Made by a program: the position numbers and the translations under genes | Source: Streptosporangium becharense | GTDB lineage: Bacteria > Actinomycetota > Actinomycetes > Streptosporangiales > Streptosporangiaceae | NCBI RefSeq assembly: GCF_014204985.1 | Contig: NZ_JACHMP010000001.1 | Coordinates: 6,758,001 to 6,822,000, forward strand | Reading direction: 5' to 3' | Length of the DNA stretch: 64,000 bases | The notes under the pieces: generated by a model | What the model saw: only the letters and a program-made list of their open reading frames with translations | Databases searched by the model: none | Told to the model about the DNA's origin: nothing | Shown here: positions 1-64,000 of the stretch, piece after piece | Position numbering within the stretch: position 1 is the first letter of the stretch | How the letters are laid out: each line of letters opens with the position of its first letter

Positions 1-1
1 G

Positions 2-178
2 GGGGCGATGACCTGCCACTTCGCGTCTCCGGACCAGGTGCTCGCCGAGGCGTTCACCCGGCACGCCGAATCGGCGACCCGCGTCTTCGACGAGTGGCCG
101 GGTGCCGCCCAGGCCCCCGCCGCGGCGGCCGAGGAGGTGGGCCCGTGCTGCACAGCGCTCCGCCGGCCGACCCGATGA
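2..178 (+). CDS. 3' fragment of a possible TetR-like regulator, cut by the window edge
   Basis: An open frame enters from the left edge and stops at 176-178. Its first residues (GAMTCHFASPDQVLAEAF) resemble the recognition helix and following helix of TetR-type HTH domains, where a GAxYxHF.S...L pattern is usual. In that family about 150 residues of ligand-binding domain should follow, but only about 40 do, ending in an Ala/Pro-rich stretch. It is therefore either a truncated regulator remnant or an unrelated C-terminus. Its position just ahead of an MFS transporter would suit a local regulator. Identification is weak because most of the gene is outside the window. Confidence 0.3.
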   Translation, partial: GAMTCHFASPDQVLAEAFTRHAESATRVFDEWPGAAQAPAAAAEEVGPCCTALRRPTR

Positions 179-206
179 CGCCCGAGCAGATCCGCCACGC
201 CGTCCT

Positions 207-242
207 CCGCCACCTGCGCCGAAGCCGCCACCTGCGCCGAAG
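207..242. repeat. Perfect 18-bp tandem repeat, two copies
   Basis: The 18-mer CCGCCACCTGCGCCGAAG occurs twice head to tail at 207-224 and 225-242, in the gap ahead of the transporter. In the transporter's frame it would encode a proline-rich PPPAPK repeat, but I place the transporter start downstream of it. Confidence 0.75.
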
Positions 243-293
243 CCACCGCCTGTGCTTACACCTCCCCCTGTCACCACGCGATCGGAATCACCG

Positions 294-1580
294 ATGTCCG
301 CTGCCACCGCGTCCCCCACCGCGTCCGTCGAGTCCACGCGGCAGACGCGTCTGGCCCGCGTCGCCGTCGCCGCGTTGTTCCTCACCAACGGCGCCCTGTT
401 CGCCAACGTCGTACCGCGATACCCGCAGATCAAGGCCGACCTCGGCCTGAGCAACGCCGTCCTCGGCGCCGCGCTGGCCGCGCTTCCGCTCGGCGCGCTG
501 CTGGCCGGGCTCCTCGCGGCCGCCGCGATCCGCCGGTTCCGCTCCTCACGGGTGGCGGCGCTCGGGGTCGTGCTGCTCGCCGTCGCGACGTTCGTCATCC
601 CGTTCGCGTCGAACGGGATCGCGTTCGGCGCCGTGCTGTTCGTCATCGGCGCACTGGACGCCGTCGTGGACGTCGCGCAGAACGCGCACGGCCTGCGGGT
701 GCAGCGCCTCTACGGCCGGTCCATCGTCAACTCCTTCCACGGCGTGTGGAGCATCGGCGCCGTCCTGGGCGGCCTGATGGGCTCGGCCGCCGCCGGCCTC
801 CGCGTCCCCCTCGCGATACACCTGAGCGTCTCCACGGCGCTGTTCGGCGTCGTCGCCCTCGTCGCCTACCGGTTCCTGCTCCCCGGGCCGGAAGACGCCG
901 AACGTCCCGCCGTGACCCGCGTCCCGGGTGCGGACCACGACCCCGCCGCGACCCGTGACCCCGCCGCCGACGGCCACCCGGCCGCTCCGGCCGCCCATGA
1001 CGCGGGCCGGCGCGCCTTCGCCGGCTCGACCGCGCGGATGCTCGCCGCGCTCGGTGTGCTCGCCGCCTGTGGCGCACTCGTCGAGGACGCCGGCGCGTCC
1101 TGGGGTGCCATCTACCTCAGCGGTGACCTGCGTACCGATGCCGCCACCGCCGGCCTGGCCTTCGTGGCGCTGCAGGTCGCCATGACCGTCGGCCGTCTCA
1201 CCGGCGACCGCGCCGTTGACCGCTTCGGCCAGCGCACCGTCGTCCGCGCCGGAGGAGCCCTCGCCACCGTCGGCATGGGCGCCGCCCTTGCCGTCCCCAC
1301 CGTGGGCACCGCGCTGGCCGGCTTCGCCCTCGCCGGCCTCGGTGTCGCCACCCTCGTCCCCGCAGCCATGCACGCCGCGGACGAACTCCCCGGGCTTCCC
1401 GACGGCACCGGCCTGACCATCGTCAGCTGGCTGCTGCGGGGAGGATTCCTGCTGTCCCCACCCCTCGTCGGGTTCGTCGCCGACCTCGTCAGCCTGCGCG
1501 TGGGCCTGCTCAGCGTCGTGCTCGCCGGCCTCGTCACCGTCATCCTCGCCCGGGTCCTGGCCGACCGGCGCCAGGCCTGA
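294..1580 (+). CDS. MFS transporter, YbjJ-like
   Basis: A 428-residue major facilitator superfamily permease of the inner membrane. Alternating hydrophobic segments give about twelve helices. The first holds LFLTNGALFANVVPRYPQIK, a pattern typical of YbjJ-like MFS proteins, and the loop between helices 2 and 3 ends in the basic IRRF segment usual for MFS. The central cytoplasmic loop (about residues 200-240) is rich in Ala, Asp, His and Pro and is probably disordered. I chose ATG 294 because the frame upstream codes only proline-rich low complexity; no strong ribosome site is visible. Substrate is unknown; drugs or small sugars are both possible for the family. It converges on the DAHP synthase gene. 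Confidence 0.85.
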   Translation: MSAATASPTASVESTRQTRLARVAVAALFLTNGALFANVVPRYPQIKADLGLSNAVLGAALAALPLGALLAGLLAAAAIRRFRSSRVAALGVVLLAVATFVIPFASNGIAFGAVLFVIGALDAVVDVAQNAHGLRVQRLYGRSIVNSFHGVWSIGAVLGGLMGSAAAGLRVPLAIHLSVSTALFGVVALVAYRFLLPGPEDAERPAVTRVPGADHDPAATRDPAADGHPAAPAAHDAGRRAFAGSTARMLAALGVLAACGALVEDAGASWGAIYLSGDLRTDAATAGLAFVALQVAMTVGRLTGDRAVDRFGQRTVVRAGGALATVGMGAALAVPTVGTALAGFALAGLGVATLVPAAMHAADELPGLPDGTGLTIVSWLLRGGFLLSPPLVGFVADLVSLRVGLLSVVLAGLVTVILARVLADRRQA

Positions 1581-1678
1581 CCGCAGGCGGACCGCCGTCC
1601 GGATGAACGCTCACCTGCGGCCGACACCCGGGACCCTCGTGACCGTCAGGTCGTCCTGGAGAACGAGGCGGGAGGCTC

Positions 1679-1725
1679 CTCCCTGTCCCGTTCCCGCCCG
1701 GTGAACGGAGGCGGGAACGGGGGAG
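1679..1725. terminator. Hairpin between convergent genes
   Basis: CCCGTTCCCGCC (1687-1698) pairs perfectly with GGCGGGAACGGG (1710-1721) across an 11-nt loop, and the flanking CCTCC/GGAGG extends the stem. It lies between the ends of the MFS gene and the DAHP synthase gene, so it can end transcripts from both sides. No U-tract follows, as is common in high-GC actinobacteria. Confidence 0.7.
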
Positions 1726-1740
1726 GGGCCGGACGGCCGG

Positions 1741-3072
1741 TCAGACCGAGCGGTACAGCTCGGCGACCCGGAAGGCCAGGTCCAGCGACTGGCCGCGGTT
1801 CAGGCGCGGGTCGCAGGCGGTCTCGTAGCGCAGCGCGAGGTCGTCCTCGACGATCTCGGCCCCGCCGCCCACGCACTCGGTGACGTCGTCGCCGGTGAAC
1901 TCGATGTGCACGCCGCCCGGGTGGGTGCCGAGCGCGCGGTGCACCTCGAAGAAGCCCGCCACCTCGTTCAGGACGTCGTCCAGGCGGCGGGTCTTGTGCC
2001 CGCTGGGCGCCTCGAAGGTGTTGCCGTGCATCGGGTCGCAGATCCAGGCCACCTGGGCCCCGCTCGCGGTCACCTTCTCCACCAGCTCGGGCAGGTGGTC
2101 GCGGATCTTCCCGGCGCCCATCCGGGTGATGAACGTCAGGCGCCCGGCCTCGTTCTCGGGGTTGAGCTTGTGGAACAGCGCGAGGGCGTCCTCCGCGGAG
2201 GTCGTCGGGCCCAGCTTGACGCCGATCGGGTTCTGGATGCGGGAGAAGAACTCCACGTGCGCGCCGTCGAGCTGGCGGGTGCGCTCACCGATCCAGACCA
2301 TGTGCGCCGAGACGTCGTACGGCCGGCCGGTGCGCGAGTCGATGCGGGTGAGCGCGTGGTCGTAGTCGAGGATCAGAGCCTCGTGCGAGGAGTAGAACTC
2401 CACGGTGTGGAACTCCTCGGGATCGGCCCCGCAGGCACGCATGAACGCCAGCGCCTGGTCGATCTCGCGGGCCAGCTGCTCGTAGCGCTTGCCGGCCGGC
2501 GACTCCAGCACGAAGTCCTGGTTCCAGGCGTGCACCTGGCGCAGGTCGGCGTAGCCGCCCTTGGTGAACGCGCGGACCAGGTTCAGCGTCACCGCCGAGG
2601 AATGGTACGCGCGCAGCAGCCGGCCGGGGTCGGGCACCCGGGCCCCGGGGGTGAACTCGAAGCCGTTGACCATGTCACCCCGATAGGCGGGGAGCTCGAC
2701 ACCCTCGCGGATCTCGGTGTTCTTCGAACGCGGCTTGGCGAACTGCCCGGCCATCCGGCCGATCTTCACCACGGGGACCTTGGCCGCGTAGGTGAGCACG
2801 ATCGCCATCTGCAGCAGCGTCTTGAGCTTGTTGCGCACGTCGGCCGCGGTGGCGCCGGCGAAGGTCTCCGCGCAGTCGCCACCCTGAAGGACGAACGCCT
2901 CGCCGCGGGTCACCGCCGCCAGGTCCGCCTTGAGGTTGTCACACTCTCCGGCGAACACCAGGGGCGGCAACCCCTTCAGCTCGGTGACGACCTTGTCCAG
3001 CTCGCCGCGGTCGGGCCACTCGGGCTGCTGCGCCGCAGGCAGCTCCCGCCAGGAATCGAGGTTGATGCTCAC
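1741..3072 (-). CDS. aroG: Class II (plant-type) 3-deoxy-D-arabino-heptulosonate-7-phosphate synthase
   Basis: A 443-residue class II DAHP synthase condensing phosphoenolpyruvate and erythrose 4-phosphate, the first step of the shikimate pathway; cytosolic. Family motifs are present: QGGDCAET with the metal-ligand Cys67, GQFAKPRS, YRGDMVNGFE, a DYDHALTR stretch and the C-terminal HIEFTGDDVTECVGGG. GTG 3072 gives MSINLDSW, a shorter N-terminus than the 462-residue Mycobacterium tuberculosis AroG. It lies 65 bp downstream of a FAD monooxygenase on the same strand, so the two are probably co-transcribed. That pairing may mean the enzyme feeds an aromatic specialised metabolite instead of being the housekeeping copy; this is inference. 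Confidence 0.93.
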   Translation of the reverse strand: MSINLDSWRELPAAQQPEWPDRGELDKVVTELKGLPPLVFAGECDNLKADLAAVTRGEAFVLQGGDCAETFAGATAADVRNKLKTLLQMAIVLTYAAKVPVVKIGRMAGQFAKPRSKNTEIREGVELPAYRGDMVNGFEFTPGARVPDPGRLLRAYHSSAVTLNLVRAFTKGGYADLRQVHAWNQDFVLESPAGKRYEQLAREIDQALAFMRACGADPEEFHTVEFYSSHEALILDYDHALTRIDSRTGRPYDVSAHMVWIGERTRQLDGAHVEFFSRIQNPIGVKLGPTTSAEDALALFHKLNPENEAGRLTFITRMGAGKIRDHLPELVEKVTASGAQVAWICDPMHGNTFEAPSGHKTRRLDDVLNEVAGFFEVHRALGTHPGGVHIEFTGDDVTECVGGGAEIVEDDLALRYETACDPRLNRGQSLDLAFRVAELYRSV

Positions 3073-3137
3073 GACATACCAGGCTATTGCAACCTGGTCC
3101 GCTATCCGACCTCGATGTCCACGGAGTGAGAAGGTCT

Positions 3138-4355
3138 TCATACCGGGTGGGAGAAAACCGGGCTCTCGACGTGCTCCGGCAGGACCCCCAGACCGACGAA
3201 ACGCCGGGCCAGCGGGGCGAGCACCGGCACCCGGGTCAGGTCGTGCGGCATCCGCACCGGCCGGGAGCGCGCCGACAGGGCCGGGCGGATCAGCAGGTTC
3301 TGCACCGCGCGCTGGGCGAACTGGGTGACCACCGTGGGCGGGACGCGCCGGCGCTGGACCCGCGCCAGCAGCGACTCGGGGATCTCCGCCCCGGCCGCGA
3401 GCGGACCGCCCAGCAGGTTGGCGGCGGCGACCGCGTCCTGGACGGCCAGGTTGATGCCGACGCCGAAGACCGGCGACATGGCGTGCGCGGCGTCGCCGAT
3501 GACCAGCAGCCCCGGCCGGTGCCAGCGGCGCAGCCGGTTGAGCGCGACCGACAGCACGCTGACGTCCTCGAACCCGACGATCAGATCCACCCGGTCCGCC
3601 AGGTGCGGCAGCAGCCGCGCGACCGGTTCGCGCAGCGCCTCGATACCCCGGGAGCGCAGGTCGTCGAACCCGCCCTTGGGGATGACGTACGCGAGCTGCC
3701 AGTAGCTCTCGCGGTTGATCGACACCATCAGGTGCCCCGCGGAGACCCGCAGGAACGTCCCGTCCGGGTCGTCGGAACGGCGCGGCAGGCGGAACCAGAC
3801 CACGTCCATCGGGGCCCCGTGCTCCACCGGGACGAGCCCGGCGGCCCGGCGCACGTCGGAGTGGCGGCCGTCGGCGGCCACGGTGAGATCGGCGCGCAAC
3901 TCGTGCTCGCCCGACGGGTCGCGGTAGCGGACCCCGCGCACCGCGTCGCCCTCGCGGATCACCCCGTGCACCTCGGCCTCCATGACGAGACGGAAGTTCG
4001 GGTGGCGCCCGGCGGCCTCCGTCAGCAGGTTGAGGAAATCCCACTGCGGGACGAAGGCTATGTACCGGTACTTGCCCGGCAGCCGCGACAGGTCGGCGAT
4101 CCGGGTCGTGGAGTCGTCGGTCTTCAGTGTCAGTTTGTCGACCTTGCGGTGCGGCATCCGGTGGAACTCCTCCGCCAGCCCCAGCTCGTCGAGGATCTGG
4201 AGGGTGGAGGGGTGGATGGTGTCGCCCCTGAAGTCGCGCAGGAAGTCGGCGTGCTTCTCCAGCAGCGTCACCTGGACGCCGGCCCTGGCCAGCAGCAGTG
4301 CCAGCATGGCCCCCGCCGGGCCGCCCCCGGCGATCACGCATGTGCTTTGAGTCAT
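3138..4355 (-). CDS. FAD-dependent monooxygenase (PHBH fold, group A)
   Basis: A 405-residue flavoprotein of the p-hydroxybenzoate hydroxylase fold. The N-terminal dinucleotide motif GGGPAG is at residues 10-15, the NAD(P)H/FAD DG motif (AADGRHSD) at 162-163, and the flavin ribityl-binding GDAAHAMSP motif begins at 287. Such enzymes hydroxylate aromatic or polycyclic substrates, or epoxidise or oxidise other ring systems. ATG 4355 is preceded by an AGGTGA ribosome site. The DAHP synthase gene follows directly, suggesting a role with an aromatic, shikimate-derived compound, but no other biosynthetic enzyme of such a pathway is beside it. The true substrate is unknown. Confidence 0.85.
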   Translation of the reverse strand: MTQSTCVIAGGGPAGAMLALLLARAGVQVTLLEKHADFLRDFRGDTIHPSTLQILDELGLAEEFHRMPHRKVDKLTLKTDDSTTRIADLSRLPGKYRYIAFVPQWDFLNLLTEAAGRHPNFRLVMEAEVHGVIREGDAVRGVRYRDPSGEHELRADLTVAADGRHSDVRRAAGLVPVEHGAPMDVVWFRLPRRSDDPDGTFLRVSAGHLMVSINRESYWQLAYVIPKGGFDDLRSRGIEALREPVARLLPHLADRVDLIVGFEDVSVLSVALNRLRRWHRPGLLVIGDAAHAMSPVFGVGINLAVQDAVAAANLLGGPLAAGAEIPESLLARVQRRRVPPTVVTQFAQRAVQNLLIRPALSARSRPVRMPHDLTRVPVLAPLARRFVGLGVLPEHVESPVFSHPV

Positions 4356-4366
4356 AATTCATCACC

Positions 4367-4402
4367 TGTTGAAATTATTGCACGAGACGCCCGCGATGGA
4401 AA
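4367..4402 (-). promoter_or_regulatory. Candidate promoter of the monooxygenase/DAHP synthase pair
   Basis: An unusually AT-rich patch gives AATAAT (4374-4379, minus strand) as a -10-like hexamer about 19 nt ahead of the monooxygenase start. The -35 element (TTCCAT region near 4397-4402) is weak. A transcript from here would have a leader of only about a dozen bases that still includes AGGTGA. Confidence 0.35.
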
Positions 4403-4577
4403 GGGGCGACCCGGGTCGGCGGAATCGGCGGATGCCGTGTCGCGGCCGGAGGCGCGGGTGCCGCGTTCCGGCGGGAGGCGTGGACGTCGCGTCCCGGGCG
4501 GAGCCGCGGATGCCGTACCCGGGGGAATCCGCCCCGAGGGGGACGCGCGTCCGGACCGGATGGGAGACGGTGGGGCC

Positions 4578-5084
4578 ATGACCGTCTACGAGACCGAGCG
4601 GCTGGTCGTCCGCCGCTGGACCGCCGACCAGGCCGACCTCGACCGGCTGACCGACATCTACACCCGCGACGAGATCCTGCGCTGGCTGCCACCCTTCACG
4701 TTCGAGGCGGCCCCGGCGGTGGAGCGCTGGCGGGCCATGCACGAGGCCGACGGGCGCTTCGGCTCCTGGGCCGTGCAGGTGCGGGAGACCGGCGTCGCCG
4801 CCGGGACCGTGCTGTTCCGCCCGATCCCCGGGGGAGACGGCGAGGTCGAGGTCGGCTGGCACCTGCACCCCGACTCCTGGGGCAACGGCTACGCCACCGA
4901 GGCGGCCCGGGGTGCGGTGGAGCGCGGTTTCGCCGCCGGCCTGGCGGAGGTGCTCGCGCTCGTCAAGCCGGACAACGAGGCGTCCCTGGCCGTCTGCCGC
5001 AGGCTGGGGATGACCCCGCTCGGCCGGACCGACCGCTTCTTCGGCCTGGAGGCGGAGATGTTCCGCCTCACCGCACCCCGCTAG
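4578..5084 (+). CDS. GNAT-family N-acetyltransferase (RimJ/RimL type)
   Basis: A 168-residue acetyltransferase of the Acetyltransf_3 group, which includes RimJ-like protein N-acetyltransferases. Visible elements are the N-terminal TERLVVRRWT strand, the central EVEVGWHLHPDSWGNGYATEA segment with the acetyl-CoA-binding Gly-x-Gly-like turn, and the C-terminal NEASLAVCRRLGM helix typical of the family. Acetyl-CoA is the expected donor; the acceptor (protein N-terminus or small amine) cannot be read from the sequence. ATG 4578 is preceded by a G-rich stretch rather than a clear ribosome site. It stands alone, divergent from the monooxygenase. Confidence 0.85.
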   Translation: MTVYETERLVVRRWTADQADLDRLTDIYTRDEILRWLPPFTFEAAPAVERWRAMHEADGRFGSWAVQVRETGVAAGTVLFRPIPGGDGEVEVGWHLHPDSWGNGYATEAARGAVERGFAAGLAEVLALVKPDNEASLAVCRRLGMTPLGRTDRFFGLEAEMFRLTAPR

Positions 5085-5936
5085 ACACCCGATCCGGCCG
5101 TCGTCCGGCGGTCACTGGACACCCGATCCGATCCGGCCGTCGCCCGCGGCCCCGATGTGCGCCATCGGTCGTCACGCGTCGCCCGGCCGGTCGACGCGTG
5201 ACGACCGCACATCCCGCCGCGTCCGAATCCGCGCGGACATTCTTCACCCCTGTTCGGGGGGTTCTGAATTCTCGGGCTTCCACCTACGGAGACGATCACC
5301 GGTCGGCGAGACGTGAATCCATCGGGTCGCGCTCGCCGGCGGCCACGAGGGCGATCCCGCGAGGTCGTACGCGGACGTCCGGTGATTCCTGATGAGGTAA
5401 CGGCCTGCGACGTCAAGGCGCAACAGTTCATCACAAGCGGCTCAAACGATCCACAAGGATGGTTTGTCACCCTAAGCCGATCTCATCGATCAACGGTCCC
5501 GCACGGAGACCTCCGAAAGGGGGTCTGTATCAAGCTCAGGTGAGGCATTCCGGTTAACGTCTGCAAGGTATAAAGCTTCCTCTCTGTCGAAGGGGATCCG
5601 CTTCGCCCCCGCCGGGATCCGCACCCCGGGGGAAGACGCGAACGCGTCACCGAAATCCGTGGTTCTGCGAGGGCGGTGCTCCCGCCCTCTTCGCGCATGT
5701 CGGCCGGTCAGGCGATCCTCGCCCGGCGAACGCGCGAACCAGGACCGACAGGCCCGGCGCCCGATCCGCACGCAAGTCCATGGCCGCGATCCGAGACGTC
5801 CCGCCTCGAATGACGGACACGCCGGTGCCGGCCACGGCCATGTACGCGATCGAGAGCCCTCCGGCCCCACGACGAAGTCCCGCTCGACATCTTCACGCCG
5901 TGCCCGGTGCACGGCTTCACCTTCGGAGATCCTTTC
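5085..5936. other. Gene-poor stretch of about 850 bp
   Basis: I find no convincing gene here. It starts with an imperfect tandem duplication around GACACCCGATCCGGCCGTCG (5086-5145), then the large bulged palindrome at 5154-5213, and an ACCCC/GGGGGT mini-hairpin near 5245-5262. From about 5390 to 5580 it is noticeably less GC-rich, with TATAAA at about 5571. A small perfect hairpin GAGGGCGG/CCGCCCTC sits at 5669-5689. The promoter of the giant secreted protein is presumably in the AT-richer part. Confidence 0.5.
5154..5213. repeat. Large bulged palindrome (22 bp per arm)
   Basis: GGTCGTCACGCGTCG (5167-5181) is the exact reverse complement of 5192-5206. The outer arms GATGTGC (5154-5160) and GCACATC (5207-5213) also pair, with a one-sided 6-nt bulge GCCATC at 5161-5166. 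The loop contains another palindrome, CCGGCCGG. It lies 70 bp past the acetyltransferase stop, so termination is the plain reading, but the bulge and nested palindrome could also be a protein-binding site. Confidence 0.7.
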
Positions 5937-8900
5937 TTGTCCTGGTTATTCAGCCGCACTTTCGCGCGGCGGATAGCACTTCCCGTGCTGTCCGCCGTGG
6001 TGGTCGGCTCCCTCGCACCTCCCACGTCCGCGATCGCCGCGTCCGCGCCGGCGCCGTCCCAGAAGAGCGCGGAGGAACCCCCCGAGCTCCAGCTCACTCA
6101 TCTCGGCGCCCTCAACACCCCCGACGGCAACCTCGGAAAGATCAACAGCAAGGGCCAGGTCGCCGGCTACGTTTGGAACGCGGGCACCGGTGTGAACAAC
6201 GCCGTGCTGTTCTCCGGCGGGTCCTCTGTGGACATTCACGCGGCCCTCGGCAACCCGGGCAGGGGAAGCATCGCCGAGGATGTCAGCGATGACGGCACGG
6301 TGGTCGGTCGCGTCGCCGCCCAGGGAGGAGAGCCCTATGCCGATACCTTCATCTACAAGGACGGCAAGGCGACCCGTTTGGGCCTGCTTTACGGTACCTC
6401 GATCAACAATCGGGGGCAGGTCGCGGGCTTCGGATGGATCCGTGATCCCGACGGTTCCATCCTGAGGCTCGAGGCGTTCCCCGATCAGTTCATAGACGCC
6501 TACGCGCTGAACGAGTCCGGTTCGGTCGTTGGCATAGCCGACATGGACCCCGATCCGGCAACCAAGAAGCTTCGTGCCTTCCGTACCGAGCCCAACGAAA
6601 CCATAAACCTCTCGCGAGACTTCCTGAGCGGCGACGCCACATACCAGGAGACTCAAGCCTTCGACGTCAACAACCGCAATCAGGTCGCCGGCTACGTGAA
6701 AAAAGCGGACGGTGGTGAGATCCCTGCCATCTGGGAGGATAATGACGAACTTCATCTGCAGAACACCCCCCACGGCGGCATCGTGTATGCGATCAATGAC
6801 GCCGATGTCGGCGCGGGGGTGATGTTCGCCGCCGACGGCGCGCGGCGAGCCGCTCTTTACGTGGGCGGTAAGGGCATCGACCTGACCGACATGGTGCGGG
6901 CCGCGGGCCATGACGTGACCCTCAGGGGCGCCACCGGTATCAACGACCTGGGCCAGATCGCCGTCGTCGGCCGGTACGGCAACACCACGGGGGACCACGC
7001 CTTCCTGCTCGACCTGAAGCTCGGCAAGCCCCGGATCGAGTCGTTCGACCTGGAGACGCGACTCTACCCCTCCACGAACTGGGTTCCGGTACCGGAGAAG
7101 GGGACGGTCGAGGGCAACAAGGTCCGCGCCACCGTCACGCTTCACAACCCCAACGTCATTCCGGTGTACCGGACGCTGGAGGTGGTCGAGGACGGGACCG
7201 GGAAGGTCGTGCGCAACGGCAGGTTCGGGCTGACCATCCCCGCGGGGGAGACCGTCACCAAGCAGGTGGCCTGGGACACCGAAGGCCTCGCCTGGCGCAA
7301 CGGTGAACCGTATTCGAACCGCTCGGTGACCGCCCGGGTCCTCAACGGTGTCCAGGATGAGAGCAAGGACACCAAGCCGATCGTCATCCGGCCGATGCCC
7401 GTGGCGCTGGTGCACGGCTGGAGGAGTGGCGCGCACACCTGGGGCAAGTACGAGACCTTCCTGAAGGCCGCGCATCCGCTGCTGAGAGGAAGCGCGATCA
7501 GCACCTTCGTCACCGGCTTCAACGAGGCTCCGCAGACGATGACCTACCCTCTGCCGTTGAACGCCTCCATGCTGGGCGAGGCGGTCGAATATATGCGGCA
7601 GTTCGAGAACGCCTGGCGGGTGAACATCGTCGCCCACTCCATGGGCGGGACGATCAGCCGGGAGTACATCGCCCGTGGGATGGGGCAGGTCGAGGACAAG
7701 CCGGTGGTGAACCAGCTGATCGAGATGGGCACCCCGAACCAGGGAAGCCCTTGCGCCGACATGATCGTGCAGTGGGCGAACGGGGCGAACGTGGGGGTTC
7801 CCTGGTATCCGGCCACGTGGGAGAACACCACGGAGTTCATGCAGGAGGAGTTCAACCCGAAGACCAAGAACCTGAAGGGCGTGCGGGTCTCCAACCTCGT
7901 GGGCAACGGCTACCCGTTGCTCTGCGGGACCAATGTCAAGGGGAAGCCGGTTCCCGAGCCTCCGGGTACCCCTGTCGACAGTGATCTGTTCGTGCCGACT
8001 TGGAGCGCTCGGGGTGACCTCACGGACACCCCCACCATGAAGATCCGCCACACGAGCATGACCGGCTCGCAGGAGGCGTTCAACGACTACGTCAAGCCGC
8101 GGCTCGCGTCGCTGCTGGCCGGTGGCTCGGAGGACGTGCCTGGGCTGCGGGGGACGGCTCCCACGACCGGGGACAAGAAGGCCAAGACCAAGGCCACGGC
8201 CGCGGCCGCCGGTGCCGGTGATGCGGATTCGATGTTCGCCTTCCCCGAGGTCACGGTGGAGGCGGGCAAGACGGCGATCGTGCCGCTGGACGTGCCGCAG
8301 GGCACGGCGTTCGGCGTCATCGCAGCGCTGCCGGAGACGGTGGGGCTGCTGCTGCGCGACCCGGCCGGGCAGCCGGCCGCGCAGTACGCGGCGGGCAGCG
8401 AGGAGGCCAAGGAGGTCGTCCAAGGGCTGAACGTGGCCGCCCCGCAGGCGGGGGCGTGGAAGCTGGAGATCACCAACACCGGCGCCGAGCCGGTCCAGGC
8501 CGCTCTGGCCGCCTGGGTCGCCGGTAACCCGGTGACGGTGACGGCCACGACCGCGGTGGCGGAGGACGGCAAGGCCACGGTGACGGCTGCCGTCGTCGAC
8601 GGTGAGCAGCCGGTCACCGGGGTTCCGGTGCGGGCCACGCTGACCCTGGGGGACGGCACCCGCAAGGAGCTGACGCTGAAGGACGACGGCAACAGCGGGG
8701 ACGGTGCCACCGACGACGGCACGTACGGTGTGGTGACCGACGAGTTGGCCGATGGCGCGTATCCCGTCACGGTCCTGGCCGAGACGGCCAAGGGTGTGCG
8801 GACCACGCTCGCGGCGGTGAAGGTGGCCAAGCCGGACACCCGTGAGTTCGAGCTGACGCTGTCGGCCGGGCCGGGCGGGTCGGTGTCGGCGTCGCCGGCG

Positions 8901-11900
8901 CAGGAGAAGTACCGGGCCGGGACCGAGGTGACGCTGACCGCGACCCCCGAGGCCGGACGCATCCTGATCGGATGGGTGATCGACGGCCAGGAGCGGGGTC
9001 CGGGTGCGCTGACCGTCGTCATGGACGGCCCGCACACGGTGCAGGCCAGGTTCGGCTCCTACACGGTGACCGAGCTTGGCGCGTTGCCCGGCTACACCGC
9101 CGATCAGACCGAGCCGGTCGCGCTGAACGACCACGGTCAGGTCGCCGCCACGGTGGGAAGGGGCGATGACCGGCGGGCCGTGCGCTGGCAGGACGGTGTG
9201 TTCACCGACCTGGGCGGCCTGTCGTGCGAGGGGTCGGGCAAGGCCCGCTGCCCGTCGGGCGCCACGGACATCAACGAGGCCGGCGACGTGGCCGGCTGGG
9301 CCGAGAAGTGGCAGAACGACGTGCTGCGCGAGCACGCGGTGGTCTACCGCGGCGGGTCGGTCACGGACCTGCATTCCAGCGACGACGCGTCGACGTCCAG
9401 TGCCGCGGTGGGCCTGAACGACACCGGTCAGGTGCTCGGCCGTATCGGCAAGTGGGACGGCAGCGACGGCTACCACTGGATATGGAACGGCAGGGAGTTC
9501 CGGCGGCTGCCCGACACCCCGCTATACACCAGCAGCGTCGGGGGCGGCCGGATCAACGACCGGGGGATGGCCGCCGGTGCCTATGTCAAGGAGCAGGACC
9601 CTTCCGGTAAAGCCACCGGGTGGGGCCCGGCCGTTCACCACGACGGGGTGACCACGCCGCTGGAGATCCCCGAGTGCACGCGCGAGGGCGGCGTCGCCCA
9701 TGACGTCAACGCCGGCGGCCTGGCGGTCGGCGAGGCGATGTGCGACACCGACGGGAAGCTCACCACGCATGCCTACACCTGGCAGGACGGCCGGCGCACC
9801 GACCTGGGTGAGGGCAGGGCGTACGCCGTCAACGACCACGGCCTGGTGGCCGGTTTCACCGGTCAGCAGAACGACACGCCGGTCGTGTGGCTGCAGGAGC
9901 GGCGCTACAACCTGCAGGACCTGCTTCCCCTGCCCGCGTGCGCCGAGGGGGCGGTGCCCTGCATGCGCCTGATCTCGGTGGCGGACGTCAACTCCTCGGG
10001 CCAGATCCTGGCGCGCGGTTTCATCAAGGACGGGACCGGCTCACAGGGGGAGCGGGCTTACCTGCTGACCCCGTCCGCCCCGCGGGCGGATCTGGAGGTC
10101 ACGCACAAGGTCTCCTCGGCCGAGTTCGGCCCGGGCGCGAGCGTCACGTGGACCAGCACCGTGACCAACAAGGGTCCCGACACCGCGACCGGCGTCCAGC
10201 TGGACATGGTCGTTCCCGCGTTCTCGGGGGGAGTGTGTGAGACCTCGCGGGGTCTGTGCACCCCGTTCAAGAGCGGCGGCGGGTTCCGCAACACGGTCAA
10301 GGTCCTGGAGCCGGGCGGGAGCGCCACCGTCACGGTGACCGCCACCATCCCCGCCGGCGCCGGCGACGGTGTCGAGGTCAAGACCTCGGCGACGGCGCAC
10401 ACCCTGGACGTGACCGACCCCGCCAGAGGCAACAACAGGGCCGAGGCCACCGCCACCGTCCGGCACGCGCTGAACCGCACCGCGATCACCTTCGATCCCG
10501 TCCGGGTGGGCACGAGCAGCGCCTACCCGACGGAGGTGAAGCTGACCAACCGGAGCAGCGACCCCATGAAGATCACCGCCATCAAGACCGAGGGCCCCTT
10601 CACGCAGACCAACGACTGCCCCGCCGCCGGCGCGACGCTCGAGGCGGGCAAGACGTGCCTGATGTGGGTGAGCTTCGCCCCGACCCAGGTGGGAGCGGCC
10701 AGCGGGAAGCTCACCGTCACCACCGGCGGGGACCAGCCGTCGTATGTGACGACCCTGACCGGCCAGGGGAAGGAATCCAACGCCGTCCCGCAGGTCGACA
10801 CTCCCGCGGGCCCGTTGACGGGCGTGGTGGGACAGCCGTTCACGCTGACCGTGCCGTTCAGCGACGGCGACCCGGCCGACACCCACACCGCCGAGGTCTG
10901 GTGGGGGGTGGAATTGGGTGACTTCGAGCCCACCAGCAAGGTCGAGGTGACGCCGAAGGCCGAAGGCGGCGGCGGCACCGTCACCGTGACCGGGACGTTC
11001 AGGGCCCCCTCCGAGGGGGTCGCCGCGGTGATGGTCACCGACAGCAAGGGCGACACCGGCTACAGCGACGGCATCCGCTACGTCATCGCGGCCGCCCCGG
11101 CCGCCAACACCGCCCCGGTGGCGGCCGCGGGCACCGACGTGGAGCTGACGGTGAACGAGAAGCTCCAGCGGGTGGTGCCGGTGTCCGACCCCGGCTCCGC
11201 GTCCTGGACGGCGAGCGTGGACTACGGCGACGGCACCGGCCCGGTGGCGGTCACTGCCCAGGGTGCGCAGATCACTCTGGAGCACCGGTGGGCGAGCGCG
11301 GGCAGGTATCCGGTCGTGGTGACGGTACGCGACAACGGCGGCCTGCAGACCTCGGTGGTCTTCACCGCCACCGTCGTCACCGGGCAGACGCCGAACCAGG
11401 CGCCCGAGGTGACGCTGTCGGGACCCGGGAAGGTCACCGAGGGCACCGCCTGGAAGGCGTCCGGGTCGCTGAGCGACCCCGGGTCGAAGGCGTGGACGGC
11501 GACCGTCGATTACGGCGACGGCACCGGCCCCCGGGTGCTGCCCGTGGACGGCACGCGGCTGAAGCTGGAGCACGTGTTCACCGACGACGGTGAGCGCACG
11601 GTCACGGTGACGGTCACCGACGACAGGGGCGCCACCGGCACCGCTCGGCTGAAGGTCAAGGCCGCCGGTGCCGCCCCCGAGGTGAAGCTGGAGGAGCCGG
11701 CCGCCGACACCGTCGCCGCGGTGGGCGTCCCGGTCACGCTGAAGGCGTCCTTCACCGATCCGGGCACCGCCGACACCCACACGGGCACCTGGACCGTCGA
11801 CGGCCACAAGGTCGCCGGTGCCCTGGCCGGGCACGAGGGCAAGGGGAGCACCATCGGCACGCACACCTTCACCAAGCCCGGGCGTTACCCGGTCACGGTG

Positions 11901-12371
11901 ACGGTGACCGACGACGACGGCGCCTCCACCACCGCCAAGAAGGCCCACGTGCTCGTCCTGGCCAGGGCCGGGTCGCTGAGCGGTGAGGGCCAGGTGGCGT
12001 CACCGGCGGGTTCGTGCCGGCTGAGCGCGGCGTGCGAGGCGGCGGGCAAGGCGGCCTTCGCCGTCACCGCCGGCTACCCGTCGCAGGGCGGCGCGCCCAC
12101 CGGTGAGCTGCGCTACGACGCCCCCGGGTTCACGCTGCGGCACACCGCCTACACGGTGCTCGCCGCGGCGGACGGCACGGCGACCCTGCGCGGCACCGGC
12201 CGGGTCAACGACACCACCGAGGTCACCTTCGAGATCACGGCGTCGGATCCGCACACCGACCGGTTCCGGTTGAGGGCGTGGGGCAAGGACGGCGGGCTGG
12301 TCTACGACAACCAGCGCACCGGCCCGGCACCGTCCGTGACCGGCACCGTCCGCGTCAGCGGCCGCGACTAA
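5937..12371 (+). CDS. Giant secreted multidomain protein: HAF repeats, PGAP1-like lipase, DUF11, choice-of-anchor-D and PKD domains
   Basis: A 2144-residue exported protein. I start at TTG 5937 because GGAG lies 8 nt upstream and it yields a clean signal peptide (about residues 1-35, cut near AIAA/SAP); GTG 5907 in the same frame lacks a ribosome site. Order: HAF-type repeats with NxxGQVAG units (about 57-360), an Ig-like segment, an alpha/beta hydrolase (about 488-735) with VALVHGW and AHSMGG (nucleophile Ser568), a PPC-like module (about 765-865), an Ig-like module with DDGTYG, a bacterial repeat domain (about 975-1040), a second HAF block (about 1042-1375), DUF11 (about 1383-1500), choice-of-anchor-D (about 1515-1610), several PKD modules with YGDGTGP (to about 2010) and a C-terminal beta domain. 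No LPXTG or transmembrane anchor is seen. Probable extracellular lipase/esterase; substrate unknown. The first kilobase has more A/T-ending codons than the rest. Confidence 0.85.
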   Translation: MSWLFSRTFARRIALPVLSAVVVGSLAPPTSAIAASAPAPSQKSAEEPPELQLTHLGALNTPDGNLGKINSKGQVAGYVWNAGTGVNNAVLFSGGSSVDIHAALGNPGRGSIAEDVSDDGTVVGRVAAQGGEPYADTFIYKDGKATRLGLLYGTSINNRGQVAGFGWIRDPDGSILRLEAFPDQFIDAYALNESGSVVGIADMDPDPATKKLRAFRTEPNETINLSRDFLSGDATYQETQAFDVNNRNQVAGYVKKADGGEIPAIWEDNDELHLQNTPHGGIVYAINDADVGAGVMFAADGARRAALYVGGKGIDLTDMVRAAGHDVTLRGATGINDLGQIAVVGRYGNTTGDHAFLLDLKLGKPRIESFDLETRLYPSTNWVPVPEKGTVEGNKVRATVTLHNPNVIPVYRTLEVVEDGTGKVVRNGRFGLTIPAGETVTKQVAWDTEGLAWRNGEPYSNRSVTARVLNGVQDESKDTKPIVIRPMPVALVHGWRSGAHTWGKYETFLKAAHPLLRGSAISTFVTGFNEAPQTMTYPLPLNASMLGEAVEYMRQFENAWRVNIVAHSMGGTISREYIARGMGQVEDKPVVNQLIEMGTPNQGSPCADMIVQWANGANVGVPWYPATWENTTEFMQEEFNPKTKNLKGVRVSNLVGNGYPLLCGTNVKGKPVPEPPGTPVDSDLFVPTWSARGDLTDTPTMKIRHTSMTGSQEAFNDYVKPRLASLLAGGSEDVPGLRGTAPTTGDKKAKTKATAAAAGAGDADSMFAFPEVTVEAGKTAIVPLDVPQGTAFGVIAALPETVGLLLRDPAGQPAAQYAAGSEEAKEVVQGLNVAAPQAGAWKLEITNTGAEPVQAALAAWVAGNPVTVTATTAVAEDGKATVTAAVVDGEQPVTGVPVRATLTLGDGTRKELTLKDDGNSGDGATDDGTYGVVTDELADGAYPVTVLAETAKGVRTTLAAVKVAKPDTREFELTLSAGPGGSVSASPAQEKYRAGTEVTLTATPEAGRILIGWVIDGQERGPGALTVVMDGPHTVQARFGSYTVTELGALPGYTADQTEPVALNDHGQVAATVGRGDDRRAVRWQDGVFTDLGGLSCEGSGKARCPSGATDINEAGDVAGWAEKWQNDVLREHAVVYRGGSVTDLHSSDDASTSSAAVGLNDTGQVLGRIGKWDGSDGYHWIWNGREFRRLPDTPLYTSSVGGGRINDRGMAAGAYVKEQDPSGKATGWGPAVHHDGVTTPLEIPECTREGGVAHDVNAGGLAVGEAMCDTDGKLTTHAYTWQDGRRTDLGEGRAYAVNDHGLVAGFTGQQNDTPVVWLQERRYNLQDLLPLPACAEGAVPCMRLISVADVNSSGQILARGFIKDGTGSQGERAYLLTPSAPRADLEVTHKVSSAEFGPGASVTWTSTVTNKGPDTATGVQLDMVVPAFSGGVCETSRGLCTPFKSGGGFRNTVKVLEPGGSATVTVTATIPAGAGDGVEVKTSATAHTLDVTDPARGNNRAEATATVRHALNRTAITFDPVRVGTSSAYPTEVKLTNRSSDPMKITAIKTEGPFTQTNDCPAAGATLEAGKTCLMWVSFAPTQVGAASGKLTVTTGGDQPSYVTTLTGQGKESNAVPQVDTPAGPLTGVVGQPFTLTVPFSDGDPADTHTAEVWWGVELGDFEPTSKVEVTPKAEGGGGTVTVTGTFRAPSEGVAAVMVTDSKGDTGYSDGIRYVIAAAPAANTAPVAAAGTDVELTVNEKLQRVVPVSDPGSASWTASVDYGDGTGPVAVTAQGAQITLEHRWASAGRYPVVVTVRDNGGLQTSVVFTATVVTGQTPNQAPEVTLSGPGKVTEGTAWKASGSLSDPGSKAWTATVDYGDGTGPRVLPVDGTRLKLEHVFTDDGERTVTVTVTDDRGATGTARLKVKAAGAAPEVKLEEPAADTVAAVGVPVTLKASFTDPGTADTHTGTWTVDGHKVAGALAGHEGKGSTIGTHTFTKPGRYPVTVTVTDDDGASTTAKKAHVLVLARAGSLSGEGQVASPAGSCRLSAACEAAGKAAFAVTAGYPSQGGAPTGELRYDAPGFTLRHTAYTVLAAADGTATLRGTGRVNDTTEVTFEITASDPHTDRFRLRAWGKDGGLVYDNQRTGPAPSVTGTVRVSGRD

Positions 12372-12396
12372 CCGCAGTCAGCCGCAAGTGAGAACT

Positions 12397-12431
12397 CCGC
12401 GGGCTCGCACCATCCAGGTGCGAGCCCGCGG
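12397..12431 (+). terminator. Perfect 15-bp stem terminator
   Basis: CCGCGGGCTCGCACC (12397-12411) pairs with GGTGCGAGCCCGCGG (12417-12431) around a 5-nt loop, 26 bp after the stop of the giant protein gene. No U-tract. Confidence 0.85.
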
Positions 12432-12725
12432 GCATTCGGCCCGCCTCCTGACGGCCTGTTGTCCGGGACCGGCGTGGTCCGCCGCTTCCGGAAGGGGCCG
12501 TGTGCCACGGCCGGGTTCCGGGTCCGACGGTGGGCGTGTCGCATGCCGCCCGGAGGGGGCTTCGCGTCGACCGCCGTCGGAAGAGCGGTCGCCCCGGCCG
12601 GTGTCCTCCGGCCGCCAGACGCCCCTGGAGAAGGAGTCGCCGTCGCATGGAGTATGGCCTTTATCGCTGTGTGTGATCTTACATTGGCCTACTCTCGATC
12701 TAGACAGACTAGATAGGAGGTCGTC
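12432..12725. other. Intergenic gap ahead of the toxin-antitoxin pair
   Basis: No gene is supported here. The last 70 bp are AT-richer (around TTATCGCTGTGTGTGATCTT) and presumably hold the toxin-antitoxin promoter, followed by the palindromic operator and the AGGAGG ribosome site (12715-12720). A small CGGCCGG/CCGGCCG hairpin lies near 12595-12615. Confidence 0.45.
12698..12714. promoter_or_regulatory. Palindromic operator of the toxin-antitoxin operon
   Basis: ATCTAG (12698-12703) and CTAGAT (12709-12714) form a perfect inverted repeat with a 5-nt spacer, immediately before AGGAGG and the antitoxin ATG. Phd/YefM antitoxins autorepress by binding short palindromes at this position. Confidence 0.65.
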
Positions 12726-12977
12726 ATGGCCGGGTGGCAGGTTCAGGAGGCGAAGCAGCGCTTCAGTGAGGTCGTGCGGCGGGCGGTGAGCGAAGGCCCG
12801 CAGGTGGTCACCCGACATGGGGAGGAGGTGGCCGTGGTCATCGACATCGCCGAGTATCGCCGTCTCAAGGAGGCGGCCCCGGATTTCCGGCGGTTCCTTC
12901 TCTCCAACCCTGACTGGGAGGACGACGTTGACTTCCCCCGGAACCGGGACCTTCCCCGAGAGGTGGAGTTCGACTGA
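12726..12977 (+). CDS. Phd/YefM-family antitoxin
   Basis: An 83-residue antitoxin. The N-terminal half (WQVQEAKQRFSEVVRRAVSEGPQVVTRHGEEVAVVI) is the Phd/YefM DNA-binding and dimerisation fold; the acidic C-terminal tail (PDWEDDVDFPRN) is the likely toxin-neutralising segment. A perfect AGGAGG precedes the ATG. Its TGA overlaps the toxin ATG by one base, so the two are translationally coupled. It should repress its own operon through the ATCTAG palindrome just upstream, with the toxin as co-repressor, as in related systems. Confidence 0.9.
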   Translation: MAGWQVQEAKQRFSEVVRRAVSEGPQVVTRHGEEVAVVIDIAEYRRLKEAAPDFRRFLLSNPDWEDDVDFPRNRDLPREVEFD

Positions 12978-13399
12978 TGGGCGTCGGCTACCTGCTTGAC
13001 ACGAACGTAGTCTCTGAGGTGCGCAAACGGAACGGAAGCCCGAATGTCAGGGGCTGGGTCAGCGGGGCTCACGGGCCCACGCTTTATCTCAGCAGTCTGA
13101 CGGTGGGTGAGATCCGCTGCGGGGTGGAGCTCCGCAGGCGCAGCGATCCCGTGCAGGCGACGGTTCTGGAACGCTGGTTACACGCGCTTCACCGACAGTT
13201 CAGAGATCGCATCATTCCCGTCACCCCCGAGGTGGCGGAGGAATGGGGACGATTGAACGCCATCCGCCCGCTCCCGACGATGGACGCTCTGATCGCCGCG
13301 ACGGCGAGGGTGAACGGGTGGACCCTGGTGAGCAGGAACGTCAAGGACTTCGAAGGGACGGGCGTGTCAGTGGTCAACCCCTTCGAGCCGCCGCGTTGA
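12977..13399 (+). CDS. vapC: PIN-domain ribonuclease toxin (VapC/FitB-like)
   Basis: A 140-residue PIN-domain endoribonuclease, the toxic partner of the upstream antitoxin. The acidic metal-binding residues of the fold are in place: Asp8 in LLDTNVVSE, Glu45 in TVGEIRCG and Asp103 in PTMDALIAATA, followed by the usual C-terminal LVSRNVKDF segment. Such toxins cleave tRNA or rRNA when released from the antitoxin. The pairing of a Phd-type antitoxin with a PIN toxin matches FitAB/VapBC-like hybrids. Target RNA cannot be predicted from sequence. Confidence 0.9.
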   Translation: MGVGYLLDTNVVSEVRKRNGSPNVRGWVSGAHGPTLYLSSLTVGEIRCGVELRRRSDPVQATVLERWLHALHRQFRDRIIPVTPEVAEEWGRLNAIRPLPTMDALIAATARVNGWTLVSRNVKDFEGTGVSVVNPFEPPR

Positions 13400-13414
13400 C
13401 GGGAACCGCAGGCC

Positions 13415-13485
13415 ACCGAGCCCGGATGCCGGACGGGTCCCGTGCGGTGAAGGGGCCCGGAACCCGGCCGTGGGACGGGCTCGGT
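13415..13485. terminator. Long-range inverted repeat between convergent genes
   Basis: ACCGAGCCCG (13415-13424) pairs with CGGGCTCGGT (13476-13485), enclosing about 50 nt of GC-rich sequence that can fold further. It lies between the toxin stop and the GntR stop, touching the latter. Confidence 0.45.
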
Positions 13486-14228
13486 CAGCGGATGCCGACG
13501 TAGAACCGGGTCTGGTCGCTGCGGTGGAGCGCGTAGTAAGCCTCGAAGCGGGTGTTGTCGCCTGTCCACGCGACCGACTCGATGCCGAGCAGCGGCGTCG
13601 AGGCGGATACCTCGAGCAGTTCGGCGTCCTCGGGGTCGGGGAAGACGGCCTCGATCCACCGGTCGGCGGCGGCCGGTTCGATCCCGTACCGCCGTCGCAG
13701 CACGTCGTACAGCGACTGGTTCTCCAGCACGGCGCGCTCCAGGCCCGGCACCAGGCGCGCGGGCAGGGCGGTGTCGACGAGCAGCCACGGCCGCCCGTCG
13801 ACGCGGCGGAGCCTGCGCAGCCTGACGACCTGTTCCCCCTGGGGGATCCGCAGCAGGGCGGCCTCGCGTTCGTCGGCCTCGCCGAGCGACTGACCGATGG
13901 TCTGGGTCGTCACCCGGCGGCCCGACTCCCGCAGGTCGTCGGCGGAGCCGGACATCGAGCCGATGAACCGTACCTCGGTCTTGCGCGGTGAGACGAAGGC
14001 GCCGCGTCCCTTGACCTTATAGATCAGCTTCTGCTGCACGAGCTCGCGCAGGGCCTCCCTGACGACGGTGCGGGAGACGCCGAACATGTCGCTGAGGTCG
14101 GCCTCGGACGGCAGCGGCTGGTCCGGGCCCAGCTCGCCACTTTCGATCTGCGTGCGTAACGCCCGCATCATCTGCATCCACAACGGTTCGGCCCCGTCGC
14201 GGTTGAGGCGCGGATACGTCATCGTCAC
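13485..14228 (-). CDS. GntR-family regulator with UTRA domain (HutC type)
   Basis: A 247-residue transcription factor. A winged-helix GntR domain at about residues 15-80 (QPLPSEADLSDMFGVSRTVVREALRELVQQKLIYKVKGRGAFV) is followed by a UTRA ligand-binding domain (about 95-240). UTRA domains sense small molecules, often sugars or sugar phosphates. I chose GTG 14228 because GGAGG is 5 nt upstream; an ATG two codons on is possible. It is divergent from the CUT2 sugar operon, and copies of one inverted repeat flank both promoters, so it most likely represses both itself and the operon until a pathway intermediate binds. Confidence 0.9.
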   Translation of the reverse strand: MTMTYPRLNRDGAEPLWMQMMRALRTQIESGELGPDQPLPSEADLSDMFGVSRTVVREALRELVQQKLIYKVKGRGAFVSPRKTEVRFIGSMSGSADDLRESGRRVTTQTIGQSLGEADEREAALLRIPQGEQVVRLRRLRRVDGRPWLLVDTALPARLVPGLERAVLENQSLYDVLRRRYGIEPAAADRWIEAVFPDPEDAELLEVSASTPLLGIESVAWTGDNTRFEAYYALHRSDQTRFYVGIR

Positions 14229-14277
14229 GGGAACCTCCTTGGACGGCAGCGTCGAGAAAAGCATGCCATGCGAGCAG

Positions 14278-14315
14278 ACCTGTCACTACAGGATAGCAAC
14301 CTTGTAGTGACAGGT
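14278..14315. promoter_or_regulatory. Paired GntR operator sites (inverted)
   Basis: ACCTGTCACTACAGG (14278-14292) and its inverted counterpart TTGTAGTGACAGGT (14302-14315) face each other with a 9-nt gap. They lie 50-90 bp upstream of the GntR start, where its own promoter should be; TATCCT between them on the minus strand is a possible -10. Confidence 0.7.
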
Positions 14316-14378
14316 TGCCAGACCCGTCGTGGAGATCACCCGCCATATAACTGGTTTGTTACCCAAAGACAGTGACCC

Positions 14379-14407
14379 TTGACACTCAGGTAACGCCGAC
14401 TTAGCGT
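14379..14407 (+). promoter_or_regulatory. Sigma-70-type promoter of the CUT2 sugar operon
   Basis: TTGACA (14379-14384) is a consensus -35 and TAGCGT (14402-14407) a fair -10, with exactly 17 bp between. The predicted transcription start falls inside the third GntR operator, a classic repressible layout. Confidence 0.7.
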
Positions 14408-14433
14408 ACCTGTCACTACAGGCCTGTAATGAC
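14408..14433. promoter_or_regulatory. Third GntR operator, overlapping the transcription start
   Basis: ACCTGTCACTACAGG (14408-14422) repeats the first operator exactly, and the following CCTGTAATGAC (14423-14433) is a degenerate second half. It abuts the -10 box of the sugar operon. Confidence 0.7.
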
Positions 14434-14520
14434 TACGCCGCCCCGCCGCCTGTGAGCGATGAGTTCGCGGCCCTGCTCCCACCGCTCCGGCGGACCTGCT
14501 CTCTCTTCCTGGAGACCATG

Positions 14521-15630
14521 ATGCGTACCCGTCCCACATCCCGGCCCTGGCGTGCGGCCTCCGCGGCGTCGCTGACCGCCCTCGCGGTCCTGGCCGCGGG
14601 CTGCGGCTCCGGCGGCTCCGGAGCCGACACCAGCGCCAAGGAGTCGAGCGGAGACAAGCCGTTCATCGCCCTGAGCAACGGCTTCATCGGCAACGGCTGG
14701 CGCCAGACGATGATCGCCAAGTTCGAGGCGGCCGCCAAGCAGGCCCAGGCCGACGGCCTGATCAGCAAGTACAAGGTCGTCAACGCGCCGGGGGAGAACT
14801 CGGCGACGGAACAGGTCGCCCAGATCAAGAGCCTCCTGCTCCAGAAGCCGGACGCCCTGCTCATCGACCCGGCCTCGCCCACCGCGCTCAAGCCGGTCAT
14901 CCAGCAGGCGTGCTCCGCCGGAGTCACCGTCGTGGTCTTCGACTCCGCGATCGACTCCGAGTGCGCCTACGTGCTGCAGAACAGTTTCGTCGACTGGGCC
15001 ACGCACGCCGCCAAGCCGCTGCTGGAGGGCATCGGCGGCAAGGGCGATGTCATCGTCAGCCGGGGCGTCGTCGGCTCGCAGCCCGAGGCCGAGATGTTCG
15101 ACACCACCAAGAAGATCCTCGGCGAGTACCCCGGCGTGAAGACCGCCGCCACGGTGACGGGGATGTGCGACGGCGCCACTGCCCAGAAGGCCGTGCTCGG
15201 CGTGCTCTCCAGCGTGTCGAAGATCGACGGGGTCATCGGCTGCGGAGACGGATACGGCGTCGCCCAGGCGTTCGCCACGGCGGGCAAGCCCGTGCCCGCC
15301 GTGACGTTCGAGACCAACGGCCGCGCGCTGAACTACTGGAAGGACAACAAGATCGACAACGGCTCGGTGGCCGTCATGTCCGACCCCGGGCAGTCGGTCG
15401 CCGCGCTGTGGGAGGCGCTCGACCTGCTGGAGAAGCGCGACATCCCCAAGCGCATGACCTTCCCGATCGTCCTCATCGAGCAGAAGGACCGCGACGCGTG
15501 GGCCGGAGCGCTCAAGCCCGACGAGTACGCCGCCTGGCCCTGGACGCGTGAGCTGTTCCGTCAGCAGGTGAAGGCCGTGCAGACCGGTGGCGAGCCGGTC
15601 CGTCCGCCGATCCCGACGGCCGCCGGCTGA
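14521..15630 (+). CDS. CUT2-type sugar ABC transporter substrate-binding lipoprotein
   Basis: A 369-residue lipoprotein of the ribose/galactose-binding (Peripla_BP_4) family. The signal ends in the lipobox LAAGC with acylated Cys28, then a Ser/Gly-rich linker and a two-lobed binding domain starting FIALSNGFIGNGWRQTM. Landmarks are ALLIDPAS and VVVFDSAIDS in the cleft and VIGCGDGYGVAQAF in the second lobe. Two ATG codons are adjacent; the second (14521) has the better spacing (6 nt) from GGAG. First gene of a seven-gene operon under the GntR repressor. The ligand is unknown; the downstream enzymes suggest a short sugar, sugar alcohol or an AI-2-like molecule. It does not resemble LsrB closely. 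Confidence 0.9.
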   Translation: MRTRPTSRPWRAASAASLTALAVLAAGCGSGGSGADTSAKESSGDKPFIALSNGFIGNGWRQTMIAKFEAAAKQAQADGLISKYKVVNAPGENSATEQVAQIKSLLLQKPDALLIDPASPTALKPVIQQACSAGVTVVVFDSAIDSECAYVLQNSFVDWATHAAKPLLEGIGGKGDVIVSRGVVGSQPEAEMFDTTKKILGEYPGVKTAATVTGMCDGATAQKAVLGVLSSVSKIDGVIGCGDGYGVAQAFATAGKPVPAVTFETNGRALNYWKDNKIDNGSVAVMSDPGQSVAALWEALDLLEKRDIPKRMTFPIVLIEQKDRDAWAGALKPDEYAAWPWTRELFRQQVKAVQTGGEPVRPPIPTAAG

Positions 15631-15655
15631 CCGGGAGAAGCACCGGGAGAAGCAC

Positions 15656-17320
15656 ATGGGAGATCTCGTGATGCACGTCGACAACTTCACCCCCGGCCCC
15701 TCCGCCGCCCCGCGGGGGACGGGCCGGGGAGCCCCGGAGCGGCGGCCCGTCGTCACCGCGAGGGGCGTGACCAAGACGTACGGGCGCACCCGCGCGCTCA
15801 CCGGGGTGGACCTGGAGGTCGGCGCCGGCGAGGTGCTCGGCCTCGTCGGCCACAACGGCGCCGGCAAGAGCACCCTGATGCGTGTCCTCGCCGGACTCGA
15901 AGCCTGCGACGAGGGCACGGTCGCGGTCCGCGGTCAGGAGGTGCCCGACGGGACCGGGCCGCGGGCCGAGGCGTTCCGCGGGGTGCGGATGGCCTACCAG
16001 GAGACGTCGCTCTGCCCCGACCTCACGGTCGCGGAGAACATCTGGGTGTCCTCGCGCCGTAGCCTGCCGCGGCTGAGGTGGCGGCGGGCGGCCGGTGACG
16101 CCGCGCGGCGCCGGCTCGACGAGATGTTCCCCGGGCACGGCGTGACGGCCCGCGACAGGATCGAGGACCTCTCCCTCGCCCAGCGCCAGATGGTGGAGAT
16201 CGTCCGGGCCAGCCTGTGCGACCGGCTCGACCTGCTGATCCTCGACGAGCCCACCGAGTCCCTCGGGCCGGACGCGGCGCGCTCGCTGTACGCCTACGTC
16301 CGCGACCTCACCGCCCGCGGGGTCGCCGTCCTGCTCATCTCGCACCGCATCCGCGAGGTCCTCTCGGTGGCCGACCGCGTCGCCGTCCTGCGGGACGGGG
16401 CCGTCATCGCCGAACGTCCCGCGGCCGGGCTGGGCGAGCACGACGTGCTCACCCTGATGGGCGCCCAGGTCGCCGAGCGGACCGGGGACGAGCGGGCCGT
16501 GGCCGCCGCGGGCGCCTCCGGCGACCGCCCGGTGATGGCGGAGCTGCGCGGGGCCACCGGTCCCGGGCTGCGCGAGGTCTCCGTACGGGTCGGCGCCGGT
16601 GAGGTCGTCGGCCTGGCCGGGCTGGCGGGTCAGGGCCAGCAGGAGGTGCTCGAACGCCTGTGGCGGCCCGCGCGGCGCGACACCAGCGTGCACGGCACCC
16701 GCGCGTACGTGCCGGGCGACCGGCAGCGCTCCGGGGTCCTGCCGCTGTGGAGCGTCGCGGAGAACCTCATCGTGACCGCGATGCGGGGGATCGCCCGCCG
16801 GGGTGTGCGCCGCCCCGCGCAGGAGCGCGCGGCGGTGCGGGACTGGGTCGAGCGCCTGGCGATCCGGGGCGGCCCGGACGCGGCGATGACCGAGCTCAGC
16901 GGCGGCAACCAGCAGAAGGTCATCGTCGCCCGCGCGTTCGCCTCCGCCGCCGACCTCGTCCTGCTCGACGACCCCTTCCGGGGCGTCGACGTGCACACCA
17001 AGACCGACCTCTACCAGCTCATCCGCCAGGAGGCGGCGCGGGGCCGGAGCGTCGTCTGGTATTCCAGCGAGAACGCGGAGATGGTCCACTGCGACCGGGT
17101 CTACGTCCTGCGCGCCGGGCGGGTGGTGGCCGAGCTCACCGGCGAGGAGATCTCCGAGGAACGGATCATCGCCGTCTCGTTCGCCGAGGCCGACGAGGCG
17201 TCCGGTCATGAGGGCGGGACAGCCGGTCGTGACGGCGGGGCGTCCGGTCGTGACGACGGGACAGCCGGTCGTGACGGCGGGACGCCGGGTCGGCGGGACG
17301 GGGTGCCGAGCCGTGGCTGA
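15656..17320 (+). CDS. Sugar ABC transporter ATPase, double nucleotide-binding domain (RbsA/LsrA type)
   Basis: A 554-residue protein with two fused ATPase domains, the CUT2 arrangement. Domain 1 has Walker A GHNGAGKST (residues 65-73), a LSLAQRQM signature and Walker B LLILDEPTE. Domain 2 has the degenerate nucleotide site usual for this family (GLAGQGQQEVLERL in place of Walker A), an intact LSGGNQQK signature and VLLDDPFRGVDVHTK. It energises the two permeases encoded next. ATG 15656 has GGGAGA 5 nt upstream; that ribosome site is itself in a tandem duplication (ACCGGGAGAAGC twice). The C-terminus is an unusual Gly/Asp/Arg-rich tail encoded by 21-bp tandem repeats, absent from typical RbsA. 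It overlaps the next gene by 8 bp. Confidence 0.92.
   Translation: MGDLVMHVDNFTPGPSAAPRGTGRGAPERRPVVTARGVTKTYGRTRALTGVDLEVGAGEVLGLVGHNGAGKSTLMRVLAGLEACDEGTVAVRGQEVPDGTGPRAEAFRGVRMAYQETSLCPDLTVAENIWVSSRRSLPRLRWRRAAGDAARRRLDEMFPGHGVTARDRIEDLSLAQRQMVEIVRASLCDRLDLLILDEPTESLGPDAARSLYAYVRDLTARGVAVLLISHRIREVLSVADRVAVLRDGAVIAERPAAGLGEHDVLTLMGAQVAERTGDERAVAAAGASGDRPVMAELRGATGPGLREVSVRVGAGEVVGLAGLAGQGQQEVLERLWRPARRDTSVHGTRAYVPGDRQRSGVLPLWSVAENLIVTAMRGIARRGVRRPAQERAAVRDWVERLAIRGGPDAAMTELSGGNQQKVIVARAFASAADLVLLDDPFRGVDVHTKTDLYQLIRQEAARGRSVVWYSSENAEMVHCDRVYVLRAGRVVAELTGEEISEERIIAVSFAEADEASGHEGGTAGRDGGASGRDDGTAGRDGGTPGRRDGVPSRG
17202..17298 (+). repeat. 21-bp tandem repeats in the ATPase C-terminal tail
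   Basis: CCGGTC recurs with 21-bp spacing at 17202, 17223, 17244 and 17265, with a decayed fifth unit at 17286. Each unit encodes a seven-residue (S/A)GRDGGT-type repeat, so copy number could change without breaking the frame. Confidence 0.8.
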
Positions 17321-18272
17321 ACTTCTCGCCCCCGCCCTGCCGAGCCGGGCACGGATGCGCCGGACCGCCCCGGCCGTGGTCAGCGCCGCCGCCATGGTCG
17401 CCATGATCATCGTCTGCGCGTCGCTGCAGTCGGACGTCCTGACCGTGGCCGGCCTCTCGCTGGTCCTGTCGGCGACCGTTCCCCTGGTCATCGCGGCCCA
17501 GGCCCAGATGACGCTGATGTCGGTCGGCGACATCGACCTGGGAATCGGCAACTTCGTCGGCCTGGTCACCGTGGTCTCGGCGACCAGCCTGGTGTCGTCC
17601 CCGCTCGTCGGCGGCCTGATCCTCCTCGGGCTCGTCGCCGCATACGCCGTCCTCGGCACCCTCGTCCACCTGCGCCGGGTGCCGTCGCTCATCGCCACGC
17701 TCGGCGCGTCATTCGTCTGGCTCGGCCTGGGCATGTTCATCCTGCCGACCCCCGGCGGGACGACCCCGCAGTGGCTGGCGTCCTTCGGCGCGTGGCAGCC
17801 GGAGGGGTTCCCGGCACCGCTGCTGCCGATCCTCCTCGTCGCCGCGCTGGTCTACCTCCTGACCGTGCGCAGCACCGCCGGCGTCCGGATGCGCGGCCTG
17901 GGCAGCAACCCGGTGGCGCTGGAGCGCGCCGGGCTGCGTCCGCTGGCGGCCCGCGCCGCCGCCTACGCCACCGCCGGCGCGCTCGGCGTGCTGTCCGGTC
18001 TCGTCCTGGCCTCCCAGACCGGCGGCGGGGACGTGTCGTCGGCCTCCGGTTACACCCTCATGACGGTGGCGGCGGTGATCCTCGGCGGCGGGTCCTTCCA
18101 GGGCGGCGGCGCCGTGCCCTGGGGGGTGGCGATCGGCGGCGTGACCCTCGGCCTGGTCAGCGTGGTCCTCAGCCTGCTCGACGTGCCCACCAACATGCAG
18201 TCGGCCGTCCAGGGCGTGATCGTCCTGGCCGTGCTCGCCGGCCGCGTGGTGGTCGGGAAGGTGCTGCGGTGA
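17313..18272 (+). CDS. Sugar ABC transporter permease 1 (RbsC/LsrC type)
   Basis: A 319-residue BPD_transp_2 permease with about nine hydrophobic segments. Family landmarks: MTLMSVGDIDLGIGNFVGL early in the protein, IATLGASFVWLGLG, and the conserved tail VILGGGSFQGGGAVPWGVAIG. GTG 17313 overlaps the end of the ATPase gene by 8 bp (GTGGCTGA), so translation is coupled. It should form a heterodimer with the next permease. Confidence 0.9.
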   Translation: MAELLAPALPSRARMRRTAPAVVSAAAMVAMIIVCASLQSDVLTVAGLSLVLSATVPLVIAAQAQMTLMSVGDIDLGIGNFVGLVTVVSATSLVSSPLVGGLILLGLVAAYAVLGTLVHLRRVPSLIATLGASFVWLGLGMFILPTPGGTTPQWLASFGAWQPEGFPAPLLPILLVAALVYLLTVRSTAGVRMRGLGSNPVALERAGLRPLAARAAAYATAGALGVLSGLVLASQTGGGDVSSASGYTLMTVAAVILGGGSFQGGGAVPWGVAIGGVTLGLVSVVLSLLDVPTNMQSAVQGVIVLAVLAGRVVVGKVLR

Positions 18273-18321
18273 CCTCCCCGGCACGCCCGAAGGCGACGTT
18301 CTCCACGCTCAAGGAGATTCG

Positions 18322-19338
18322 ATGAACAACATCCGTGCGCTCGGCACGCGTCCGTGGCTCTGGAGCTTCGTCGCGGCGGTGCTCGTCTGGCTGACCATCC
18401 TGGCCATCTCCGGTCAGGGCGGCGGCCAGACGGTCTCCCTCGCCCTCTCGCTGGCGCCCTACCTGGTCGTCGTCGGGCTCGGCCAGATGCTCGTCATCAC
18501 CGCGGGGCCCGGCAACATCGACGTCTCCGTCGCGCCGGTGATCTCCCTCGCCGGGTTCGTCTCGGTCGCGGCGGCCGCGTCCACCGGCTCGGCGGTCGCG
18601 GGAGTCGCCGCGGGCGTCGGCGTGGGCCTCGCCGTCGCCGCGGTCAGCACCGTGGCGATCCTCGGCCTGTCCGTCCCGCCGATCATCGCCACGCTGGCTG
18701 CCGGGCTCGTCGCCTCCTCGGCCACGCTCTCGCTGGCCGACGGCTTCGCCGCCGTGCCGGATCCGGGGCTGCGGCAGCTGCTCAACGTGCGACCGGCGGG
18801 CGTGCCGCTCCTCGCGGTGGCCGTCGCGGCCGTGACCGCGCTGGTCATCGCGGTGCTGCGGCGCACGGTCTACGGTCGGTCGCTGATCGCGGTCGGGCAG
18901 AACCGCCGGGCCGCCGAGCGCGCCGGCGTCCCCGTCGCCAGGATCATCGCGACGACGTACCTGGCGAGCGGCGCGCTGGCCGGCCTGACCGGCTCGCTGC
19001 TGGCCGCCTACATCGCACCCTCCGCGGACCTGGGCACCCGCTACCTGCTCGACTCGGTGGCCGTGGTCGTCATCGGCGGGACGCTCATCTCCGGCGGGCG
19101 GGCCGTGCCCGTCGGCGTCTGGGGTGCGGCGCTCTTCTTCATCCTGCTCGACGGCCTGGTCAACCTCGTGGGCTGGAGCACCGCGGCGCAGAACCTCCTC
19201 AAGGGCGGTCTGGTGCTCCTGGTCCTCTTCCTCGCCGGTGGGGGTGGTCGCGCCGCCGACACGCCCCCCCTCTTCAGACGACGGCCGCGTCCGGCGGCCG
19301 CGACCATCACAACCTCAGGAGACGACACCCATGGCTGA
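18322..19338 (+). CDS. Sugar ABC transporter permease 2 (RbsC/LsrD type)
   Basis: A 338-residue BPD_transp_2 permease. It shows the family pattern [31 protein letters not shown] and [28 protein letters not shown] sits 5 nt before ATG 18322. The last bases of the gene overlap the start of the LsrF-like gene by 8 bp. Two different permeases in one CUT2 operon, rather than one homodimeric RbsC, is the arrangement of lsr, xyl-like and erythritol importers. Confidence 0.9.
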
Positions 19339-20209
19339 CACCGACGGTCTGCTCGACGCCCGCGACTTCGGGGCGGCCCCGGCCGTGACGGCCGGAGGCT
19401 TCCACGTCAAGGGCGCCCACGCGCAGGACTGGGGCCTGCAGAACCGCCTCTCGCGCATCTTCAGGCCGGACACCGGCCGGACCGTCATGCTGGCGTTCGA
19501 CCACGGATACTTCGTCGGGCCGATGGCCGGGCTCGAACGCCTGGACGTCAACATCGCCCCGCTGGTGCCCGCCGCAGACGCGATCATGATGACCCGGGGT
19601 GCGCTGCGCACGAGCATCCCCCCGCACAGCGGCGCCGGGATCGTCCTGCGCGCCAGCGGCGGCCCGAGCATCCTGCGCGAGCTGTCGGACGAGCACATCG
19701 CCCTCGACATCGAGGACGCCCTGCGGCTCAACGCCGCGGCCCTGGCCATCCAGGTGTTCATCGGCGGAGAGCACGAGTCGCGGTCGGTGGCGAACCTGGC
19801 CGCCCTCGTCGACGCGGGTCAGCGGCACGGCGTCGCCGTGCTCGGCGTCACCGCGGTCGGCAAGGACATGGTCCGCGACGCCCGGTACTTCCGCCTGGCC
19901 ACCCGGATCAGCGCGGAGATGGGTGCGCACATCGTCAAGACGTACTACGTCGAGGAGGGCTTCGAGACCGTCACCGCGAGCTGCCCGGTGCCGATCATCG
20001 TCGCGGGCGGGAAGAAACTGCCCGAGCTGGACGCCCTGACGATGGCCTACCGCTCCATCCAGGAGGGGGCCGCCGGCGTCGACATGGGCCGCAACATCTT
20101 CCAGAGCGAGAGCCCGGCCGGCATGCTCGCGGCGGTCCGCGCCGTCGTGCACGACGGCGCCAAGCCCGAGGAGGCCCACGAGCTCTTCCGGGAGAGCCTC
20201 GGCCGGTAA
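19331..20209 (+). CDS. LsrF-like class I aldolase/thiolase (DeoC/DhnA superfamily)
   Basis: A 292-residue TIM-barrel enzyme resembling LsrF along its whole length: [67 protein letters not shown] and the closing [12 protein letters not shown]. Lys203 in VKTYY is the Schiff-base position of this family. E. coli LsrF transfers an acetyl group from 3-hydroxy-2,4-pentanedione-5-phosphate to CoA in AI-2 breakdown; relatives are fructose-bisphosphate aldolases. The neighbours (GlpD-like dehydrogenase and FGGY kinase, no LsrG or LsrR) suggest it cleaves a related phosphorylated ketose or diketone. AGGAG precedes ATG 19331 and lies inside the upstream gene. Confidence 0.85.
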
Positions 20210-20235
20210 CGCAGCGTCCTGACCCCTCCTCCGAA

Positions 20236-20274
20236 GGGGGCGGGTTCCGGCGCGAGACCGCCGGGCCCGCCCCC
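20236..20274 (+). terminator. Intercistronic hairpin inside the operon
   Basis: GGGGGCGGG (20236-20244) pairs with CCCGCCCCC (20266-20274), in the 84-bp gap between the LsrF-like and GlpD-like genes. It may attenuate the distal genes or protect upstream mRNA; no promoter is evident after it. Confidence 0.5.
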
Positions 20275-20293
20275 GCCACCTCCGGGAGCTCCC

Positions 20294-21949
20294 ATGCCGC
20301 ACCACCAAGCCGGCCCCGAGGACGTCGACCTCGCCGTCATCGGAGCCGGCGTCAACGGGCTCGCCATCGCCCGGGACGCCGCCGCCCGCGGGCTGCGCGT
20401 CGTCGTCGTCGACCGAGCCGACCTCGGCTCGGGCACGTCGAGCACGTCGAGCCGCCTGATCCACGGCGGCCTGAAGTATCTCGAACGCTACGACTTCAAG
20501 CTCGTGCGGGAATCCATCCGCGAGCGGCACCTTCTCTTCCGCAACGCCCCGCACCTCGTCCACGACTACCCGATGCTCATCCCCTTCTACGCGGGCGACA
20601 GCAGGCCCGGCCCGCTGATCCGCCTCGGCCTGGTGGCGTTCGACGTGCTGGCCGCGGGCCGGCAGCGGGGACGCAGCCGCGGCCTGCCCGCCCGCGCGGT
20701 GGCCCGGCGGTGGCCCGCCCTGTCGACCCGCGGGCTCCGCGGGGCGGTGCTGTTCCGCGACGCGCAGGTGCCGTGGGCCGAACGGCTCTGCGTGGAGCTG
20801 TTCCTCGACGCCCGGCGGCTCGGCGCGCGGGTGCTCACCCACACGACGGTCACCGGGTTGCTGACCGAGGGCGGCCGCGTCGCCGGGATACGGATCGAGG
20901 ACAACCGGTCCGGCGAGCCGGCGGAGATCCGGGCCGCCATGACGGTGAACGCGGCCGGCCCGTGGATCGACAGGATCCTCGACGGGCAGGTGGCCAGCCG
21001 GCGCCTCAACGGCGGCACCAAGGGCAGCCACGTCGTCGTCGACCCGTTCCCCGGAGCACCCGACACCTGCATCTTCTTCGAGGCCGCGGCCGACCACCGG
21101 CCGATCTTCGTCTTCCCCTGGGCCGGCCGGTACGTGCTGGGAAGCACCGACCTGACCTACGAGGGCGACCTCGACGAGGTCGTCGCCAGCGACGCCGAGA
21201 TCGACTACCTGCTCACCGAGACCAACCGGATCTTCCCCGGCGCCGGCCTCACCCCCGGCGACGTGCTGTACAGCGTGGCCGGCATCCGCCCCCTGCCCTA
21301 CACCGAGGGGGTGTCGGACAACGCCAAGATCAGTCGCGGGCACACGGTGCACAGCCACGCCCCCGCCCACGCGGGGCTGCTCACGGTGGTCGGCGGCAAG
21401 CTGACGACCCACCGCGCGCTCGCCGAGGACGTCACCGACGAGGTGCTGCGGCTGCTCGGACGCGGGCCGCGGCGGTGCCTCACCCGTTCCCGGGCGTTCC
21501 CGGGCGCCGACACCGCCGACTGGCCGGCCTTCGCCGAGGACTTCATGCGCTCCTCGCCGCTCACCGCCGCGCAGTCGCGCCGGCTCCTCGACGTCTACGG
21601 TGTACGGGCACGCAGGGTTCTCGACCTCGCCGTCGCCGACCCCGAGCTCGCCGAGGTCGTGCACGAGGAGACCGGCGCGATCGCCGCCGAAGTGGTCGTG
21701 GCGGTACGCGAGGAGGGGGCCGTCACATTGGGTGACATACTGCTGCGACGTATGCTTGTCGGTCTCGGCGCCGACATGGGCCTGGACGCGGCGGCGGCCT
21801 GCGCGGACGTCGCGGTGCGCCACGCCGGCTGGGACGCCGGGCGGGCCCGTGCCGAGCTCGCCGGCTACGAAGCCGAGCTGCGGCGCTTCCGGCCCCGGAT
21901 CCTCGCCGCCTCGGCGACACCCCCCGGCAGTGACAGGAGGGCCTCGTGA
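20294..21949 (+). CDS. FAD-dependent glycerol-3-phosphate dehydrogenase family protein (GlpD/EryB-like)
   Basis: A 551-residue flavoprotein. The dinucleotide-binding motif GAGVNG is at residues 17-22, followed by the GlpD hallmark SSRLIHGGLKYLE, RDAQVPWAERL, VNAAGPWIDRI, the VGGKLTTHRALAEDV motif and a C-terminal DAO_C domain (from about residue 395). GlpD oxidises sn-glycerol 3-phosphate and passes electrons to quinone at the membrane; EryB, a close relative, oxidises erythritol 1-phosphate. Being coupled (4-bp GTGA overlap) to an FGGY kinase gene, it most likely oxidises the kinase product, a polyol phosphate. GAGCTCCC before ATG 20294 is a modest ribosome site. Confidence 0.9.
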   Translation: MPHHQAGPEDVDLAVIGAGVNGLAIARDAAARGLRVVVVDRADLGSGTSSTSSRLIHGGLKYLERYDFKLVRESIRERHLLFRNAPHLVHDYPMLIPFYAGDSRPGPLIRLGLVAFDVLAAGRQRGRSRGLPARAVARRWPALSTRGLRGAVLFRDAQVPWAERLCVELFLDARRLGARVLTHTTVTGLLTEGGRVAGIRIEDNRSGEPAEIRAAMTVNAAGPWIDRILDGQVASRRLNGGTKGSHVVVDPFPGAPDTCIFFEAAADHRPIFVFPWAGRYVLGSTDLTYEGDLDEVVASDAEIDYLLTETNRIFPGAGLTPGDVLYSVAGIRPLPYTEGVSDNAKISRGHTVHSHAPAHAGLLTVVGGKLTTHRALAEDVTDEVLRLLGRGPRRCLTRSRAFPGADTADWPAFAEDFMRSSPLTAAQSRRLLDVYGVRARRVLDLAVADPELAEVVHEETGAIAAEVVVAVREEGAVTLGDILLRRMLVGLGADMGLDAAAACADVAVRHAGWDAGRARAELAGYEAELRRFRPRILAASATPPGSDRRAS

Positions 21950-23481
21950 CAGCCCCGAGCACGTGTTACATCGGCGTCGACATCGGCCTCACGGCCTCCA
22001 AGGCCGCGGCCTTCGACAGCGAGGGACGGGAGCTCGGCGTCGTCCACGCGCGCACACCCCGGACCAGCGTGACCGCGCACCGGCACGACGTCGACATGCC
22101 CGCCCTGGCCGACACGGTCGTCTCGCTGCTCGGCGAGCTCGCCGGGAAGCTGGCCGCCGACGGCTACACGCCGGCCGGCATCGGCGTGGCGGCCCACGGC
22201 AACGGCCTGTACCCGGTCGACGCCTCGCTGCGGCCGGTCGGGCCCGCCATCGCGTCGTCGGACAGCCGGGCCCAGCACATCGTGGACGCCATCCCGGCGG
22301 AGCAGGCCCGGCGGCTGGCCGAGGAGACCGGCTCCATCCCGTGGGCGGCCCAGCCCGCGGTGCTCCTGCGCTGGCTGCACGACACCGAGCCGGAGGCCTA
22401 CCGGGCCACCCGGTGGGCCCTGTCCTGCAAGGACTGGGTCACCTCGCAGCTCACCGGCGTCGCGAGCGCCGATCTCAGCGACGCCAGCGCCTTCGGCCTG
22501 GTGGCGCTGGACACCCGTTCCTACAGCGCGACGGCGCTGGAACTGGTGGGACTGCCGGCCGCGGACCTCGACCGGTTCCCCCCGCTGCGGCGGTCCGGCG
22601 ACGTGGTCGGCGGGCTGACCGCCCGGGTCGCGGCGATCACCGGCCTTCCCGAGGGGCTGCCGGTGATCGCGGGGTGCATGGACTGCGTGGCGGCGACGCT
22701 CGGCGCCGGGGGACGGGACCCCGGAGACGTGACGATCATCGTCGGGACGTGGGCCATCAACGGGGTCGTGGTGCCCGCCCGCACCCCGGCGCCGGAGGTC
22801 ACGCTGAGCGCGCTGATGCCCGACGCCGCCACGATGCTGGCCATGGAGGTCGCGCCGACGTCGGCCGCCAACCTCGAATGGCTGGCGTCCACGGCGGTGC
22901 CGCACGCCCAGGCCGGCGGTGTTCCCGCGGCGGACCTGCTGCGGGAGGCGGCCGGCGTGCCCCCGGGTGCGGACGGCCTGATGTTCCTGCCCTTCGTCAA
23001 CGGAGCCCCCGAACACCCCGCCGCGTCGGGGACCTTCCTCGGCATCTGCGGCATGCACCGGCGCGGGCACCTCACCCGCGCGGTCATCGAGGGCGTCGCC
23101 CAGTACCACCGGGTCCAGCTCGACCGGGTCCTGGCCAGCGGGGCCGACATCGGGGACCGCCCCTGGCGGCTGGCCGGCGGCGGCGCCCGCTCGGAGGTCT
23201 GGGCACAGATCTTCGCCGACGTGCTGGGCCGCCCGGTCCGCCGCCAGCTCACCACCGAGCTGGGTGCGCGCGGGGTCGCCTCACTGCTGCCCGCCGCGCT
23301 CGGCCACGACGTCCGGCCCTGGTCGGTGAGCGACGAGGACGACCTGTGCGTGCGGCCCGGCCCGGACCGGGCCGCCTACCTCCGGCACTCCGAGACCTTC
23401 GACCGGTGCCTGGCCGGCATGGCGTCGGCGTGGTCGGAGATCGAGCGGTACCGCACCAGCGGTCCCGGCACGGACGGGTGA
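21946..23481 (+). CDS. FGGY-family carbohydrate kinase (LyxK/EryA-like)
   Basis: A 511-residue kinase of the FGGY family. It has the N-terminal phosphate loop VDIGLTASKAAAFD, the catalytic base Asp246 in AGCMDCVAATLGAG, the GTWAING turn, and the C-terminal nucleotide-binding LAGGGARSEVWAQIFADVLGRPV. The GTWA and TSAANLEW patterns are those of the L-xylulokinase/erythritol kinase branch. GTG 21946 has AGGAGG 6 nt upstream and overlaps the preceding stop. It should phosphorylate the imported substrate as the first catabolic step; substrate is not determinable from sequence. Confidence 0.9.
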   Translation: MTAPSTCYIGVDIGLTASKAAAFDSEGRELGVVHARTPRTSVTAHRHDVDMPALADTVVSLLGELAGKLAADGYTPAGIGVAAHGNGLYPVDASLRPVGPAIASSDSRAQHIVDAIPAEQARRLAEETGSIPWAAQPAVLLRWLHDTEPEAYRATRWALSCKDWVTSQLTGVASADLSDASAFGLVALDTRSYSATALELVGLPAADLDRFPPLRRSGDVVGGLTARVAAITGLPEGLPVIAGCMDCVAATLGAGGRDPGDVTIIVGTWAINGVVVPARTPAPEVTLSALMPDAATMLAMEVAPTSAANLEWLASTAVPHAQAGGVPAADLLREAAGVPPGADGLMFLPFVNGAPEHPAASGTFLGICGMHRRGHLTRAVIEGVAQYHRVQLDRVLASGADIGDRPWRLAGGGARSEVWAQIFADVLGRPVRRQLTTELGARGVASLLPAALGHDVRPWSVSDEDDLCVRPGPDRAAYLRHSETFDRCLAGMASAWSEIERYRTSGPGTDG

Positions 23482-23517
23482 CACCGGAGCCGTCGGGACG
23501 CACGACCGTCGCGCCGG

Positions 23518-23561
23518 CCCCGCCCGGGGTCCGCCCGATGACGGGCGGACACCGGGCGGGG
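23518..23561. terminator. Bidirectional terminator between convergent operons
   Basis: CCCCGCCCG and TCCGCCCG on the left pair with CGGGCGGA and CGGGCGGGG on the right around an ATGA loop. It separates the kinase gene from the oppositely oriented phosphotransferase gene. Confidence 0.8.
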
Positions 23562-23564
23562 CGG

Positions 23565-24554
23565 TCAGGACGCGGCGGAGAGCAGGTCGAGAGCCTTCGC
23601 CAGGTCGGCGGCGCAGAGGTCGCGGATGAAGGCGTAGTGCTCCTGCGGGTACTGGCGGGGCCCGTGCTCCACCAGCATGATCAGGGAGAGGTAGAGGCGG
23701 TACAGGGCGATCCTGGCGCGGGCCGACGGGGTGAACTCCACGATGCCGCCCGCCTCGCGGTACCCGGCGACGATCTCATCGTCCTCGTTCAGCTCGCCGA
23801 AGATCGTCGGGGTGACGAAGTCGGCCAGCGGGTCGCCCCAGAACGCCCGCTCGTGGTCGATGATCGCCTGGACGCGCGGGCTCGCGCCGCGGGTCAGGAA
23901 GACATTGCCCGGCCAGGCGTCGAAGTGGACCAGGCGCGGCACCGTGACCTCGTCCAGGACGCCCGCGCTCGCCTCGACCACCGCGGAGATCTCCGCCGGC
24001 GGCCGGGGCAGCGTCAGGGCGTACCGGTCCGCGTCGGCCAGGACCGCCCCGACCATCGTCAGGAAGGCGGCCCGCCAGGTGGCGCCGGTCAGACCCGCGT
24101 GCGGGTAGCCGTACACGTCGCCGGTGACCGCGTTCAACCGGGCCAGGTGGCCGCCGAGCTCCCGGCGGAGGGCGTGCCCGTCCGCCTCGTCCACCCGGGC
24201 CTGGTTCCACGGCACCCCGTCGAGCGCCGACAGCACCAGGTAGTCGCCGCCCAGCACCGGATCGTCGAACCCGGCCCACAGCAGCTCGGGCACCGGCACC
24301 CCGGCGGGGCCCGCCAGCCCGTAGACCATGGCCTCGGTGCGCAGCAGGTCGCGCTCGTACCGCAGCTGTTCGAGCTCCGGCGGCGGTGACAGCTTCAGCA
24401 CCACCTCCCGCCCGTCGAGCAGCCGCAGCCGCCAGACGGCGTTGGCGAACCCGTCGGTCAGTTCCGTGGACGCCGCGACCCCGGTGCCCAGGGCACGCCG
24501 CGTCAGCGCGTCGAGCTCGCCGGGTTCGAGCGCGCGCTTGGTCCTGCTGTCCAT
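23565..24554 (-). CDS. APH-fold phosphotransferase
   Basis: A 329-residue protein of the aminoglycoside-phosphotransferase (APH)/choline-kinase fold. Lys54 in VVLKL is the ATP-binding lysine; the catalytic loop is HFDAWPGN (His210, Asp212, Asn217), and IIDHERAFWGDP carries the metal-binding Asp233. The family phosphorylates antibiotics, sugars, amino acids or choline. Lying 30 bp after galM at the tail of the cellobiose operon strand, a sugar kinase role is as plausible as drug resistance. AGGAGG precedes ATG 24554 closely (3 nt). Confidence 0.85.
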   Translation of the reverse strand: MDSRTKRALEPGELDALTRRALGTGVAASTELTDGFANAVWRLRLLDGREVVLKLSPPPELEQLRYERDLLRTEAMVYGLAGPAGVPVPELLWAGFDDPVLGGDYLVLSALDGVPWNQARVDEADGHALRRELGGHLARLNAVTGDVYGYPHAGLTGATWRAAFLTMVGAVLADADRYALTLPRPPAEISAVVEASAGVLDEVTVPRLVHFDAWPGNVFLTRGASPRVQAIIDHERAFWGDPLADFVTPTIFGELNEDDEIVAGYREAGGIVEFTPSARARIALYRLYLSLIMLVEHGPRQYPQEHYAFIRDLCAADLAKALDLLSAAS

Positions 24555-24584
24555 GCTCCTCCTGGTGATCGTCGGTGGGCCGGG

Positions 24585-25514
24585 TCAGACGGCGGCGATC
24601 GTCCAGGACGACTCGACCTTGTCGCCCGGCTGGAGCACGATCAGGTCGGTGCCGGAGTTGAAGGCGTCCGGCGGGCAGGTCATCGGCTCCACCGCCAGGC
24701 CGGAGTGGGCCAGGGCCGAGCCGGTGCACACCTGCACCCAGGGCAGCGCGGCGGGGTCCCAGCGCACCTCGACTCCGCCGCCGGGGCCGGTCACCCGCAC
24801 CCGGACCAGCCCGTCGGCGTCGGGCCGCAACCCGGTGAAGGCGTGGTCGACCGCGGTGGCGCCGACCGCGCGCGGGCCGGTGAAGTCGTACGGGGTGCCG
24901 GCGACGTCCTCCAGCGAGGCGGGCAGCAGCCTGTCGTCGACGAGCAGCACCTTCTCCGCCGGTACGTGCAGCTCATAGCCCTCGACGTCGCCCGGGAGCA
25001 GCCACGGGTGCGGCCCGCAGCCGTAGGGGGCGGGCAGGTCCCCGGTGTTCTCGGCGGTCAGTGTGGTGGTCAGCCCGTCGGGGGCCAGGGAGTACAGGAC
25101 GGTCAGGTCGAGGGTGAAGGGGTAGCCGGGGGAGGGCTCGACGGTGTGCGTCAGCCGCACGGAGTCGTGTCCCCGCCCGTCCCGGTGTCCGTCCGCGTCC
25201 CCGTCCCCGTCCTCGGCCGGTGACCGGTCCACCGCCCGCCACTCGACGTCGGCGACCAGCCCGTGCAGGGCGTTGCCACGATCCGGCTCGTTCACCGGCA
25301 ACCGGTGGGTCCGTCCGCCGAAGGTGTAGGCGGCGCCGGCGATCCGGTTGGGCCACGGGGCGAGCAGGGTCCCGCTGTAGTAGGGGATCGGCTCGTCCGC
25401 GGGCCAGCTGGTCACCAGGTCGCGCTCACCGTGCCGGAGCACGCGCAGGGCCGCGGCCCGCGTGGTGATCTCGGCGTGCATGGTGCCGTTGCGGAGGGTG
25501 AACTGCCGGGACAC
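24585..25514 (-). CDS. Aldose 1-epimerase (mutarotase) family protein
   Basis: A 309-residue galactose-mutarotase-like beta-sandwich enzyme, which interconverts alpha and beta anomers of free hexoses in the cytosol. Visible motifs: the N-terminal LLAPWPNRI substrate loop, NALHGLV with the conserved His, CGPHPWLLPG with the catalytic His, and the C-terminal VEPMTCPPDAFNSG. It starts at GTG 25514 with AAGGA upstream. It follows cebR by 84 bp on the same strand and precedes the phosphotransferase, so it may serve the glucose released by the beta-glucosidase. Confidence 0.9.
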   Translation of the reverse strand: MSRQFTLRNGTMHAEITTRAAALRVLRHGERDLVTSWPADEPIPYYSGTLLAPWPNRIAGAAYTFGGRTHRLPVNEPDRGNALHGLVADVEWRAVDRSPAEDGDGDADGHRDGRGHDSVRLTHTVEPSPGYPFTLDLTVLYSLAPDGLTTTLTAENTGDLPAPYGCGPHPWLLPGDVEGYELHVPAEKVLLVDDRLLPASLEDVAGTPYDFTGPRAVGATAVDHAFTGLRPDADGLVRVRVTGPGGGVEVRWDPAALPWVQVCTGSALAHSGLAVEPMTCPPDAFNSGTDLIVLQPGDKVESSWTIAAV

Positions 25515-25598
25515 GGGTGTCCTTTCGGTGAGGGGACGGGGGGAGGGCGGGGGGCCGCCCCCGGCCGGGGCGGAAGGCTCCGGCCGCCGGGGAACCGG

Positions 25599-26606
25599 TC
25601 AGGCGGACTCCCGCTCGACCAGGTGGGTGTCCAGTATCACCACGGGCTGCTCCAGGTGCTCGCCGTTGATGCGGGCGACGAGGAGGTGGGCCATCTGGCG
25701 GCCCATCGCCTCGGTGGGCTGGTGCACGGTGGTGAGCGCGGGGGAGGAGTGGGCGCCCGCCGGCGAGTCGTCGAAGCCGATCACCGCGACGTCGCCGGGC
25801 ACGGTCCTGCCCTCCTCCCGGAGGATCCGCATCGCCCCCAGGGCCATGGGGTCGGAGGCGGTGAAGACGGCGTCCAGGCCGGGGGTGCGCGCCAGGAGTT
25901 CGCGCATGGCGACCATGCCGCTCTCCTCGCTGAAGTCGCCGTAGGCGACGATCTCGGTGAGCCCCGTCGCGAGCAGCGCGTCGCGGTAGCCCGCGAGCCG
26001 GTCGACGCCCACCCCCATGTCCTGCGGCCCGGCGATGGTGGCGATCCGCCGCCGGCCCCGGCCCAGCAGGTATTTGACCGCCTGCCGGGCCCCGGCGCGG
26101 TTGTCCACGTCGACGTAGCTGTAGGGGGCCGGGCCGACGGGGCGTCCGCCGATGACGGTCGGCACGCCCATCGCCTCCAGCCGCCCCGGCAGCGGGTCGG
26201 CGCCGTGCAGGGAGATGAGCAGCACGCCGTCGACGTGCTGCCCGGTCAGGTAGTGCTCCAGCCGCTCGTGCTCCTGCGGGGACTGGGCCATCGCGAGGAT
26301 GAGCTGCAGGCCGGTCTCGGACAGGGCGGAGCCGATGCCGCGGATGGTCCCGGCGAAGTAGGGCTCGTCGAAGACGCGCAGCTCGGACTCGGAGACGACC
26401 AGGGCGACGGTGTCGGTGCGCCGGGTGACCAGCGCGCGTGCCGCCCTGTTGGGGACGTACCCCAGCTCATCGATCGCGTTCATCACGGCGTCGCGGGCCT
26501 TCTCGCTCACCTTGGGCGAGCCGTTGATGACCCGCGACACCGTGCCGCGGCCGACACCGGCCAGGGCCGCGACCGCCTCAAGCGTCGGACGACGGTCGCC
26601 GTTCAT
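25599..26606 (-). CDS. cebR: LacI-family repressor of cellobiose utilisation (CebR/CelR)
   Basis: A 335-residue LacI-family repressor. The HTH and hinge helix are TLEAVAALAGVGRGTVSRVINGSPKVS...ALGYVPNRAARALVTRR-like (residues 7-60), followed by a Peripla_BP_3-type effector domain ending GFDDSPAGAHSSPALTTVHQP. In Streptomyces and Thermobifida, CebR/CelR binds TGGGAGCGCTCCCA and is released by cellobiose. Two perfect copies of that box lie upstream of the operon, which makes the assignment strong. It is the fifth gene, 35 bp after bglC, so it is likely autoregulated. ATG 26606 gives the standard short LacI N-terminus. Confidence 0.9.
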   Translation of the reverse strand: MNGDRRPTLEAVAALAGVGRGTVSRVINGSPKVSEKARDAVMNAIDELGYVPNRAARALVTRRTDTVALVVSESELRVFDEPYFAGTIRGIGSALSETGLQLILAMAQSPQEHERLEHYLTGQHVDGVLLISLHGADPLPGRLEAMGVPTVIGGRPVGPAPYSYVDVDNRAGARQAVKYLLGRGRRRIATIAGPQDMGVGVDRLAGYRDALLATGLTEIVAYGDFSEESGMVAMRELLARTPGLDAVFTASDPMALGAMRILREEGRTVPGDVAVIGFDDSPAGAHSSPALTTVHQPTEAMGRQMAHLLVARINGEHLEQPVVILDTHLVERESA

Positions 26607-26641
26607 GTGCGTTAGCCCCCATCGATGGATTACGCCGGTCC

Positions 26642-28062
<1,421 letters not shown>

Positions 28063-28066
<4 letters not shown>

Positions 28067-28962
28067 GCCTTGACCGCACCTTCCATGAGTCCGCCGACGA
28101 TCTGACGGCCGAACACGATGAAAACGATGAACAGGGGGAGGACCGAGGCGGCCGTGCCGGTGAAGAGCATGACGTAGTCGGTTCCGTGGGCCTGGTTGAG
28201 CGCGGCGATCGACGTCTGGACCACCGGATTGGCCGGGTCCAGCACGATCGACGGCCACATGAACTCGTTCCAGTTCTGCATGAAGGTCAGCAGGGCGAGC
28301 ACCGCCATGCCGGGACGCACCGCGGGCAGCACGACGCTGGCGTAGATGCGCATGGTCGAGGCGCCGTCGACGCGGCCCGCCTCGATGAGCTCGTCCGGCA
28401 CCGCCTGGGTGGTGTACTGGGTCATCATGAAGACCCCGAACCCGTTGACCAGGAAGGGCAGGATCACCGCCTGGATCTGGCCGGTCCAGCCGAGGGTCAC
28501 CATCATCTCGTAGAGCGGGACGATGCCCATCTGCTGGAGCGGGACCATCATGGTCACCAGGATCAGGCCCAGCAGGATCTTGCTGCCGCGGAACCTCAGC
28601 TTGGCGAAGGCGAAGCCCGCCAGGGTGGAGACGAGCACCACCGAGACCGTCACCGTGGTCGACACGATGATCGAGTTGATCAGGCCGGTGGCGAAGTGGG
28701 CGTCCTCGGCGGCCAGCAGCCGCTGGACGTTCTCACCGAGGTGGCCGCCGGGCAGCAGCGGCGGCGGGGTCTCGATGGCCTCGCTGTTGGTCCGCGTGGC
28801 CATGATGAACATGTAGTAGATCGGGAAGGCCGACAGCACGAGCGCGAAGGCGAGGACCGCCTTCGTCAGCGGGCCGGCGTCCCAGATGCGGTTCACGGAC
28901 GCGGACCGCCCGGCCGGGCGGCGCCGGGCCACCGGGCGCGGGCCCGTCTTGATCGCCGTCAC
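28063..28962 (-). CDS. cebG: Cellobiose ABC transporter permease (MalG-like)
   Basis: A 299-residue BPD_transp_1 permease of the CUT1 class with six predicted membrane helices. The cytoplasmic EAA loop that docks the ATPase reads LIEAGRVDGASTMRIYASVVLP. GTG 28962 overlaps the cebF stop by 4 bp and its own stop overlaps the bglC start by 4 bp. No ATPase gene is in the operon; CUT1 importers of this kind in actinomycetes use a shared ATPase, MsiK, encoded elsewhere. Confidence 0.92.
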
Positions 28963-29936
28963 TTGTTGCCCCCGATCCGGCGGGTGAAGGAGTAGTTGAT
29001 CAGGGTGCCGATGAGGATAAGCGCGAACAGCAGCCAGGCCGCCGCCGAGGCGTAACCCATGTCGAAGTCCCGGAACCCCTCCTTGACGATGAACATCGCG
29101 ACCGTCTGGTACTGGCCGGTGGCACCTCCGGCGAGTGTCGGGTTGCCCTCGAACATGACGGGTTCGGCGTACAGGGTCAGGCCGCCGATGGTGGAGATGA
29201 ACACCACGAAGATCAGCGTGGGACGCAGCATCGGGACGGTGATCTGCCAGAACTGCCGCCGGGCCGAGGCGCCGTCGAGGGAGGCGGCCTCGTAGAGGTC
29301 CTTGGGGATCGTCTGCATGGCGGCCAGCAGGATGATCGCGTTGTAGCCGGTCCAGCGCCAGTCGATCATCGTGGAGATGGCGATCCAGGCGGTCCAGCTC
29401 TGGTTCTGCCATTCGATCCGGTCGACGCCGAACAGGCCCAGGAACCAGTTGGCCATGCCGTAGTCGCGCGCGTAGAGCTGGGTGAAGACCACGGCGACCG
29501 CGACGACCGAGGTCACCAGGGGAAGCAGGATGCCCAGGCGGAAGAACAGCCGTCCCCGGATGCGCTTGTTGAGGGCGTTGGCGAGCATGAGCGCCAGGAC
29601 GAGCTGCGGGATCGTCGACATGACGAAGATCCCGACTGTGTTGATCACCGAGTTCCAGAAGGCCTCGTCGGCGATCAGCTCGATGTAGTTGTCGAGCCCG
29701 AGGAAGGTCTTGTCCCCGCCCAGCTCCCAGTCGTGCAGGGAGACCCACAGGGTGTAGCCCAGCGGGAAGACCCCGAAGAGCGTGAAGAGCAGGAAGTACG
29801 GCGAGACGAGGAAGTAGGGGGTCGCCCGCAGGTCGAACCTGGCGAGCCCACCGCCGCTCCGCGCGGGCTTCGCGGGTCCGGGCGGGTGGGGACCGGGCCG
29901 CCGCGCGGGGGCGGGTGCGTCGACTTTCAGGGACAT
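28959..29936 (-). CDS. cebF: Cellobiose ABC transporter permease (MalF-like)
   Basis: A 325-residue CUT1 permease. After a basic Pro/Ala-rich N-terminus (about 30 residues) there are six hydrophobic segments; the first is YFLVSPYFLLFTLFGVFPLG. The EAA loop is LYEAASLDGASARRQFWQITVP. ATG 29936 is preceded by AAAGG. It pairs with CebG to make the membrane channel for cello-oligosaccharides. Confidence 0.92.
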   Translation of the reverse strand: MSLKVDAPAPARRPGPHPPGPAKPARSGGGLARFDLRATPYFLVSPYFLLFTLFGVFPLGYTLWVSLHDWELGGDKTFLGLDNYIELIADEAFWNSVINTVGIFVMSTIPQLVLALMLANALNKRIRGRLFFRLGILLPLVTSVVAVAVVFTQLYARDYGMANWFLGLFGVDRIEWQNQSWTAWIAISTMIDWRWTGYNAIILLAAMQTIPKDLYEAASLDGASARRQFWQITVPMLRPTLIFVVFISTIGGLTLYAEPVMFEGNPTLAGGATGQYQTVAMFIVKEGFRDFDMGYASAAAWLLFALILIGTLINYSFTRRIGGNK

Positions 29937-29965
29937 CGGTCAGCCTTTCAGCGAGGGGGCAGGCG

Positions 29966-30002
29966 ACGGGCCCGGCGGCGGAACAGCCGTCGCCGGGCCC
30001 GT
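29966..30002 (-). terminator. Intercistronic hairpin between cebE and cebF
   Basis: ACGGGCCCGGCG (29966-29977) pairs with CGCCGGGCCCGT (29991-30002). Hairpins just after a binding-protein gene commonly protect its mRNA and reduce read-through, giving more binding protein than permease. Confidence 0.65.
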
Positions 30003-30019
30003 GCGGATCGGGACGGGGA

Positions 30020-31363
30020 TCAGCCCGCCGCCTTGGTGCCGGCCTCGACGAACTTCGTCCAGGCCTCGCCGTAGGGGATGGAGCCCTTGTCCATGCCCTC
30101 GAGAACCTTCTCCGCTGCGGTCTTCACCTGGGCGTGCTTCTCACCCAGGAAGACGGGGAGCAGGTCCTTGACCGAGGCGCCGAAGATCTGGCCGGTCGGG
30201 GCGTCGTTGAAGAACTCGTTCTTCAGCTCCGCGACCGCGGGGTCCTGCTGGGCGGGGATGGAGCTGGGGAAGGCCGCGGCCTCCTGGAAGGCCAGCACGT
30301 GGCCCTCCTTGCCGGTGAGGTAGTTCAGGACCTCGGCGGCCTCCTTGGGGTGCTTGCTCTGCTTGGGAACGGCCAGGTAGGAGCCGCCCCAGTTGCCGGC
30401 GCCGCCGGGCACCGCGGCCACGTCCCACTTGCCCTTGTTCTCGTCACCCGCCGCGCCGGAGACCACGCCGAGCATCCACGCCGGACAGCCCATGGTGGCG
30501 AAGCCGCCCTTCTTGATCGCCGCGTTCCACTCCGGGGTGAAGGAGGCGAGCTTGGCGGTCAGGCCCGCCTCGCTGAAGGACTTCACCGTGTCGAAGGCCG
30601 TCTTGATCGCCGGGTTGGTGCCGATGACGAGCTGGTTCGACTTGTCGAAGTAGGAGATGTTGCCGTTCTTCGGCGCCTCCTGCGACAGGAGCACGTTGTA
30701 GAGGGTGTTCGGCCCGTCGATGAACTTGGGGTCGTCCTTGCCCTTGTTGGCGGCCTGGAACTTCTTGCCGGTCTCCATGAAGGCGTTCCAGTCGGGCCAG
30801 AGCTTGCCGACCTCCTCGCGGTCGGTCGGCAGACCGGCCTTCTCGAACAGGTCCGTGCGGTAGCACATGGTCATGCCGCCGATGTCGGTGCCGAGCGCGA
30901 AGAGCTTGCCGTCCTTGTTGAGGCCGTTCTCCCACTTGGCCGCGGGGAAGTCCGCCTTGCGGCTCTCCAGGCCGTACTGCGACAGGTCGGCGAAGAACTG
31001 GGACCGCGCCTTCATCAGGCCCATGGCACCCTCGTCGATGCCGACGATGTCCGCGGCGCCGCTGCCCGCCTGCAGCTTCTGCAGCAGCTGGGGCAGGTAG
31101 ACGTCCTCGAAACGGTCGGTCAGGTTCTGGTACTTGACCTGGATGTTGGGGTGCTCGGCGTTCCACTTCTCCACGGCCTTGTCGTAGCCGAAGTTCTCAC
31201 CACCGCCGAAGGTGTGCACGGTGATGGTCACCGGCTCGGCCGCGGCGCCGCCGCTCGCGGTGGAACCGGCGGGCTCGCCGGAGCCGCACGAGGTGATGGC
31301 CAGGGCGGTCACCGCCATGACCGCGACCGCGGCGAGCCTGCCCTGCCGCTTGCTGTTCAACAT
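30020..31363 (-). CDS. cebE: Cellobiose-binding lipoprotein of the ABC transporter
   Basis: A 447-residue extracytoplasmic solute-binding lipoprotein (SBP_bac_1). The signal peptide ends in ITSC with lipidated Cys26, then a Ser/Gly/Ala-rich linker. The core has the usual WNAEHPNIQVKYQNLTDRFEDVY start, GTDIGGMTMCYRTDLFEKAGLP in the first lobe and MLGVVSGAAGDENKGKWDVAAVPGG later. Two CebR boxes upstream indicate cellobiose/cellotriose as ligand, by analogy with Streptomyces CebE. First gene of the operon. Confidence 0.9.
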   Translation of the reverse strand: MLNSKRQGRLAAVAVMAVTALAITSCGSGEPAGSTASGGAAAEPVTITVHTFGGGENFGYDKAVEKWNAEHPNIQVKYQNLTDRFEDVYLPQLLQKLQAGSGAADIVGIDEGAMGLMKARSQFFADLSQYGLESRKADFPAAKWENGLNKDGKLFALGTDIGGMTMCYRTDLFEKAGLPTDREEVGKLWPDWNAFMETGKKFQAANKGKDDPKFIDGPNTLYNVLLSQEAPKNGNISYFDKSNQLVIGTNPAIKTAFDTVKSFSEAGLTAKLASFTPEWNAAIKKGGFATMGCPAWMLGVVSGAAGDENKGKWDVAAVPGGAGNWGGSYLAVPKQSKHPKEAAEVLNYLTGKEGHVLAFQEAAAFPSSIPAQQDPAVAELKNEFFNDAPTGQIFGASVKDLLPVFLGEKHAQVKTAAEKVLEGMDKGSIPYGEAWTKFVEAGTKAAG

Positions 31364-31465
31364 TCCGGACCCCTCTCAGGTGGTCGCCCGAATCAGTGGG
31401 AGGTGACACCGCGGACCGGTCCCCGAATGACGTGTCGTCCACGGTGCGGTGTACTCAATGTGCTT

Positions 31466-31479
31466 TGGGAGCGCTCCCA
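31466..31479. promoter_or_regulatory. CebR/CelR operator 1 (perfect)
   Basis: TGGGAGCGCTCCCA is a perfect 14-bp palindrome identical to the established CebR/CelR box, about 100 bp upstream of the cebE start. Confidence 0.92.
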
Positions 31480-31595
31480 CGAAGCGTGGACGATCGGCAA
31501 CCAAGGCGTCAATATGCCGAAACTCAACCGTTACATCTGGCTCGGTTTGAAGGGATGGTCGGCGAATTAGGGGATATACGCCCCATATGGTGACT

Positions 31596-31609
31596 TGGGA
31601 GCGCTCCCA
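31596..31609. promoter_or_regulatory. CebR/CelR operator 2 (perfect)
   Basis: A second exact TGGGAGCGCTCCCA, 130 bp upstream of the first. The spacing would allow looping between two repressor dimers. Confidence 0.9.
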
Positions 31610-32165
31610 TCACATGCACGCACAGTCAGGGCATTTCGGGGTTCACGGGTGCGGGTGAGCCGCGCGGATCACCCCTGAGGCGTGGGGGAACCACGTGGTC
31701 CGGTCCGGTCGTCGGCGTCCGGCTCGGCCTCGGTGAACCGCGTGGTCCGATCTGAGCGCCGGTGAACCGGGGGTGCCGCTCTCCGCCGATGGCGGGTGGC
31801 CGTCGGACGGCCCTCGGGCCGCTGGAGGACCGCAGAAGGGTATGGCCGGTCACGTCCGGCGGCCCGTCGTGACGGCCGTGGAATATGATCACATCGGTCG
31901 TCATGCCTTCGGTCTCCGATTCGCCGCCGACCGTCCGGGCAGCGTCATGACGTGGCTCGGTTGAATGCCTTTCCGGAGGGGTGTGGCGCACTCTCCGATC
32001 GGCGTCCCATCCCGGGGCGGCTTCGACGGACATCGTTCACCGGCGATCCGCCGACGGAGACGTCCGTCCGTCGCGCACGCGGAACGTCCCGGCCGAGCGC
32101 GACCGTCACCCGCGGCTCACTCCGACCACCGCCCGATCCGTTTCCCCGATCGCGAAGGACACCAC

Positions 32166-32609
32166 GTGTACCGCACCATGCTGCAGAGCAAGATCCACCG
32201 TGCCACGGTGACCCAGGCGGACCTGCACTACGTCGGCTCACTCACCCTGGACCGAGACCTGATCGACGCGGCGGACCTCCTGCCGGGCGAGAAGGTGGAC
32301 GTCGTCGACATCGACAACGGCAACCGCCTCAGCACCTACGTCATCGAGGGGGAACGGGGCAGTGGGATCGTGGGGATCAACGGCGCGGCGGCCAGGCTCA
32401 TCTCGCCCGGCGACCTGGTGATCATCATCGCCTACCGGCTCGTCACCGACGACGAGGCCCGCGACCTCAAGCCGAAGATCGTGTTCGTCGACCGGGACAA
32501 CCGTCCCGTCGACGTCGGCTCCGACCCGGCCCGCGTGCCCGACGTGCCCGAGGCGTCCGGGCTGGCCCGCGGGGACGAGCCCGTGGAGGAACCCGCCCGA
32601 CGGCTGTGA
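32166..32609 (+). CDS. panD: Aspartate 1-decarboxylase proenzyme
   Basis: A 147-residue pyruvoyl-dependent enzyme making beta-alanine from aspartate for pantothenate and CoA. The proenzyme cuts itself between Gly24 and Ser25 in HYVGSLTLD, and Ser25 becomes the pyruvoyl group. Also conserved are Lys9 in [14 protein letters not shown], the INGAAARL segment and [11 protein letters not shown] 32166 has AAGGA 6 nt upstream. The C-terminal 25 residues are a poorly conserved acidic tail. It stands alone, followed by a strong terminator. Confidence 0.96.
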
Positions 32610-32625
32610 CCACGGCCCACGCGCG

Positions 32626-32673
32626 ACAGCGCCCGGGGGCGCCGCTCGGTCGAGCGGCGCCCCCGGGCGCTGT
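32626..32673 (+). terminator. Very strong terminator, 23-bp perfect stem
   Basis: The 23 bases at 32626-32648 are the exact reverse complement of 32651-32673, with only GT between, so the tip must open by a few pairs. It lies 17 bp after the panD stop and has no U-tract. Confidence 0.9.
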
Positions 32674-33053
32674 GATCCGGCGGTGCGCCGGACGGCGCGG
32701 GTCGCGCGCCGTGCCGGGCGAGGCCGGCGTCGCCGCCGCGGGAGCGGGGCAGGCCGTGGGGGTTCACCGGGTGCGGAGGGGAACGGATCATGCCGTACCC
32801 GGTTCATATCAGGTGGAGCACGGTGGGCCGGCCCGTGCGGCACCGGCTACGCCGGGCGGAACACGCGGGTGGCCTGCGGTTCACCGGATGCGACGGGCGG
32901 ACCGGCTGCGAGCGGTCCGCGCGGCACCGGATGCGCCGGGTGGGGCGATGGCGAACGCGTGGCCCGTGTCATGCGGGCGGGCCGGCGGTTCGTGTCATGC
33001 CGGGGGCCGGCGGTGTGTGCACGGCCCGTGTCGCGCCGGGTGGAGCGGACGGG
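32674..33053. repeat. Non-coding stretch with degenerate 20-bp repeats
   Basis: No gene is supported. A motif of the form CACCGGNTNCGNCGGGYGG recurs imperfectly near 32762, 32840, 32881, 32924 and 33030. Such arrays of related GC-rich words may be decayed intergenic repeats. Confidence 0.4.
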
Positions 33054-33758
33054 TCATCCGGCGTAGACCGGGTAGCCGTAGCCGACGACCTGGGACTTGG
33101 GACGGACGCGCTGCTCGACGCGGCCCTCGCCGGTGTTGCCCTCGATCGTGGTGATCGTGCCGTCGCCGTTGTCCTTCTTCACGAAGCCGACGTGGTCGAT
33201 CGCGCTGATGTCCTTGCTGCCGTTCCAGTCGAAGTAGACCACGGCGCCGGGCTTGGCGGCCTGGCCCCAGTGCTTGTTGGCCTTGAACCACTTGGCGTGG
33301 GTGACGGTGTAGGCGTCCCAGCCCATGGTGGGCCGGATGCCGGCCTGCTCGCCGACCCAGGAGACGAACATCGCGCACCAGGGGGCGTTGGCGTAGGCGC
33401 GGACGTTGCCGCCGTCGCGGGCGACGGTCTCACGGGCGCGCTGGGAGGCCATGTACCAGCTGTGGAACTTGGTCCCGCCGCCCTGCGCGTTCTCGCGGAC
33501 GCCGATCTGCTTGGAGGCCAGCTCCAGGACCTGGCCGGCCGACACCTTGGGCAGCTTCTCCGCCTGGATCTCCAGGGGGGTCTTCGCGACGGGCGCGTTC
33601 TTGGCGGTGCTGACGGACTCCGCCGGAGGGGCGGCGACGGGGGAGTGGCTGTCGGCGAGCGCCGCGGGGGCGGTGATGCCGCTCACGACGGCGACGGACA
33701 CGCCGAGGACCAGCTTGGTGAGGCGGGGGGCGTTGGGGGTGGGGTACTGCTTGGCCAT
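33054..33758 (-). CDS. Secreted CHAP-domain peptidoglycan endopeptidase
   Basis: A 234-residue exported cell-wall hydrolase. The signal peptide runs to about residue 35 (AALA/DSH), then a low-complexity linker, a helical segment and a CHAP (NlpC/P60-superfamily) domain. The catalytic Cys128 is in NAPWCAMFVSWV and His189 in AIDHVGFV, with Glu206/Asn208 in IEGNTG likely completing the site. Such enzymes cut peptide stems or cross-bridges of peptidoglycan. A c-di-AMP riboswitch precedes it, as for Rpf and other wall-lytic genes in actinobacteria. Confidence 0.9.
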   Translation of the reverse strand: MAKQYPTPNAPRLTKLVLGVSVAVVSGITAPAALADSHSPVAAPPAESVSTAKNAPVAKTPLEIQAEKLPKVSAGQVLELASKQIGVRENAQGGGTKFHSWYMASQRARETVARDGGNVRAYANAPWCAMFVSWVGEQAGIRPTMGWDAYTVTHAKWFKANKHWGQAAKPGAVVYFDWNGSKDISAIDHVGFVKKDNGDGTITTIEGNTGEGRVEQRVRPKSQVVGYGYPVYAG

Positions 33759-33785
33759 GCGGGGGTTCAGCTCCTTGCTTCGCTT

Positions 33786-33912
33786 CCATTCCGCCTACCG
33801 GGTTAGCTGACGGGTTCGGGCTGGGAAGTGCCCTACAGCGCGTACGAGCGCTGATTCACCCCTGGAACGTGGTTCCCCGGTTCCGCGACGGGTGTCGCGG
33901 ATTCGGCGGCCG
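33786..33912 (-). ncRNA. c-di-AMP riboswitch (ydaO/yuaA leader)
   Basis: Read on the minus strand, this leader carries the conserved ydaO blocks in order: CCGAATCC, GGGGAACC, GGGGTGAATC, a variable hairpin, GTAGGGCACTTCC, GCCCGAACCCGTCAGCTAA and CCCGGTAGGCGGA. The GTCAGCTAACCCGGTAGGCGG block at the 3' end is diagnostic. It ends about 30 nt before the CHAP gene start. In actinobacteria this riboswitch is typically an OFF switch for wall-hydrolase genes when c-di-AMP is high. Confidence 0.92.
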
Positions 33913-34519
33913 CGCTCACCGGGACGGGATCGTCCGGGCGGAACGCGGTCGGGCAATGTGACGGCAATGCTCAGGCCTCGGAAGACCTAGGCGTTCGTCA
34001 TGAACAGGACGAAGGTACGTGATTCGGACAGAGGATTACAAACACGACACATTGCCGTCGCTTGGTAGTACGTCCGAAAACGGGGGGTAGAACGGGGCGT
34101 CGCCGGGTACGGAGGAGGGGTCCCGAAGGGGCGATCCGGCGTCGGAGTCGTCGTGTCCGGCGGCCCGGGTGGTCAGGGCGTCGTGGCCGGAAACCCCTGC
34201 GGCGACGGGGATCCAGGTGTTCCGTGCCCGCCGGACGATCTTCGTGGAAGGGTGTGGGCGACCCTGCCGGGCCGTTTCCGGACACCCCTTCCATGATCGC
34301 TGATTGTTCGAACACCATTTCGATGGTAAAAAGTATGGCGATGGTACGTGCCGCACCATGAAACCCATGGGACGGTCATGGCGATCCGCCCTCACCGGAG
34401 GGCCGCTCTCGGTCCGGGGGCACCGGGGATGCTCCGCTCTCGGTCCGGGTACCTCCGGACGGGATGCTCCGCTCTCGGCCGAGGGCACCCGGCGGTGCGC
34501 TCGCGCCGCCTGGTGCGCC
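33913..34519. other. Gene-poor region between the riboswitch and the TetR gene
   Basis: No gene is supported. It should hold the promoter of the riboswitch transcript. Near 34311-34360 there is an AT-richer cluster with ACCAT/ATGGT words in opposing orientation (34314, 34323, 34341, 34355). At 34403-34500 the word CCGCTCTCGG recurs three times (34403, 34434, 34469) in an imperfect 31-35-bp tandem repeat that runs to the TetR stop. Confidence 0.45.
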
Positions 34520-35098
34520 TCAGGTCCCGGCGGCCGACCAGGCGCGGATGAGCGGAAGTAGGATCCGGTCGACCGTCTCCTCGACGAACGTCCGGTCGAG
34601 CGGGTCGCCGGTGAAGAACAGGCGATACCACACCGTCGCTTCGGTGATCTTCTTGATCTCCGCCGGATCGACGCGGCCGGACAGCTCGCCGCGCTCCCTG
34701 GCGCGGTCGAGCAGCGGCGTGGTCCCGGTGATGTCGGCCCTGGGCACGTGGTCGCGCAGGGCGGCGGCCAGCTCGGGAGAGTTGAGCAGGGCCGGGAAGA
34801 GGCCGAAGATCAGGGAGTGCTTCTGTTCCAGGGTCCGGCAGAAACCGGTCACGGCCTCGATCAGGTCACCGCGCATCGTCCCGGTGTCGGGCGGGGCCGG
34901 GGCGTCGACCTGCAGGTGGTTGCAGACCAGGTCGACGACCAGGGCCTCCTTGCCCGGCCAGCGACGGTAGATCGTCGCCTTGCTGGCGCTGGCGCGCCTG
35001 GCGATCTGGTCGACGGACATCCGGTCGTATCCGACCTCGGACAGCAGCTCCGAGGTCGCGTCGAGGATCGCCCGCTCCCGCAGGGGGTCGAGACGCAA
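34520..35098 (-). CDS. TetR-family transcriptional regulator
   Basis: A 192-residue TetR/AcrR repressor. The HTH is MSVDQIARRASASKATIYRRWPGKEAL (about residues 27-53), followed by an all-helical ligand domain of the TetR_C type. I use TTG 35098 because GGAGG lies 5-6 nt upstream and it gives a complete HTH. It is 15 bp after the SDR gene on the same strand, so the two are co-transcribed; the palindrome upstream of the SDR gene is its likely operator. Confidence 0.88.
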   Translation of the reverse strand: MRLDPLRERAILDATSELLSEVGYDRMSVDQIARRASASKATIYRRWPGKEALVVDLVCNHLQVDAPAPPDTGTMRGDLIEAVTGFCRTLEQKHSLIFGLFPALLNSPELAAALRDHVPRADITGTTPLLDRARERGELSGRVDPAEIKKITEATVWYRLFFTGDPLDRTFVEETVDRILLPLIRAWSAAGT

Positions 35099-35113
35099 GG
35101 TGCCTCCGGTGGA

Positions 35114-35998
35114 TCACGAGTGCTGTCGGGCCACCTCGAATCGTACGCCGGTCAGCTCCTCCGACGTCTCCCACAGCCGCGCGGCCAGGGCCGCGTCCAG
35201 CGCCTTCGGCGAGCGGCGCATCTCCTTCAGGCCGGGGCCGACGAATTCGCCGCCCTTCACCTCGGGAGAGGTCGCGGCGTAGAGGGAGGGCACGGCACCC
35301 TCGGCGGGTGACCGCATCACCAGGCGCATCAGGACACCGGCGGGGCGGGTGAGGACGCCCAGCTTCGCGATCCCGGTGGCCGTCGCACCCGGATGGCTCG
35401 CCAGGCTGAGCAGGTCCACCCCGGCGGCGGTGGCGCGGCGCTGCAGCTCCGTGGCGAACAGCAGGTTGGCCAGCTTGGAACGTCCGTAGGCGGAGAACCG
35501 GTTGTACCGGCGCTTCAGCCCCAGGTCGTCGAAGTCGATCGTGCCCAGGGCGTGCGCGTCGCTGGAGACCGTGACCACCCGCGCTCCCGGGCGGGCGAGC
35601 AGGCGGGGCAGGAGCAGCCCGGTCAGCGCGAAGTGGCCCAGGTGGTTGGTGCCGAACTGGGCCTCGAACCCGTCGGCGGTGGTCCGCCGGGGGGTCATGC
35701 CTATTCCGGCGTTGTTGACCAGCAGGTCCAGTGGCTCCTCGACGGTCGCCGCGAACGCGCGCACCGACCGCAGATCGGCCAGGTCGAGCTCACCGACCTC
35801 GACCGTCGCCTCCGGGACCGCCGACCGGATCGCCTGGAGCGCCGCCCGGCCCCGCTGCGGGTCTCGCGCGGTCAGGATGACCCTGGCGCCGTGGCGGGCC
35901 AGCTCCAGCGTCGTCGGCAGGCCGATGCCACTGGTGGCGCCGGTGACGACCGCGGTGGAGCCGGTCAGGTCGGGGATGTCGCCGGGGGTCCACATCAT
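35114..35998 (-). CDS. Short-chain dehydrogenase/reductase
   Basis: A 294-residue SDR related to retinol-dehydrogenase/protochlorophyllide-reductase-like oxidoreductases. TGATSGIG binds NAD(P)H, NNAG is the core structural motif, and the catalytic Tyr-Lys pair is in YGRSK. Substrate is unknown. Two consecutive ATG codons at 35998 and 35995 follow GGGAG; the second has the better spacing. The 23-bp operator just upstream and the TetR gene after it suggest induction by the substrate or a toxic lipophilic compound. Confidence 0.88.
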   Translation of the reverse strand: MMWTPGDIPDLTGSTAVVTGATSGIGLPTTLELARHGARVILTARDPQRGRAALQAIRSAVPEATVEVGELDLADLRSVRAFAATVEEPLDLLVNNAGIGMTPRRTTADGFEAQFGTNHLGHFALTGLLLPRLLARPGARVVTVSSDAHALGTIDFDDLGLKRRYNRFSAYGRSKLANLLFATELQRRATAAGVDLLSLASHPGATATGIAKLGVLTRPAGVLMRLVMRSPAEGAVPSLYAATSPEVKGGEFVGPGLKEMRRSPKALDAALAARLWETSEELTGVRFEVARQHS

Positions 35999-36010
35999 GT
36001 GCTCCCTGTG

Positions 36011-36033
36011 GTGTACGAAACGGTTCCGTACAC
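36011..36033. promoter_or_regulatory. TetR-type palindromic operator
   Basis: A 23-bp palindrome with 10 of 11 arm positions paired (outer arms GTGTACG and CGTACAC), 13-35 bp upstream of the SDR start. It fits the size and symmetry of TetR-family operators and should overlap the promoter of the SDR-tetR pair. Confidence 0.7.
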
Positions 36034-36132
36034 TACGGTAAAGGGCGTCCCAAGAGGACGCAAGCGGGCGTGGTCGGCTGTTCACCCGCAGTTCCCGGGG
36101 GCGTAAGCCCGCCGGGTTACGTTGAGGCGGTC

Positions 36133-37170
36133 GTGAACGGGTCATCGCCCGGCGTGGAAGACGGTCGAGACCACGCGCGGGAGCAGGGTTCGGCCGTCGC
36201 ATGGGTGGAGTCCCCGCTGCAGATGCTCTGCGCGGTGGAGGCACACCACGCGGGGTTGCTCGGCCCTCGCACCCGTCTCGTGCCCCGGGCCAGGCTGCGC
36301 CCGCTGGCCGTGACGGGCCGCGAACTCGACCACCTCGACCTGCCGCCCGGCCTGGAGCTCACCGCCCCCGAGCCGGACGTGCCCCGCCCCCGCCGGGGCG
36401 CCACCTGGGCGGTGGGCGACGCCTTCTCCGGCAAGGTCCAGGCGCGCTGGCTGACGGCCTTCCCCGGGCGGACCGTGATCGTCGACGACGGGCTGGCCAC
36501 CATCAGGCTCCTGGAGTTGCTCACCGCCCCGGCGGGCACGCCTCTGCTGCGGGCCCGGGGGCGATCCGGCCGGCTCAGGACGCTCCTCGGCGTGGCCGCC
36601 GGGTTCAGGCTGCGTGCCGCGGCCCGCGCCGGACGACTGTCGATCTTCACGGCGCTGCCCGTCCCCGAGGAACTCGCCCGCGCCGTCCGGGACAGGGGGG
36701 CCGAGCTGGTCACCCACGACTTCGCGTGGCTGCGCTCACAACCCCTGCGCGGGCCACGCCCGGCGGAGCGCACCGTCGTGCTCGGCACCTCGCTGGTCCG
36801 CAACGGTCTGATCCATCGGGACCACTACTTCACCTGGCTCGCCGGGCTGGGGTCCGCCGGGCCGGTGGCCTACTTCCCGCACCGCCGGGAGGACCCCGAC
36901 GACCTCGTCCGGGTCGGGGAACAACCCGGGATCACCGTCTACGACGGCGGGATGCCGGCCGAGATGACCCTGCGCGGGCTGGCCGCCGAACAGCGGGTGC
37001 TGAGCCTGCCGTCCACCGCGGTCACCTCCCTGCGGGTGCTGCTGTCGGCCCGCGGCGTCGCCGTGGAGACGGTGGACGTGCCGGACGAGTGGTGGACCAC
37101 CGAGGCGGCGCCTTCGCTCCGCTCCCACCTTTCGATGTTCGCCCATCACGACACTGGAGTTACCGGTTGA
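36133..37170 (+). CDS. Sialyltransferase-like glycosyltransferase (GT52-like motifs)
   Basis: A 345-residue cytosolic protein with no clear named family. It begins VESPLQMLCAVEA, like the TPLQ opening of GT52 enzymes. It then shows the three short motifs of bacterial GT-B sialyltransferases: a D/E-D/E-G motif (Asp118-Asp119-Gly120 in VIVDDGLA), an HP-like motif (FPHRRED, His250) and a Ser/Thr motif (LPSTAVTS, Ser294-Thr295). GTG 36133 has GAGG 5 nt upstream. Its TTGA overlap with the next gene shows coupling. Near a CMP-nonulosonate synthetase, transfer of a sialic-acid-like sugar is the best guess. Not a database-confirmed family. Confidence 0.6.
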   Translation: MNGSSPGVEDGRDHAREQGSAVAWVESPLQMLCAVEAHHAGLLGPRTRLVPRARLRPLAVTGRELDHLDLPPGLELTAPEPDVPRPRRGATWAVGDAFSGKVQARWLTAFPGRTVIVDDGLATIRLLELLTAPAGTPLLRARGRSGRLRTLLGVAAGFRLRAAARAGRLSIFTALPVPEELARAVRDRGAELVTHDFAWLRSQPLRGPRPAERTVVLGTSLVRNGLIHRDHYFTWLAGLGSAGPVAYFPHRREDPDDLVRVGEQPGITVYDGGMPAEMTLRGLAAEQRVLSLPSTAVTSLRVLLSARGVAVETVDVPDEWWTTEAAPSLRSHLSMFAHHDTGVTG

Positions 37171-38369
37171 AGGTCCTGGCCGTGGCCGACTCTGATTCGT
37201 ACCTGAAGTGGGCGGCCTGCCTGCTGCGGGACCTGCCTTCCGGTTGCGACACGGAACTGGCGGTGATCCGCACGCCCATCGTCCCGTCGGAGGCCCAGAT
37301 CCACGCCGCCGTCGCCGGCTCCGCGGCCGACCCGCCGGTGCTCTCGGCCCGCGGGCTGCGCCGGGTCGCCGAACGGTTCCGGCCCGACGCGGTGCTGGTC
37401 GCGTGCACCGGGCCCGTGGTGGACGTGCTGGTCGGCGAGGTGCTCTCCGGGCTGCGGCCCAGGCCGGTGTTCGTCTCCGGGCTGCCCGGCATCTCCGTCC
37501 CCGCCACCGAGAAGGCGTGGCTGTTCCGCAGCGGATGCGAACTGTTCGTGCTGCACAGCGGGCGGGAGGTCGAGGAGTTCTCCGCGGCGGGCCGGCGGCT
37601 GGGCGGCGGCGGAGAGGTCGGGCTGGCCCGGCTGCCGTTCCTGCACACCCGCGACGAGGTCCCCGTCACCGGGCCGCGGAACCGGGTGGTCTTCGCCACC
37701 CAGGCCAAGGTGCCCCGCCGCAGGGAGGAGCGGGAGCGGATCCTGCTCACCCTGGCCGAACTGGCCGGCGAGCGGCCCGACCTCGACGTGGTGGTCAAGC
37801 TCCGCGCGCTCGACACCGAGCGCCAGACGCACAACGAGCGCTACCACTACCAGCGCCTGTGGCAGCGGCTCGCGGCGGACGGCCGGGTCGATCCCGGCGC
37901 CGTGCGCTTCGCGGTGGGGCCGATGCACGAGCATCTGGCGCACGCGGCGGGGTTCGTCACCGTCAGCTCGACCGCCGCCCTGGAGGCCATCGCCCAGCGG
38001 GTGCCGCTGCTGGTGCTGTCGGACTTCGGGGTCGGCGCCGAGATGATCAACCTGGTCTTCGAGGGCAGCGGCCTGCTCGGCACGCTGGACGACCTCGCCC
38101 GGGGACGGTTCCTCACCCCCGACGAGGCGTGGTGCAAGGCGAACTACTTCCACCCCGACGACGAGAGCGACTGGATCTCGCGGCTGGTCTCCCTCGTCGG
38201 GCAGGCCCGTTCGGGACGGCTCGTCCCGGCCCGCTCCCTGCTCGACGGCCCCGAGTTCGCCGCCGCCCGCCGCCGGGCCCGCCTACGCGTGGAGGTGCCG
38301 CCGAAGGTGCTACGCGTCGGATACCGGGCCAAGCGCCGGATGCGCCGCTACCTGAAGGTTCTCGGCTGA
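37167..38369 (+). CDS. DUF6716-type putative glycosyltransferase
   Basis: A 400-residue protein beginning MKVLAVADSDSYLKWAACLL, characteristic of DUF6716 proteins that sit in actinobacterial glycan loci. The second half looks like a GT-B C-domain: FATQAKVPRRREER, VVKLRALDTERQTHNE, an FAVGPMHEHLAHAAGFVTVSSTAALEA segment with a Ser-Ser-Thr motif, and a basic C-terminus (RAKRRMRRYLK) that could contact the membrane. It starts at TTG 37167, overlapping the preceding stop by 4 bp. Probably transfers a nonulosonate or related sugar onto a surface polymer. Confidence 0.65.
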   Translation: MKVLAVADSDSYLKWAACLLRDLPSGCDTELAVIRTPIVPSEAQIHAAVAGSAADPPVLSARGLRRVAERFRPDAVLVACTGPVVDVLVGEVLSGLRPRPVFVSGLPGISVPATEKAWLFRSGCELFVLHSGREVEEFSAAGRRLGGGGEVGLARLPFLHTRDEVPVTGPRNRVVFATQAKVPRRREERERILLTLAELAGERPDLDVVVKLRALDTERQTHNERYHYQRLWQRLAADGRVDPGAVRFAVGPMHEHLAHAAGFVTVSSTAALEAIAQRVPLLVLSDFGVGAEMINLVFEGSGLLGTLDDLARGRFLTPDEAWCKANYFHPDDESDWISRLVSLVGQARSGRLVPARSLLDGPEFAAARRRARLRVEVPPKVLRVGYRAKRRMRRYLKVLG

Positions 38370-38444
38370 CCCGGACGGTGCGGCCCCGCCGGTCCCCCGG
38401 CTGACCCGCACCGTCCGGCGGTCCGGGAGGACAGGGCGTGGGCT

Positions 38445-38529
38445 GCCTGCCGCGTCCGTCGGACAACGCGCAGCAGCGGGTCGAAGATGCCGGGGCGGGC
38501 CCCGCCTGCCGCGTCCGTCAGGACAACGC
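38445..38529. repeat. 25-bp direct repeat duplicating the end of the neighbouring gene
   Basis: The segment 38504-38529, which holds the last codons and stop of the following minus-strand gene, recurs at 38445-38469 with one base missing. The copies start 59 bp apart. Confidence 0.65.
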
Positions 38530-39810
38530 CCGCGACAGGCGGCGGCGCAGCCTGCCCAGCGGGCTCACCTCCCGGGCGGACGCGGCACCGGCCGGCGTGC
38601 CCGGCAGTTCCAGGGCGGCCAGGCGCTGGCGTTTGAAGTAACGGGCCGGGCCGTGCCCGTCCACGTACGCGGCGGCGGTCTCGCGCAGCCGCGGATACAC
38701 CTGGCTCTGCATGCAGTAGCCGACCGCGCCGACCAGGGCCGCGAGGTCCACCGGCGGGGGATCCTCCAGCGACCCGTCCGCCGAAAGGCGCGGCAGCGTC
38801 GCGTCGGTGATCGTGGCCGGGATCCGGTTGCTGTTCTCGTACGGGGTCAGCCGGTCCAGCACCAGTTCGCCGCCCACGGTCGCCACCGGCAGGTCGAAGT
38901 ACCGCCGGGCGGTCACCAGGGCGGTGGAGAAGCAGCCGACCACCAGCGCGGGCCGCAGCGCCGCGAAGCACGACTCGGCGGGCACCGTCTCGGCCACCAC
39001 GGTCAGCTCCACCCCCAGCTCGTGCGCCGTCTCACGGAGCTGCTGGGCGTGGCGGCGCCCCGCGGCCGGGTGCGGCTTGAACAGCGCGGCGCCGAACCCC
39101 CGGGCGGCCAGGCCGCGCAGCATGCCGGCGTGGAGCTCGGCCTCCTCCTCGGGGGTGACGATGTCGAGCGCCGACAGGTACTGGCCGAGGATCATCGGCT
39201 GCCCGGCCGGCAGCCCCCCGGCGTCCACCCCGACCGTGCCGAGCACGTCCAGGAACGCCCGGTCCGGGACGGTCTCGGCGGGCACGCCGTACTCCGACAG
39301 CAGCAGCGGCGTCAGGCCGGGCACCAGGTCCAGATGGAGGAGCCGGCCGATCCTGCCGGAGATCTCCGCCGGGAGCGGGTCGCGGGTGGGCCCGTAGCTC
39401 ATCAGACCGTCGGAGTACACCGAGATCGGACAGTCCTTGACCAGCCCGGCGAGGGTCCTGGCCGGGGGCACCGCGATGGACTCGACGACCAGCTCGCTCG
39501 GCCTCTCGTCGAGGGACAGGTACGCGCGCAGCAGCCGGCCGAGCATCGGCACCTCGATGACCCGCGCCTTCCAGTCCGACGGGTGCAGCGGCGCCACGAT
39601 CTCGTTCCAGGAGCGGACCTCGTCGAAACGCGGACGCAGCGCGGCGAAACCGGGGGTCTCGTCCAGCGACGGGGTGATCTCCGGGATGGCCGCGTTGTTG
39701 GAGACGATCAGGATGCGGCGTCCGTCGCGCGGCCCGAAACGGCCCTCGTCGATCGCCGCCGCCAGGGTCATCGCGCCGAACAGGGTCGAGGCGTAGAACA
39801 GCTGCGTCAT
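38518..39810 (-). CDS. Polysialyltransferase-like glycosyltransferase
   Basis: A 430-residue protein resembling alpha-2,8-polysialyltransferase-family members. It opens TQLFYASTLFGAMTLAAAIDEG and carries the bacterial sialyltransferase motifs: YSDG (Asp134-Gly135), KPHP (His247) and CFSTA (Ser295-Thr296). The HP and Ser/Thr motifs bind the CMP moiety in these enzymes. ATG 39810 overlaps the GT2 stop by 4 bp. With the GT2 and the CMP-nonulosonate enzyme upstream it likely builds a sialic-acid-like surface polymer; polymer length and linkage are unknown. Confidence 0.7.
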   Translation of the reverse strand: MTQLFYASTLFGAMTLAAAIDEGRFGPRDGRRILIVSNNAAIPEITPSLDETPGFAALRPRFDEVRSWNEIVAPLHPSDWKARVIEVPMLGRLLRAYLSLDERPSELVVESIAVPPARTLAGLVKDCPISVYSDGLMSYGPTRDPLPAEISGRIGRLLHLDLVPGLTPLLLSEYGVPAETVPDRAFLDVLGTVGVDAGGLPAGQPMILGQYLSALDIVTPEEEAELHAGMLRGLAARGFGAALFKPHPAAGRRHAQQLRETAHELGVELTVVAETVPAESCFAALRPALVVGCFSTALVTARRYFDLPVATVGGELVLDRLTPYENSNRIPATITDATLPRLSADGSLEDPPPVDLAALVGAVGYCMQSQVYPRLRETAAAYVDGHGPARYFKRQRLAALELPGTPAGAASAREVSPLGRLRRRLSRALS

Positions 39811-40736
39811 CGGGCCTCCAGAAGTCTCCGCAGGATCTCGTCGCGTTCCGGGTCCAGCCGGGTCTCGGCGAGCACGTCCGCGGGGAGCCGCCGCAGGGCC
39901 GCGGCGCCGCGTTCCTCGAACCTGGTGCGCAGCTCGGGGGAGAACCGGTCGCGCAGCTCCAGGTGGTGGGCCAGCAGCGCGCAGAACATGCGCACCGCCT
40001 TGGGGGTGAACTCCTCCTCCAGATCGGCGAAGACCAGGTCGAAGGCGTCGAAGAAGTGCAGTTGCCGGGCGTCGCCGATCTGGGTCAGCGAGCCCGCCAC
40101 CATCCGCCGGTAGAACAGCCCGGCGAGCGAGACGACCGCGAACGACGCCGCCTGACGGTGCAGCCGCCAGATCCACGGCCGGTCCTCGGCGGTGTGCAGG
40201 TGTCCGGGGAAGGTCAGCAGGTCGCCGAGGTCGCGGTGGTAGACCCCGGCCCAGGCGTACGGGTAGTCGACCATGGTCTTCGACCGGGCGGGAAGGATGT
40301 GGTCGCGCGGTTTCAGCACCGTGTCGCGGATGGCGAGCGGTGCCCGGTGGATCACCCGCCGGCGGCCCTCCGCCTGCACGTGGTCCACCCGGACGAAGTC
40401 GCAGCTGAGCCGTTCGATCGCCCCGAGCAGATCGGCGAGGTATCCGGGCGCGAGCCAGTCGTCACCGTCCATGAACGTCAGATAACGGCCGGAGGCCAGC
40501 GAGAGCCCGAGGTTGCGGGCGTCGGCGAGCCCGACCGGCGTCTCGTTGCGCAGCACGACGAGACCGGGCAGGTCATCGCGGAAGTCCTCGATGATCTGCC
40601 CGGTGGCGTCCACCGATCCGTCGTCCACCACGATGAACTCGAAGTCCCTGCGCGCGTTCCTGACCAGTGACGTCAGCGCGTCGGAGATGTAGAGCTCGGC
40701 GTCCCGCACCGGAACGACGACGGACAACTTGATCAA
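39807..40736 (-). CDS. Family 2 glycosyltransferase
   Basis: A 309-residue GT-A glycosyltransferase. SVVVPVRDAELYISDAL, VVDDGSVDAT (nucleotide-binding Asp) and the metal-binding DGDDWL motif are intact; HTAEDRPWIWRL contains the ED catalytic-base region. No membrane helices. It starts at TTG 40736 with GAGG 6 nt upstream. It uses a nucleotide-diphosphate sugar, likely adding the non-sialic sugars of the repeating unit before or between nonulosonate residues. Confidence 0.88.
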   Translation of the reverse strand: MIKLSVVVPVRDAELYISDALTSLVRNARRDFEFIVVDDGSVDATGQIIEDFRDDLPGLVVLRNETPVGLADARNLGLSLASGRYLTFMDGDDWLAPGYLADLLGAIERLSCDFVRVDHVQAEGRRRVIHRAPLAIRDTVLKPRDHILPARSKTMVDYPYAWAGVYHRDLGDLLTFPGHLHTAEDRPWIWRLHRQAASFAVVSLAGLFYRRMVAGSLTQIGDARQLHFFDAFDLVFADLEEEFTPKAVRMFCALLAHHLELRDRFSPELRTRFEERGAAALRRLPADVLAETRLDPERDEILRRLLEAR

Positions 40737-40881
40737 ATTTTCCTCACGACAATACGGAAAGACCGGCCAGCGTCACCGCGAAGCGCCCGTGAGGACGCGC
40801 CGGCGACTGGACTGAGGAGCGAAGGAGCCGGGTCACAGCGTCCGAACCGCGACGCGCAGCGTCGCCATCGAGCACAGCCAT

Positions 40882-42939
40882 TCACACAGTCACTCGGCGC
40901 AGGCGGGACTTGGGGGCCTCCTCGCCGGGGAAGACCCGCTTGACCCCGTCGCCGAGGGCCGTCTCGATGATGCGGATGTCGCGGACCAGGTGTTCCAGGC
41001 CGGACGGTTCCAGGGAGGCGGCGTGGTCGGAGCCCCACATGGTGCGGTCGAGCGTGATGTGCCGCTCCACGGTCACCGCGCCGAGGGTCACCGCGGCCAG
41101 TGAGATCTGCAGGCCGCGCTCGTGGCCCGAGTAGCCGACCGGCACCCCGTACCGCTCCTGGAGGGTGATGATCGTGCGGAGGTTGGCCTCCTCCGGGGGG
41201 AGCGGGTAGGTGGAGGTGGCGTGCATCAGCACGAGCTTGGAGGTGCCGAGGATCTCCACTGCCCGGTCGATCTCCTCCAGGGTCGACATGCCGGTGGACA
41301 GGATGATCGGCTTGCCGGTCTCGGCGAGCGCGCGGAGCAGCTCCAGGTCGGTCACGCTGGCGGAGGCGACCTTGTGGGTCACCACGTCCATGGCCTCGAG
41401 GAACTCCACCGAGGGCACGTCCCAGGGCGAGGCGAACCAGTGCAGTCCCCGCTCCGCGCAGTACTTGGCGATCTGGGTGTACTCGTCCAGGCCGAACTCG
41501 GTCCTGATCTTGTACTCCATGTAGGTCATCTCGCCCCACGGCGTCTGCCGGATCTGGTCGCGCTGCTCCAGCGGCACGCAGATCTCCGGGGTGCGCTTCT
41601 GGAACTTGACGGCCTGGCAGCCCGCGTCGGCGGCCACGTCGATCAGCCTGCGCGCGATGTCCAGGTCGCCGTTGTGGTTGATGCCGATCTCGCCGATCAC
41701 GTACACCGGCTGCCCGGCGCCGACCAGCGTGTCGCCGATCTGGACGGGCTTGGCGACCGGGGTGATCCGCAGCTCGGCGCGGGGGGCGGGCACGGGAGCG
41801 GCCTCGTTCACGGGGCGGGCCGCGAGGACGCGGTCGCACAGCTCCCGCACGGCACCCGCCCCGCCGGGCCGGCTGAGCACGGTCCTGGCGGCGGCGCGGA
41901 CCCTGGGGTGGGCGTCGGGGACGGTGACGGGCCAGCCGACGTCGCTCATCGGGCCCAGGTCGTTGACGTCGTTGCCGACGTAGGCGACGCGGGCCGGGTC
42001 GAGCCCCTCGATGGCCAGCCAGTCGCGCAGCACGGTCCGCTTGTCGGTCAGGCCCTGCAGGACGGGCACACCGAGCTTGCGGGCACGGGCGGCGACCACC
42101 GGGTTGTGCTCGGTAGACATGATCATCAGCTTGACGCCCGACCGGCGCAGCAGCGCGATGCCCATGCCGTCGGCGCGGCTGACCGCGACCATCTCGCGGC
42201 CGTCCTGGTCGACGTAGGCCCGGTCGTCGGTGTGCACCCCGTCGAAGTCGGTGATCACCGCGTCGACGTCGATGGGCTCGGGCTCGTCCACGAACGGTGC
42301 CAGGGCCCGGACGATCTGCAGGTCCTCGGGGGTGTCGACCTCGATGGCGTGGCGCGGCGACACCGGCTGCACGGCGACCGCGCCGAAGAAGCGGTGGCCG
42401 TGCTCGCGCAGCCCCGCGGCCCGCATGACGTAGAACGCGCCGGTCTCGCGGAAGTGCGGCTCGCGGTCCTGGCGGCGCGGACGGTGGGACGGGTCGTGGT
42501 TGACGCCGGCGCCGTCGGCGCTCCACAGGAACTCGTGCGTCTCCAGGCCGGAGAACACCACGTCGGCGCCGCCGTCCATGACCTTGACGATCGCGCCGTC
42601 GAGGTCGGCCGGGTCGATGAACGCGCTGGTGCACTGGACGAGGACCACGATGTCCGGCGTGTCGTTCAGGTGGTCGAGCACGTGCAGCACGGCTGATTCG
42701 CTGGACGCGGTCGCACCGCTCAGCTCCGCCGGCCGGTCGATCACGGTCGCACCCGCGGCGCGGGCCACCTCGGCGATCTCCGCGTGGTCGGTGCTGACCA
42801 CGACCTCGTCGATCAGCTCGGCTCGTACGCAGGCCCTCACCGCACGGGCGACCAGGGGACTGCCGCCCACCGCGGCCAGGTTCTTCAGCGGGACGCCCAC
42901 CGAACCTCCGCGGGCGGGGACAACGGCCAGGACTCGCAA
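40882..42939 (-). CDS. Trifunctional nonulosonate enzyme: CMP-sialate synthetase + HAD phosphatase + NeuB-type synthase
   Basis: A 685-residue fusion. Residues about 1-225 are a NeuA-type cytidylyltransferase (AVVPARGGSVGVPLKNL nucleotide loop, LVQCTSAFIDPADLD). Residues about 228-385 are a KdsC-like HAD phosphatase (nucleophile Asp231 and Asp233 in DFDGVHTD, VAYVGNDVNDL). Residues about 411-685 are a NeuB TIM barrel (VIGEIGINHNGDLD, AVKFQKRTPE, LSTGMSTLEEID, GYSGHERGLQ, ERHITLDRTMWGSDH). The C-terminal antifreeze-like SAF domain of standard NeuB is absent. Together they could make a nonulosonic acid from PEP and a hexose phosphate, dephosphorylate it and activate it with CTP. TTG 42939 has GAGGAG 5 nt upstream. 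Sugar identity (Neu5Ac, Kdn, legionaminate) is undetermined. Confidence 0.88.
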   Translation of the reverse strand: MRVLAVVPARGGSVGVPLKNLAAVGGSPLVARAVRACVRAELIDEVVVSTDHAEIAEVARAAGATVIDRPAELSGATASSESAVLHVLDHLNDTPDIVVLVQCTSAFIDPADLDGAIVKVMDGGADVVFSGLETHEFLWSADGAGVNHDPSHRPRRQDREPHFRETGAFYVMRAAGLREHGHRFFGAVAVQPVSPRHAIEVDTPEDLQIVRALAPFVDEPEPIDVDAVITDFDGVHTDDRAYVDQDGREMVAVSRADGMGIALLRRSGVKLMIMSTEHNPVVAARARKLGVPVLQGLTDKRTVLRDWLAIEGLDPARVAYVGNDVNDLGPMSDVGWPVTVPDAHPRVRAAARTVLSRPGGAGAVRELCDRVLAARPVNEAAPVPAPRAELRITPVAKPVQIGDTLVGAGQPVYVIGEIGINHNGDLDIARRLIDVAADAGCQAVKFQKRTPEICVPLEQRDQIRQTPWGEMTYMEYKIRTEFGLDEYTQIAKYCAERGLHWFASPWDVPSVEFLEAMDVVTHKVASASVTDLELLRALAETGKPIILSTGMSTLEEIDRAVEILGTSKLVLMHATSTYPLPPEEANLRTIITLQERYGVPVGYSGHERGLQISLAAVTLGAVTVERHITLDRTMWGSDHAASLEPSGLEHLVRDIRIIETALGDGVKRVFPGEEAPKSRLRRVTV

Positions 42940-43125
42940 GGTGGCTCCTCAAGACATCTGATGTACGCCCCTGAGCTGGGGTGTCTCTGGAACCTAGCCA
43001 CGGGGGTGACCGACCAGGGGTGCCTGAGCTGAACGTGCAGAGTCGCCCGTCTGAACTTTCCGTCCTTACGGATCGCCCACTAATGATCCTTCAGGTCCCT
43101 TTCAAATGGTTCCCCGGCGAGCCTT

Positions 43126-44094
43126 TCAGGGGGCGGCGCCGATGGAACCCATGAGCATGGGCAGCGCGCGTTCGAGGCCGCGACGCCAGTAGGGCCAGGT
43201 GTGGGTGCCGGGGCCGTAGAGGTCGGCCGTCACCTCGACACCGTTCGCCAGGGCACGCTCGGTGAAGGTGCGGGTCTGGCGGAACAGGGTGGCCTCACCG
43301 TCGTCCCGCGCGGCGGCCGGGACGTCCAGCGGGCCGGGGGAGCCGTCGCCGCTGGAGACGAAGAGCCGCACCCCGCGCAGGCTGCCGGTCAGGTCGGCGG
43401 GGTTGTGCGCCGCCCAGGCGGGATCCCGGGGGGCGCCCCAGAGCTTGGCGGGACTCTCACCGTGGCGTTCGAGGAGCCGGCTGACGGTCTCGCCGTCGCG
43501 GGTGTCCAGCACTCCGGAGAAGGAGGCCGCGGCCTGGAACATGCCCGGGTGACGGGCGGCGTACGACATCGCGCCGAACCCGCCCATGGACAGTCCGGCC
43601 ACCGCCCGGCGTTCGCCCGCGCCGTACTCGCTCTCCAGGATCTGCCGGATCTCGATCAGGTGGAAGGTCTCCCAGCCCGGCCCGTCACGCCAGTCGGAGT
43701 AGAAGCCGACGGCGCCGCCCTCGGGGACGACCACCAGCGCACGGTACCCGGCGGTGAGCCGCGCGGCCTCGCCGTCGGTGATCCAGCTGTCGTACTCGGC
43801 CTGGCAGCAGCCGTTGAGCAGGTAGAGCACCGGCCACGGGCCCGAGCCCGGCTTCCAGCCCGCGGGCAGCAGGACCCGGACCATGCCGTCGCGGCCGAGA
43901 GCGGCGGAGTCGACGGTGAGCTCGTGGTCGCGCTCACCCAGCCTGTTCACCCGGAAGTCGGGGATCTCCGTCGCCGTCGCCCCGTACCCGCCGGTGTCGT
44001 CGGCGGTGAACGGCGTCAGCAACGCCAGCAGTACCGCTGTCACCGCGAGAGCGGACAGCAGCAGGACTCCCAGGCGTACGAGGGTGCGTTTCAC
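43126..44094 (-). CDS. Exported esterase (esterase D/antigen 85-like fold)
   Basis: A 322-residue alpha/beta hydrolase. Residues about 6-26 are a hydrophobic signal anchor or signal peptide. The nucleophile elbow is AGLSMGG (Ser169); GTHTWPYW near the C-terminus carries the probable catalytic His. LYLLNGCCQAEYDSW, with a Cys pair, resembles the substrate-side loop of antigen 85-type and S-formylglutathione-hydrolase-like esterases. Mycolyl transfer is unlikely unless the organism makes mycolates. GTG 44094 has GGAGAG about 8-9 nt upstream. Acting outside the membrane, it could deacylate or acylate the surface glycan encoded next to it. Confidence 0.82.
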   Translation of the reverse strand: MKRTLVRLGVLLLSALAVTAVLLALLTPFTADDTGGYGATATEIPDFRVNRLGERDHELTVDSAALGRDGMVRVLLPAGWKPGSGPWPVLYLLNGCCQAEYDSWITDGEAARLTAGYRALVVVPEGGAVGFYSDWRDGPGWETFHLIEIRQILESEYGAGERRAVAGLSMGGFGAMSYAARHPGMFQAAASFSGVLDTRDGETVSRLLERHGESPAKLWGAPRDPAWAAHNPADLTGSLRGVRLFVSSGDGSPGPLDVPAAARDDGEATLFRQTRTFTERALANGVEVTADLYGPGTHTWPYWRRGLERALPMLMGSIGAAP

Positions 44095-44296
44095 AGGACG
44101 ATTCTCTCCCGTCACAGTGATCACTGGAAGCTCACATGCCGGGAGGGGGCCGAGGCGGACCGCAAGAGATGGGAAACCGATTACCCGTGCGGGGAGGTGC
44201 CGTCCGGGCATACCGGGGTACGCCGGTGCCATCGGCTGCCTCGTGGGCGGGCGTCCGGCCGTCTCGCGGCCGGGCAGGACGACGGGGGGAACGGCG

Positions 44297-44869
44297 ATGC
44301 GTGGGCTCGTATGGATGAAGGACGGGGGAGCCGAGTACGCGGAGGTGGAGCTCTCCGCCGATCTCGCCGCGGTCGGCGTGGCGATCGGGACGGACCCGGT
44401 GCCCTACCGGCTGGAGTACACCCTGCGGACCTTCCCCGGATACATGACCGAGCTGCTCTCCGTACGGGTCCACGGCGCGGGCTGGCAGCGGGCGATCGAC
44501 CTGCGCCGGTCCGCCCACGGCGCCTGGTCGTGCGAGACCAAGGCCGACGGGCACCTGGAGGGGCCCTTCCCCGGCGGGGACATGGGCGTCCTGAACGACG
44601 CCCTCGACTGCGACCTGGAGTTCTCGCCGCTGACGGACACCATGCCGGTGCTCCGCCACGACCTCGCCGCCCGCGAGGGGCGGATGGACTTCGTCATGGC
44701 GTTCGTCCAGGTGCCCCACCTGCACGTGGTCCGCCATCCCCGGCGGTACGCCCACCTCGGCCCCAACGCGGTCCGCTTCGAGAGCGAGGGCTCCGCGGCC
44801 GACCTCACCCTGGACGACGACGGGATCGTGGTCGACTACCCGGGCCTGGCGAAGCTGGTTCGCATGTGA
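44297..44869 (+). CDS. Putative glycolipid-binding family protein
   Basis: A 190-residue soluble protein matching the Glycolipid_bind family pattern: a repeated half-barrel with RLEYTLRTFPGYMTELLSVRV, CDLEFSPLTDTMPVLRHDL and the closing RFESEGSAADLTLDDDGIVVDYPGL. The family's biochemical role is poorly known; binding of glycolipids is proposed from the Pseudomonas member. No signal peptide. GGGGGAA precedes ATG 44297. It is divergent from the esterase gene, with about 200 bp between them. Confidence 0.8.
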   Translation: MRGLVWMKDGGAEYAEVELSADLAAVGVAIGTDPVPYRLEYTLRTFPGYMTELLSVRVHGAGWQRAIDLRRSAHGAWSCETKADGHLEGPFPGGDMGVLNDALDCDLEFSPLTDTMPVLRHDLAAREGRMDFVMAFVQVPHLHVVRHPRRYAHLGPNAVRFESEGSAADLTLDDDGIVVDYPGLAKLVRM

Positions 44870-45118
44870 CCGGCGGCCGGCCGCCGGTGGCGGGGCGTTC
44901 AGGGGGGACACACACCCAAGTCGGAGCGTTCGCCCGATTTGTCGCAATCCCGGGATGATGGCAGTCTCCTGCCTGGGGTCCCGGAGGGCAGGAGGGCAGG
45001 GGATCTCCGGGGGACCCTGGGTCACCCGCCAGGGGGATCCGGTCGGCTTCCCTTCCGGCATACGGTGGTCGCGTGCGCCGCCCGCCGGCCCACGCGACCA
45101 CGACTCGGGAGGAACACC

Positions 45119-47629
45119 ATGCCCGGTACGGCCCTGCGGCCGAGCGACCCGGCTCGCCTCGGCCCGTACACGCTTGACGCCAGGCTCGGTGAGGGCGGGC
45201 AGGGCACGGTCTACCTCGGCCGTGCCCCGGAGGGCGAGCGCGTCGCCGTCAAGATCCTGCACCCGAGGTTCGCCGCCGACCCGGCCGCGCGGCAGCGCTT
45301 CGAACGGGAGATCGCCGTCGCCCGGCAGATCGCCGAGTTCTGCACCGCCCGGGTGCTCGACGCGGGGGAGAGCGGCGGCCACCTCTACGTGGTCAGCGAG
45401 TTCATCGACGGGCCGTCGTTGCAGCAGGCCGTCGAGACCGAGGGGCCGCGCGACGGGACCACCCTGCAACGCATCGCGATCAGCACGGTCACCGCGCTCG
45501 TCGCGATCCACCAGGCCGGCATCGTGCACCGCGATTTCAAGCCGGCCAACGTGCTGCTCGGCTCCGGCGGGCCGCGCGTGATCGACTTCGGCATCTCCAA
45601 GGACCTGGACGCCGCGACCGCCAACACCAGCGCCATCGTCGGGACACCGACCTACATGTCGCCCGAGCAGATCCACGGCGAGCCCGCCGCCGCCCCCTCC
45701 GACATCTTCAGCTGGGCCGTGACGATGGTGTTCGCCGCCACCGGCAGGCCCGCGTTCGGCGACGACACCATCCCGGCGGTGCTGAACCGCGTCCTCACCG
45801 CCGAGCCCGACCTGTCGGGGGTGCCGGCGAGCCTCGTGCCGCTGTTGCGCGACTGCCTCGCCAAGGACGCCGCCGCCCGGCCGACGGCGTCCGAACTGAT
45901 GTTCCGGCTGATCGGTCAGTCCGCCCCCTCCGTTCCCAGCCCCTTCCACCAGCCCGGGACCGGGCGGGCACCCGAGAGGGTATGGGCACCCGACGCCGGG
46001 CGGCCCCGCGACTCCGGGCCCGCGTATCCCGCCCTCCCGCACGCCGCGGCGTCCGCCGGGACCCCGTCGTCCCCGGCGCCTCCGTCCGCGCCGGACACCG
46101 CGACCTGGTACGGGCAGCGCAGCCACGCCGCCGCCCCGGGCCTCCCATCCGGTCCGGCGGGTCACCACGTCCCGGGCCTCCCGTCCGGTCCGGCGGGTCA
46201 CGGATCCCCGGCCTTCCCCACAGGTCCGGCGGCCTCCACCTTCCCGCCCGTCCCGGGGACCTCCACCTTCCCCAGGGGCGCCGACCCGGGAGGGACGGAT
46301 CCGAGGGGGAGCGGCATGCCGGGCTTCTCACCGGGGCCGGACGACTCCACCTTCCCGGCCGGGCGACGGCCCCATGACACGGCTGTGACCGCGCGGGGCG
46401 GGGGCAGGACGCGTGCGTGGTGGATCGGGGCCGCCGCGGCGGTCTCCGCCGTCACGGTCGCCGCCGGCGCCTTCGCGTTCTCGCCGTTGCTGGCCGGTAC
46501 GGAAGGGCCCCCGCCCGCCGCGCTGACCGGCACCCCGGACGCCGGCGACCCCCCGGGGACCGGTGCCTCACAGGCGTCCGGCGACTCCCCGGCGTCCGGC
46601 GACTCCCCGTCCCCGGACGAGTCGCCGACCCCGGGAAACACCACCCCACCCACCCCGGCCGCCACGCCCACAGCCGTCACCGGAGACTGGAAGAGCGCGC
46701 CGGTCGGCGATCCACTGCGCGGACACCGCGACGAGGTGGCGGCGGTGAAGGTCGCCCAGGTCGACGGGCGGTCCGTCATCGTCTCGGGCGCCTACGACCG
46801 CACCGTCCGGCTGTGGGACCTGGAGAGCGGGAAGCCGCTGGCCACGCTCACCGGTCACACCAACTGGGTCCGCTCGATCGCGGTCACCGAGCTGAACGGC
46901 GTCGCGATCGCGATCTCCGGCGGCGACGACGGGACCATACGCGTGTGGGACCTCGCCGCCCGCAAGGCCGTGGGCGATCCCATCCGTACCGGCGCCGGGG
47001 TCTTCTCGCTCGACGTGGCCGTCCTCGACGGCGAGCCCGTCGTGGCGACCGGCGGGGACGACGGGTACGTGCGCGTGTGGAACCTGAGGACCGGTAAAGC
47101 CGTCGGCAAGGCCCGCAAGGTCTCCGCCGGAGCGGTGTTCGGGCTGGCCACCGCCGTCCACGACGGCGAGCCGGTCGCCTTCACCGGCGGGCAGGACGGC
47201 ATCGTGTACCGTCAGCCGCTGCGCGTGGGCGCCGAGGGCGAGATGATCCGCAACCAGACCGGCTACATCTCCGCCGTGACCACGGCCGAGCTGGACGGCA
47301 GGCTCGTGGTGCTGTCCGCCGGAGGCGAGCAGGAGATCTACATCGACGAGGCCAAGGGGGGCAACGAGGCCCGCCCGCCGATCCGCGACCACAGCAGCTG
47401 GATCTACTCCCTGGCCGTGGGCCGGGTGGGGTCGCTGACGGTCGTCGTCTCGGGCAGCAACGACTCCGACGCCCGGGTGTACGACCTCGACACCGGCAAG
47501 CCGACGGGGAAGCCGTTCAAGGGGCACGACCACAACGTCTTCGCGACCGCGGTGGCCGAGCGCGGGGGGCGTCCCGTCGCGATCACCGGTGGTGGCGACG
47601 ACACCGTCCGGATCTGGCGCCTGGGCTGA
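45119..47629 (+). CDS. Membrane Ser/Thr protein kinase with extracellular WD40-like propeller
   Basis: An 836-residue Hanks-type kinase. Kinase domain about residues 15-270: glycine loop LGEGGQGTVYLG, Lys45 in AVKIL, HRD at 137-139 (VHRDFKPAN) and DFG at 156-158. A Pro/Gly/Ser-rich linker with a 36-bp repeated segment (46138-46200) follows, then one transmembrane helix (WWIGAAAAVSAVTVAAGAFAF, about 436-457), a Pro/Ser/Thr stalk and about seven WD40-like blades ending in WDLESGK/VWDLAARK/VWNLRTGK-type strands. The propeller is thus outside the membrane and probably senses a ligand or wall component. GGGAGGAA lies before ATG 45119. Target proteins are unknown. Confidence 0.92.
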   Translation: MPGTALRPSDPARLGPYTLDARLGEGGQGTVYLGRAPEGERVAVKILHPRFAADPAARQRFEREIAVARQIAEFCTARVLDAGESGGHLYVVSEFIDGPSLQQAVETEGPRDGTTLQRIAISTVTALVAIHQAGIVHRDFKPANVLLGSGGPRVIDFGISKDLDAATANTSAIVGTPTYMSPEQIHGEPAAAPSDIFSWAVTMVFAATGRPAFGDDTIPAVLNRVLTAEPDLSGVPASLVPLLRDCLAKDAAARPTASELMFRLIGQSAPSVPSPFHQPGTGRAPERVWAPDAGRPRDSGPAYPALPHAAASAGTPSSPAPPSAPDTATWYGQRSHAAAPGLPSGPAGHHVPGLPSGPAGHGSPAFPTGPAASTFPPVPGTSTFPRGADPGGTDPRGSGMPGFSPGPDDSTFPAGRRPHDTAVTARGGGRTRAWWIGAAAAVSAVTVAAGAFAFSPLLAGTEGPPPAALTGTPDAGDPPGTGASQASGDSPASGDSPSPDESPTPGNTTPPTPAATPTAVTGDWKSAPVGDPLRGHRDEVAAVKVAQVDGRSVIVSGAYDRTVRLWDLESGKPLATLTGHTNWVRSIAVTELNGVAIAISGGDDGTIRVWDLAARKAVGDPIRTGAGVFSLDVAVLDGEPVVATGGDDGYVRVWNLRTGKAVGKARKVSAGAVFGLATAVHDGEPVAFTGGQDGIVYRQPLRVGAEGEMIRNQTGYISAVTTAELDGRLVVLSAGGEQEIYIDEAKGGNEARPPIRDHSSWIYSLAVGRVGSLTVVVSGSNDSDARVYDLDTGKPTGKPFKGHDHNVFATAVAERGGRPVAITGGGDDTVRIWRLG

Positions 47630-47779
47630 TCCGGGGCCGGCCCGTAGGGCGGGAGCACGGGGCACGGTGGCCGGCCCACGGGCACGGTGACCGGCCCGCC
47701 GACCGGCAGGACCGGTGCGACCGGCTCAAGGGCCGGTACGGGGACCGGCATGGTGATCGGCACGGTGATCGGTGCGCCG

Positions 47780-47809
47780 GACCGGCGCGGTCGGGTGACC
47801 GCGCCGGTC
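47780..47809. terminator. Bidirectional terminator
   Basis: GACCGGCGCGGTC (47780-47792) and GACCGCGCCGGTC (47797-47809) pair perfectly around GGGT, between the convergent kinase and amylase genes. Confidence 0.85.
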
Positions 47810-47825
47810 GGCGGGGTCGGCGGGA

Positions 47826-49544
47826 TCAGCGCCAGGTGTCGTCACGGGTGGTGGTGCCGCCGGAGGGGGTGGTGAAGGAGCGGTTGGGGTCGCTCTCCCA
47901 GGTCACCGAACCGTCCGGGTTCTTCTTGATGTACTTGTACTCGATCCTGGTGTTCGCCGGGAGAGCGGCCGTGGCCTTCCAGACCGGGTAGCCGGTCGAC
48001 GACAGCGCCACCGCCTTGGCCGGGTCCCAGCCGCCCAGTTCGGCGACGTTGCCCACGACGAAGACGTTCTGGCCGTAGTAGGTCGTCACAGTGGCGTTGA
48101 AGGAGGTGGCGACCTTGCCCGGGTTCACCGTCGGGGTGGGGCCGGGCCCGGCCCCGGTGTGGATGGCGATCGCGCCTCTGGCGGGGACGGTCACCGACGC
48201 CGAGCCGTTCGCGCCGACGGTCACCGAACCGCCGCCGGCGACGTTGGCGTAGGTTCCGGCGGGCAGGCCGGTGGCGAAGGTGCGGGTGACGCTGCCGCCC
48301 TCATTGTTGATCGCGACCCAGCCCTTGCCGCCGCGACTGAAGGCGATCAGGTTGTTGCCGTTGTCGTACCAGTTGCCGACCGGGGTGCCCGCGACGGCGC
48401 GGTTGAAGCCGACCATGCCGGTCATCTGCCGGTGGAAGCAGGTCCACCGGCCGTTGCCGCAGTCGGCGTCGGTGACGAAGCCGCCCCCTGCGGACGGCGG
48501 GCCGGCCTCCTTGTCGTTCCAGGTGAACCCGGAGTAGACCCGCGGGGTGCCGTACGGCCAGGCGAGCATGAAGACGTTGGCCAGTCTGTAGGCGTCGCCG
48601 TACTTGTAGTTGAGCGTGGAGCCGTTGCGCTCGGTGTCGTGGTTGTCGACGAAGACGACGGCCTTGTCACTGGGCACCGACAGGCCCCAGCTCTGGCCGA
48701 AGCTCGAAAGCCACTTGATCTGGCCGGTGAACTGCTCCTTCAGCTTGCGTCCGTACACGAACTCGTGCACGTCGCCGACGCCGGTGTACTGGCCGGGCTG
48801 GACCGCCTCGTCCTTGCCCTGGATGACCTCCTGGTGGATGTACGGCGAGCCCTTCAGCTTCGACCTGATCGCCGCCAGGTCACCGGGGTGGATGTGCTTG
48901 GCGGCGTCGACGCGGAAGCCGTCCACGCCGAGGTCGGTCAGCCTGTTGAGGTATCCGGCGATCTGGTCGCGGACGTACTCGGAGCCGGTGTTGAGGTCGG
49001 ACAGGCCGAGCAGTTCGCAGTTCTGCACCCGCCAGCCGTCGTTGACGTAGTCGGAGTCGTTGATCGTGCAGGTGGGGGAGTGGAAGTCGCCGGAGGAGTA
49101 GAGCCCGGGGTAGTCGTACTTGCCGAAGGTGTAGCCGCCGTAGCTGGTGCTGCCCTGCCCGGTCATGTGGTTGATGACCGCGTCGACGTGCACCTTGACG
49201 CCCGCGTCGTGGCAGGCCTTCACCATGTTCCTGAAGGCGTTCTCGTCGCCGAACTTGCTGGTGAGGGTGTAGCGGGCGGGCTGGTAGACGTCCCACCAGA
49301 CCGAGCCGCCCTTGGACATCGAGTCGGTCGGCGGGGAGACCTGGACCGCGCCGTACCCGGCCGGGCCGAGCACGTCGGTGCACTCCCTGGCGACGGAGTT
49401 CCAGTTCCAGTTCCACAGCTTGACGATCGGGCCGGGGTGGGGCGGCGCGGCCTGGGCGGGGGTGCCCAGCACGGCGGGTACGGCGACGGCGGCACCCGCC
49501 AGGGTGCTCAACACCGTCGCGACGATGAGTTTGTAGGGTCTCAT
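47826..49544 (-). CDS. Secreted alpha-amylase, GH13 with CBM20 starch-binding domain
   Basis: A 572-residue exported enzyme cutting alpha-1,4 bonds in starch. Signal peptide about residues 1-32 (AQAA/PP). The GH13 barrel has the nucleophile Asp213 in GFRVDAAKH, acid/base Glu239 in IHQEVIQ and Asp303 in VDNHDTERN; the order and the VKLWNWNWNSVARECT start fit the actinobacterial alpha-amylase subfamily. A Gly/Pro linker joins a C-terminal CBM20 (about residues 475-572: VTTYYGQNVFVVGNVAELGGWD...IEYKYIKK). It lies downstream of the pullulanase on the same strand with a terminator-like hairpin between, so it may have its own promoter. Confidence 0.95.
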   Translation of the reverse strand: MRPYKLIVATVLSTLAGAAVAVPAVLGTPAQAAPPHPGPIVKLWNWNWNSVARECTDVLGPAGYGAVQVSPPTDSMSKGGSVWWDVYQPARYTLTSKFGDENAFRNMVKACHDAGVKVHVDAVINHMTGQGSTSYGGYTFGKYDYPGLYSSGDFHSPTCTINDSDYVNDGWRVQNCELLGLSDLNTGSEYVRDQIAGYLNRLTDLGVDGFRVDAAKHIHPGDLAAIRSKLKGSPYIHQEVIQGKDEAVQPGQYTGVGDVHEFVYGRKLKEQFTGQIKWLSSFGQSWGLSVPSDKAVVFVDNHDTERNGSTLNYKYGDAYRLANVFMLAWPYGTPRVYSGFTWNDKEAGPPSAGGGFVTDADCGNGRWTCFHRQMTGMVGFNRAVAGTPVGNWYDNGNNLIAFSRGGKGWVAINNEGGSVTRTFATGLPAGTYANVAGGGSVTVGANGSASVTVPARGAIAIHTGAGPGPTPTVNPGKVATSFNATVTTYYGQNVFVVGNVAELGGWDPAKAVALSSTGYPVWKATAALPANTRIEYKYIKKNPDGSVTWESDPNRSFTTPSGGTTTRDDTWR

Positions 49545-49581
49545 GGGTGGGGGCCTCCAGGATCGATGGACGGGTTCCCTG

Positions 49582-49613
49582 GTCGGGCCGGGTGCTGCAA
49601 CACCCGGCCCGAC
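49582..49613 (-). terminator. Hairpin between pullulanase and amylase genes
   Basis: GTCGGGCCGGGTG (49582-49594) pairs with CACCCGGCCCGAC (49601-49613). It can end the pullulanase transcript; the 38 bp left before the amylase start are short for a promoter, so it may instead be a leader hairpin. Three GGGCCGACCGG repeats lie nearby at 49680-49740. Confidence 0.65.
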
Positions 49614-49768
49614 GGCATGCGAAAGGTCTTGCCCGGGACCGCTCGCGGCCTCCCGCGCGGGCCCCGTGGACCGCACGCGACGGGCCGACCGGACGGGCCG
49701 ACCGGGCGGACCTTCAGATGGGCCGACCGGACGGCGCCGCTGGAGGGTGCCGCCGGACGGGCCCGTGT

Positions 49769-52700
49769 CTAGGGCTGGACGAACACGGCGACCGTGCGGG
49801 CGGGGACCGTCAGGGTGCCGGTCGCGGGGTCGAAGGTCGACTGTTTCACGACCGCGTCGTCGCCGGTCGCCTGGACGGGATGGAGTGCCGCCCGGGTTCC
49901 CTTCAGCGCGGCGACGGTCTGCCGCTGAGCCTCGGGGGTCGCGTTGAGGACGACGGTGACCGACTTCCAGCGGGGGTCGATGCCCGAGGAGTCCAGGTGC
50001 ATGGTGACGACACCGGGGGTCTCCGCGGCGCCGGCGGCCGGGAAGGTCAGGCGCTTCTGCACCTCGGTGAGGGAGCCGAGGCCGAAGACCGGTGAGGAGG
50101 AGCGGATCGCGAGCAGTTCGCCGAAGCGGGCCCGCGCGGCGCCGATCGCCGCGCAGTCCGGCCGCAGCGCCGGGTCGGCGAGCAGCGGCCTGGCGTACGG
50201 CCACTTGTCCTCGTTGTCGGCCTTGGGGGGAAGCCCGGCGCCGAAGCCGTTGCCCGCCGAGCAGTCCCACAACAGCCGGTTGAACCAGTCCCCGGAGTCG
50301 TAGGAGTTGCGGTCGAGCGACTTGGAGCGCAGCCGCTCGCTGCCGGCGTGCACGAACGAGGTGCCCTGCGCCAGCACGGCCGTGGCCAGCGAGAGCGACT
50401 GCATGCGTACCCGGTCGGCCATGGTCGTGGCCTGCGGCAGCTTGTAGGCCAGCGCGTCGAACAGTGTCTCGTTGTCGTGGGCGTCGACGTAGGTGACGAC
50501 CTCGCCGGGTGCGGCGGCGTACCCGGCGGGCGAGCCGTTGTAGCTCACCTCCGAGCCCTTGACCCGTCTGCCGTCGGAGGCGGTGAAGGTGTAGTCGCGG
50601 AGGTTGCCGGCGAGCCCCAGCTTGATCAGGTCCTGGTAGCCGAGCAGGCGGGCCCGCTGCTCCTCGGCCGTGCCGTTGGCCGGCGACCCGTTGGGCGCCC
50701 CGGCCAGCCCGGAGCCGAAGCCCTGGATGCGGGGGTCGGCGTCGAACGGGCTGCCGCCGCGCACCGCGTCGCGCAGCCGGTCGCTGAAGGTGCCGATCCC
50801 GGTGCCGGCCATGTTGGCCTGGGTGGCCTGCTCGAAGCGGGCGCCGTCGGCGACCTCGCCGAAGTTCCAGCCCTCCCCGTACAGGATGATCGACTTTCCG
50901 TCGACGCCGTCCCGGGCGGGGGTGAGGGCGTCGAGGGCCTGGCGGACCGCGAGCATGTTGGCCTTGGGGTGGTGGCCCATCAGGTCGAACCGGAAGCCGT
51001 CGATCCTGTACTGCTTCGCCCAGGTGACGACGGAGTCGACGACGAGCCGGCCCATCATCGCGTGCTCGGGCGCGGTGTTGGCGCAGCAGGTGGAGGTGGC
51101 CACGGCGCCGTCGTCGAGCAGCCGGTGATAGTAGCCGGGCACGATCCGGTCGAGCACCGAGGTCGGGTCCTGCCCGGCGGCGTGGGTGTGGTTGTAGACC
51201 ACGTCCATCACCACCCGCAGCCCGGCCCCGTTCAGCGCGCCGACCATGCCGCGGAACTCCCTGATCCGGGCGGAGCCCTCCGGGTCGGAGGCGTAGGAGC
51301 CCTCGGGCACGGTGTAGTGCAGCGGGTCGTAGCCCCAGTTGAAGGAGTCGCGGGCGGCGGTCCGCGCCACGCACTCCTGCTGCCGCTCGGAGTCGGCGGG
51401 CATCGAGGCCAGGTCGCAGCCGGGTTCGGCGCGGTCCTCCCTGCGCTCGGGGACGGTCGCGATGTCGAAGACGGGCAGCAGGTGCACGTGGGTCAGCCCG
51501 TCCCGGGCGAGCGCGCGCAGCTCCTTCATCCCCGCGGAGTCGCCGGTGAACGCCGCGTACGTGCCGCGCCGTCCGGCCGGGACGGTCGCGTCGGAGGCGG
51601 AGAAGTCGCGCACGTGCAGTTCGTAGACCGACGCCTTCTCCTGGGGGACCGCCCGGGGCTTGGCCTGCGACGACCAGCCGTCCGGCCGCAGTTCCCGGTC
51701 GGACAGGTCGACCAGGTGGCTGCGGCCCGAGCCGGCGGCCAGCGACAGGCTGTAGGGGTCGGTCACCTCGTTGGTGACGATCTCGCCCGCGGCGGGGGAG
51801 TAGACCGTCACCAGGTAGGTGTAGTAACGCCCCTTCCAGTCCGGCCGGCCGCGTACCGACCAGACGCCGGTCTCGTCGTCGCGCCGCATCGCGTGGACGG
51901 TGCGGTTCCCGCCGGACGGGTCGCGGTAGAGCGCCAGCTCCACCGTGCGCGCGGTCGGCGCCCAGAGCGACAGCCGGGGGCCGCCGTGCCAGGACGGGCC
52001 GAGCTCGGCGGTCACCGCCCCGGCGTGGACGTCGTCGAGCACGCCGGGCGACTGCACGCCGGTCGCGGTGAGCAGCGTCCCGGAGGCGTCGCGCTCGACG
52101 GCCACGATCTGGCCGCGCAGCGCCTCGCGGACGAGGCGGGTGTCGCGCGGGTCGACGGTGAACGCGGCGTGCCCGGCCAGGTGCGGCCACTTCGCCTTCT
52201 GCGCCGCGGTGAGCTCGCCGGGCAGCAGGCGGATGACCTTGAAGGTGCCGGTCAGGTCGCCGCGGGCGTAGGCGATGTCACCCTTGGCGGAGAAGGCCAG
52301 CGAGTACGCCCGCGAGGGGGACGTCTCGACCTTCCAGGCGACCGTGGCGCGGTCGATCCAGTGCGCGGCGGACTTCGACAGGTCGGCGTCCGCGCCGCGT
52401 GCCGCGGGCTGGGGCAGCAGGTGGCCCGCGGTGGCCGCGATCCGCCAGATCTCGTGACCCGCGGTCGTCAGGTCGAGCGCCTGGTCGTCGGGCAGGTCCT
52501 TCTCGTCGCCCCGGTGGATGATGTAGCTCACGGTCTTGGCGTCCTCCTTCAGGGGGACGCGGAAGTACGCCCCGAAGGCGTCCTCGCCCGCGGGCCGGAG
52601 CGGGGTGGCCCATTCCGTCGGCTGGGCCACGTCGCCCCACAGGTGCAGTCCCCAGCCGTCGTAGTTCCCGTCCGGGCGGTGGTAACGCACGATCGCCACG

Positions 52701-55660
52701 TTCTCGGCCGCGGCCCGGGTCGGGTGGACCTTCGCCGCGCCCGAGACGACGTGCGCCTCCGGCTGGAAGGCGGGGGTGAAGGACTGGTCAGGGCCCGGGT
52801 CCTTGGTGTCGCCCTTGTGGACGATGAGGTTCACCGGCACCGAGGCGTTCTTCAGCGGGACCTTCCAGAACGCGCCGGCGGCGTCGACGCCGTCCGGCGG
52901 TCGCGGCGTGGCCCACTCGGTGGGCACCCCGTCGGCGAGCCCGTCGCCCCACAGGTGCAGCCCCCAGCCGTCGTACGCCTTGTCCGGGCGGCTGTAGCGG
53001 ACGGTCGCGTAGCCCTGGGCGGCGGCCCGGGAGGCGTGGGTCGTCGCGCCGCCCTCGGCCAGCCAGACCTCGCCGGTCCTGGTGGGGTTGACGATCCGCT
53101 CGCCGCCGTCCTTCTCGTCGCCCTTGTGGGCGATGATCCTGACGTCGGCCGCGCCGGGCTTGAGCTTGATCCACGCGAACCGGCCGTAGGCGTCCTCCCC
53201 GGTGAGGGGGAGGGGCTTGTCCCATTCGGTGGGGTTCTCCACGTCGCCCCAGACGTGCAGTCCCCAGCCGGCGTAGTCGTCACGCTGGTAGTGCACGACC
53301 AGCCAGTCGCGTTTGACGGCACCGGGCTCCTCGGGGGCGGGGTCGGCTCCGACGGTCGCGGTGGCGGTCGCCGAGGCGAGGCGTCCGGCGGAGTCCTTCA
53401 CCACCGCCTTGTAGGTGATCTTCGTGCCGGCGGGGACGCCCCGTAGGTCGTGGAAGACCCGGAACACCCGGGAGCCCGGGGAGTCGCCGTCCTGGCCGGC
53501 GACGGTGGGTGCGTCGTCGGTGCCGAGCACCTTCCACCGCCCGTCACCGGTCCGGGCGGCGAAGGTCACCTGGTCGAAACCGGTGCCGGGCACGGTCGCA
53601 GTGACCGGGATCCGGCGGTCCTCCTCGGTGCCCCTGATCTCGGCTCCGGGCAGCGCGACCGAGACGGCCGGGGCCGCCGCCGGGGCGGCGAGCTTCGCCG
53701 ACGCCCGGTAGACCACCGCCGACAGGGCGGGGACGGTCACGGCCAGTTTCGCGTCGGCTCCGGTCGTCGCGGACGCGGCGGCCTCGCCGTACACCCTCGT
53801 GAAGGCGGTGCCCGCCGAGAACGTCGGCACGCTCACGGTCTCCGCCCGCTCGGCGTTGTTGACCGCCACGACGTACTCGACCTGCTCGGCGGCGCCGATC
53901 CTGGAGAAGGCGTAGACGCCGCCCCGCGCCAGCCGTTCGATCTGCGCGCCGTCGGCCAGGGCCGGGTGGGCGTCGCGGAGTCTCGCCAGTGCCGCGATGC
54001 CCTGGTAGATCGGGTGGCCGGGGACGAAGTTGTCCTGGGCATGGGTGGCGGTGGTGCCGATCAGATCGTCGCTCAGGTAGCTGTCGGTCCTGGAGGCGAA
54101 CATCGGCGCGCGGGCGTCCTGGTCGCCGCCCTTCCCGGTGTAGCCCTGCTCGTCTCCGTAGTAGACGACGGGCTGGCCGCGGCTGAGGAACATGAGCTCG
54201 TGCGCGAGCAGGTCCCTGCGCAGCAGTTCGGCGTCGGGGGCGCCGGGGTTGTCCTGGGCGATGAAGCGGCCGATCCGGCCCATGTCGTGGTTGCCGAGGA
54301 AGGTCGGCAGTGACGAGGCGTTGCCGTCGGCGTCGGTGTGGTGGTCGTCCCCGGCGAACAGCCGGGCCAGCCGGTCCGCGGCCGCCGTGCCGCCGCTGAA
54401 GGAGCGGGCGGCCTCCTGGAAGGGGAAGTCGAGGGTGGCGTCCATCCCGCCGCGGGTGGAGTAGCGGCTGGTGAACGCGGGGTCGCCGGAGTAGACCTCA
54501 CCGAACATGAAGAACCGCTTGTTGCCGAGTCCGGCCGCGTATCCGCGCAGGGCGGGGGAGAACCTCTCCCAGAACTCCATGTTGACGTGCTTGGCGGTGT
54601 CGATCCGGAAACCGTCGATCCCCGTGTCGCGGACCCACGTCCGGTAGATGTCGATCATGCCCTTGACGACCTCGGGCCGTTCGGTCCACAGGTCGTCGAG
54701 GCCGAAGAAGTCACCGTACTGGTCGTTCTCCCCGCTGAAGGTGGAGTCGCCCCGGTTGTGGTACATCGTGGGGTCGTTCAGCCAGGAGGGGGTCTTGACG
54801 TTCCCGGACGTCACCGGCGTGTAGGGGAAGGAACCGGTGCCGACCTTCGGAAAGGTCTCCCCGCCCGCGTGGTCGCGGTCGTCGAACGGCACGCCGCGGA
54901 CGTCCACGTACGGGTAGGCGCCCTTGGACCGGTAGGAGCGGCCCTGCTCCCGGTAGCCGATGACGTCGGCGGTGTGGTTGGTGATGACGTCGAAGAAGAC
55001 CTTCATCCCCCGCCGGTGCGCCTCGCGCACGAGCTTCCTCATCTCGGCGTTCGTGCCGAGGTGCGGGTCGATCCTGGTGAAGTCGGTGATCCAGTAGCCG
55101 TGGTATCCGGCCGAGGCGTTCGCGCCGGTGCCCTGCACCGGACGGTTCTCGAACGCGGGCGTGATCCAGATCGCGGTGCTGCCCAGGTTCTTGACGTAGT
55201 CGAGCTTCCCGATCAGGCCGGCCAGGTCACCGCCCTGGTAGAAGCCCTTGTGGGTGGGGTCGAAGCCGGTGGTGAGCCGGTCGCCGGACAGGCCGCCCCG
55301 GTCGTTGCCGGGGTCGCCGTTGGCGAACCGGTCGGTCATGGCGAAGTAGAAGCGCTCGCGGCTCAGGGCGGTGCGGAGCGCGTCGCGGGCCAGGTCGCGA
55401 TCGGACGGCTCAGCCGAACGGCTCAGCGGGGAGACGACGGGTCCGGCCGAGCGGTTCGGCGGGGAGACGACGGGTCCGGCCACCGGTAACAGTGGGCCGT
55501 CGTTCTGTGACACGGGTAACGGGGCGGCGGGGGATCCGGAGGCGAGGGCGGCGGTGGGGAGGGGGGTGGCGGCGAGGATGGTCGCGGACAGGGTCGTCAC
55601 GAGGGCGACGCCCGGCAGGAGGGACGATCTCGCACGCCGTGGGGGGAGTGGCCAGACCAC
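49769..55660 (-). CDS. pulA: Amylopullulanase: N-terminal GH13 amylase, three CBM41-like domains, C-terminal GH13 pullulanase
   Basis: A 1963-residue exported enzyme. Signal peptide about residues 1-40. Module 1 (from about 100): GH13 amylase with Asp354 in GFRIDTAKH, Glu388 in FGEVYS and Asp459 in GNHDMGR. Three pullulanase-associated starch-binding domains follow at about 786-885, 886-985 and 989-1085, each with a GWGLHxWGD core. Module 2 is a pullulanase with an N domain, YNHTHAAG, Asp1559 in [10 protein letters not shown], Glu1596 in YGEGWNFGE and Asp1729 in DAHDNET. It should cut both alpha-1,4 and alpha-1,6 bonds of starch and pullulan outside the cell. GTG 55660 has GGAGG 7 nt upstream. 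Confidence 0.93.
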
Positions 55661-55727
55661 TGGGGGGCCTCCACGGAGGGTTGTTTCGGGGGCGTTGCCC
55701 GGAAGTTACTCACTGGACATCCTCTAT

Positions 55728-55744
55728 GCAATGCCTTGCCGCAA
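55728..55744. promoter_or_regulatory. Candidate MalR operator near the pullulanase start
   Basis: GCAATGCCTTGC (55728-55739) and the overlapping perfect palindrome TTGCCGCAA (55736-55744) lie 70-85 bp upstream of the pullulanase start. TTGC/GCAA half sites recall LacI-type maltose operators of actinomycetes. Confidence 0.4.
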
Positions 55745-55907
55745 CTTTCTGAATCACTGCTGTTCCGGTACGTCCGCAAAGGGTGTCGGCGTGCGACCGA
55801 ACGTGGGCGGAGGTGGCCGTATATCGCGTGGCCTGCGATGACTTCGGAGGGTGTGCTGCACGTCGCGATTGCCCTGCTGGCCGTTTTGGGGTAGCTATGT
55901 AACAACT

Positions 55908-55924
55908 TTGCAGACTCTTGCAGA
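55908..55924. promoter_or_regulatory. Candidate MalR operator near the malE promoter
   Basis: TTGCAGA occurs twice at 55908-55914 and 55918-55924, exactly 10 bp (one helical turn) apart, about 110 bp upstream of malE. Same TTGC core as the pullulanase-side motif. Confidence 0.4.
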
Positions 55925-56031
55925 AACTTCTTCCAACCGCGTTCACGTGGGCGTAACGTCCGGCGTACTCCACACCGGCCCGGACGGCCCCCGCCGTCCG
56001 GGCCGGTTCCCTTGAACATTGAGGAGAGAAC

Positions 56032-57327
56032 ATGCGGCGAGCCTTCTCAGCCGTGACGATCGTCGCGGCCCTCGCCCTGGCGGTCTCCGCCTGCGGTGGC
56101 GGCGACGGCGGAACGGCGGCTGCACCCTCCCAGGCCGCCCCCGCGGACCCGTCGAAGATCAGTGGTGAGATCACCTGGTGGGACACCGTCCGTCCCGACA
56201 GTGAGGGCCCGACGTTCCAGGCGCTCATCAAGGACTTCGAGGCGAAGTACCCGAACATCAAGGTCAAGTACGTCAACGTCCCCTCCGACCAGGCGCAGAA
56301 CCAGTTCCAGACGGCGGCGCAGGCGGGTACGGGGGCCCCGGACGTGATCCGTTCCGAGGTCGCCTGGACCTCCCAGTTCGCCTCCCTGGGATATCTGCAG
56401 CCGCTGGACGGCTCCCGCGCGGTGGAGAACGAGTCCGACTTCCTGCCCGGCCCGCTGAGCAGCACCAAGTACAACGGCAAGGCCTACGCCGTCCCGCAGG
56501 TCACCGACACCCTCGCGCTGCTGTACAACAAGAGGCTCCTGAAGGAGGCCGGGCACGAGAAGGCCCCGACCACGGTCGAGGAGCTCAAGCAGGTCGCGCT
56601 GGACGTCAAGAAGAAGACCGGCGTCAACGGGCTCGCGCTGAACGTCGACTCCTACTTCCTGCTGCCGTTCATGTACGGCGAGGGTGGCGATCTCCTCGAC
56701 GTGCAGAACAAGAAGATCACCGTGAACTCCCCGGCCAACGTGAAGGCCATGGCCACGGTCGCCGACCTGGTCACCTCCGGCGCCGCCCCCAAGCCCGCCA
56801 TCCAGGACAGCTACGCCAACGCGATGACCGCCCTCAAGGACGGCAAGGCCGCGATGATCTACAACGGCCCGTGGGCGCTGGCGGAGGTCTACCAGGGCAA
56901 GGAGTTCAAGGACAAGGAGAACCTGGGCATCGCTCCCGTCCCCGCGGGCTCGGTCAAGGCCGGCGCCCCCACCGGCGGCTGGAACCTCGCCATCTACGCC
57001 GGTTCCAAGAACATCCCGGCCGCCACCGAGTTCGTCCGCTTCATGAGCACCCCCGAGTCGCAGGCCAAGGTCGCCAAGGAGATCAGCCTCCTGCCGACCC
57101 GCGCCTCCGCCTATGACAACCCGGACGTGCAGGGCAACAAGGACGTCGCCGTCTTCAAGCCGATCATGGACACCGCCACCGCGCGGCCGTGGATCCCCGA
57201 GGGCGGCCAGCTCTTCCAGCCGCTGCTGGAGGGCTACCAGGCCCTGGTCGGCGGCAAGACGACCCCCGAGGAGATGCTCAAGACGGTCGACGAGAAGTAC
57301 CGCGGCATCTTCAAGGACTGGAGCTGA
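56032..57327 (+). CDS. malE: Maltose/maltodextrin-binding lipoprotein
   Basis: A 431-residue CUT1 solute-binding lipoprotein. The signal ends in VSAC with lipidated Cys21. The mature part follows the maltose-binding pattern: GEITWWDTVRPDSEGPTFQALIKDFEAKYPNIKVKYVNV, APDVIRSEVAWTSQFA, YAVPQVTDTLALLYNKRLL, KAAMIYNGPWAL and a C-terminal PWIPEGGQLFQP. Its operon partners (MalF, MalG, a GH13 glucosidase, LacI regulator) and the adjacent starch-degrading enzymes fix the substrate class. First gene of the operon. Confidence 0.93.
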   Translation: MRRAFSAVTIVAALALAVSACGGGDGGTAAAPSQAAPADPSKISGEITWWDTVRPDSEGPTFQALIKDFEAKYPNIKVKYVNVPSDQAQNQFQTAAQAGTGAPDVIRSEVAWTSQFASLGYLQPLDGSRAVENESDFLPGPLSSTKYNGKAYAVPQVTDTLALLYNKRLLKEAGHEKAPTTVEELKQVALDVKKKTGVNGLALNVDSYFLLPFMYGEGGDLLDVQNKKITVNSPANVKAMATVADLVTSGAAPKPAIQDSYANAMTALKDGKAAMIYNGPWALAEVYQGKEFKDKENLGIAPVPAGSVKAGAPTGGWNLAIYAGSKNIPAATEFVRFMSTPESQAKVAKEISLLPTRASAYDNPDVQGNKDVAVFKPIMDTATARPWIPEGGQLFQPLLEGYQALVGGKTTPEEMLKTVDEKYRGIFKDWS

Positions 57328-57330
57328 CCT

Positions 57331-58341
57331 GTGGCGCTCTCGACTGGACGTGCGAGCGGCACGACCAGGGACCTGACCGCGGGCGCCGAGAGCGCCCGCG
57401 GTCGGGGCGGCCGGGAGCCCGGCCCGTTCCGGCGGGCGGCGAGCCGGCACTGGTACGCCTGGGCCATGGTCGCCCCGGTGGTCCTGGTGACCGCCCTGCT
57501 GATCGGCTGGCCGCTCGCCCGGGGCGTCTACCTCTCCCTGACCGACGCCACCGAGGCCAACATCGGCCGCACGATCGGCGTCAACGTCATCCCCTCGACG
57601 TATGAGTTCGTGGGGCTTGAGAACTATGTCGGGATCCTCACCAGCGGCCTGTTCTGGGAGAAGCTGACCTGGACGGTCGTGTGGACCGTCGCCTGCGTCG
57701 CGCTCCACTACGGCCTCGGGCTGGGACTGGCCCTGATGCTCAACCGCAGGGTCGCCTTCCGCTCGGCTTACCGGCTGCTGCTGATCCTGCCGTGGGCGAT
57801 CCCCGGGTTCGTCTCGGCGTTCATCTGGCGTTACCTGTACAACAGCGACTTCGGCGTGATCAACGCGATGCTCAGGGCCGCCGGCCTGGGCCCGGTCGGC
57901 TGGCTCGACGACCCGACGCTGGCGAAGGTCGCGGTCATCGCGGTGAACGTCTGGATGGGCGTGCCGTTCATGATGGTCGCCGTGCTCGGCGGGCTCCAGT
58001 CGATCCCCGGTGAGCTCTACGAGGCGGCCGAGGTCGACGGCGCGACGCCGTGGCAGCGCTTCCGCTTCATCACGCTCCCCGGGCTGCGCACCGTGTCGAG
58101 CACCGTCGTGCTGCTGGGCACGATCTGGACCTTCAACATGTTCCCCGTCATCTACCTCATCACCGGCGGCGGGCCGGGCAGCTCCACCGAGATCCTGGTC
58201 ACCTACGCGTTCCGTGAGGCGTTCACCAGCGTCCGCAACTACTCCAACTCCGCGGCCTGGGGAGTGATCATCCTGCTGCTCCTCGTGGTGCTGGCCGTGG
58301 TCTACCGCCGTTCGCTGCGCAAGCAAGGGGAGGTCTGGTGA
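57331..58341 (+). CDS. malF: Maltose ABC transporter permease
   Basis: A 336-residue CUT1 permease with six membrane helices after a polar N-terminus of about 40 residues. The EAA loop is LYEAAEVDGATPWQRFRFITLP. GTG 57331 follows the malE stop by 3 bp. It dimerises with MalG; the ATPase is not encoded here and is probably MsiK. Confidence 0.92.
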   Translation: MALSTGRASGTTRDLTAGAESARGRGGREPGPFRRAASRHWYAWAMVAPVVLVTALLIGWPLARGVYLSLTDATEANIGRTIGVNVIPSTYEFVGLENYVGILTSGLFWEKLTWTVVWTVACVALHYGLGLGLALMLNRRVAFRSAYRLLLILPWAIPGFVSAFIWRYLYNSDFGVINAMLRAAGLGPVGWLDDPTLAKVAVIAVNVWMGVPFMMVAVLGGLQSIPGELYEAAEVDGATPWQRFRFITLPGLRTVSSTVVLLGTIWTFNMFPVIYLITGGGPGSSTEILVTYAFREAFTSVRNYSNSAAWGVIILLLLVVLAVVYRRSLRKQGEVW

Positions 58342-59234
58342 GCTCCGTCACCGCAGGCACCCGTCCGGCCGTCCCCGCCCCGACCGGCCGGCGTGCCCGC
58401 CGCCGCGGGGAGCGCGGCGTCAGCGCCTCGATCCTGCTGCACGGCACCCTGCTGCTCGCGGTCGGCATCTCGGTGTTCCCGATCATCTGGCTGGTCCTGA
58501 CCTCGCTCAAGCCGCGCGACGGCTGGCTCTCCAGCGAGCTGGAGCTGTTCAACCAGCCCTCGCTCGACAACTACGTCCGGGTGCTCACCGGGACGCAGTT
58601 CCCGACCTGGCTGCTCAACTCGGTGATCGTCGCCGGGCTGACCACGGTCCTCGGCGTGTTCCTGGCGTCCACGACCGGCTACGCCATCAGCCGTTTCCGC
58701 TTCCCCGGGTACCGCGGGGTGATGTGGATGCTGCTGATCACCCAGATGTTCCCGGTGGCCATCCTGATCGTCCCGCTGTACAACCTGATGGCGGGCCTCG
58801 GGCTGCTCAACCAGGTCCCCGGCCTGGTCATCGCCTACATGACCGTGGCCGTGCCGTTCTGCGCGTGGATGATGAAGAGCTACTTCGACTCCATCCCGCG
58901 GGAGATCGACCAGGCGGGGCTGGTCGACGGCCTCACCCCGTTCGGCACATTCTGGCGGCTCATCCTGCCGCTGGCCCGGCCGAGCCTGGCGGTCACCGCC
59001 TTCTACTCCTTCATGACGGCCTGGGGAGAGGTGGCCTACGCCACGGTCTTCATGTCGCAGGAGGAGAAGCGCACCCTCGGCGTCGGGCTGCAGCAGTTCG
59101 TGGGGCAGCACTGGTCGGACTGGGGTCTGCTCACCGCGTCGGCGGTGCTGATCGCGGTGCCCGCGGCGATCGTCTTCCTGCTCGTACAGCGTCATCTGGT
59201 GACCGGCCTCACCGCCGGTGCCACGAAGTCGTAA
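58338..59234 (+). CDS. malG: Maltose ABC transporter permease
   Basis: A 298-residue CUT1 permease. GTG 58338 overlaps the malF stop by 4 bp. The EAA loop reads IDQAGLVDGLTPFGTFWRLILP and the protein ends with HLVTGLTAGATKS, the typical MalG C-terminus that contacts the ATPase. Confidence 0.92.
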   Translation: MSSVTAGTRPAVPAPTGRRARRRGERGVSASILLHGTLLLAVGISVFPIIWLVLTSLKPRDGWLSSELELFNQPSLDNYVRVLTGTQFPTWLLNSVIVAGLTTVLGVFLASTTGYAISRFRFPGYRGVMWMLLITQMFPVAILIVPLYNLMAGLGLLNQVPGLVIAYMTVAVPFCAWMMKSYFDSIPREIDQAGLVDGLTPFGTFWRLILPLARPSLAVTAFYSFMTAWGEVAYATVFMSQEEKRTLGVGLQQFVGQHWSDWGLLTASAVLIAVPAAIVFLLVQRHLVTGLTAGATKS

Positions 59235-59284
59235 CACCACCGTGCCATCCACGTCCTGATATGTCACCTGACGGGGGATTTAAT

Positions 59285-60901
59285 ATGACCGAGCTTGCCC
59301 ACCCAGTCCACGAGGCCGCGACCGCCACCCGATGGTGGCGCGACGCGGTGATCTACCAGGTCTACGTGCGCAGCTTCGCCGACGGCAACGGTGACGGGAT
59401 CGGCGACCTGCTCGGCGTGCGCAGCCGGCTGCCGTACCTGGCGGACCTCGGGGTGGACGCGCTCTGGCTCACCCCGTTCTTCACCTCGCCGATGGCCGAC
59501 TTCGGCTACGACGTGGCGGACTACCGGGACGTCGATCCGATCTTCGGGTCGCTCGCCGACGCCAGGGCCCTGATCGACGAGGCCCACCGGCACGGCCTGC
59601 GGATCATCGTGGACGTGGTGCCCAACCACACCTCCGACCGGCACGCCTGGTTCCAGGAGGCGCTCGCCGCGGCGCCCGGCGACCCCGCGCGGGAGCGCTA
59701 CATCTTCCGGCCGGGCAAGGGCCCCGGCGGGGAACTGCCGCCCAACGACTGGGAGTCGGTCTTCGGCGGCTCCGCCTGGACGCGCCTGCCGGACGGCGAG
59801 TGGTACCTGCACCTGTTCGCCGCCGAACAGCCCGACCTGAACTGGGACAACCCCGAGATCCATGCGGAGTTCGAGTCGATCCTGCGGTTCTGGCTCGACC
59901 TGGGCGTGGACGGCTTCCGCATCGACGTGGCCCACGGCATGGTCAAGGCGCCGGGGTTGCCCGACGTCGGCCATCCCGACCAGGTCCGGATGATCGGCGC
60001 CGAGGTGGTGCCGTTCTTCGACCAGGACGGCGTGCACGAGATCCACCGTGCCTGGCGCAGGCTGCTCGACTCCTACCCGGGCGAGCGGATCGGCGTCGCC
60101 GAGGCATGGGCGCCGTCCGCGCTGCGACTGGCCAACTACATCCGGCCGGACGAGCTGCACCAGGCGTTCAACTTCCACTTCCTCACCGCCCCGTGGGACG
60201 CCGCCCGGTTCCGCGCGGTGATCGACGAGTCGCTCGCCACGGCCGGGCTGGTCGGTGCCCCCACCACCTGGGTGCTGTCCAACCACGACGTCAAGCGGCA
60301 CGTCACCCGCTACGGGCACGGCGAGGCCGGCCTGCGCCGTGCCCGCGCCGCCATGCTGCTGACGCTGGGCCTGCCCGGCTCGGCGTACATCTACCAGGGC
60401 GAGGAGCTCGGCCTCCCCGAGGTCCTCGACCTGCCCGAGGAGTTCCTGCTCGACCCGCAGCGGCTGCGCAACCCCGACGACGGCCGCGACGGCTGCCGGG
60501 TGCCCATCCCGTGGGCCGACGGCGAGCCGCACTTCGGCTTCAGCCTGCCGGGTGTCGAGGGAACGTGGCTGCCCATGCCCGAGTCCTGGGGCCCGCTGAG
60601 CGTCGAGGCCCAGCTCGGCGACCCCCGCTCGACGCTGAACCTCTACCGTGACGCGCTGCGGATCCGGCGGGAGCTGCGTTCCTTCGGCGACGCCCCGCCG
60701 GTCTGGCTCGACTCCCCCGAGGGAACGCTCGCCTTCGCCCGCGACGGCGGTTTCGCCTGCACGGTCAACCTCACCGGCGAGCCGGTCGAGCTGCCCGCCC
60801 AGGGCCGGGTCCTGCTCGCCAGCGTCCCGCCGGTCGTCGAGGGCGGCCTCGCGCGCCTCGCCCCCGACTCGGCGGTCTGGTGGCGGCGCGATGACGCATA
60901 G
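59285..60901 (+). CDS. Cytosolic alpha-glucosidase, GH13
   Basis: A 538-residue GH13 enzyme without signal peptide; it hydrolyses imported maltose and maltodextrins from the non-reducing end. The start WWRDAVIYQVYVRSFADGNGDGIGDL is typical of oligo-1,6-/alpha-glucosidases. Nucleophile Asp214 is in GFRIDVAHG, acid/base Glu273 in GVAEAWAP and Asp335 in LSNHDVKRH. The QGEELGLPEV loop is also conserved. GGGGG precedes ATG 59285. It overlaps malR by 11 bp. Confidence 0.92.
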   Translation: MTELAHPVHEAATATRWWRDAVIYQVYVRSFADGNGDGIGDLLGVRSRLPYLADLGVDALWLTPFFTSPMADFGYDVADYRDVDPIFGSLADARALIDEAHRHGLRIIVDVVPNHTSDRHAWFQEALAAAPGDPARERYIFRPGKGPGGELPPNDWESVFGGSAWTRLPDGEWYLHLFAAEQPDLNWDNPEIHAEFESILRFWLDLGVDGFRIDVAHGMVKAPGLPDVGHPDQVRMIGAEVVPFFDQDGVHEIHRAWRRLLDSYPGERIGVAEAWAPSALRLANYIRPDELHQAFNFHFLTAPWDAARFRAVIDESLATAGLVGAPTTWVLSNHDVKRHVTRYGHGEAGLRRARAAMLLTLGLPGSAYIYQGEELGLPEVLDLPEEFLLDPQRLRNPDDGRDGCRVPIPWADGEPHFGFSLPGVEGTWLPMPESWGPLSVEAQLGDPRSTLNLYRDALRIRRELRSFGDAPPVWLDSPEGTLAFARDGGFACTVNLTGEPVELPAQGRVLLASVPPVVEGGLARLAPDSAVWWRRDDA

Positions 60902-61943
60902 CGGTGCCGGCACGTTCGGCAACGGCACCGCCCGGCTGACCGACATCGCCGCGCAGGCGGGGGTCAGCGAGGCCACGGTCAGCCGGGTGCTCAACGGCAA
61001 GCCGGGCGTCTCCGCCGTCACCCGCCGGTCCGTGCTGGCGGCACTCGACCTGATGGGGTACGAGCGTCCGCAGCGGCTGCGTCAGCGCAGCAACGGGCTG
61101 ATCGGCCTGGTCACCCCGGAGCTGGACAACCCGATCTTCCCGGCGTTCGCCCAGGCGTTCGAGAAGACCCTCACCCAGCACGGCTACACCCCGGTGCTCT
61201 GCACCCAGCTGCCCGGCGGCGCGGTCGAGGACGAGTTCATCGAGATCCTCGTGGAGCGCGGAGTGAGCGGCATCATCTTCGTCTCCGGCCTGCACGCCGA
61301 CACCACGGCCCGCTCGGACCGCTACACCCAGCTCATCGGGCAGGGAGTGCCGATCGTCCTGCTCAACGGGCACGCGGCCGACGTGCCGGCGACCTTCATC
61401 TCGCCGGACGATCGGGCGGCGGCGCGGTTGGCGGTGCAGCATCTGGTGGATCTGGGGCATGAGCGGATCGGGCTGGCGGTGGGGCCGCGGCGGTTCGTGC
61501 CGGTGATCCGGAAGATCGAGGGGTATCGGCAGGCGATGGCGCAGTTGCTGGGGGCGGTGGAGGTGGAGGGGTTGGTCTCGCATTCGCTGTTCTCGGTGGA
61601 GGGTGGTCAGGCGGCGGCGGCGCAGTTGCTGGAGCGGGGGTGTACGGGGATCGTGTGCGCGTCGGATCTGATGGCGTTGGGGGCGATCCGGGCGTGCCGG
61701 GATCGGGGGTTGTCGGTGCCGGGGGATGTGTCGGTGGTGGGGTTCGACGACTCGCCGTTGATCGCGTTCACCGATCCGCCGCTGACCACCGTGCGTCAGC
61801 CGGTCCAGTCGATGGTGACCGCCGCGGTGCACACCCTCCTGGAGGCCGTCGCGGGCACCCCCGGCCGGCACTCCGAACTGATCTTCCAGCCCGAGTTCAT
61901 CGTGCGGGGTTCGACGGGCTCCGGCCCCAAGGTCCTCCGCTGA
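60891..61943 (+). CDS. malR: LacI-family maltose regulator
   Basis: A 350-residue LacI-type repressor. The HTH is TARLTDIAAQAGVSEATVSRVLNGKPGVS (about residues 13-41), hinge YERPQRLRQRSNG, then a Peripla_BP_3 effector domain ending VVGFDDSPLIAFTDPPLTTVRQP. ATG 60891 overlaps the glucosidase gene by 11 bp. It most likely represses malEFG and the divergent pullulanase until maltodextrin is present. A 340-bp internal stretch (about 61410-61750) uses G-ending codons almost exclusively, unlike both flanks. Confidence 0.9.
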   Translation: MTHSGAGTFGNGTARLTDIAAQAGVSEATVSRVLNGKPGVSAVTRRSVLAALDLMGYERPQRLRQRSNGLIGLVTPELDNPIFPAFAQAFEKTLTQHGYTPVLCTQLPGGAVEDEFIEILVERGVSGIIFVSGLHADTTARSDRYTQLIGQGVPIVLLNGHAADVPATFISPDDRAAARLAVQHLVDLGHERIGLAVGPRRFVPVIRKIEGYRQAMAQLLGAVEVEGLVSHSLFSVEGGQAAAAQLLERGCTGIVCASDLMALGAIRACRDRGLSVPGDVSVVGFDDSPLIAFTDPPLTTVRQPVQSMVTAAVHTLLEAVAGTPGRHSELIFQPEFIVRGSTGSGPKVLR

Positions 61944-62166
61944 CCCGGGTCCTCCCCCTGCCCGCTCCCTCCGTCATCCCGTTCTCCGGTCACCCCGGGG
62001 GCCGGACGGCGCGTTTTCCGGTGGCCGGCACCCGCCGGCGGAGGCGCGGGTAGAGGGAACGTAACGGCTTGCTGTGTCTCCGTCCACGGAATCGCCGTTG
62101 CCGTGACCGTTGTGCGAGGATCTGCGCTGAGTAATCGGCGGTCACGGTGTGATGGAGCGCGACACG

Positions 62167-63534
62167 ATGGATTCGACGAGGCGTTGGGCCGGGCCGGTGC
62201 TCGGTGCCTTCGTGGCGGGCTGCGGGCTCGTCGCCGTTCCGGCACCGATCGCCGCCACTGCGGCGGGCACCGCTGCGGGCACAGTGGCGGGCACAGTGGC
62301 GGCCACTGCGGTGGGCCCGGTGAGCACGGCCGGCACCGGGGCGGGCAGGGCCGGCACGGCCGGCACCGTCTACTACGTCGACTCCCGCGCGGGTGACGAC
62401 GCCGCGGCGGGCACCTCGGAGACGGCCCCCTGGCGCAGCCTGGACCAGGTCAACGCCACCGAACTGCGTCCCGGCGACACGGTGCGGCTCAAGCGCGGCG
62501 GAAGCTGGCCCGGCACGCTGACCCTGTCCGGCAAGGGCACCGCCGCGGCTCCCATCACCGTCGAGCCGTACGGCAAGGGTGCCGCTCCGAAGATCAGCGG
62601 CAGGGAGACCGCCTGCGTCGTCATCTCCGGATCCTACGTACGGGTGACGGGCGTGCACGCCCGCGACTGCCTGTGGGCCGGTTTCGAGGTGGGCGGCAAC
62701 CGCAACGAGCTCGACCGGGTCCGCGCCGACCGCAACGTCACCGGGGTCCACATCATCGGCGCCCACAACGTCGTCAGGAACAGCGTCCTGGCCGGCAACA
62801 ACCGGATGAGCGTCAACGACGAGGGCGGCGACGACGACTCGGGCGCCTTCGGCGTGCTGCTCAACGGCGACGACAACCTGATCACCGGAAACGTGATCAC
62901 CGGTAGTTACGCGCCGAGCAAGGACTACGGTTTCGACGGCGCCGCCGTCGAGGTCTTCAACGGCGACCGCAACCGGGTCACGCACAACGTCTCCAAGGAC
63001 AACCTGACCTTCGTCGAGCTGGGAGCACGCAAGGGCAAGACCGCCACGGGCAACGTCTTCGCGCACAACGTGGTGACCTCCTCGCGCGAGCGCGGCTCCT
63101 TCCTCGTCACCCGCGGCGCCCGTCACGCCGTCGGACCGGTCAAGGGCACCGTCGCGGTGCACAACTCGGTCCACCTGCCCGGACGCGACACCAGCGGCTG
63201 GGTCTGCCACGACGGCTGCGCACCCGGCATCCTCAAGCTGCGCAACAACGTCATCGTGGTCGGCGGACAGGTCGGCTTCGAGGACGGCAAAGGCGCGGAC
63301 GAGGGCGGCAGCGTCTACCGGGGCCGCTCCCGCAAGTTCACGCTGGGGCCCCGGTCGGTCATGGCCGACCCCCGGTTCCGCGGCCGGGACGACCTGCGCC
63401 TGCGTCCGGGCTCCCCGGCCATCGGCCGCGGCTTCAGGCTGGGCCCGGACTGGTACGGCGGTGCCGCGCTGGCCCGCGACGCAGCGGGGACGGCGCTGCC
63501 CGAGGCTCCCACCGCGGGTGCCTACCAGCACTGA
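62167..63534 (+). CDS. Secreted right-handed beta-helix protein
   Basis: A 455-residue exported protein. I prefer ATG 62167 because GGAG lies 9 nt upstream and a signal peptide follows directly (to about residue 38); ATG 62152 is possible. A low-complexity AGT-rich linker encoded by short tandem repeats follows. The mature part opens YYVDSRAGDDAAAGTSETAPWRSLDQVN, a common start of parallel beta-helix proteins, and continues with NNxIxGN-type coils (NVVRNSVLAGNN, NLITGNVITGS, NRVTHNVSKDN). Related proteins are polysaccharide lyases or hydrolases, but I see no assignable catalytic residues. Terminal VYRGRSRKFTL...LRPGSPAIGRG is also typical. Confidence 0.85.
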   Translation: MDSTRRWAGPVLGAFVAGCGLVAVPAPIAATAAGTAAGTVAGTVAATAVGPVSTAGTGAGRAGTAGTVYYVDSRAGDDAAAGTSETAPWRSLDQVNATELRPGDTVRLKRGGSWPGTLTLSGKGTAAAPITVEPYGKGAAPKISGRETACVVISGSYVRVTGVHARDCLWAGFEVGGNRNELDRVRADRNVTGVHIIGAHNVVRNSVLAGNNRMSVNDEGGDDDSGAFGVLLNGDDNLITGNVITGSYAPSKDYGFDGAAVEVFNGDRNRVTHNVSKDNLTFVELGARKGKTATGNVFAHNVVTSSRERGSFLVTRGARHAVGPVKGTVAVHNSVHLPGRDTSGWVCHDGCAPGILKLRNNVIVVGGQVGFEDGKGADEGGSVYRGRSRKFTLGPRSVMADPRFRGRDDLRLRPGSPAIGRGFRLGPDWYGGAALARDAAGTALPEAPTAGAYQH

Positions 63535-63629
63535 CTTTTTCCCGTCGCGGGATTTATCCTGGACATCGCCCCGGAACCTCGCTGAAACCTGGCTACGGCA
63601 CTGTGATGCCCAGAGTGAGGTGATCGGCG

Positions 63630-64000
63630 ATGATGTTGCGGCTACGGGTCTCCTTCCCCGACCGGCCCGGTGCCCTGGGCCAGGCGGCCCGGGTGCTCGG
63701 CACGCTGGGGGCGGACATCCTCCAGGTGACGGTCCTGGAACGTGAGGCGGGGCGTGCGGTGGACGACTTCACCGTCTCCTGGCCGGGGACGACCGACGCC
63801 GAGACGGTCAGGGACCGTCTCTCGGTGATTCCCGGGATGCGCGTCGAGGGGGTCTGGCCCACCCGTGAGATCCCCGGTGCCGCGCCGGACTACGACCTGT
63901 TGCGGCATGTCGCGGGAGAGCCCGGCAGGGCCCTCGCCACCCTCGTGGACGCGATGCCGGACCTGGTGAGCGCCGAGTGGGCGGTGGTCATGTGCGCCGA
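63630..64000 (+). CDS. ACT-domain protein, truncated by the window end
   Basis: The first 123 residues of a gene running off the right edge. MMLRLRVSFPDRPGALGQAARVLGTLGADILQVTVLE is a clear ACT domain, the small-molecule (usually amino-acid) binding fold; a second, weaker copy may begin at YDLLRHVAGEPGRALATLVDAMPD. Two ATG codons (63630 and 63633) follow GAGG. Standalone ACT proteins are regulatory; the missing C-terminus could add a further domain. Confidence 0.75.
   Translation, partial: MMLRLRVSFPDRPGALGQAARVLGTLGADILQVTVLEREAGRAVDDFTVSWPGTTDAETVRDRLSVIPGMRVEGVWPTREIPGAAPDYDLLRHVAGEPGRALATLVDAMPDLVSAEWAVVMCA

Follow-up and report, generated by a model that had tools for sequence, protein, structure and literature searches.

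Does an LsrF gene mean that a bacterium processes a quorum signal? Elsewhere the enzyme breaks down the signal AI-2, and its database name follows that reaction, so that its presence is easily read in this way. The question is raised by a 64,000-nucleotide stretch of the genome of the soil actinomycete Streptosporangium becharense (the window), in which LsrF lies between the genes of a CUT2 importer and those of a GlpD-like flavin dehydrogenase and an FGGY kinase. A first-pass annotation described this gene run as a hybrid of lsr and ery catabolic operons. Here we examine each part of the operon, the recurrence of the kinase–GlpD–LsrF trio in other genomes, and the substrate that would best fit it.

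Gene order and importer

Domain searches find all the gene families named by the first-pass annotation in place, namely the GntR regulator, the CUT2 ATPase with two permeases, LsrF, the GlpD-like enzyme and the FGGY kinase. The importer genes come first on the forward strand. They encode a substrate-binding lipoprotein (14521–15630; Peripla_BP_4, 177 bits), an ABC ATPase with a double ATPase domain (15656–17320; two stretches of PF00005) and two BPD_transp_2 permeases (PF02653), at 17313–18272 (63 bits) and 18322–19338 (79 bits). Together these domains identify a CUT2 importer. The open reading frame of permease 1 begins at 17208; the GTG at 17313, which overlaps the ATPase stop, is the likelier start. 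The ATPase resembles AraG, XylG, RbsA and LsrA, and all its best models score under their cut-offs. An aldose epimerase seen in the domain scan is one of the genes that follow the operon and not a member of it.

It had been stated that a LsrB-like binding protein is absent. The binding lipoprotein described above is present, although it is no orthologue of LsrB, reaching 32.5 bits on a model with a cut-off of 384. It matches 10 orthologues in the family at 85–91%. Its top PDB match is 4PE6 (652 bits), whose record title names no ligand; a paper that mentions this code (PMC6429110) places it under cathepsin S and has no bearing on the binding protein. After 4PE6 the closest solved structures are sugar-type CUT2 proteins, some of which we take to be polyol-bound. 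Structure prediction gave a pLDDT of 50 without an alignment and 85.8 with a 16-row alignment, and neither the Foldseek nor the VIA list tells binders of ribose, polyols and other sugars apart.

LsrF

The gene at 19331–20209 (forward strand), whose start overlaps the end of permease 2 at 19338, has a product that belongs to the class I aldolase-fold thiolase family. On the curated LsrF model NF006081 this protein reaches 471 bits (cut-off 297), and with E. coli LsrF it shares 58.7% identity over 286 aa. In the alignment D57, H58, K203, G226, G227, D251, G253 and R254 are all kept, among them the Schiff-base Lys203 that had been noted earlier. By curated cut-off and active site the protein is LsrF, and the lsr half of the first-pass description is stronger than was claimed. 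These residues are named in the excerpted text of the LsrF structure paper, where D251 is LsrF-specific and H58, R254 and the glycines are phosphate-binding (PMC2728841). Position 251 is Asp in the operon's LsrF and Val in the rhizobial DhnA aldolase. The active-site residues are also kept in LsrF relatives without a kinase or GlpD, so they mark the family and not the substrate. The LsrF reaction itself, in the excerpt of PMC6410053 that cites Marques 2014, converts P-HPD and CoA to DHAP and acetyl-CoA.

Dehydrogenase and kinase

The genes of the dehydrogenase (20294–21949) and the kinase (21946–23481), both on the forward strand, share the 4-bp overlap GTGA (21946–21949), as had been reported. 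The dehydrogenase was described as GlpD-like and as EryB-like. The first name is correct in that both GlpD domains are present (DAO, PF01266, 194 bits; DAO_C, PF16901, 80 bits), but the protein stays under the cut-offs of both GlpD models (333 bits where 360 are required, and 315 where 352 are). The second name has to be dropped. EryB of a rhizobial ery locus passes both GlpD models (871 and 731 bits), and in a tree of 26 hand-picked rows it joins E. coli GlpD, the two being divided by a 100/100 branch from all other rows including the window enzyme. Residues H233, R317, R332, K354 and R54 of E. coli GlpD are, we presume, catalytic or phosphate-binding. By alignment the first four are kept in the window enzyme and R54 is replaced by Lys, which counts against the reading that we prefer below. 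The Lys is shared with the trios of Microbacterium type and of Shinella and with some of the related plasmid modules, whereas Sagittula has Arg.

The kinase carries FGGY_N (PF00370, 148 bits) and FGGY_C (PF02782, 63 bits) domains. It scores 110 bits on the LsrK model against a cut-off of 528, and its best NCBIfam model is XylB (196 bits, cut-off 380). In a tree of 32 hand-picked rows the LsrK-type kinases form a clade of their own (100/100) with the window kinase outside it, and the trio kinases fall in a 17-row clade (97/94) together with alphaproteobacterial kinases that also neighbour GlpD. The tree joins EryA to a second kinase on a long branch (98/96), a pairing flagged as long branches meeting, and makes the pair sister to the 17-row clade; EryA is perhaps a long-branched relative of the trio kinases, a relation of which we are unsure. 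A database search with the kinase returned 132 proteins at E <= 1e-60 (7999 candidates scored, 120 listed). Among the matches listed, every one that carries an organism name is from an actinobacterium, and several are called L-xylulokinase by one source, in name only. We rejected a glycerol operon: on the GlpK model the kinase reaches 78 bits, the cut-off being 590, and two further GlpD paralogues are encoded elsewhere in the genome.

Regulator and candidate operator

The regulator gene (13485–14264, reverse strand) is divergent from the operon and encodes a GntR/HutC-type protein with GntR HTH (PF00392, 67 bits) and UTRA (PF07702, 130 bits) domains. E. coli LsrR has no match above 28 bits in the window, in line with the earlier statement that LsrR is absent. 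The same is true of LsrG, the best window match of the E. coli protein being 19 bits (E 1.9), and of the erythrulose-phosphate isomerases, the domain scan finding no isomerase family among the eight operon proteins.

The gap between regulator and operon contains three copies of a putative operator-like palindrome, CCTGTCACTACAGG, at 14279–14292, at 14301–14314 (reverse, with one mismatch) and at 14409–14422. In a 15-base form with at most 3 mismatches it has 5 matches in the window, three of them in this gap, against 1.05 expected by shuffling. The degenerate pattern CYTGTMRYKACARG occurs at three places only in the whole genome, all before the operon, and its reversed control at one forward and one reverse place. 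If the palindrome is indeed the operator of the GntR/UTRA regulator, the operon would be its sole target. A looser consensus could give more genomic sites.

We surveyed the gap from regulator to binding-protein gene in 21 trio loci. Two or three palindrome sites within 3 mismatches are present in all 16 Streptosporangiaceae-type loci, the window included; two of the 16 are apparent repeats (L117 of L009 and L121 of L011). Of five Microbacterium-type loci, two have one site and three have none. The GntR/UTRA regulator is found in those family and Microbacterium-type trio loci that extend far enough.

Recurrence and evolution of the trio

Gene neighbourhoods were classed for 136 LsrF loci, one of them (L106) being the window. 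A locus was classed as a trio when GlpD and FGGY genes, each above 150 bits, lay with LsrF within 9 kb. This gave 26 trio loci. Besides the window they comprise 16 that are of Streptosporangiaceae type or from Micromonospora (including two repeats), 6 of Microbacterium type, and 3 that lie on plasmids of Shinella and Sagittula. LsrF occurs in 13 of 150 sampled genomes of the family, 11 with the whole operon (the window's included) and 2 with an LsrK-type locus. The full gene order is kept in 10 of the 12 other LsrF-bearing family genomes, the LsrK-type locus accounting for the remaining 2, and this is more than chance. One of these two LsrK-type loci ends just after LsrF.

The genus of genome G704 has LsrF in 4 of 60 genomes, two with the trio and two of LsrK type. 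In the class of G826, the Hyphomicrobiaceae bacterium that carries L048, LsrF is present in 6 of 385 genomes and the trio in none within the stretch seen. At the level of the phylum LsrF is found in 40 of 396 genomes, and the trio is absent from the 26 examined among the 39 others, with LsrF on a short contig in several of these 26. The trio was also seen in 10 of 80 loci kept from 583. Its distribution is rare and patchy.

The LsrF tree, a quick build with long branches flagged and with L126 (a fragment) and L106 (the window) dropped, places all 26 trio rows and 8 of the 9 LsrK-linked rows (not L125) within one 44-row part (support 87). A separate 64-row part is rich in class II aldolase/RLP partners. 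The window LsrF groups with the Microbacterium-type trio, adjoining the LsrK-linked LsrFs; that of Sagittula comes out as the sister of the E. coli protein (96), and Shinella LsrF lies near the latter. On the LsrF, GlpD and kinase trees alike, the trio label has to change three times. Two of these are forced by starred branches on the LsrF tree and all three on the GlpD and kinase trees, where a one-change history is found in 0% of 200 bootstraps. The trees suggest that the trio was assembled repeatedly in evolution; alternatively, the three label changes may represent one gain and two losses.

The partners of the trio differ between groups. Outside the window's group, each of the nine trio loci (six of Microbacterium type, two from Shinella and one from Sagittula) has a class II aldolase-type gene beside the trio (334–1298 bits to known examples), with an SDR domain in Shinella and without one in Sagittula. 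None over 90 bits is found in the window's group of trio loci. Elsewhere the genome of the window encodes two relatives of full length (237 and 236 bits, 35% identity). This gene in nine of nine outside loci, together with the relatives elsewhere in the genome, means that the pathway may have a fourth enzyme, and the completeness of the operon is therefore less certain than the palindrome count alone implies. Six of the 26 trio loci, five of which are distinct, have a GlpK-like gene (52%) upstream of the regulator, which tells against the reading preferred below and qualifies the rejection of a glycerol operon; the search gave no such gene in the window.

In L110 and L111 a kinase and a GlpD from the same wider clades share their locus with a class I aldolase (DhnA), as well as with an aldo/keto reductase and a GMC oxidoreductase. 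Shinella WSC3-e and Rubrobacter (L098/L099) have GlpD relatives that fall on the same side of the tree as the window enzyme (85/90) and are accompanied by a class II FBP-type aldolase together with a TPP-dependent E1/lipoyl set; the FGGY kinases of these modules fall outside the 17-row clade. The operon seems better read as a true LsrF joined to a kinase–GlpD module, a module that elsewhere appears with other aldolases.

Proposed pathway and alternatives

From the gene content, families, residues, recurrence and palindromes observed we infer the reactions, their order, their regulation and the substrate. The reading we prefer, tentatively and at somewhat less than an even chance, is GntR-controlled import and degradation of one small sugar-like compound by kinase, oxidation and LsrF cleavage, likely via P-HPD. 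The CUT2 importer would take up the compound and the FGGY kinase would phosphorylate its terminal CH2OH. The GlpD-like flavoenzyme would then, like GlpD acting on glycerol 3-phosphate, oxidise the carbinol adjoining the phosphate and pass the electrons on. Finally, LsrF would split the oxidised product into DHAP and a two-carbon fragment, most likely acetyl-CoA. This order of steps was already proposed by the first-pass annotation. It is still the best reading and the trio recurs in more lineages, but the ery half of the proposal is weak.

With acetyl-CoA as the fragment, LsrF would act on P-HPD and the importer would bring in a 1-deoxypentulose, either 1-deoxyxylulose or one of its isomers, which would be the AI-2 skeleton reduced by two electrons. 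P-HPD is CH3-CO-CHOH-CO-CH2OP and 1-deoxypentulose 5-phosphate is CH3-CO-CHOH-CHOH-CH2OP. Loss of 2 H at C4 turns the latter into the former, so that one GlpD-type oxidation links both exactly. The site of phosphorylation by FGGY kinases is a terminal CH2OH, and that of oxidation by GlpD is the carbinol next to CH2OPO3. Since the natural stereochemistry of GlpD is for an L-configured carbinol, a 1-deoxy-L-pentulose would fit better than 1-deoxy-D-xylulose. In lsr, P-HPD is reached from P-DPD by LsrG, and the GlpD-like enzyme would stand in for LsrG here. The domain search finds no aldehyde-handling family among the operon proteins, which suits an acyl-CoA product. The window's genome has no LuxS and has DXP synthase-like genes; neither is decisive. 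The complete proposal, a 1-deoxypentulose pathway (1-deoxyxylulose or reduced AI-2) with GlpD in place of LsrG making P-HPD and assembled more than once, we consider rather unlikely. The three-step route has no need of a class II aldolase-type enzyme; one guess is that the SDR part of this protein could make the ketone from a deoxy-alditol.

LsrF might instead act as a simple retro-aldolase. A C5–C6 alditol would be phosphorylated and oxidised to a ketose 1-phosphate, and the cleavage would give DHAP and glycolaldehyde or glyceraldehyde. The kinase and GlpD relatives beside DhnA and the GlpD relatives beside class II aldolases point to such plain retro-aldol chemistry and against a thiolase reading, and for Sagittula the trees give the DhnA-aldolase version as sister of both kinase (98/98) and GlpD (100/99). 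Also on this side are the sugar-type, presumably in part polyol-bound, structures near the binding protein, and the class II aldolase-type gene of nine trio loci, of which the SDR part in some could handle the aldehyde. However, LsrF keeps the LsrF-specific Asp251 and sits in the AI-2-type part of its tree, and the operon is without an aldehyde dehydrogenase or reductase. We regard this polyol route as possible, though doubtful. It is improbable that L-xylulose or another 2-pentulose would be phosphorylated at C5, oxidised at C4 and split by LsrF into DHAP and glycolyl-CoA. XylB as best kinase model, though under cut-off, the L-xylulokinase name of the relatives and a GlpD stereochemistry that suits an L sugar agree with it, but the operon has no dedicated glycolyl-CoA enzyme, and for pentulose 5-phosphates the pentose phosphate pathway could offer a more direct way in.

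That the operon is a diverged lsr system for scavenging AI-2 (DPD), with the GlpD-like enzyme as an accessory, is very improbable, even though CUT2 importer, FGGY kinase and true LsrF stand together as in lsr and a genome without LuxS could still use AI-2 made by others. The kinase lies outside the LsrK clade, the binding protein is not LsrB, the regulator is not LsrR, and LsrG is missing. In addition, separate LsrK-type LsrF loci exist in the same family (L125, L126), and one Microbacterium genome has both an LsrK-type locus and the trio (L032, L163). Since a true LsrF stands with other partners in a catabolic operon of a genome without LuxS, the AI-2 label may mislead outside lsr operons. 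Our preferred P-HPD reading, if true, would provide a testable fate for 1-deoxy-sugars, of whose catabolism, to our knowledge, little is in print, and a pointer to the ligand of the solved binding protein 4PE6. If the 1-deoxypentulose reading is true, AI-2 destruction and 1-deoxy-sugar salvage would meet at one intermediate.

Comparison with known systems

The E. coli lsr operon (lsrKR-lsrACDBFG) shares with the window a CUT2 importer, an FGGY kinase, a true LsrF and a divergent regulator. In contrast to it, the window has no LsrG, LsrR-type regulator or LsrB orthologue, its kinase is not of the LsrK clade and a GlpD-like dehydrogenase is added. A simple lsr operon was rejected, as kinase, regulator, binding protein and LsrG all fail. 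For ery we used locus L164 of R. leguminosarum WSM1325, which we take to be the ery locus by its gene order. It too has an FGGY kinase followed by a GlpD-family dehydrogenase, but differs in having a TIM-barrel protein, an RpiB-type isomerase and a triose-phosphate isomerase, with no aldolase in that gene run. An ery operon was rejected as well, with EryB in another clade and no isomerase family seen. The 5-deoxyribose salvage pathway, or DHAP shunt, reportedly uses a kinase and an aldol-type step (class II aldolase) on a deoxypentose to give DHAP and a C2 unit. As outlined in the excerpted text of PMC6079011, it has an isomerisation in place of the flavin oxidation.

The closest prior description is, within the excerpted text of PMC3420918 (2012), the 'Putative Lsr system in Rhizobiales', which consists of a transporter, a regulator, an aldo-keto reductase, GlpD, an FBP aldolase and a xylulose kinase. 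It resembles the window in its CUT2-type transporter, GlpD, FBP-type aldolase and xylulose-type kinase. Among the papers that searches of the open-licence literature listed, none deals by title with the kinase–GlpD–LsrF trio, which is weak evidence of absence, and one describes this rhizobial relative. The conserved operon is, judged by families and trees, a new arrangement in which a true LsrF was apparently recruited to a kinase–GlpD module, with the chemistry as a hypothesis. The gene list of the rhizobial set appears to match L110/L111. L110 differs from the window in its aldolase, a DhnA protein with 101 bits against the LsrF cut-off of 297, and in the added aldo/keto reductase and GMC oxidoreductase. 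The L110 module adjoins thiamine genes.

LsrF relatives beside aldolase and RubisCO-like genes

Among the 136 LsrF loci classed by their neighbouring genes, 41 besides the Chlorobi loci described below pair the LsrF relative with a class II aldolase/SDR-type gene. These loci are spread over many phyla (for example L015, L028 and L055), and neither a strong kinase match nor a trio match is found at any of the 41. In the Chlorobaculum locus L034 (LsrF neighbourhood at 7829-13147) and similar Chlorobi loci, LsrF is flanked on one side by a bifunctional class II aldolase/SDR of the PRK08324 type and on the other by a RubisCO-like protein, which in L034 scores 189 bits on PF00016; a second SDR comes next. 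A match to this RubisCO-like protein lies near LsrF in 11 of the 136 loci. The Photo RLP of C. tepidum has been linked to stress response and sulfur oxidation, in passages that state no reaction for it (PMC5893883), so LsrF may provide a lead to that reaction.

Kinase-bearing loci and related clusters

The trio of FGGY kinase, GlpD-like dehydrogenase and LsrF can occur together with a separate LsrK-type LsrF locus in one genome, as observed in Microbacterium halotolerans (genome G831; L032 and L163). At another Microbacterium locus (L076, 6528-10891), LsrK-LsrF is accompanied by genes for a GntR regulator and for a D-2-hydroxyacid dehydrogenase, which possibly takes the place of LsrG. Six trio loci (L115, L116, L119, L120 and L121/L011, of which the last two seem to be one contig) carry a gene for a GlpK-like kinase, at 52% to the E. 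coli enzyme, on the upstream side of the regulator.

The GlpD-relative clusters of Shinella WSC3-e and Rubrobacter (L098, 6623-18984; L099, 2721-13018) contain TPP-dependent E1 alpha/beta, a lipoyl protein, a GlpD-like enzyme, an FGGY kinase, a class II aldolase and a CUT2 importer, and probably represent another sugar pathway. The binding proteins of the Shinella trio and the Rubrobacter cluster share 43% identity.

Genes around the operon

Just upstream of the operon, a type II toxin-antitoxin pair is found at 12726-13399 of the window, formed by a Phd/YefM antitoxin and a PIN-domain protein. A protein of 2154 aa that combines lipase-like, DUF11 and PKD domains is encoded at 5907-12371. On the other side, what appears to be a separate sugar cluster lies on the strand opposite to the operon (23565-28258), with genes for an APH/fructosamine-kinase-like protein, an aldose 1-epimerase, a LacI regulator and a GH1 glycosidase.
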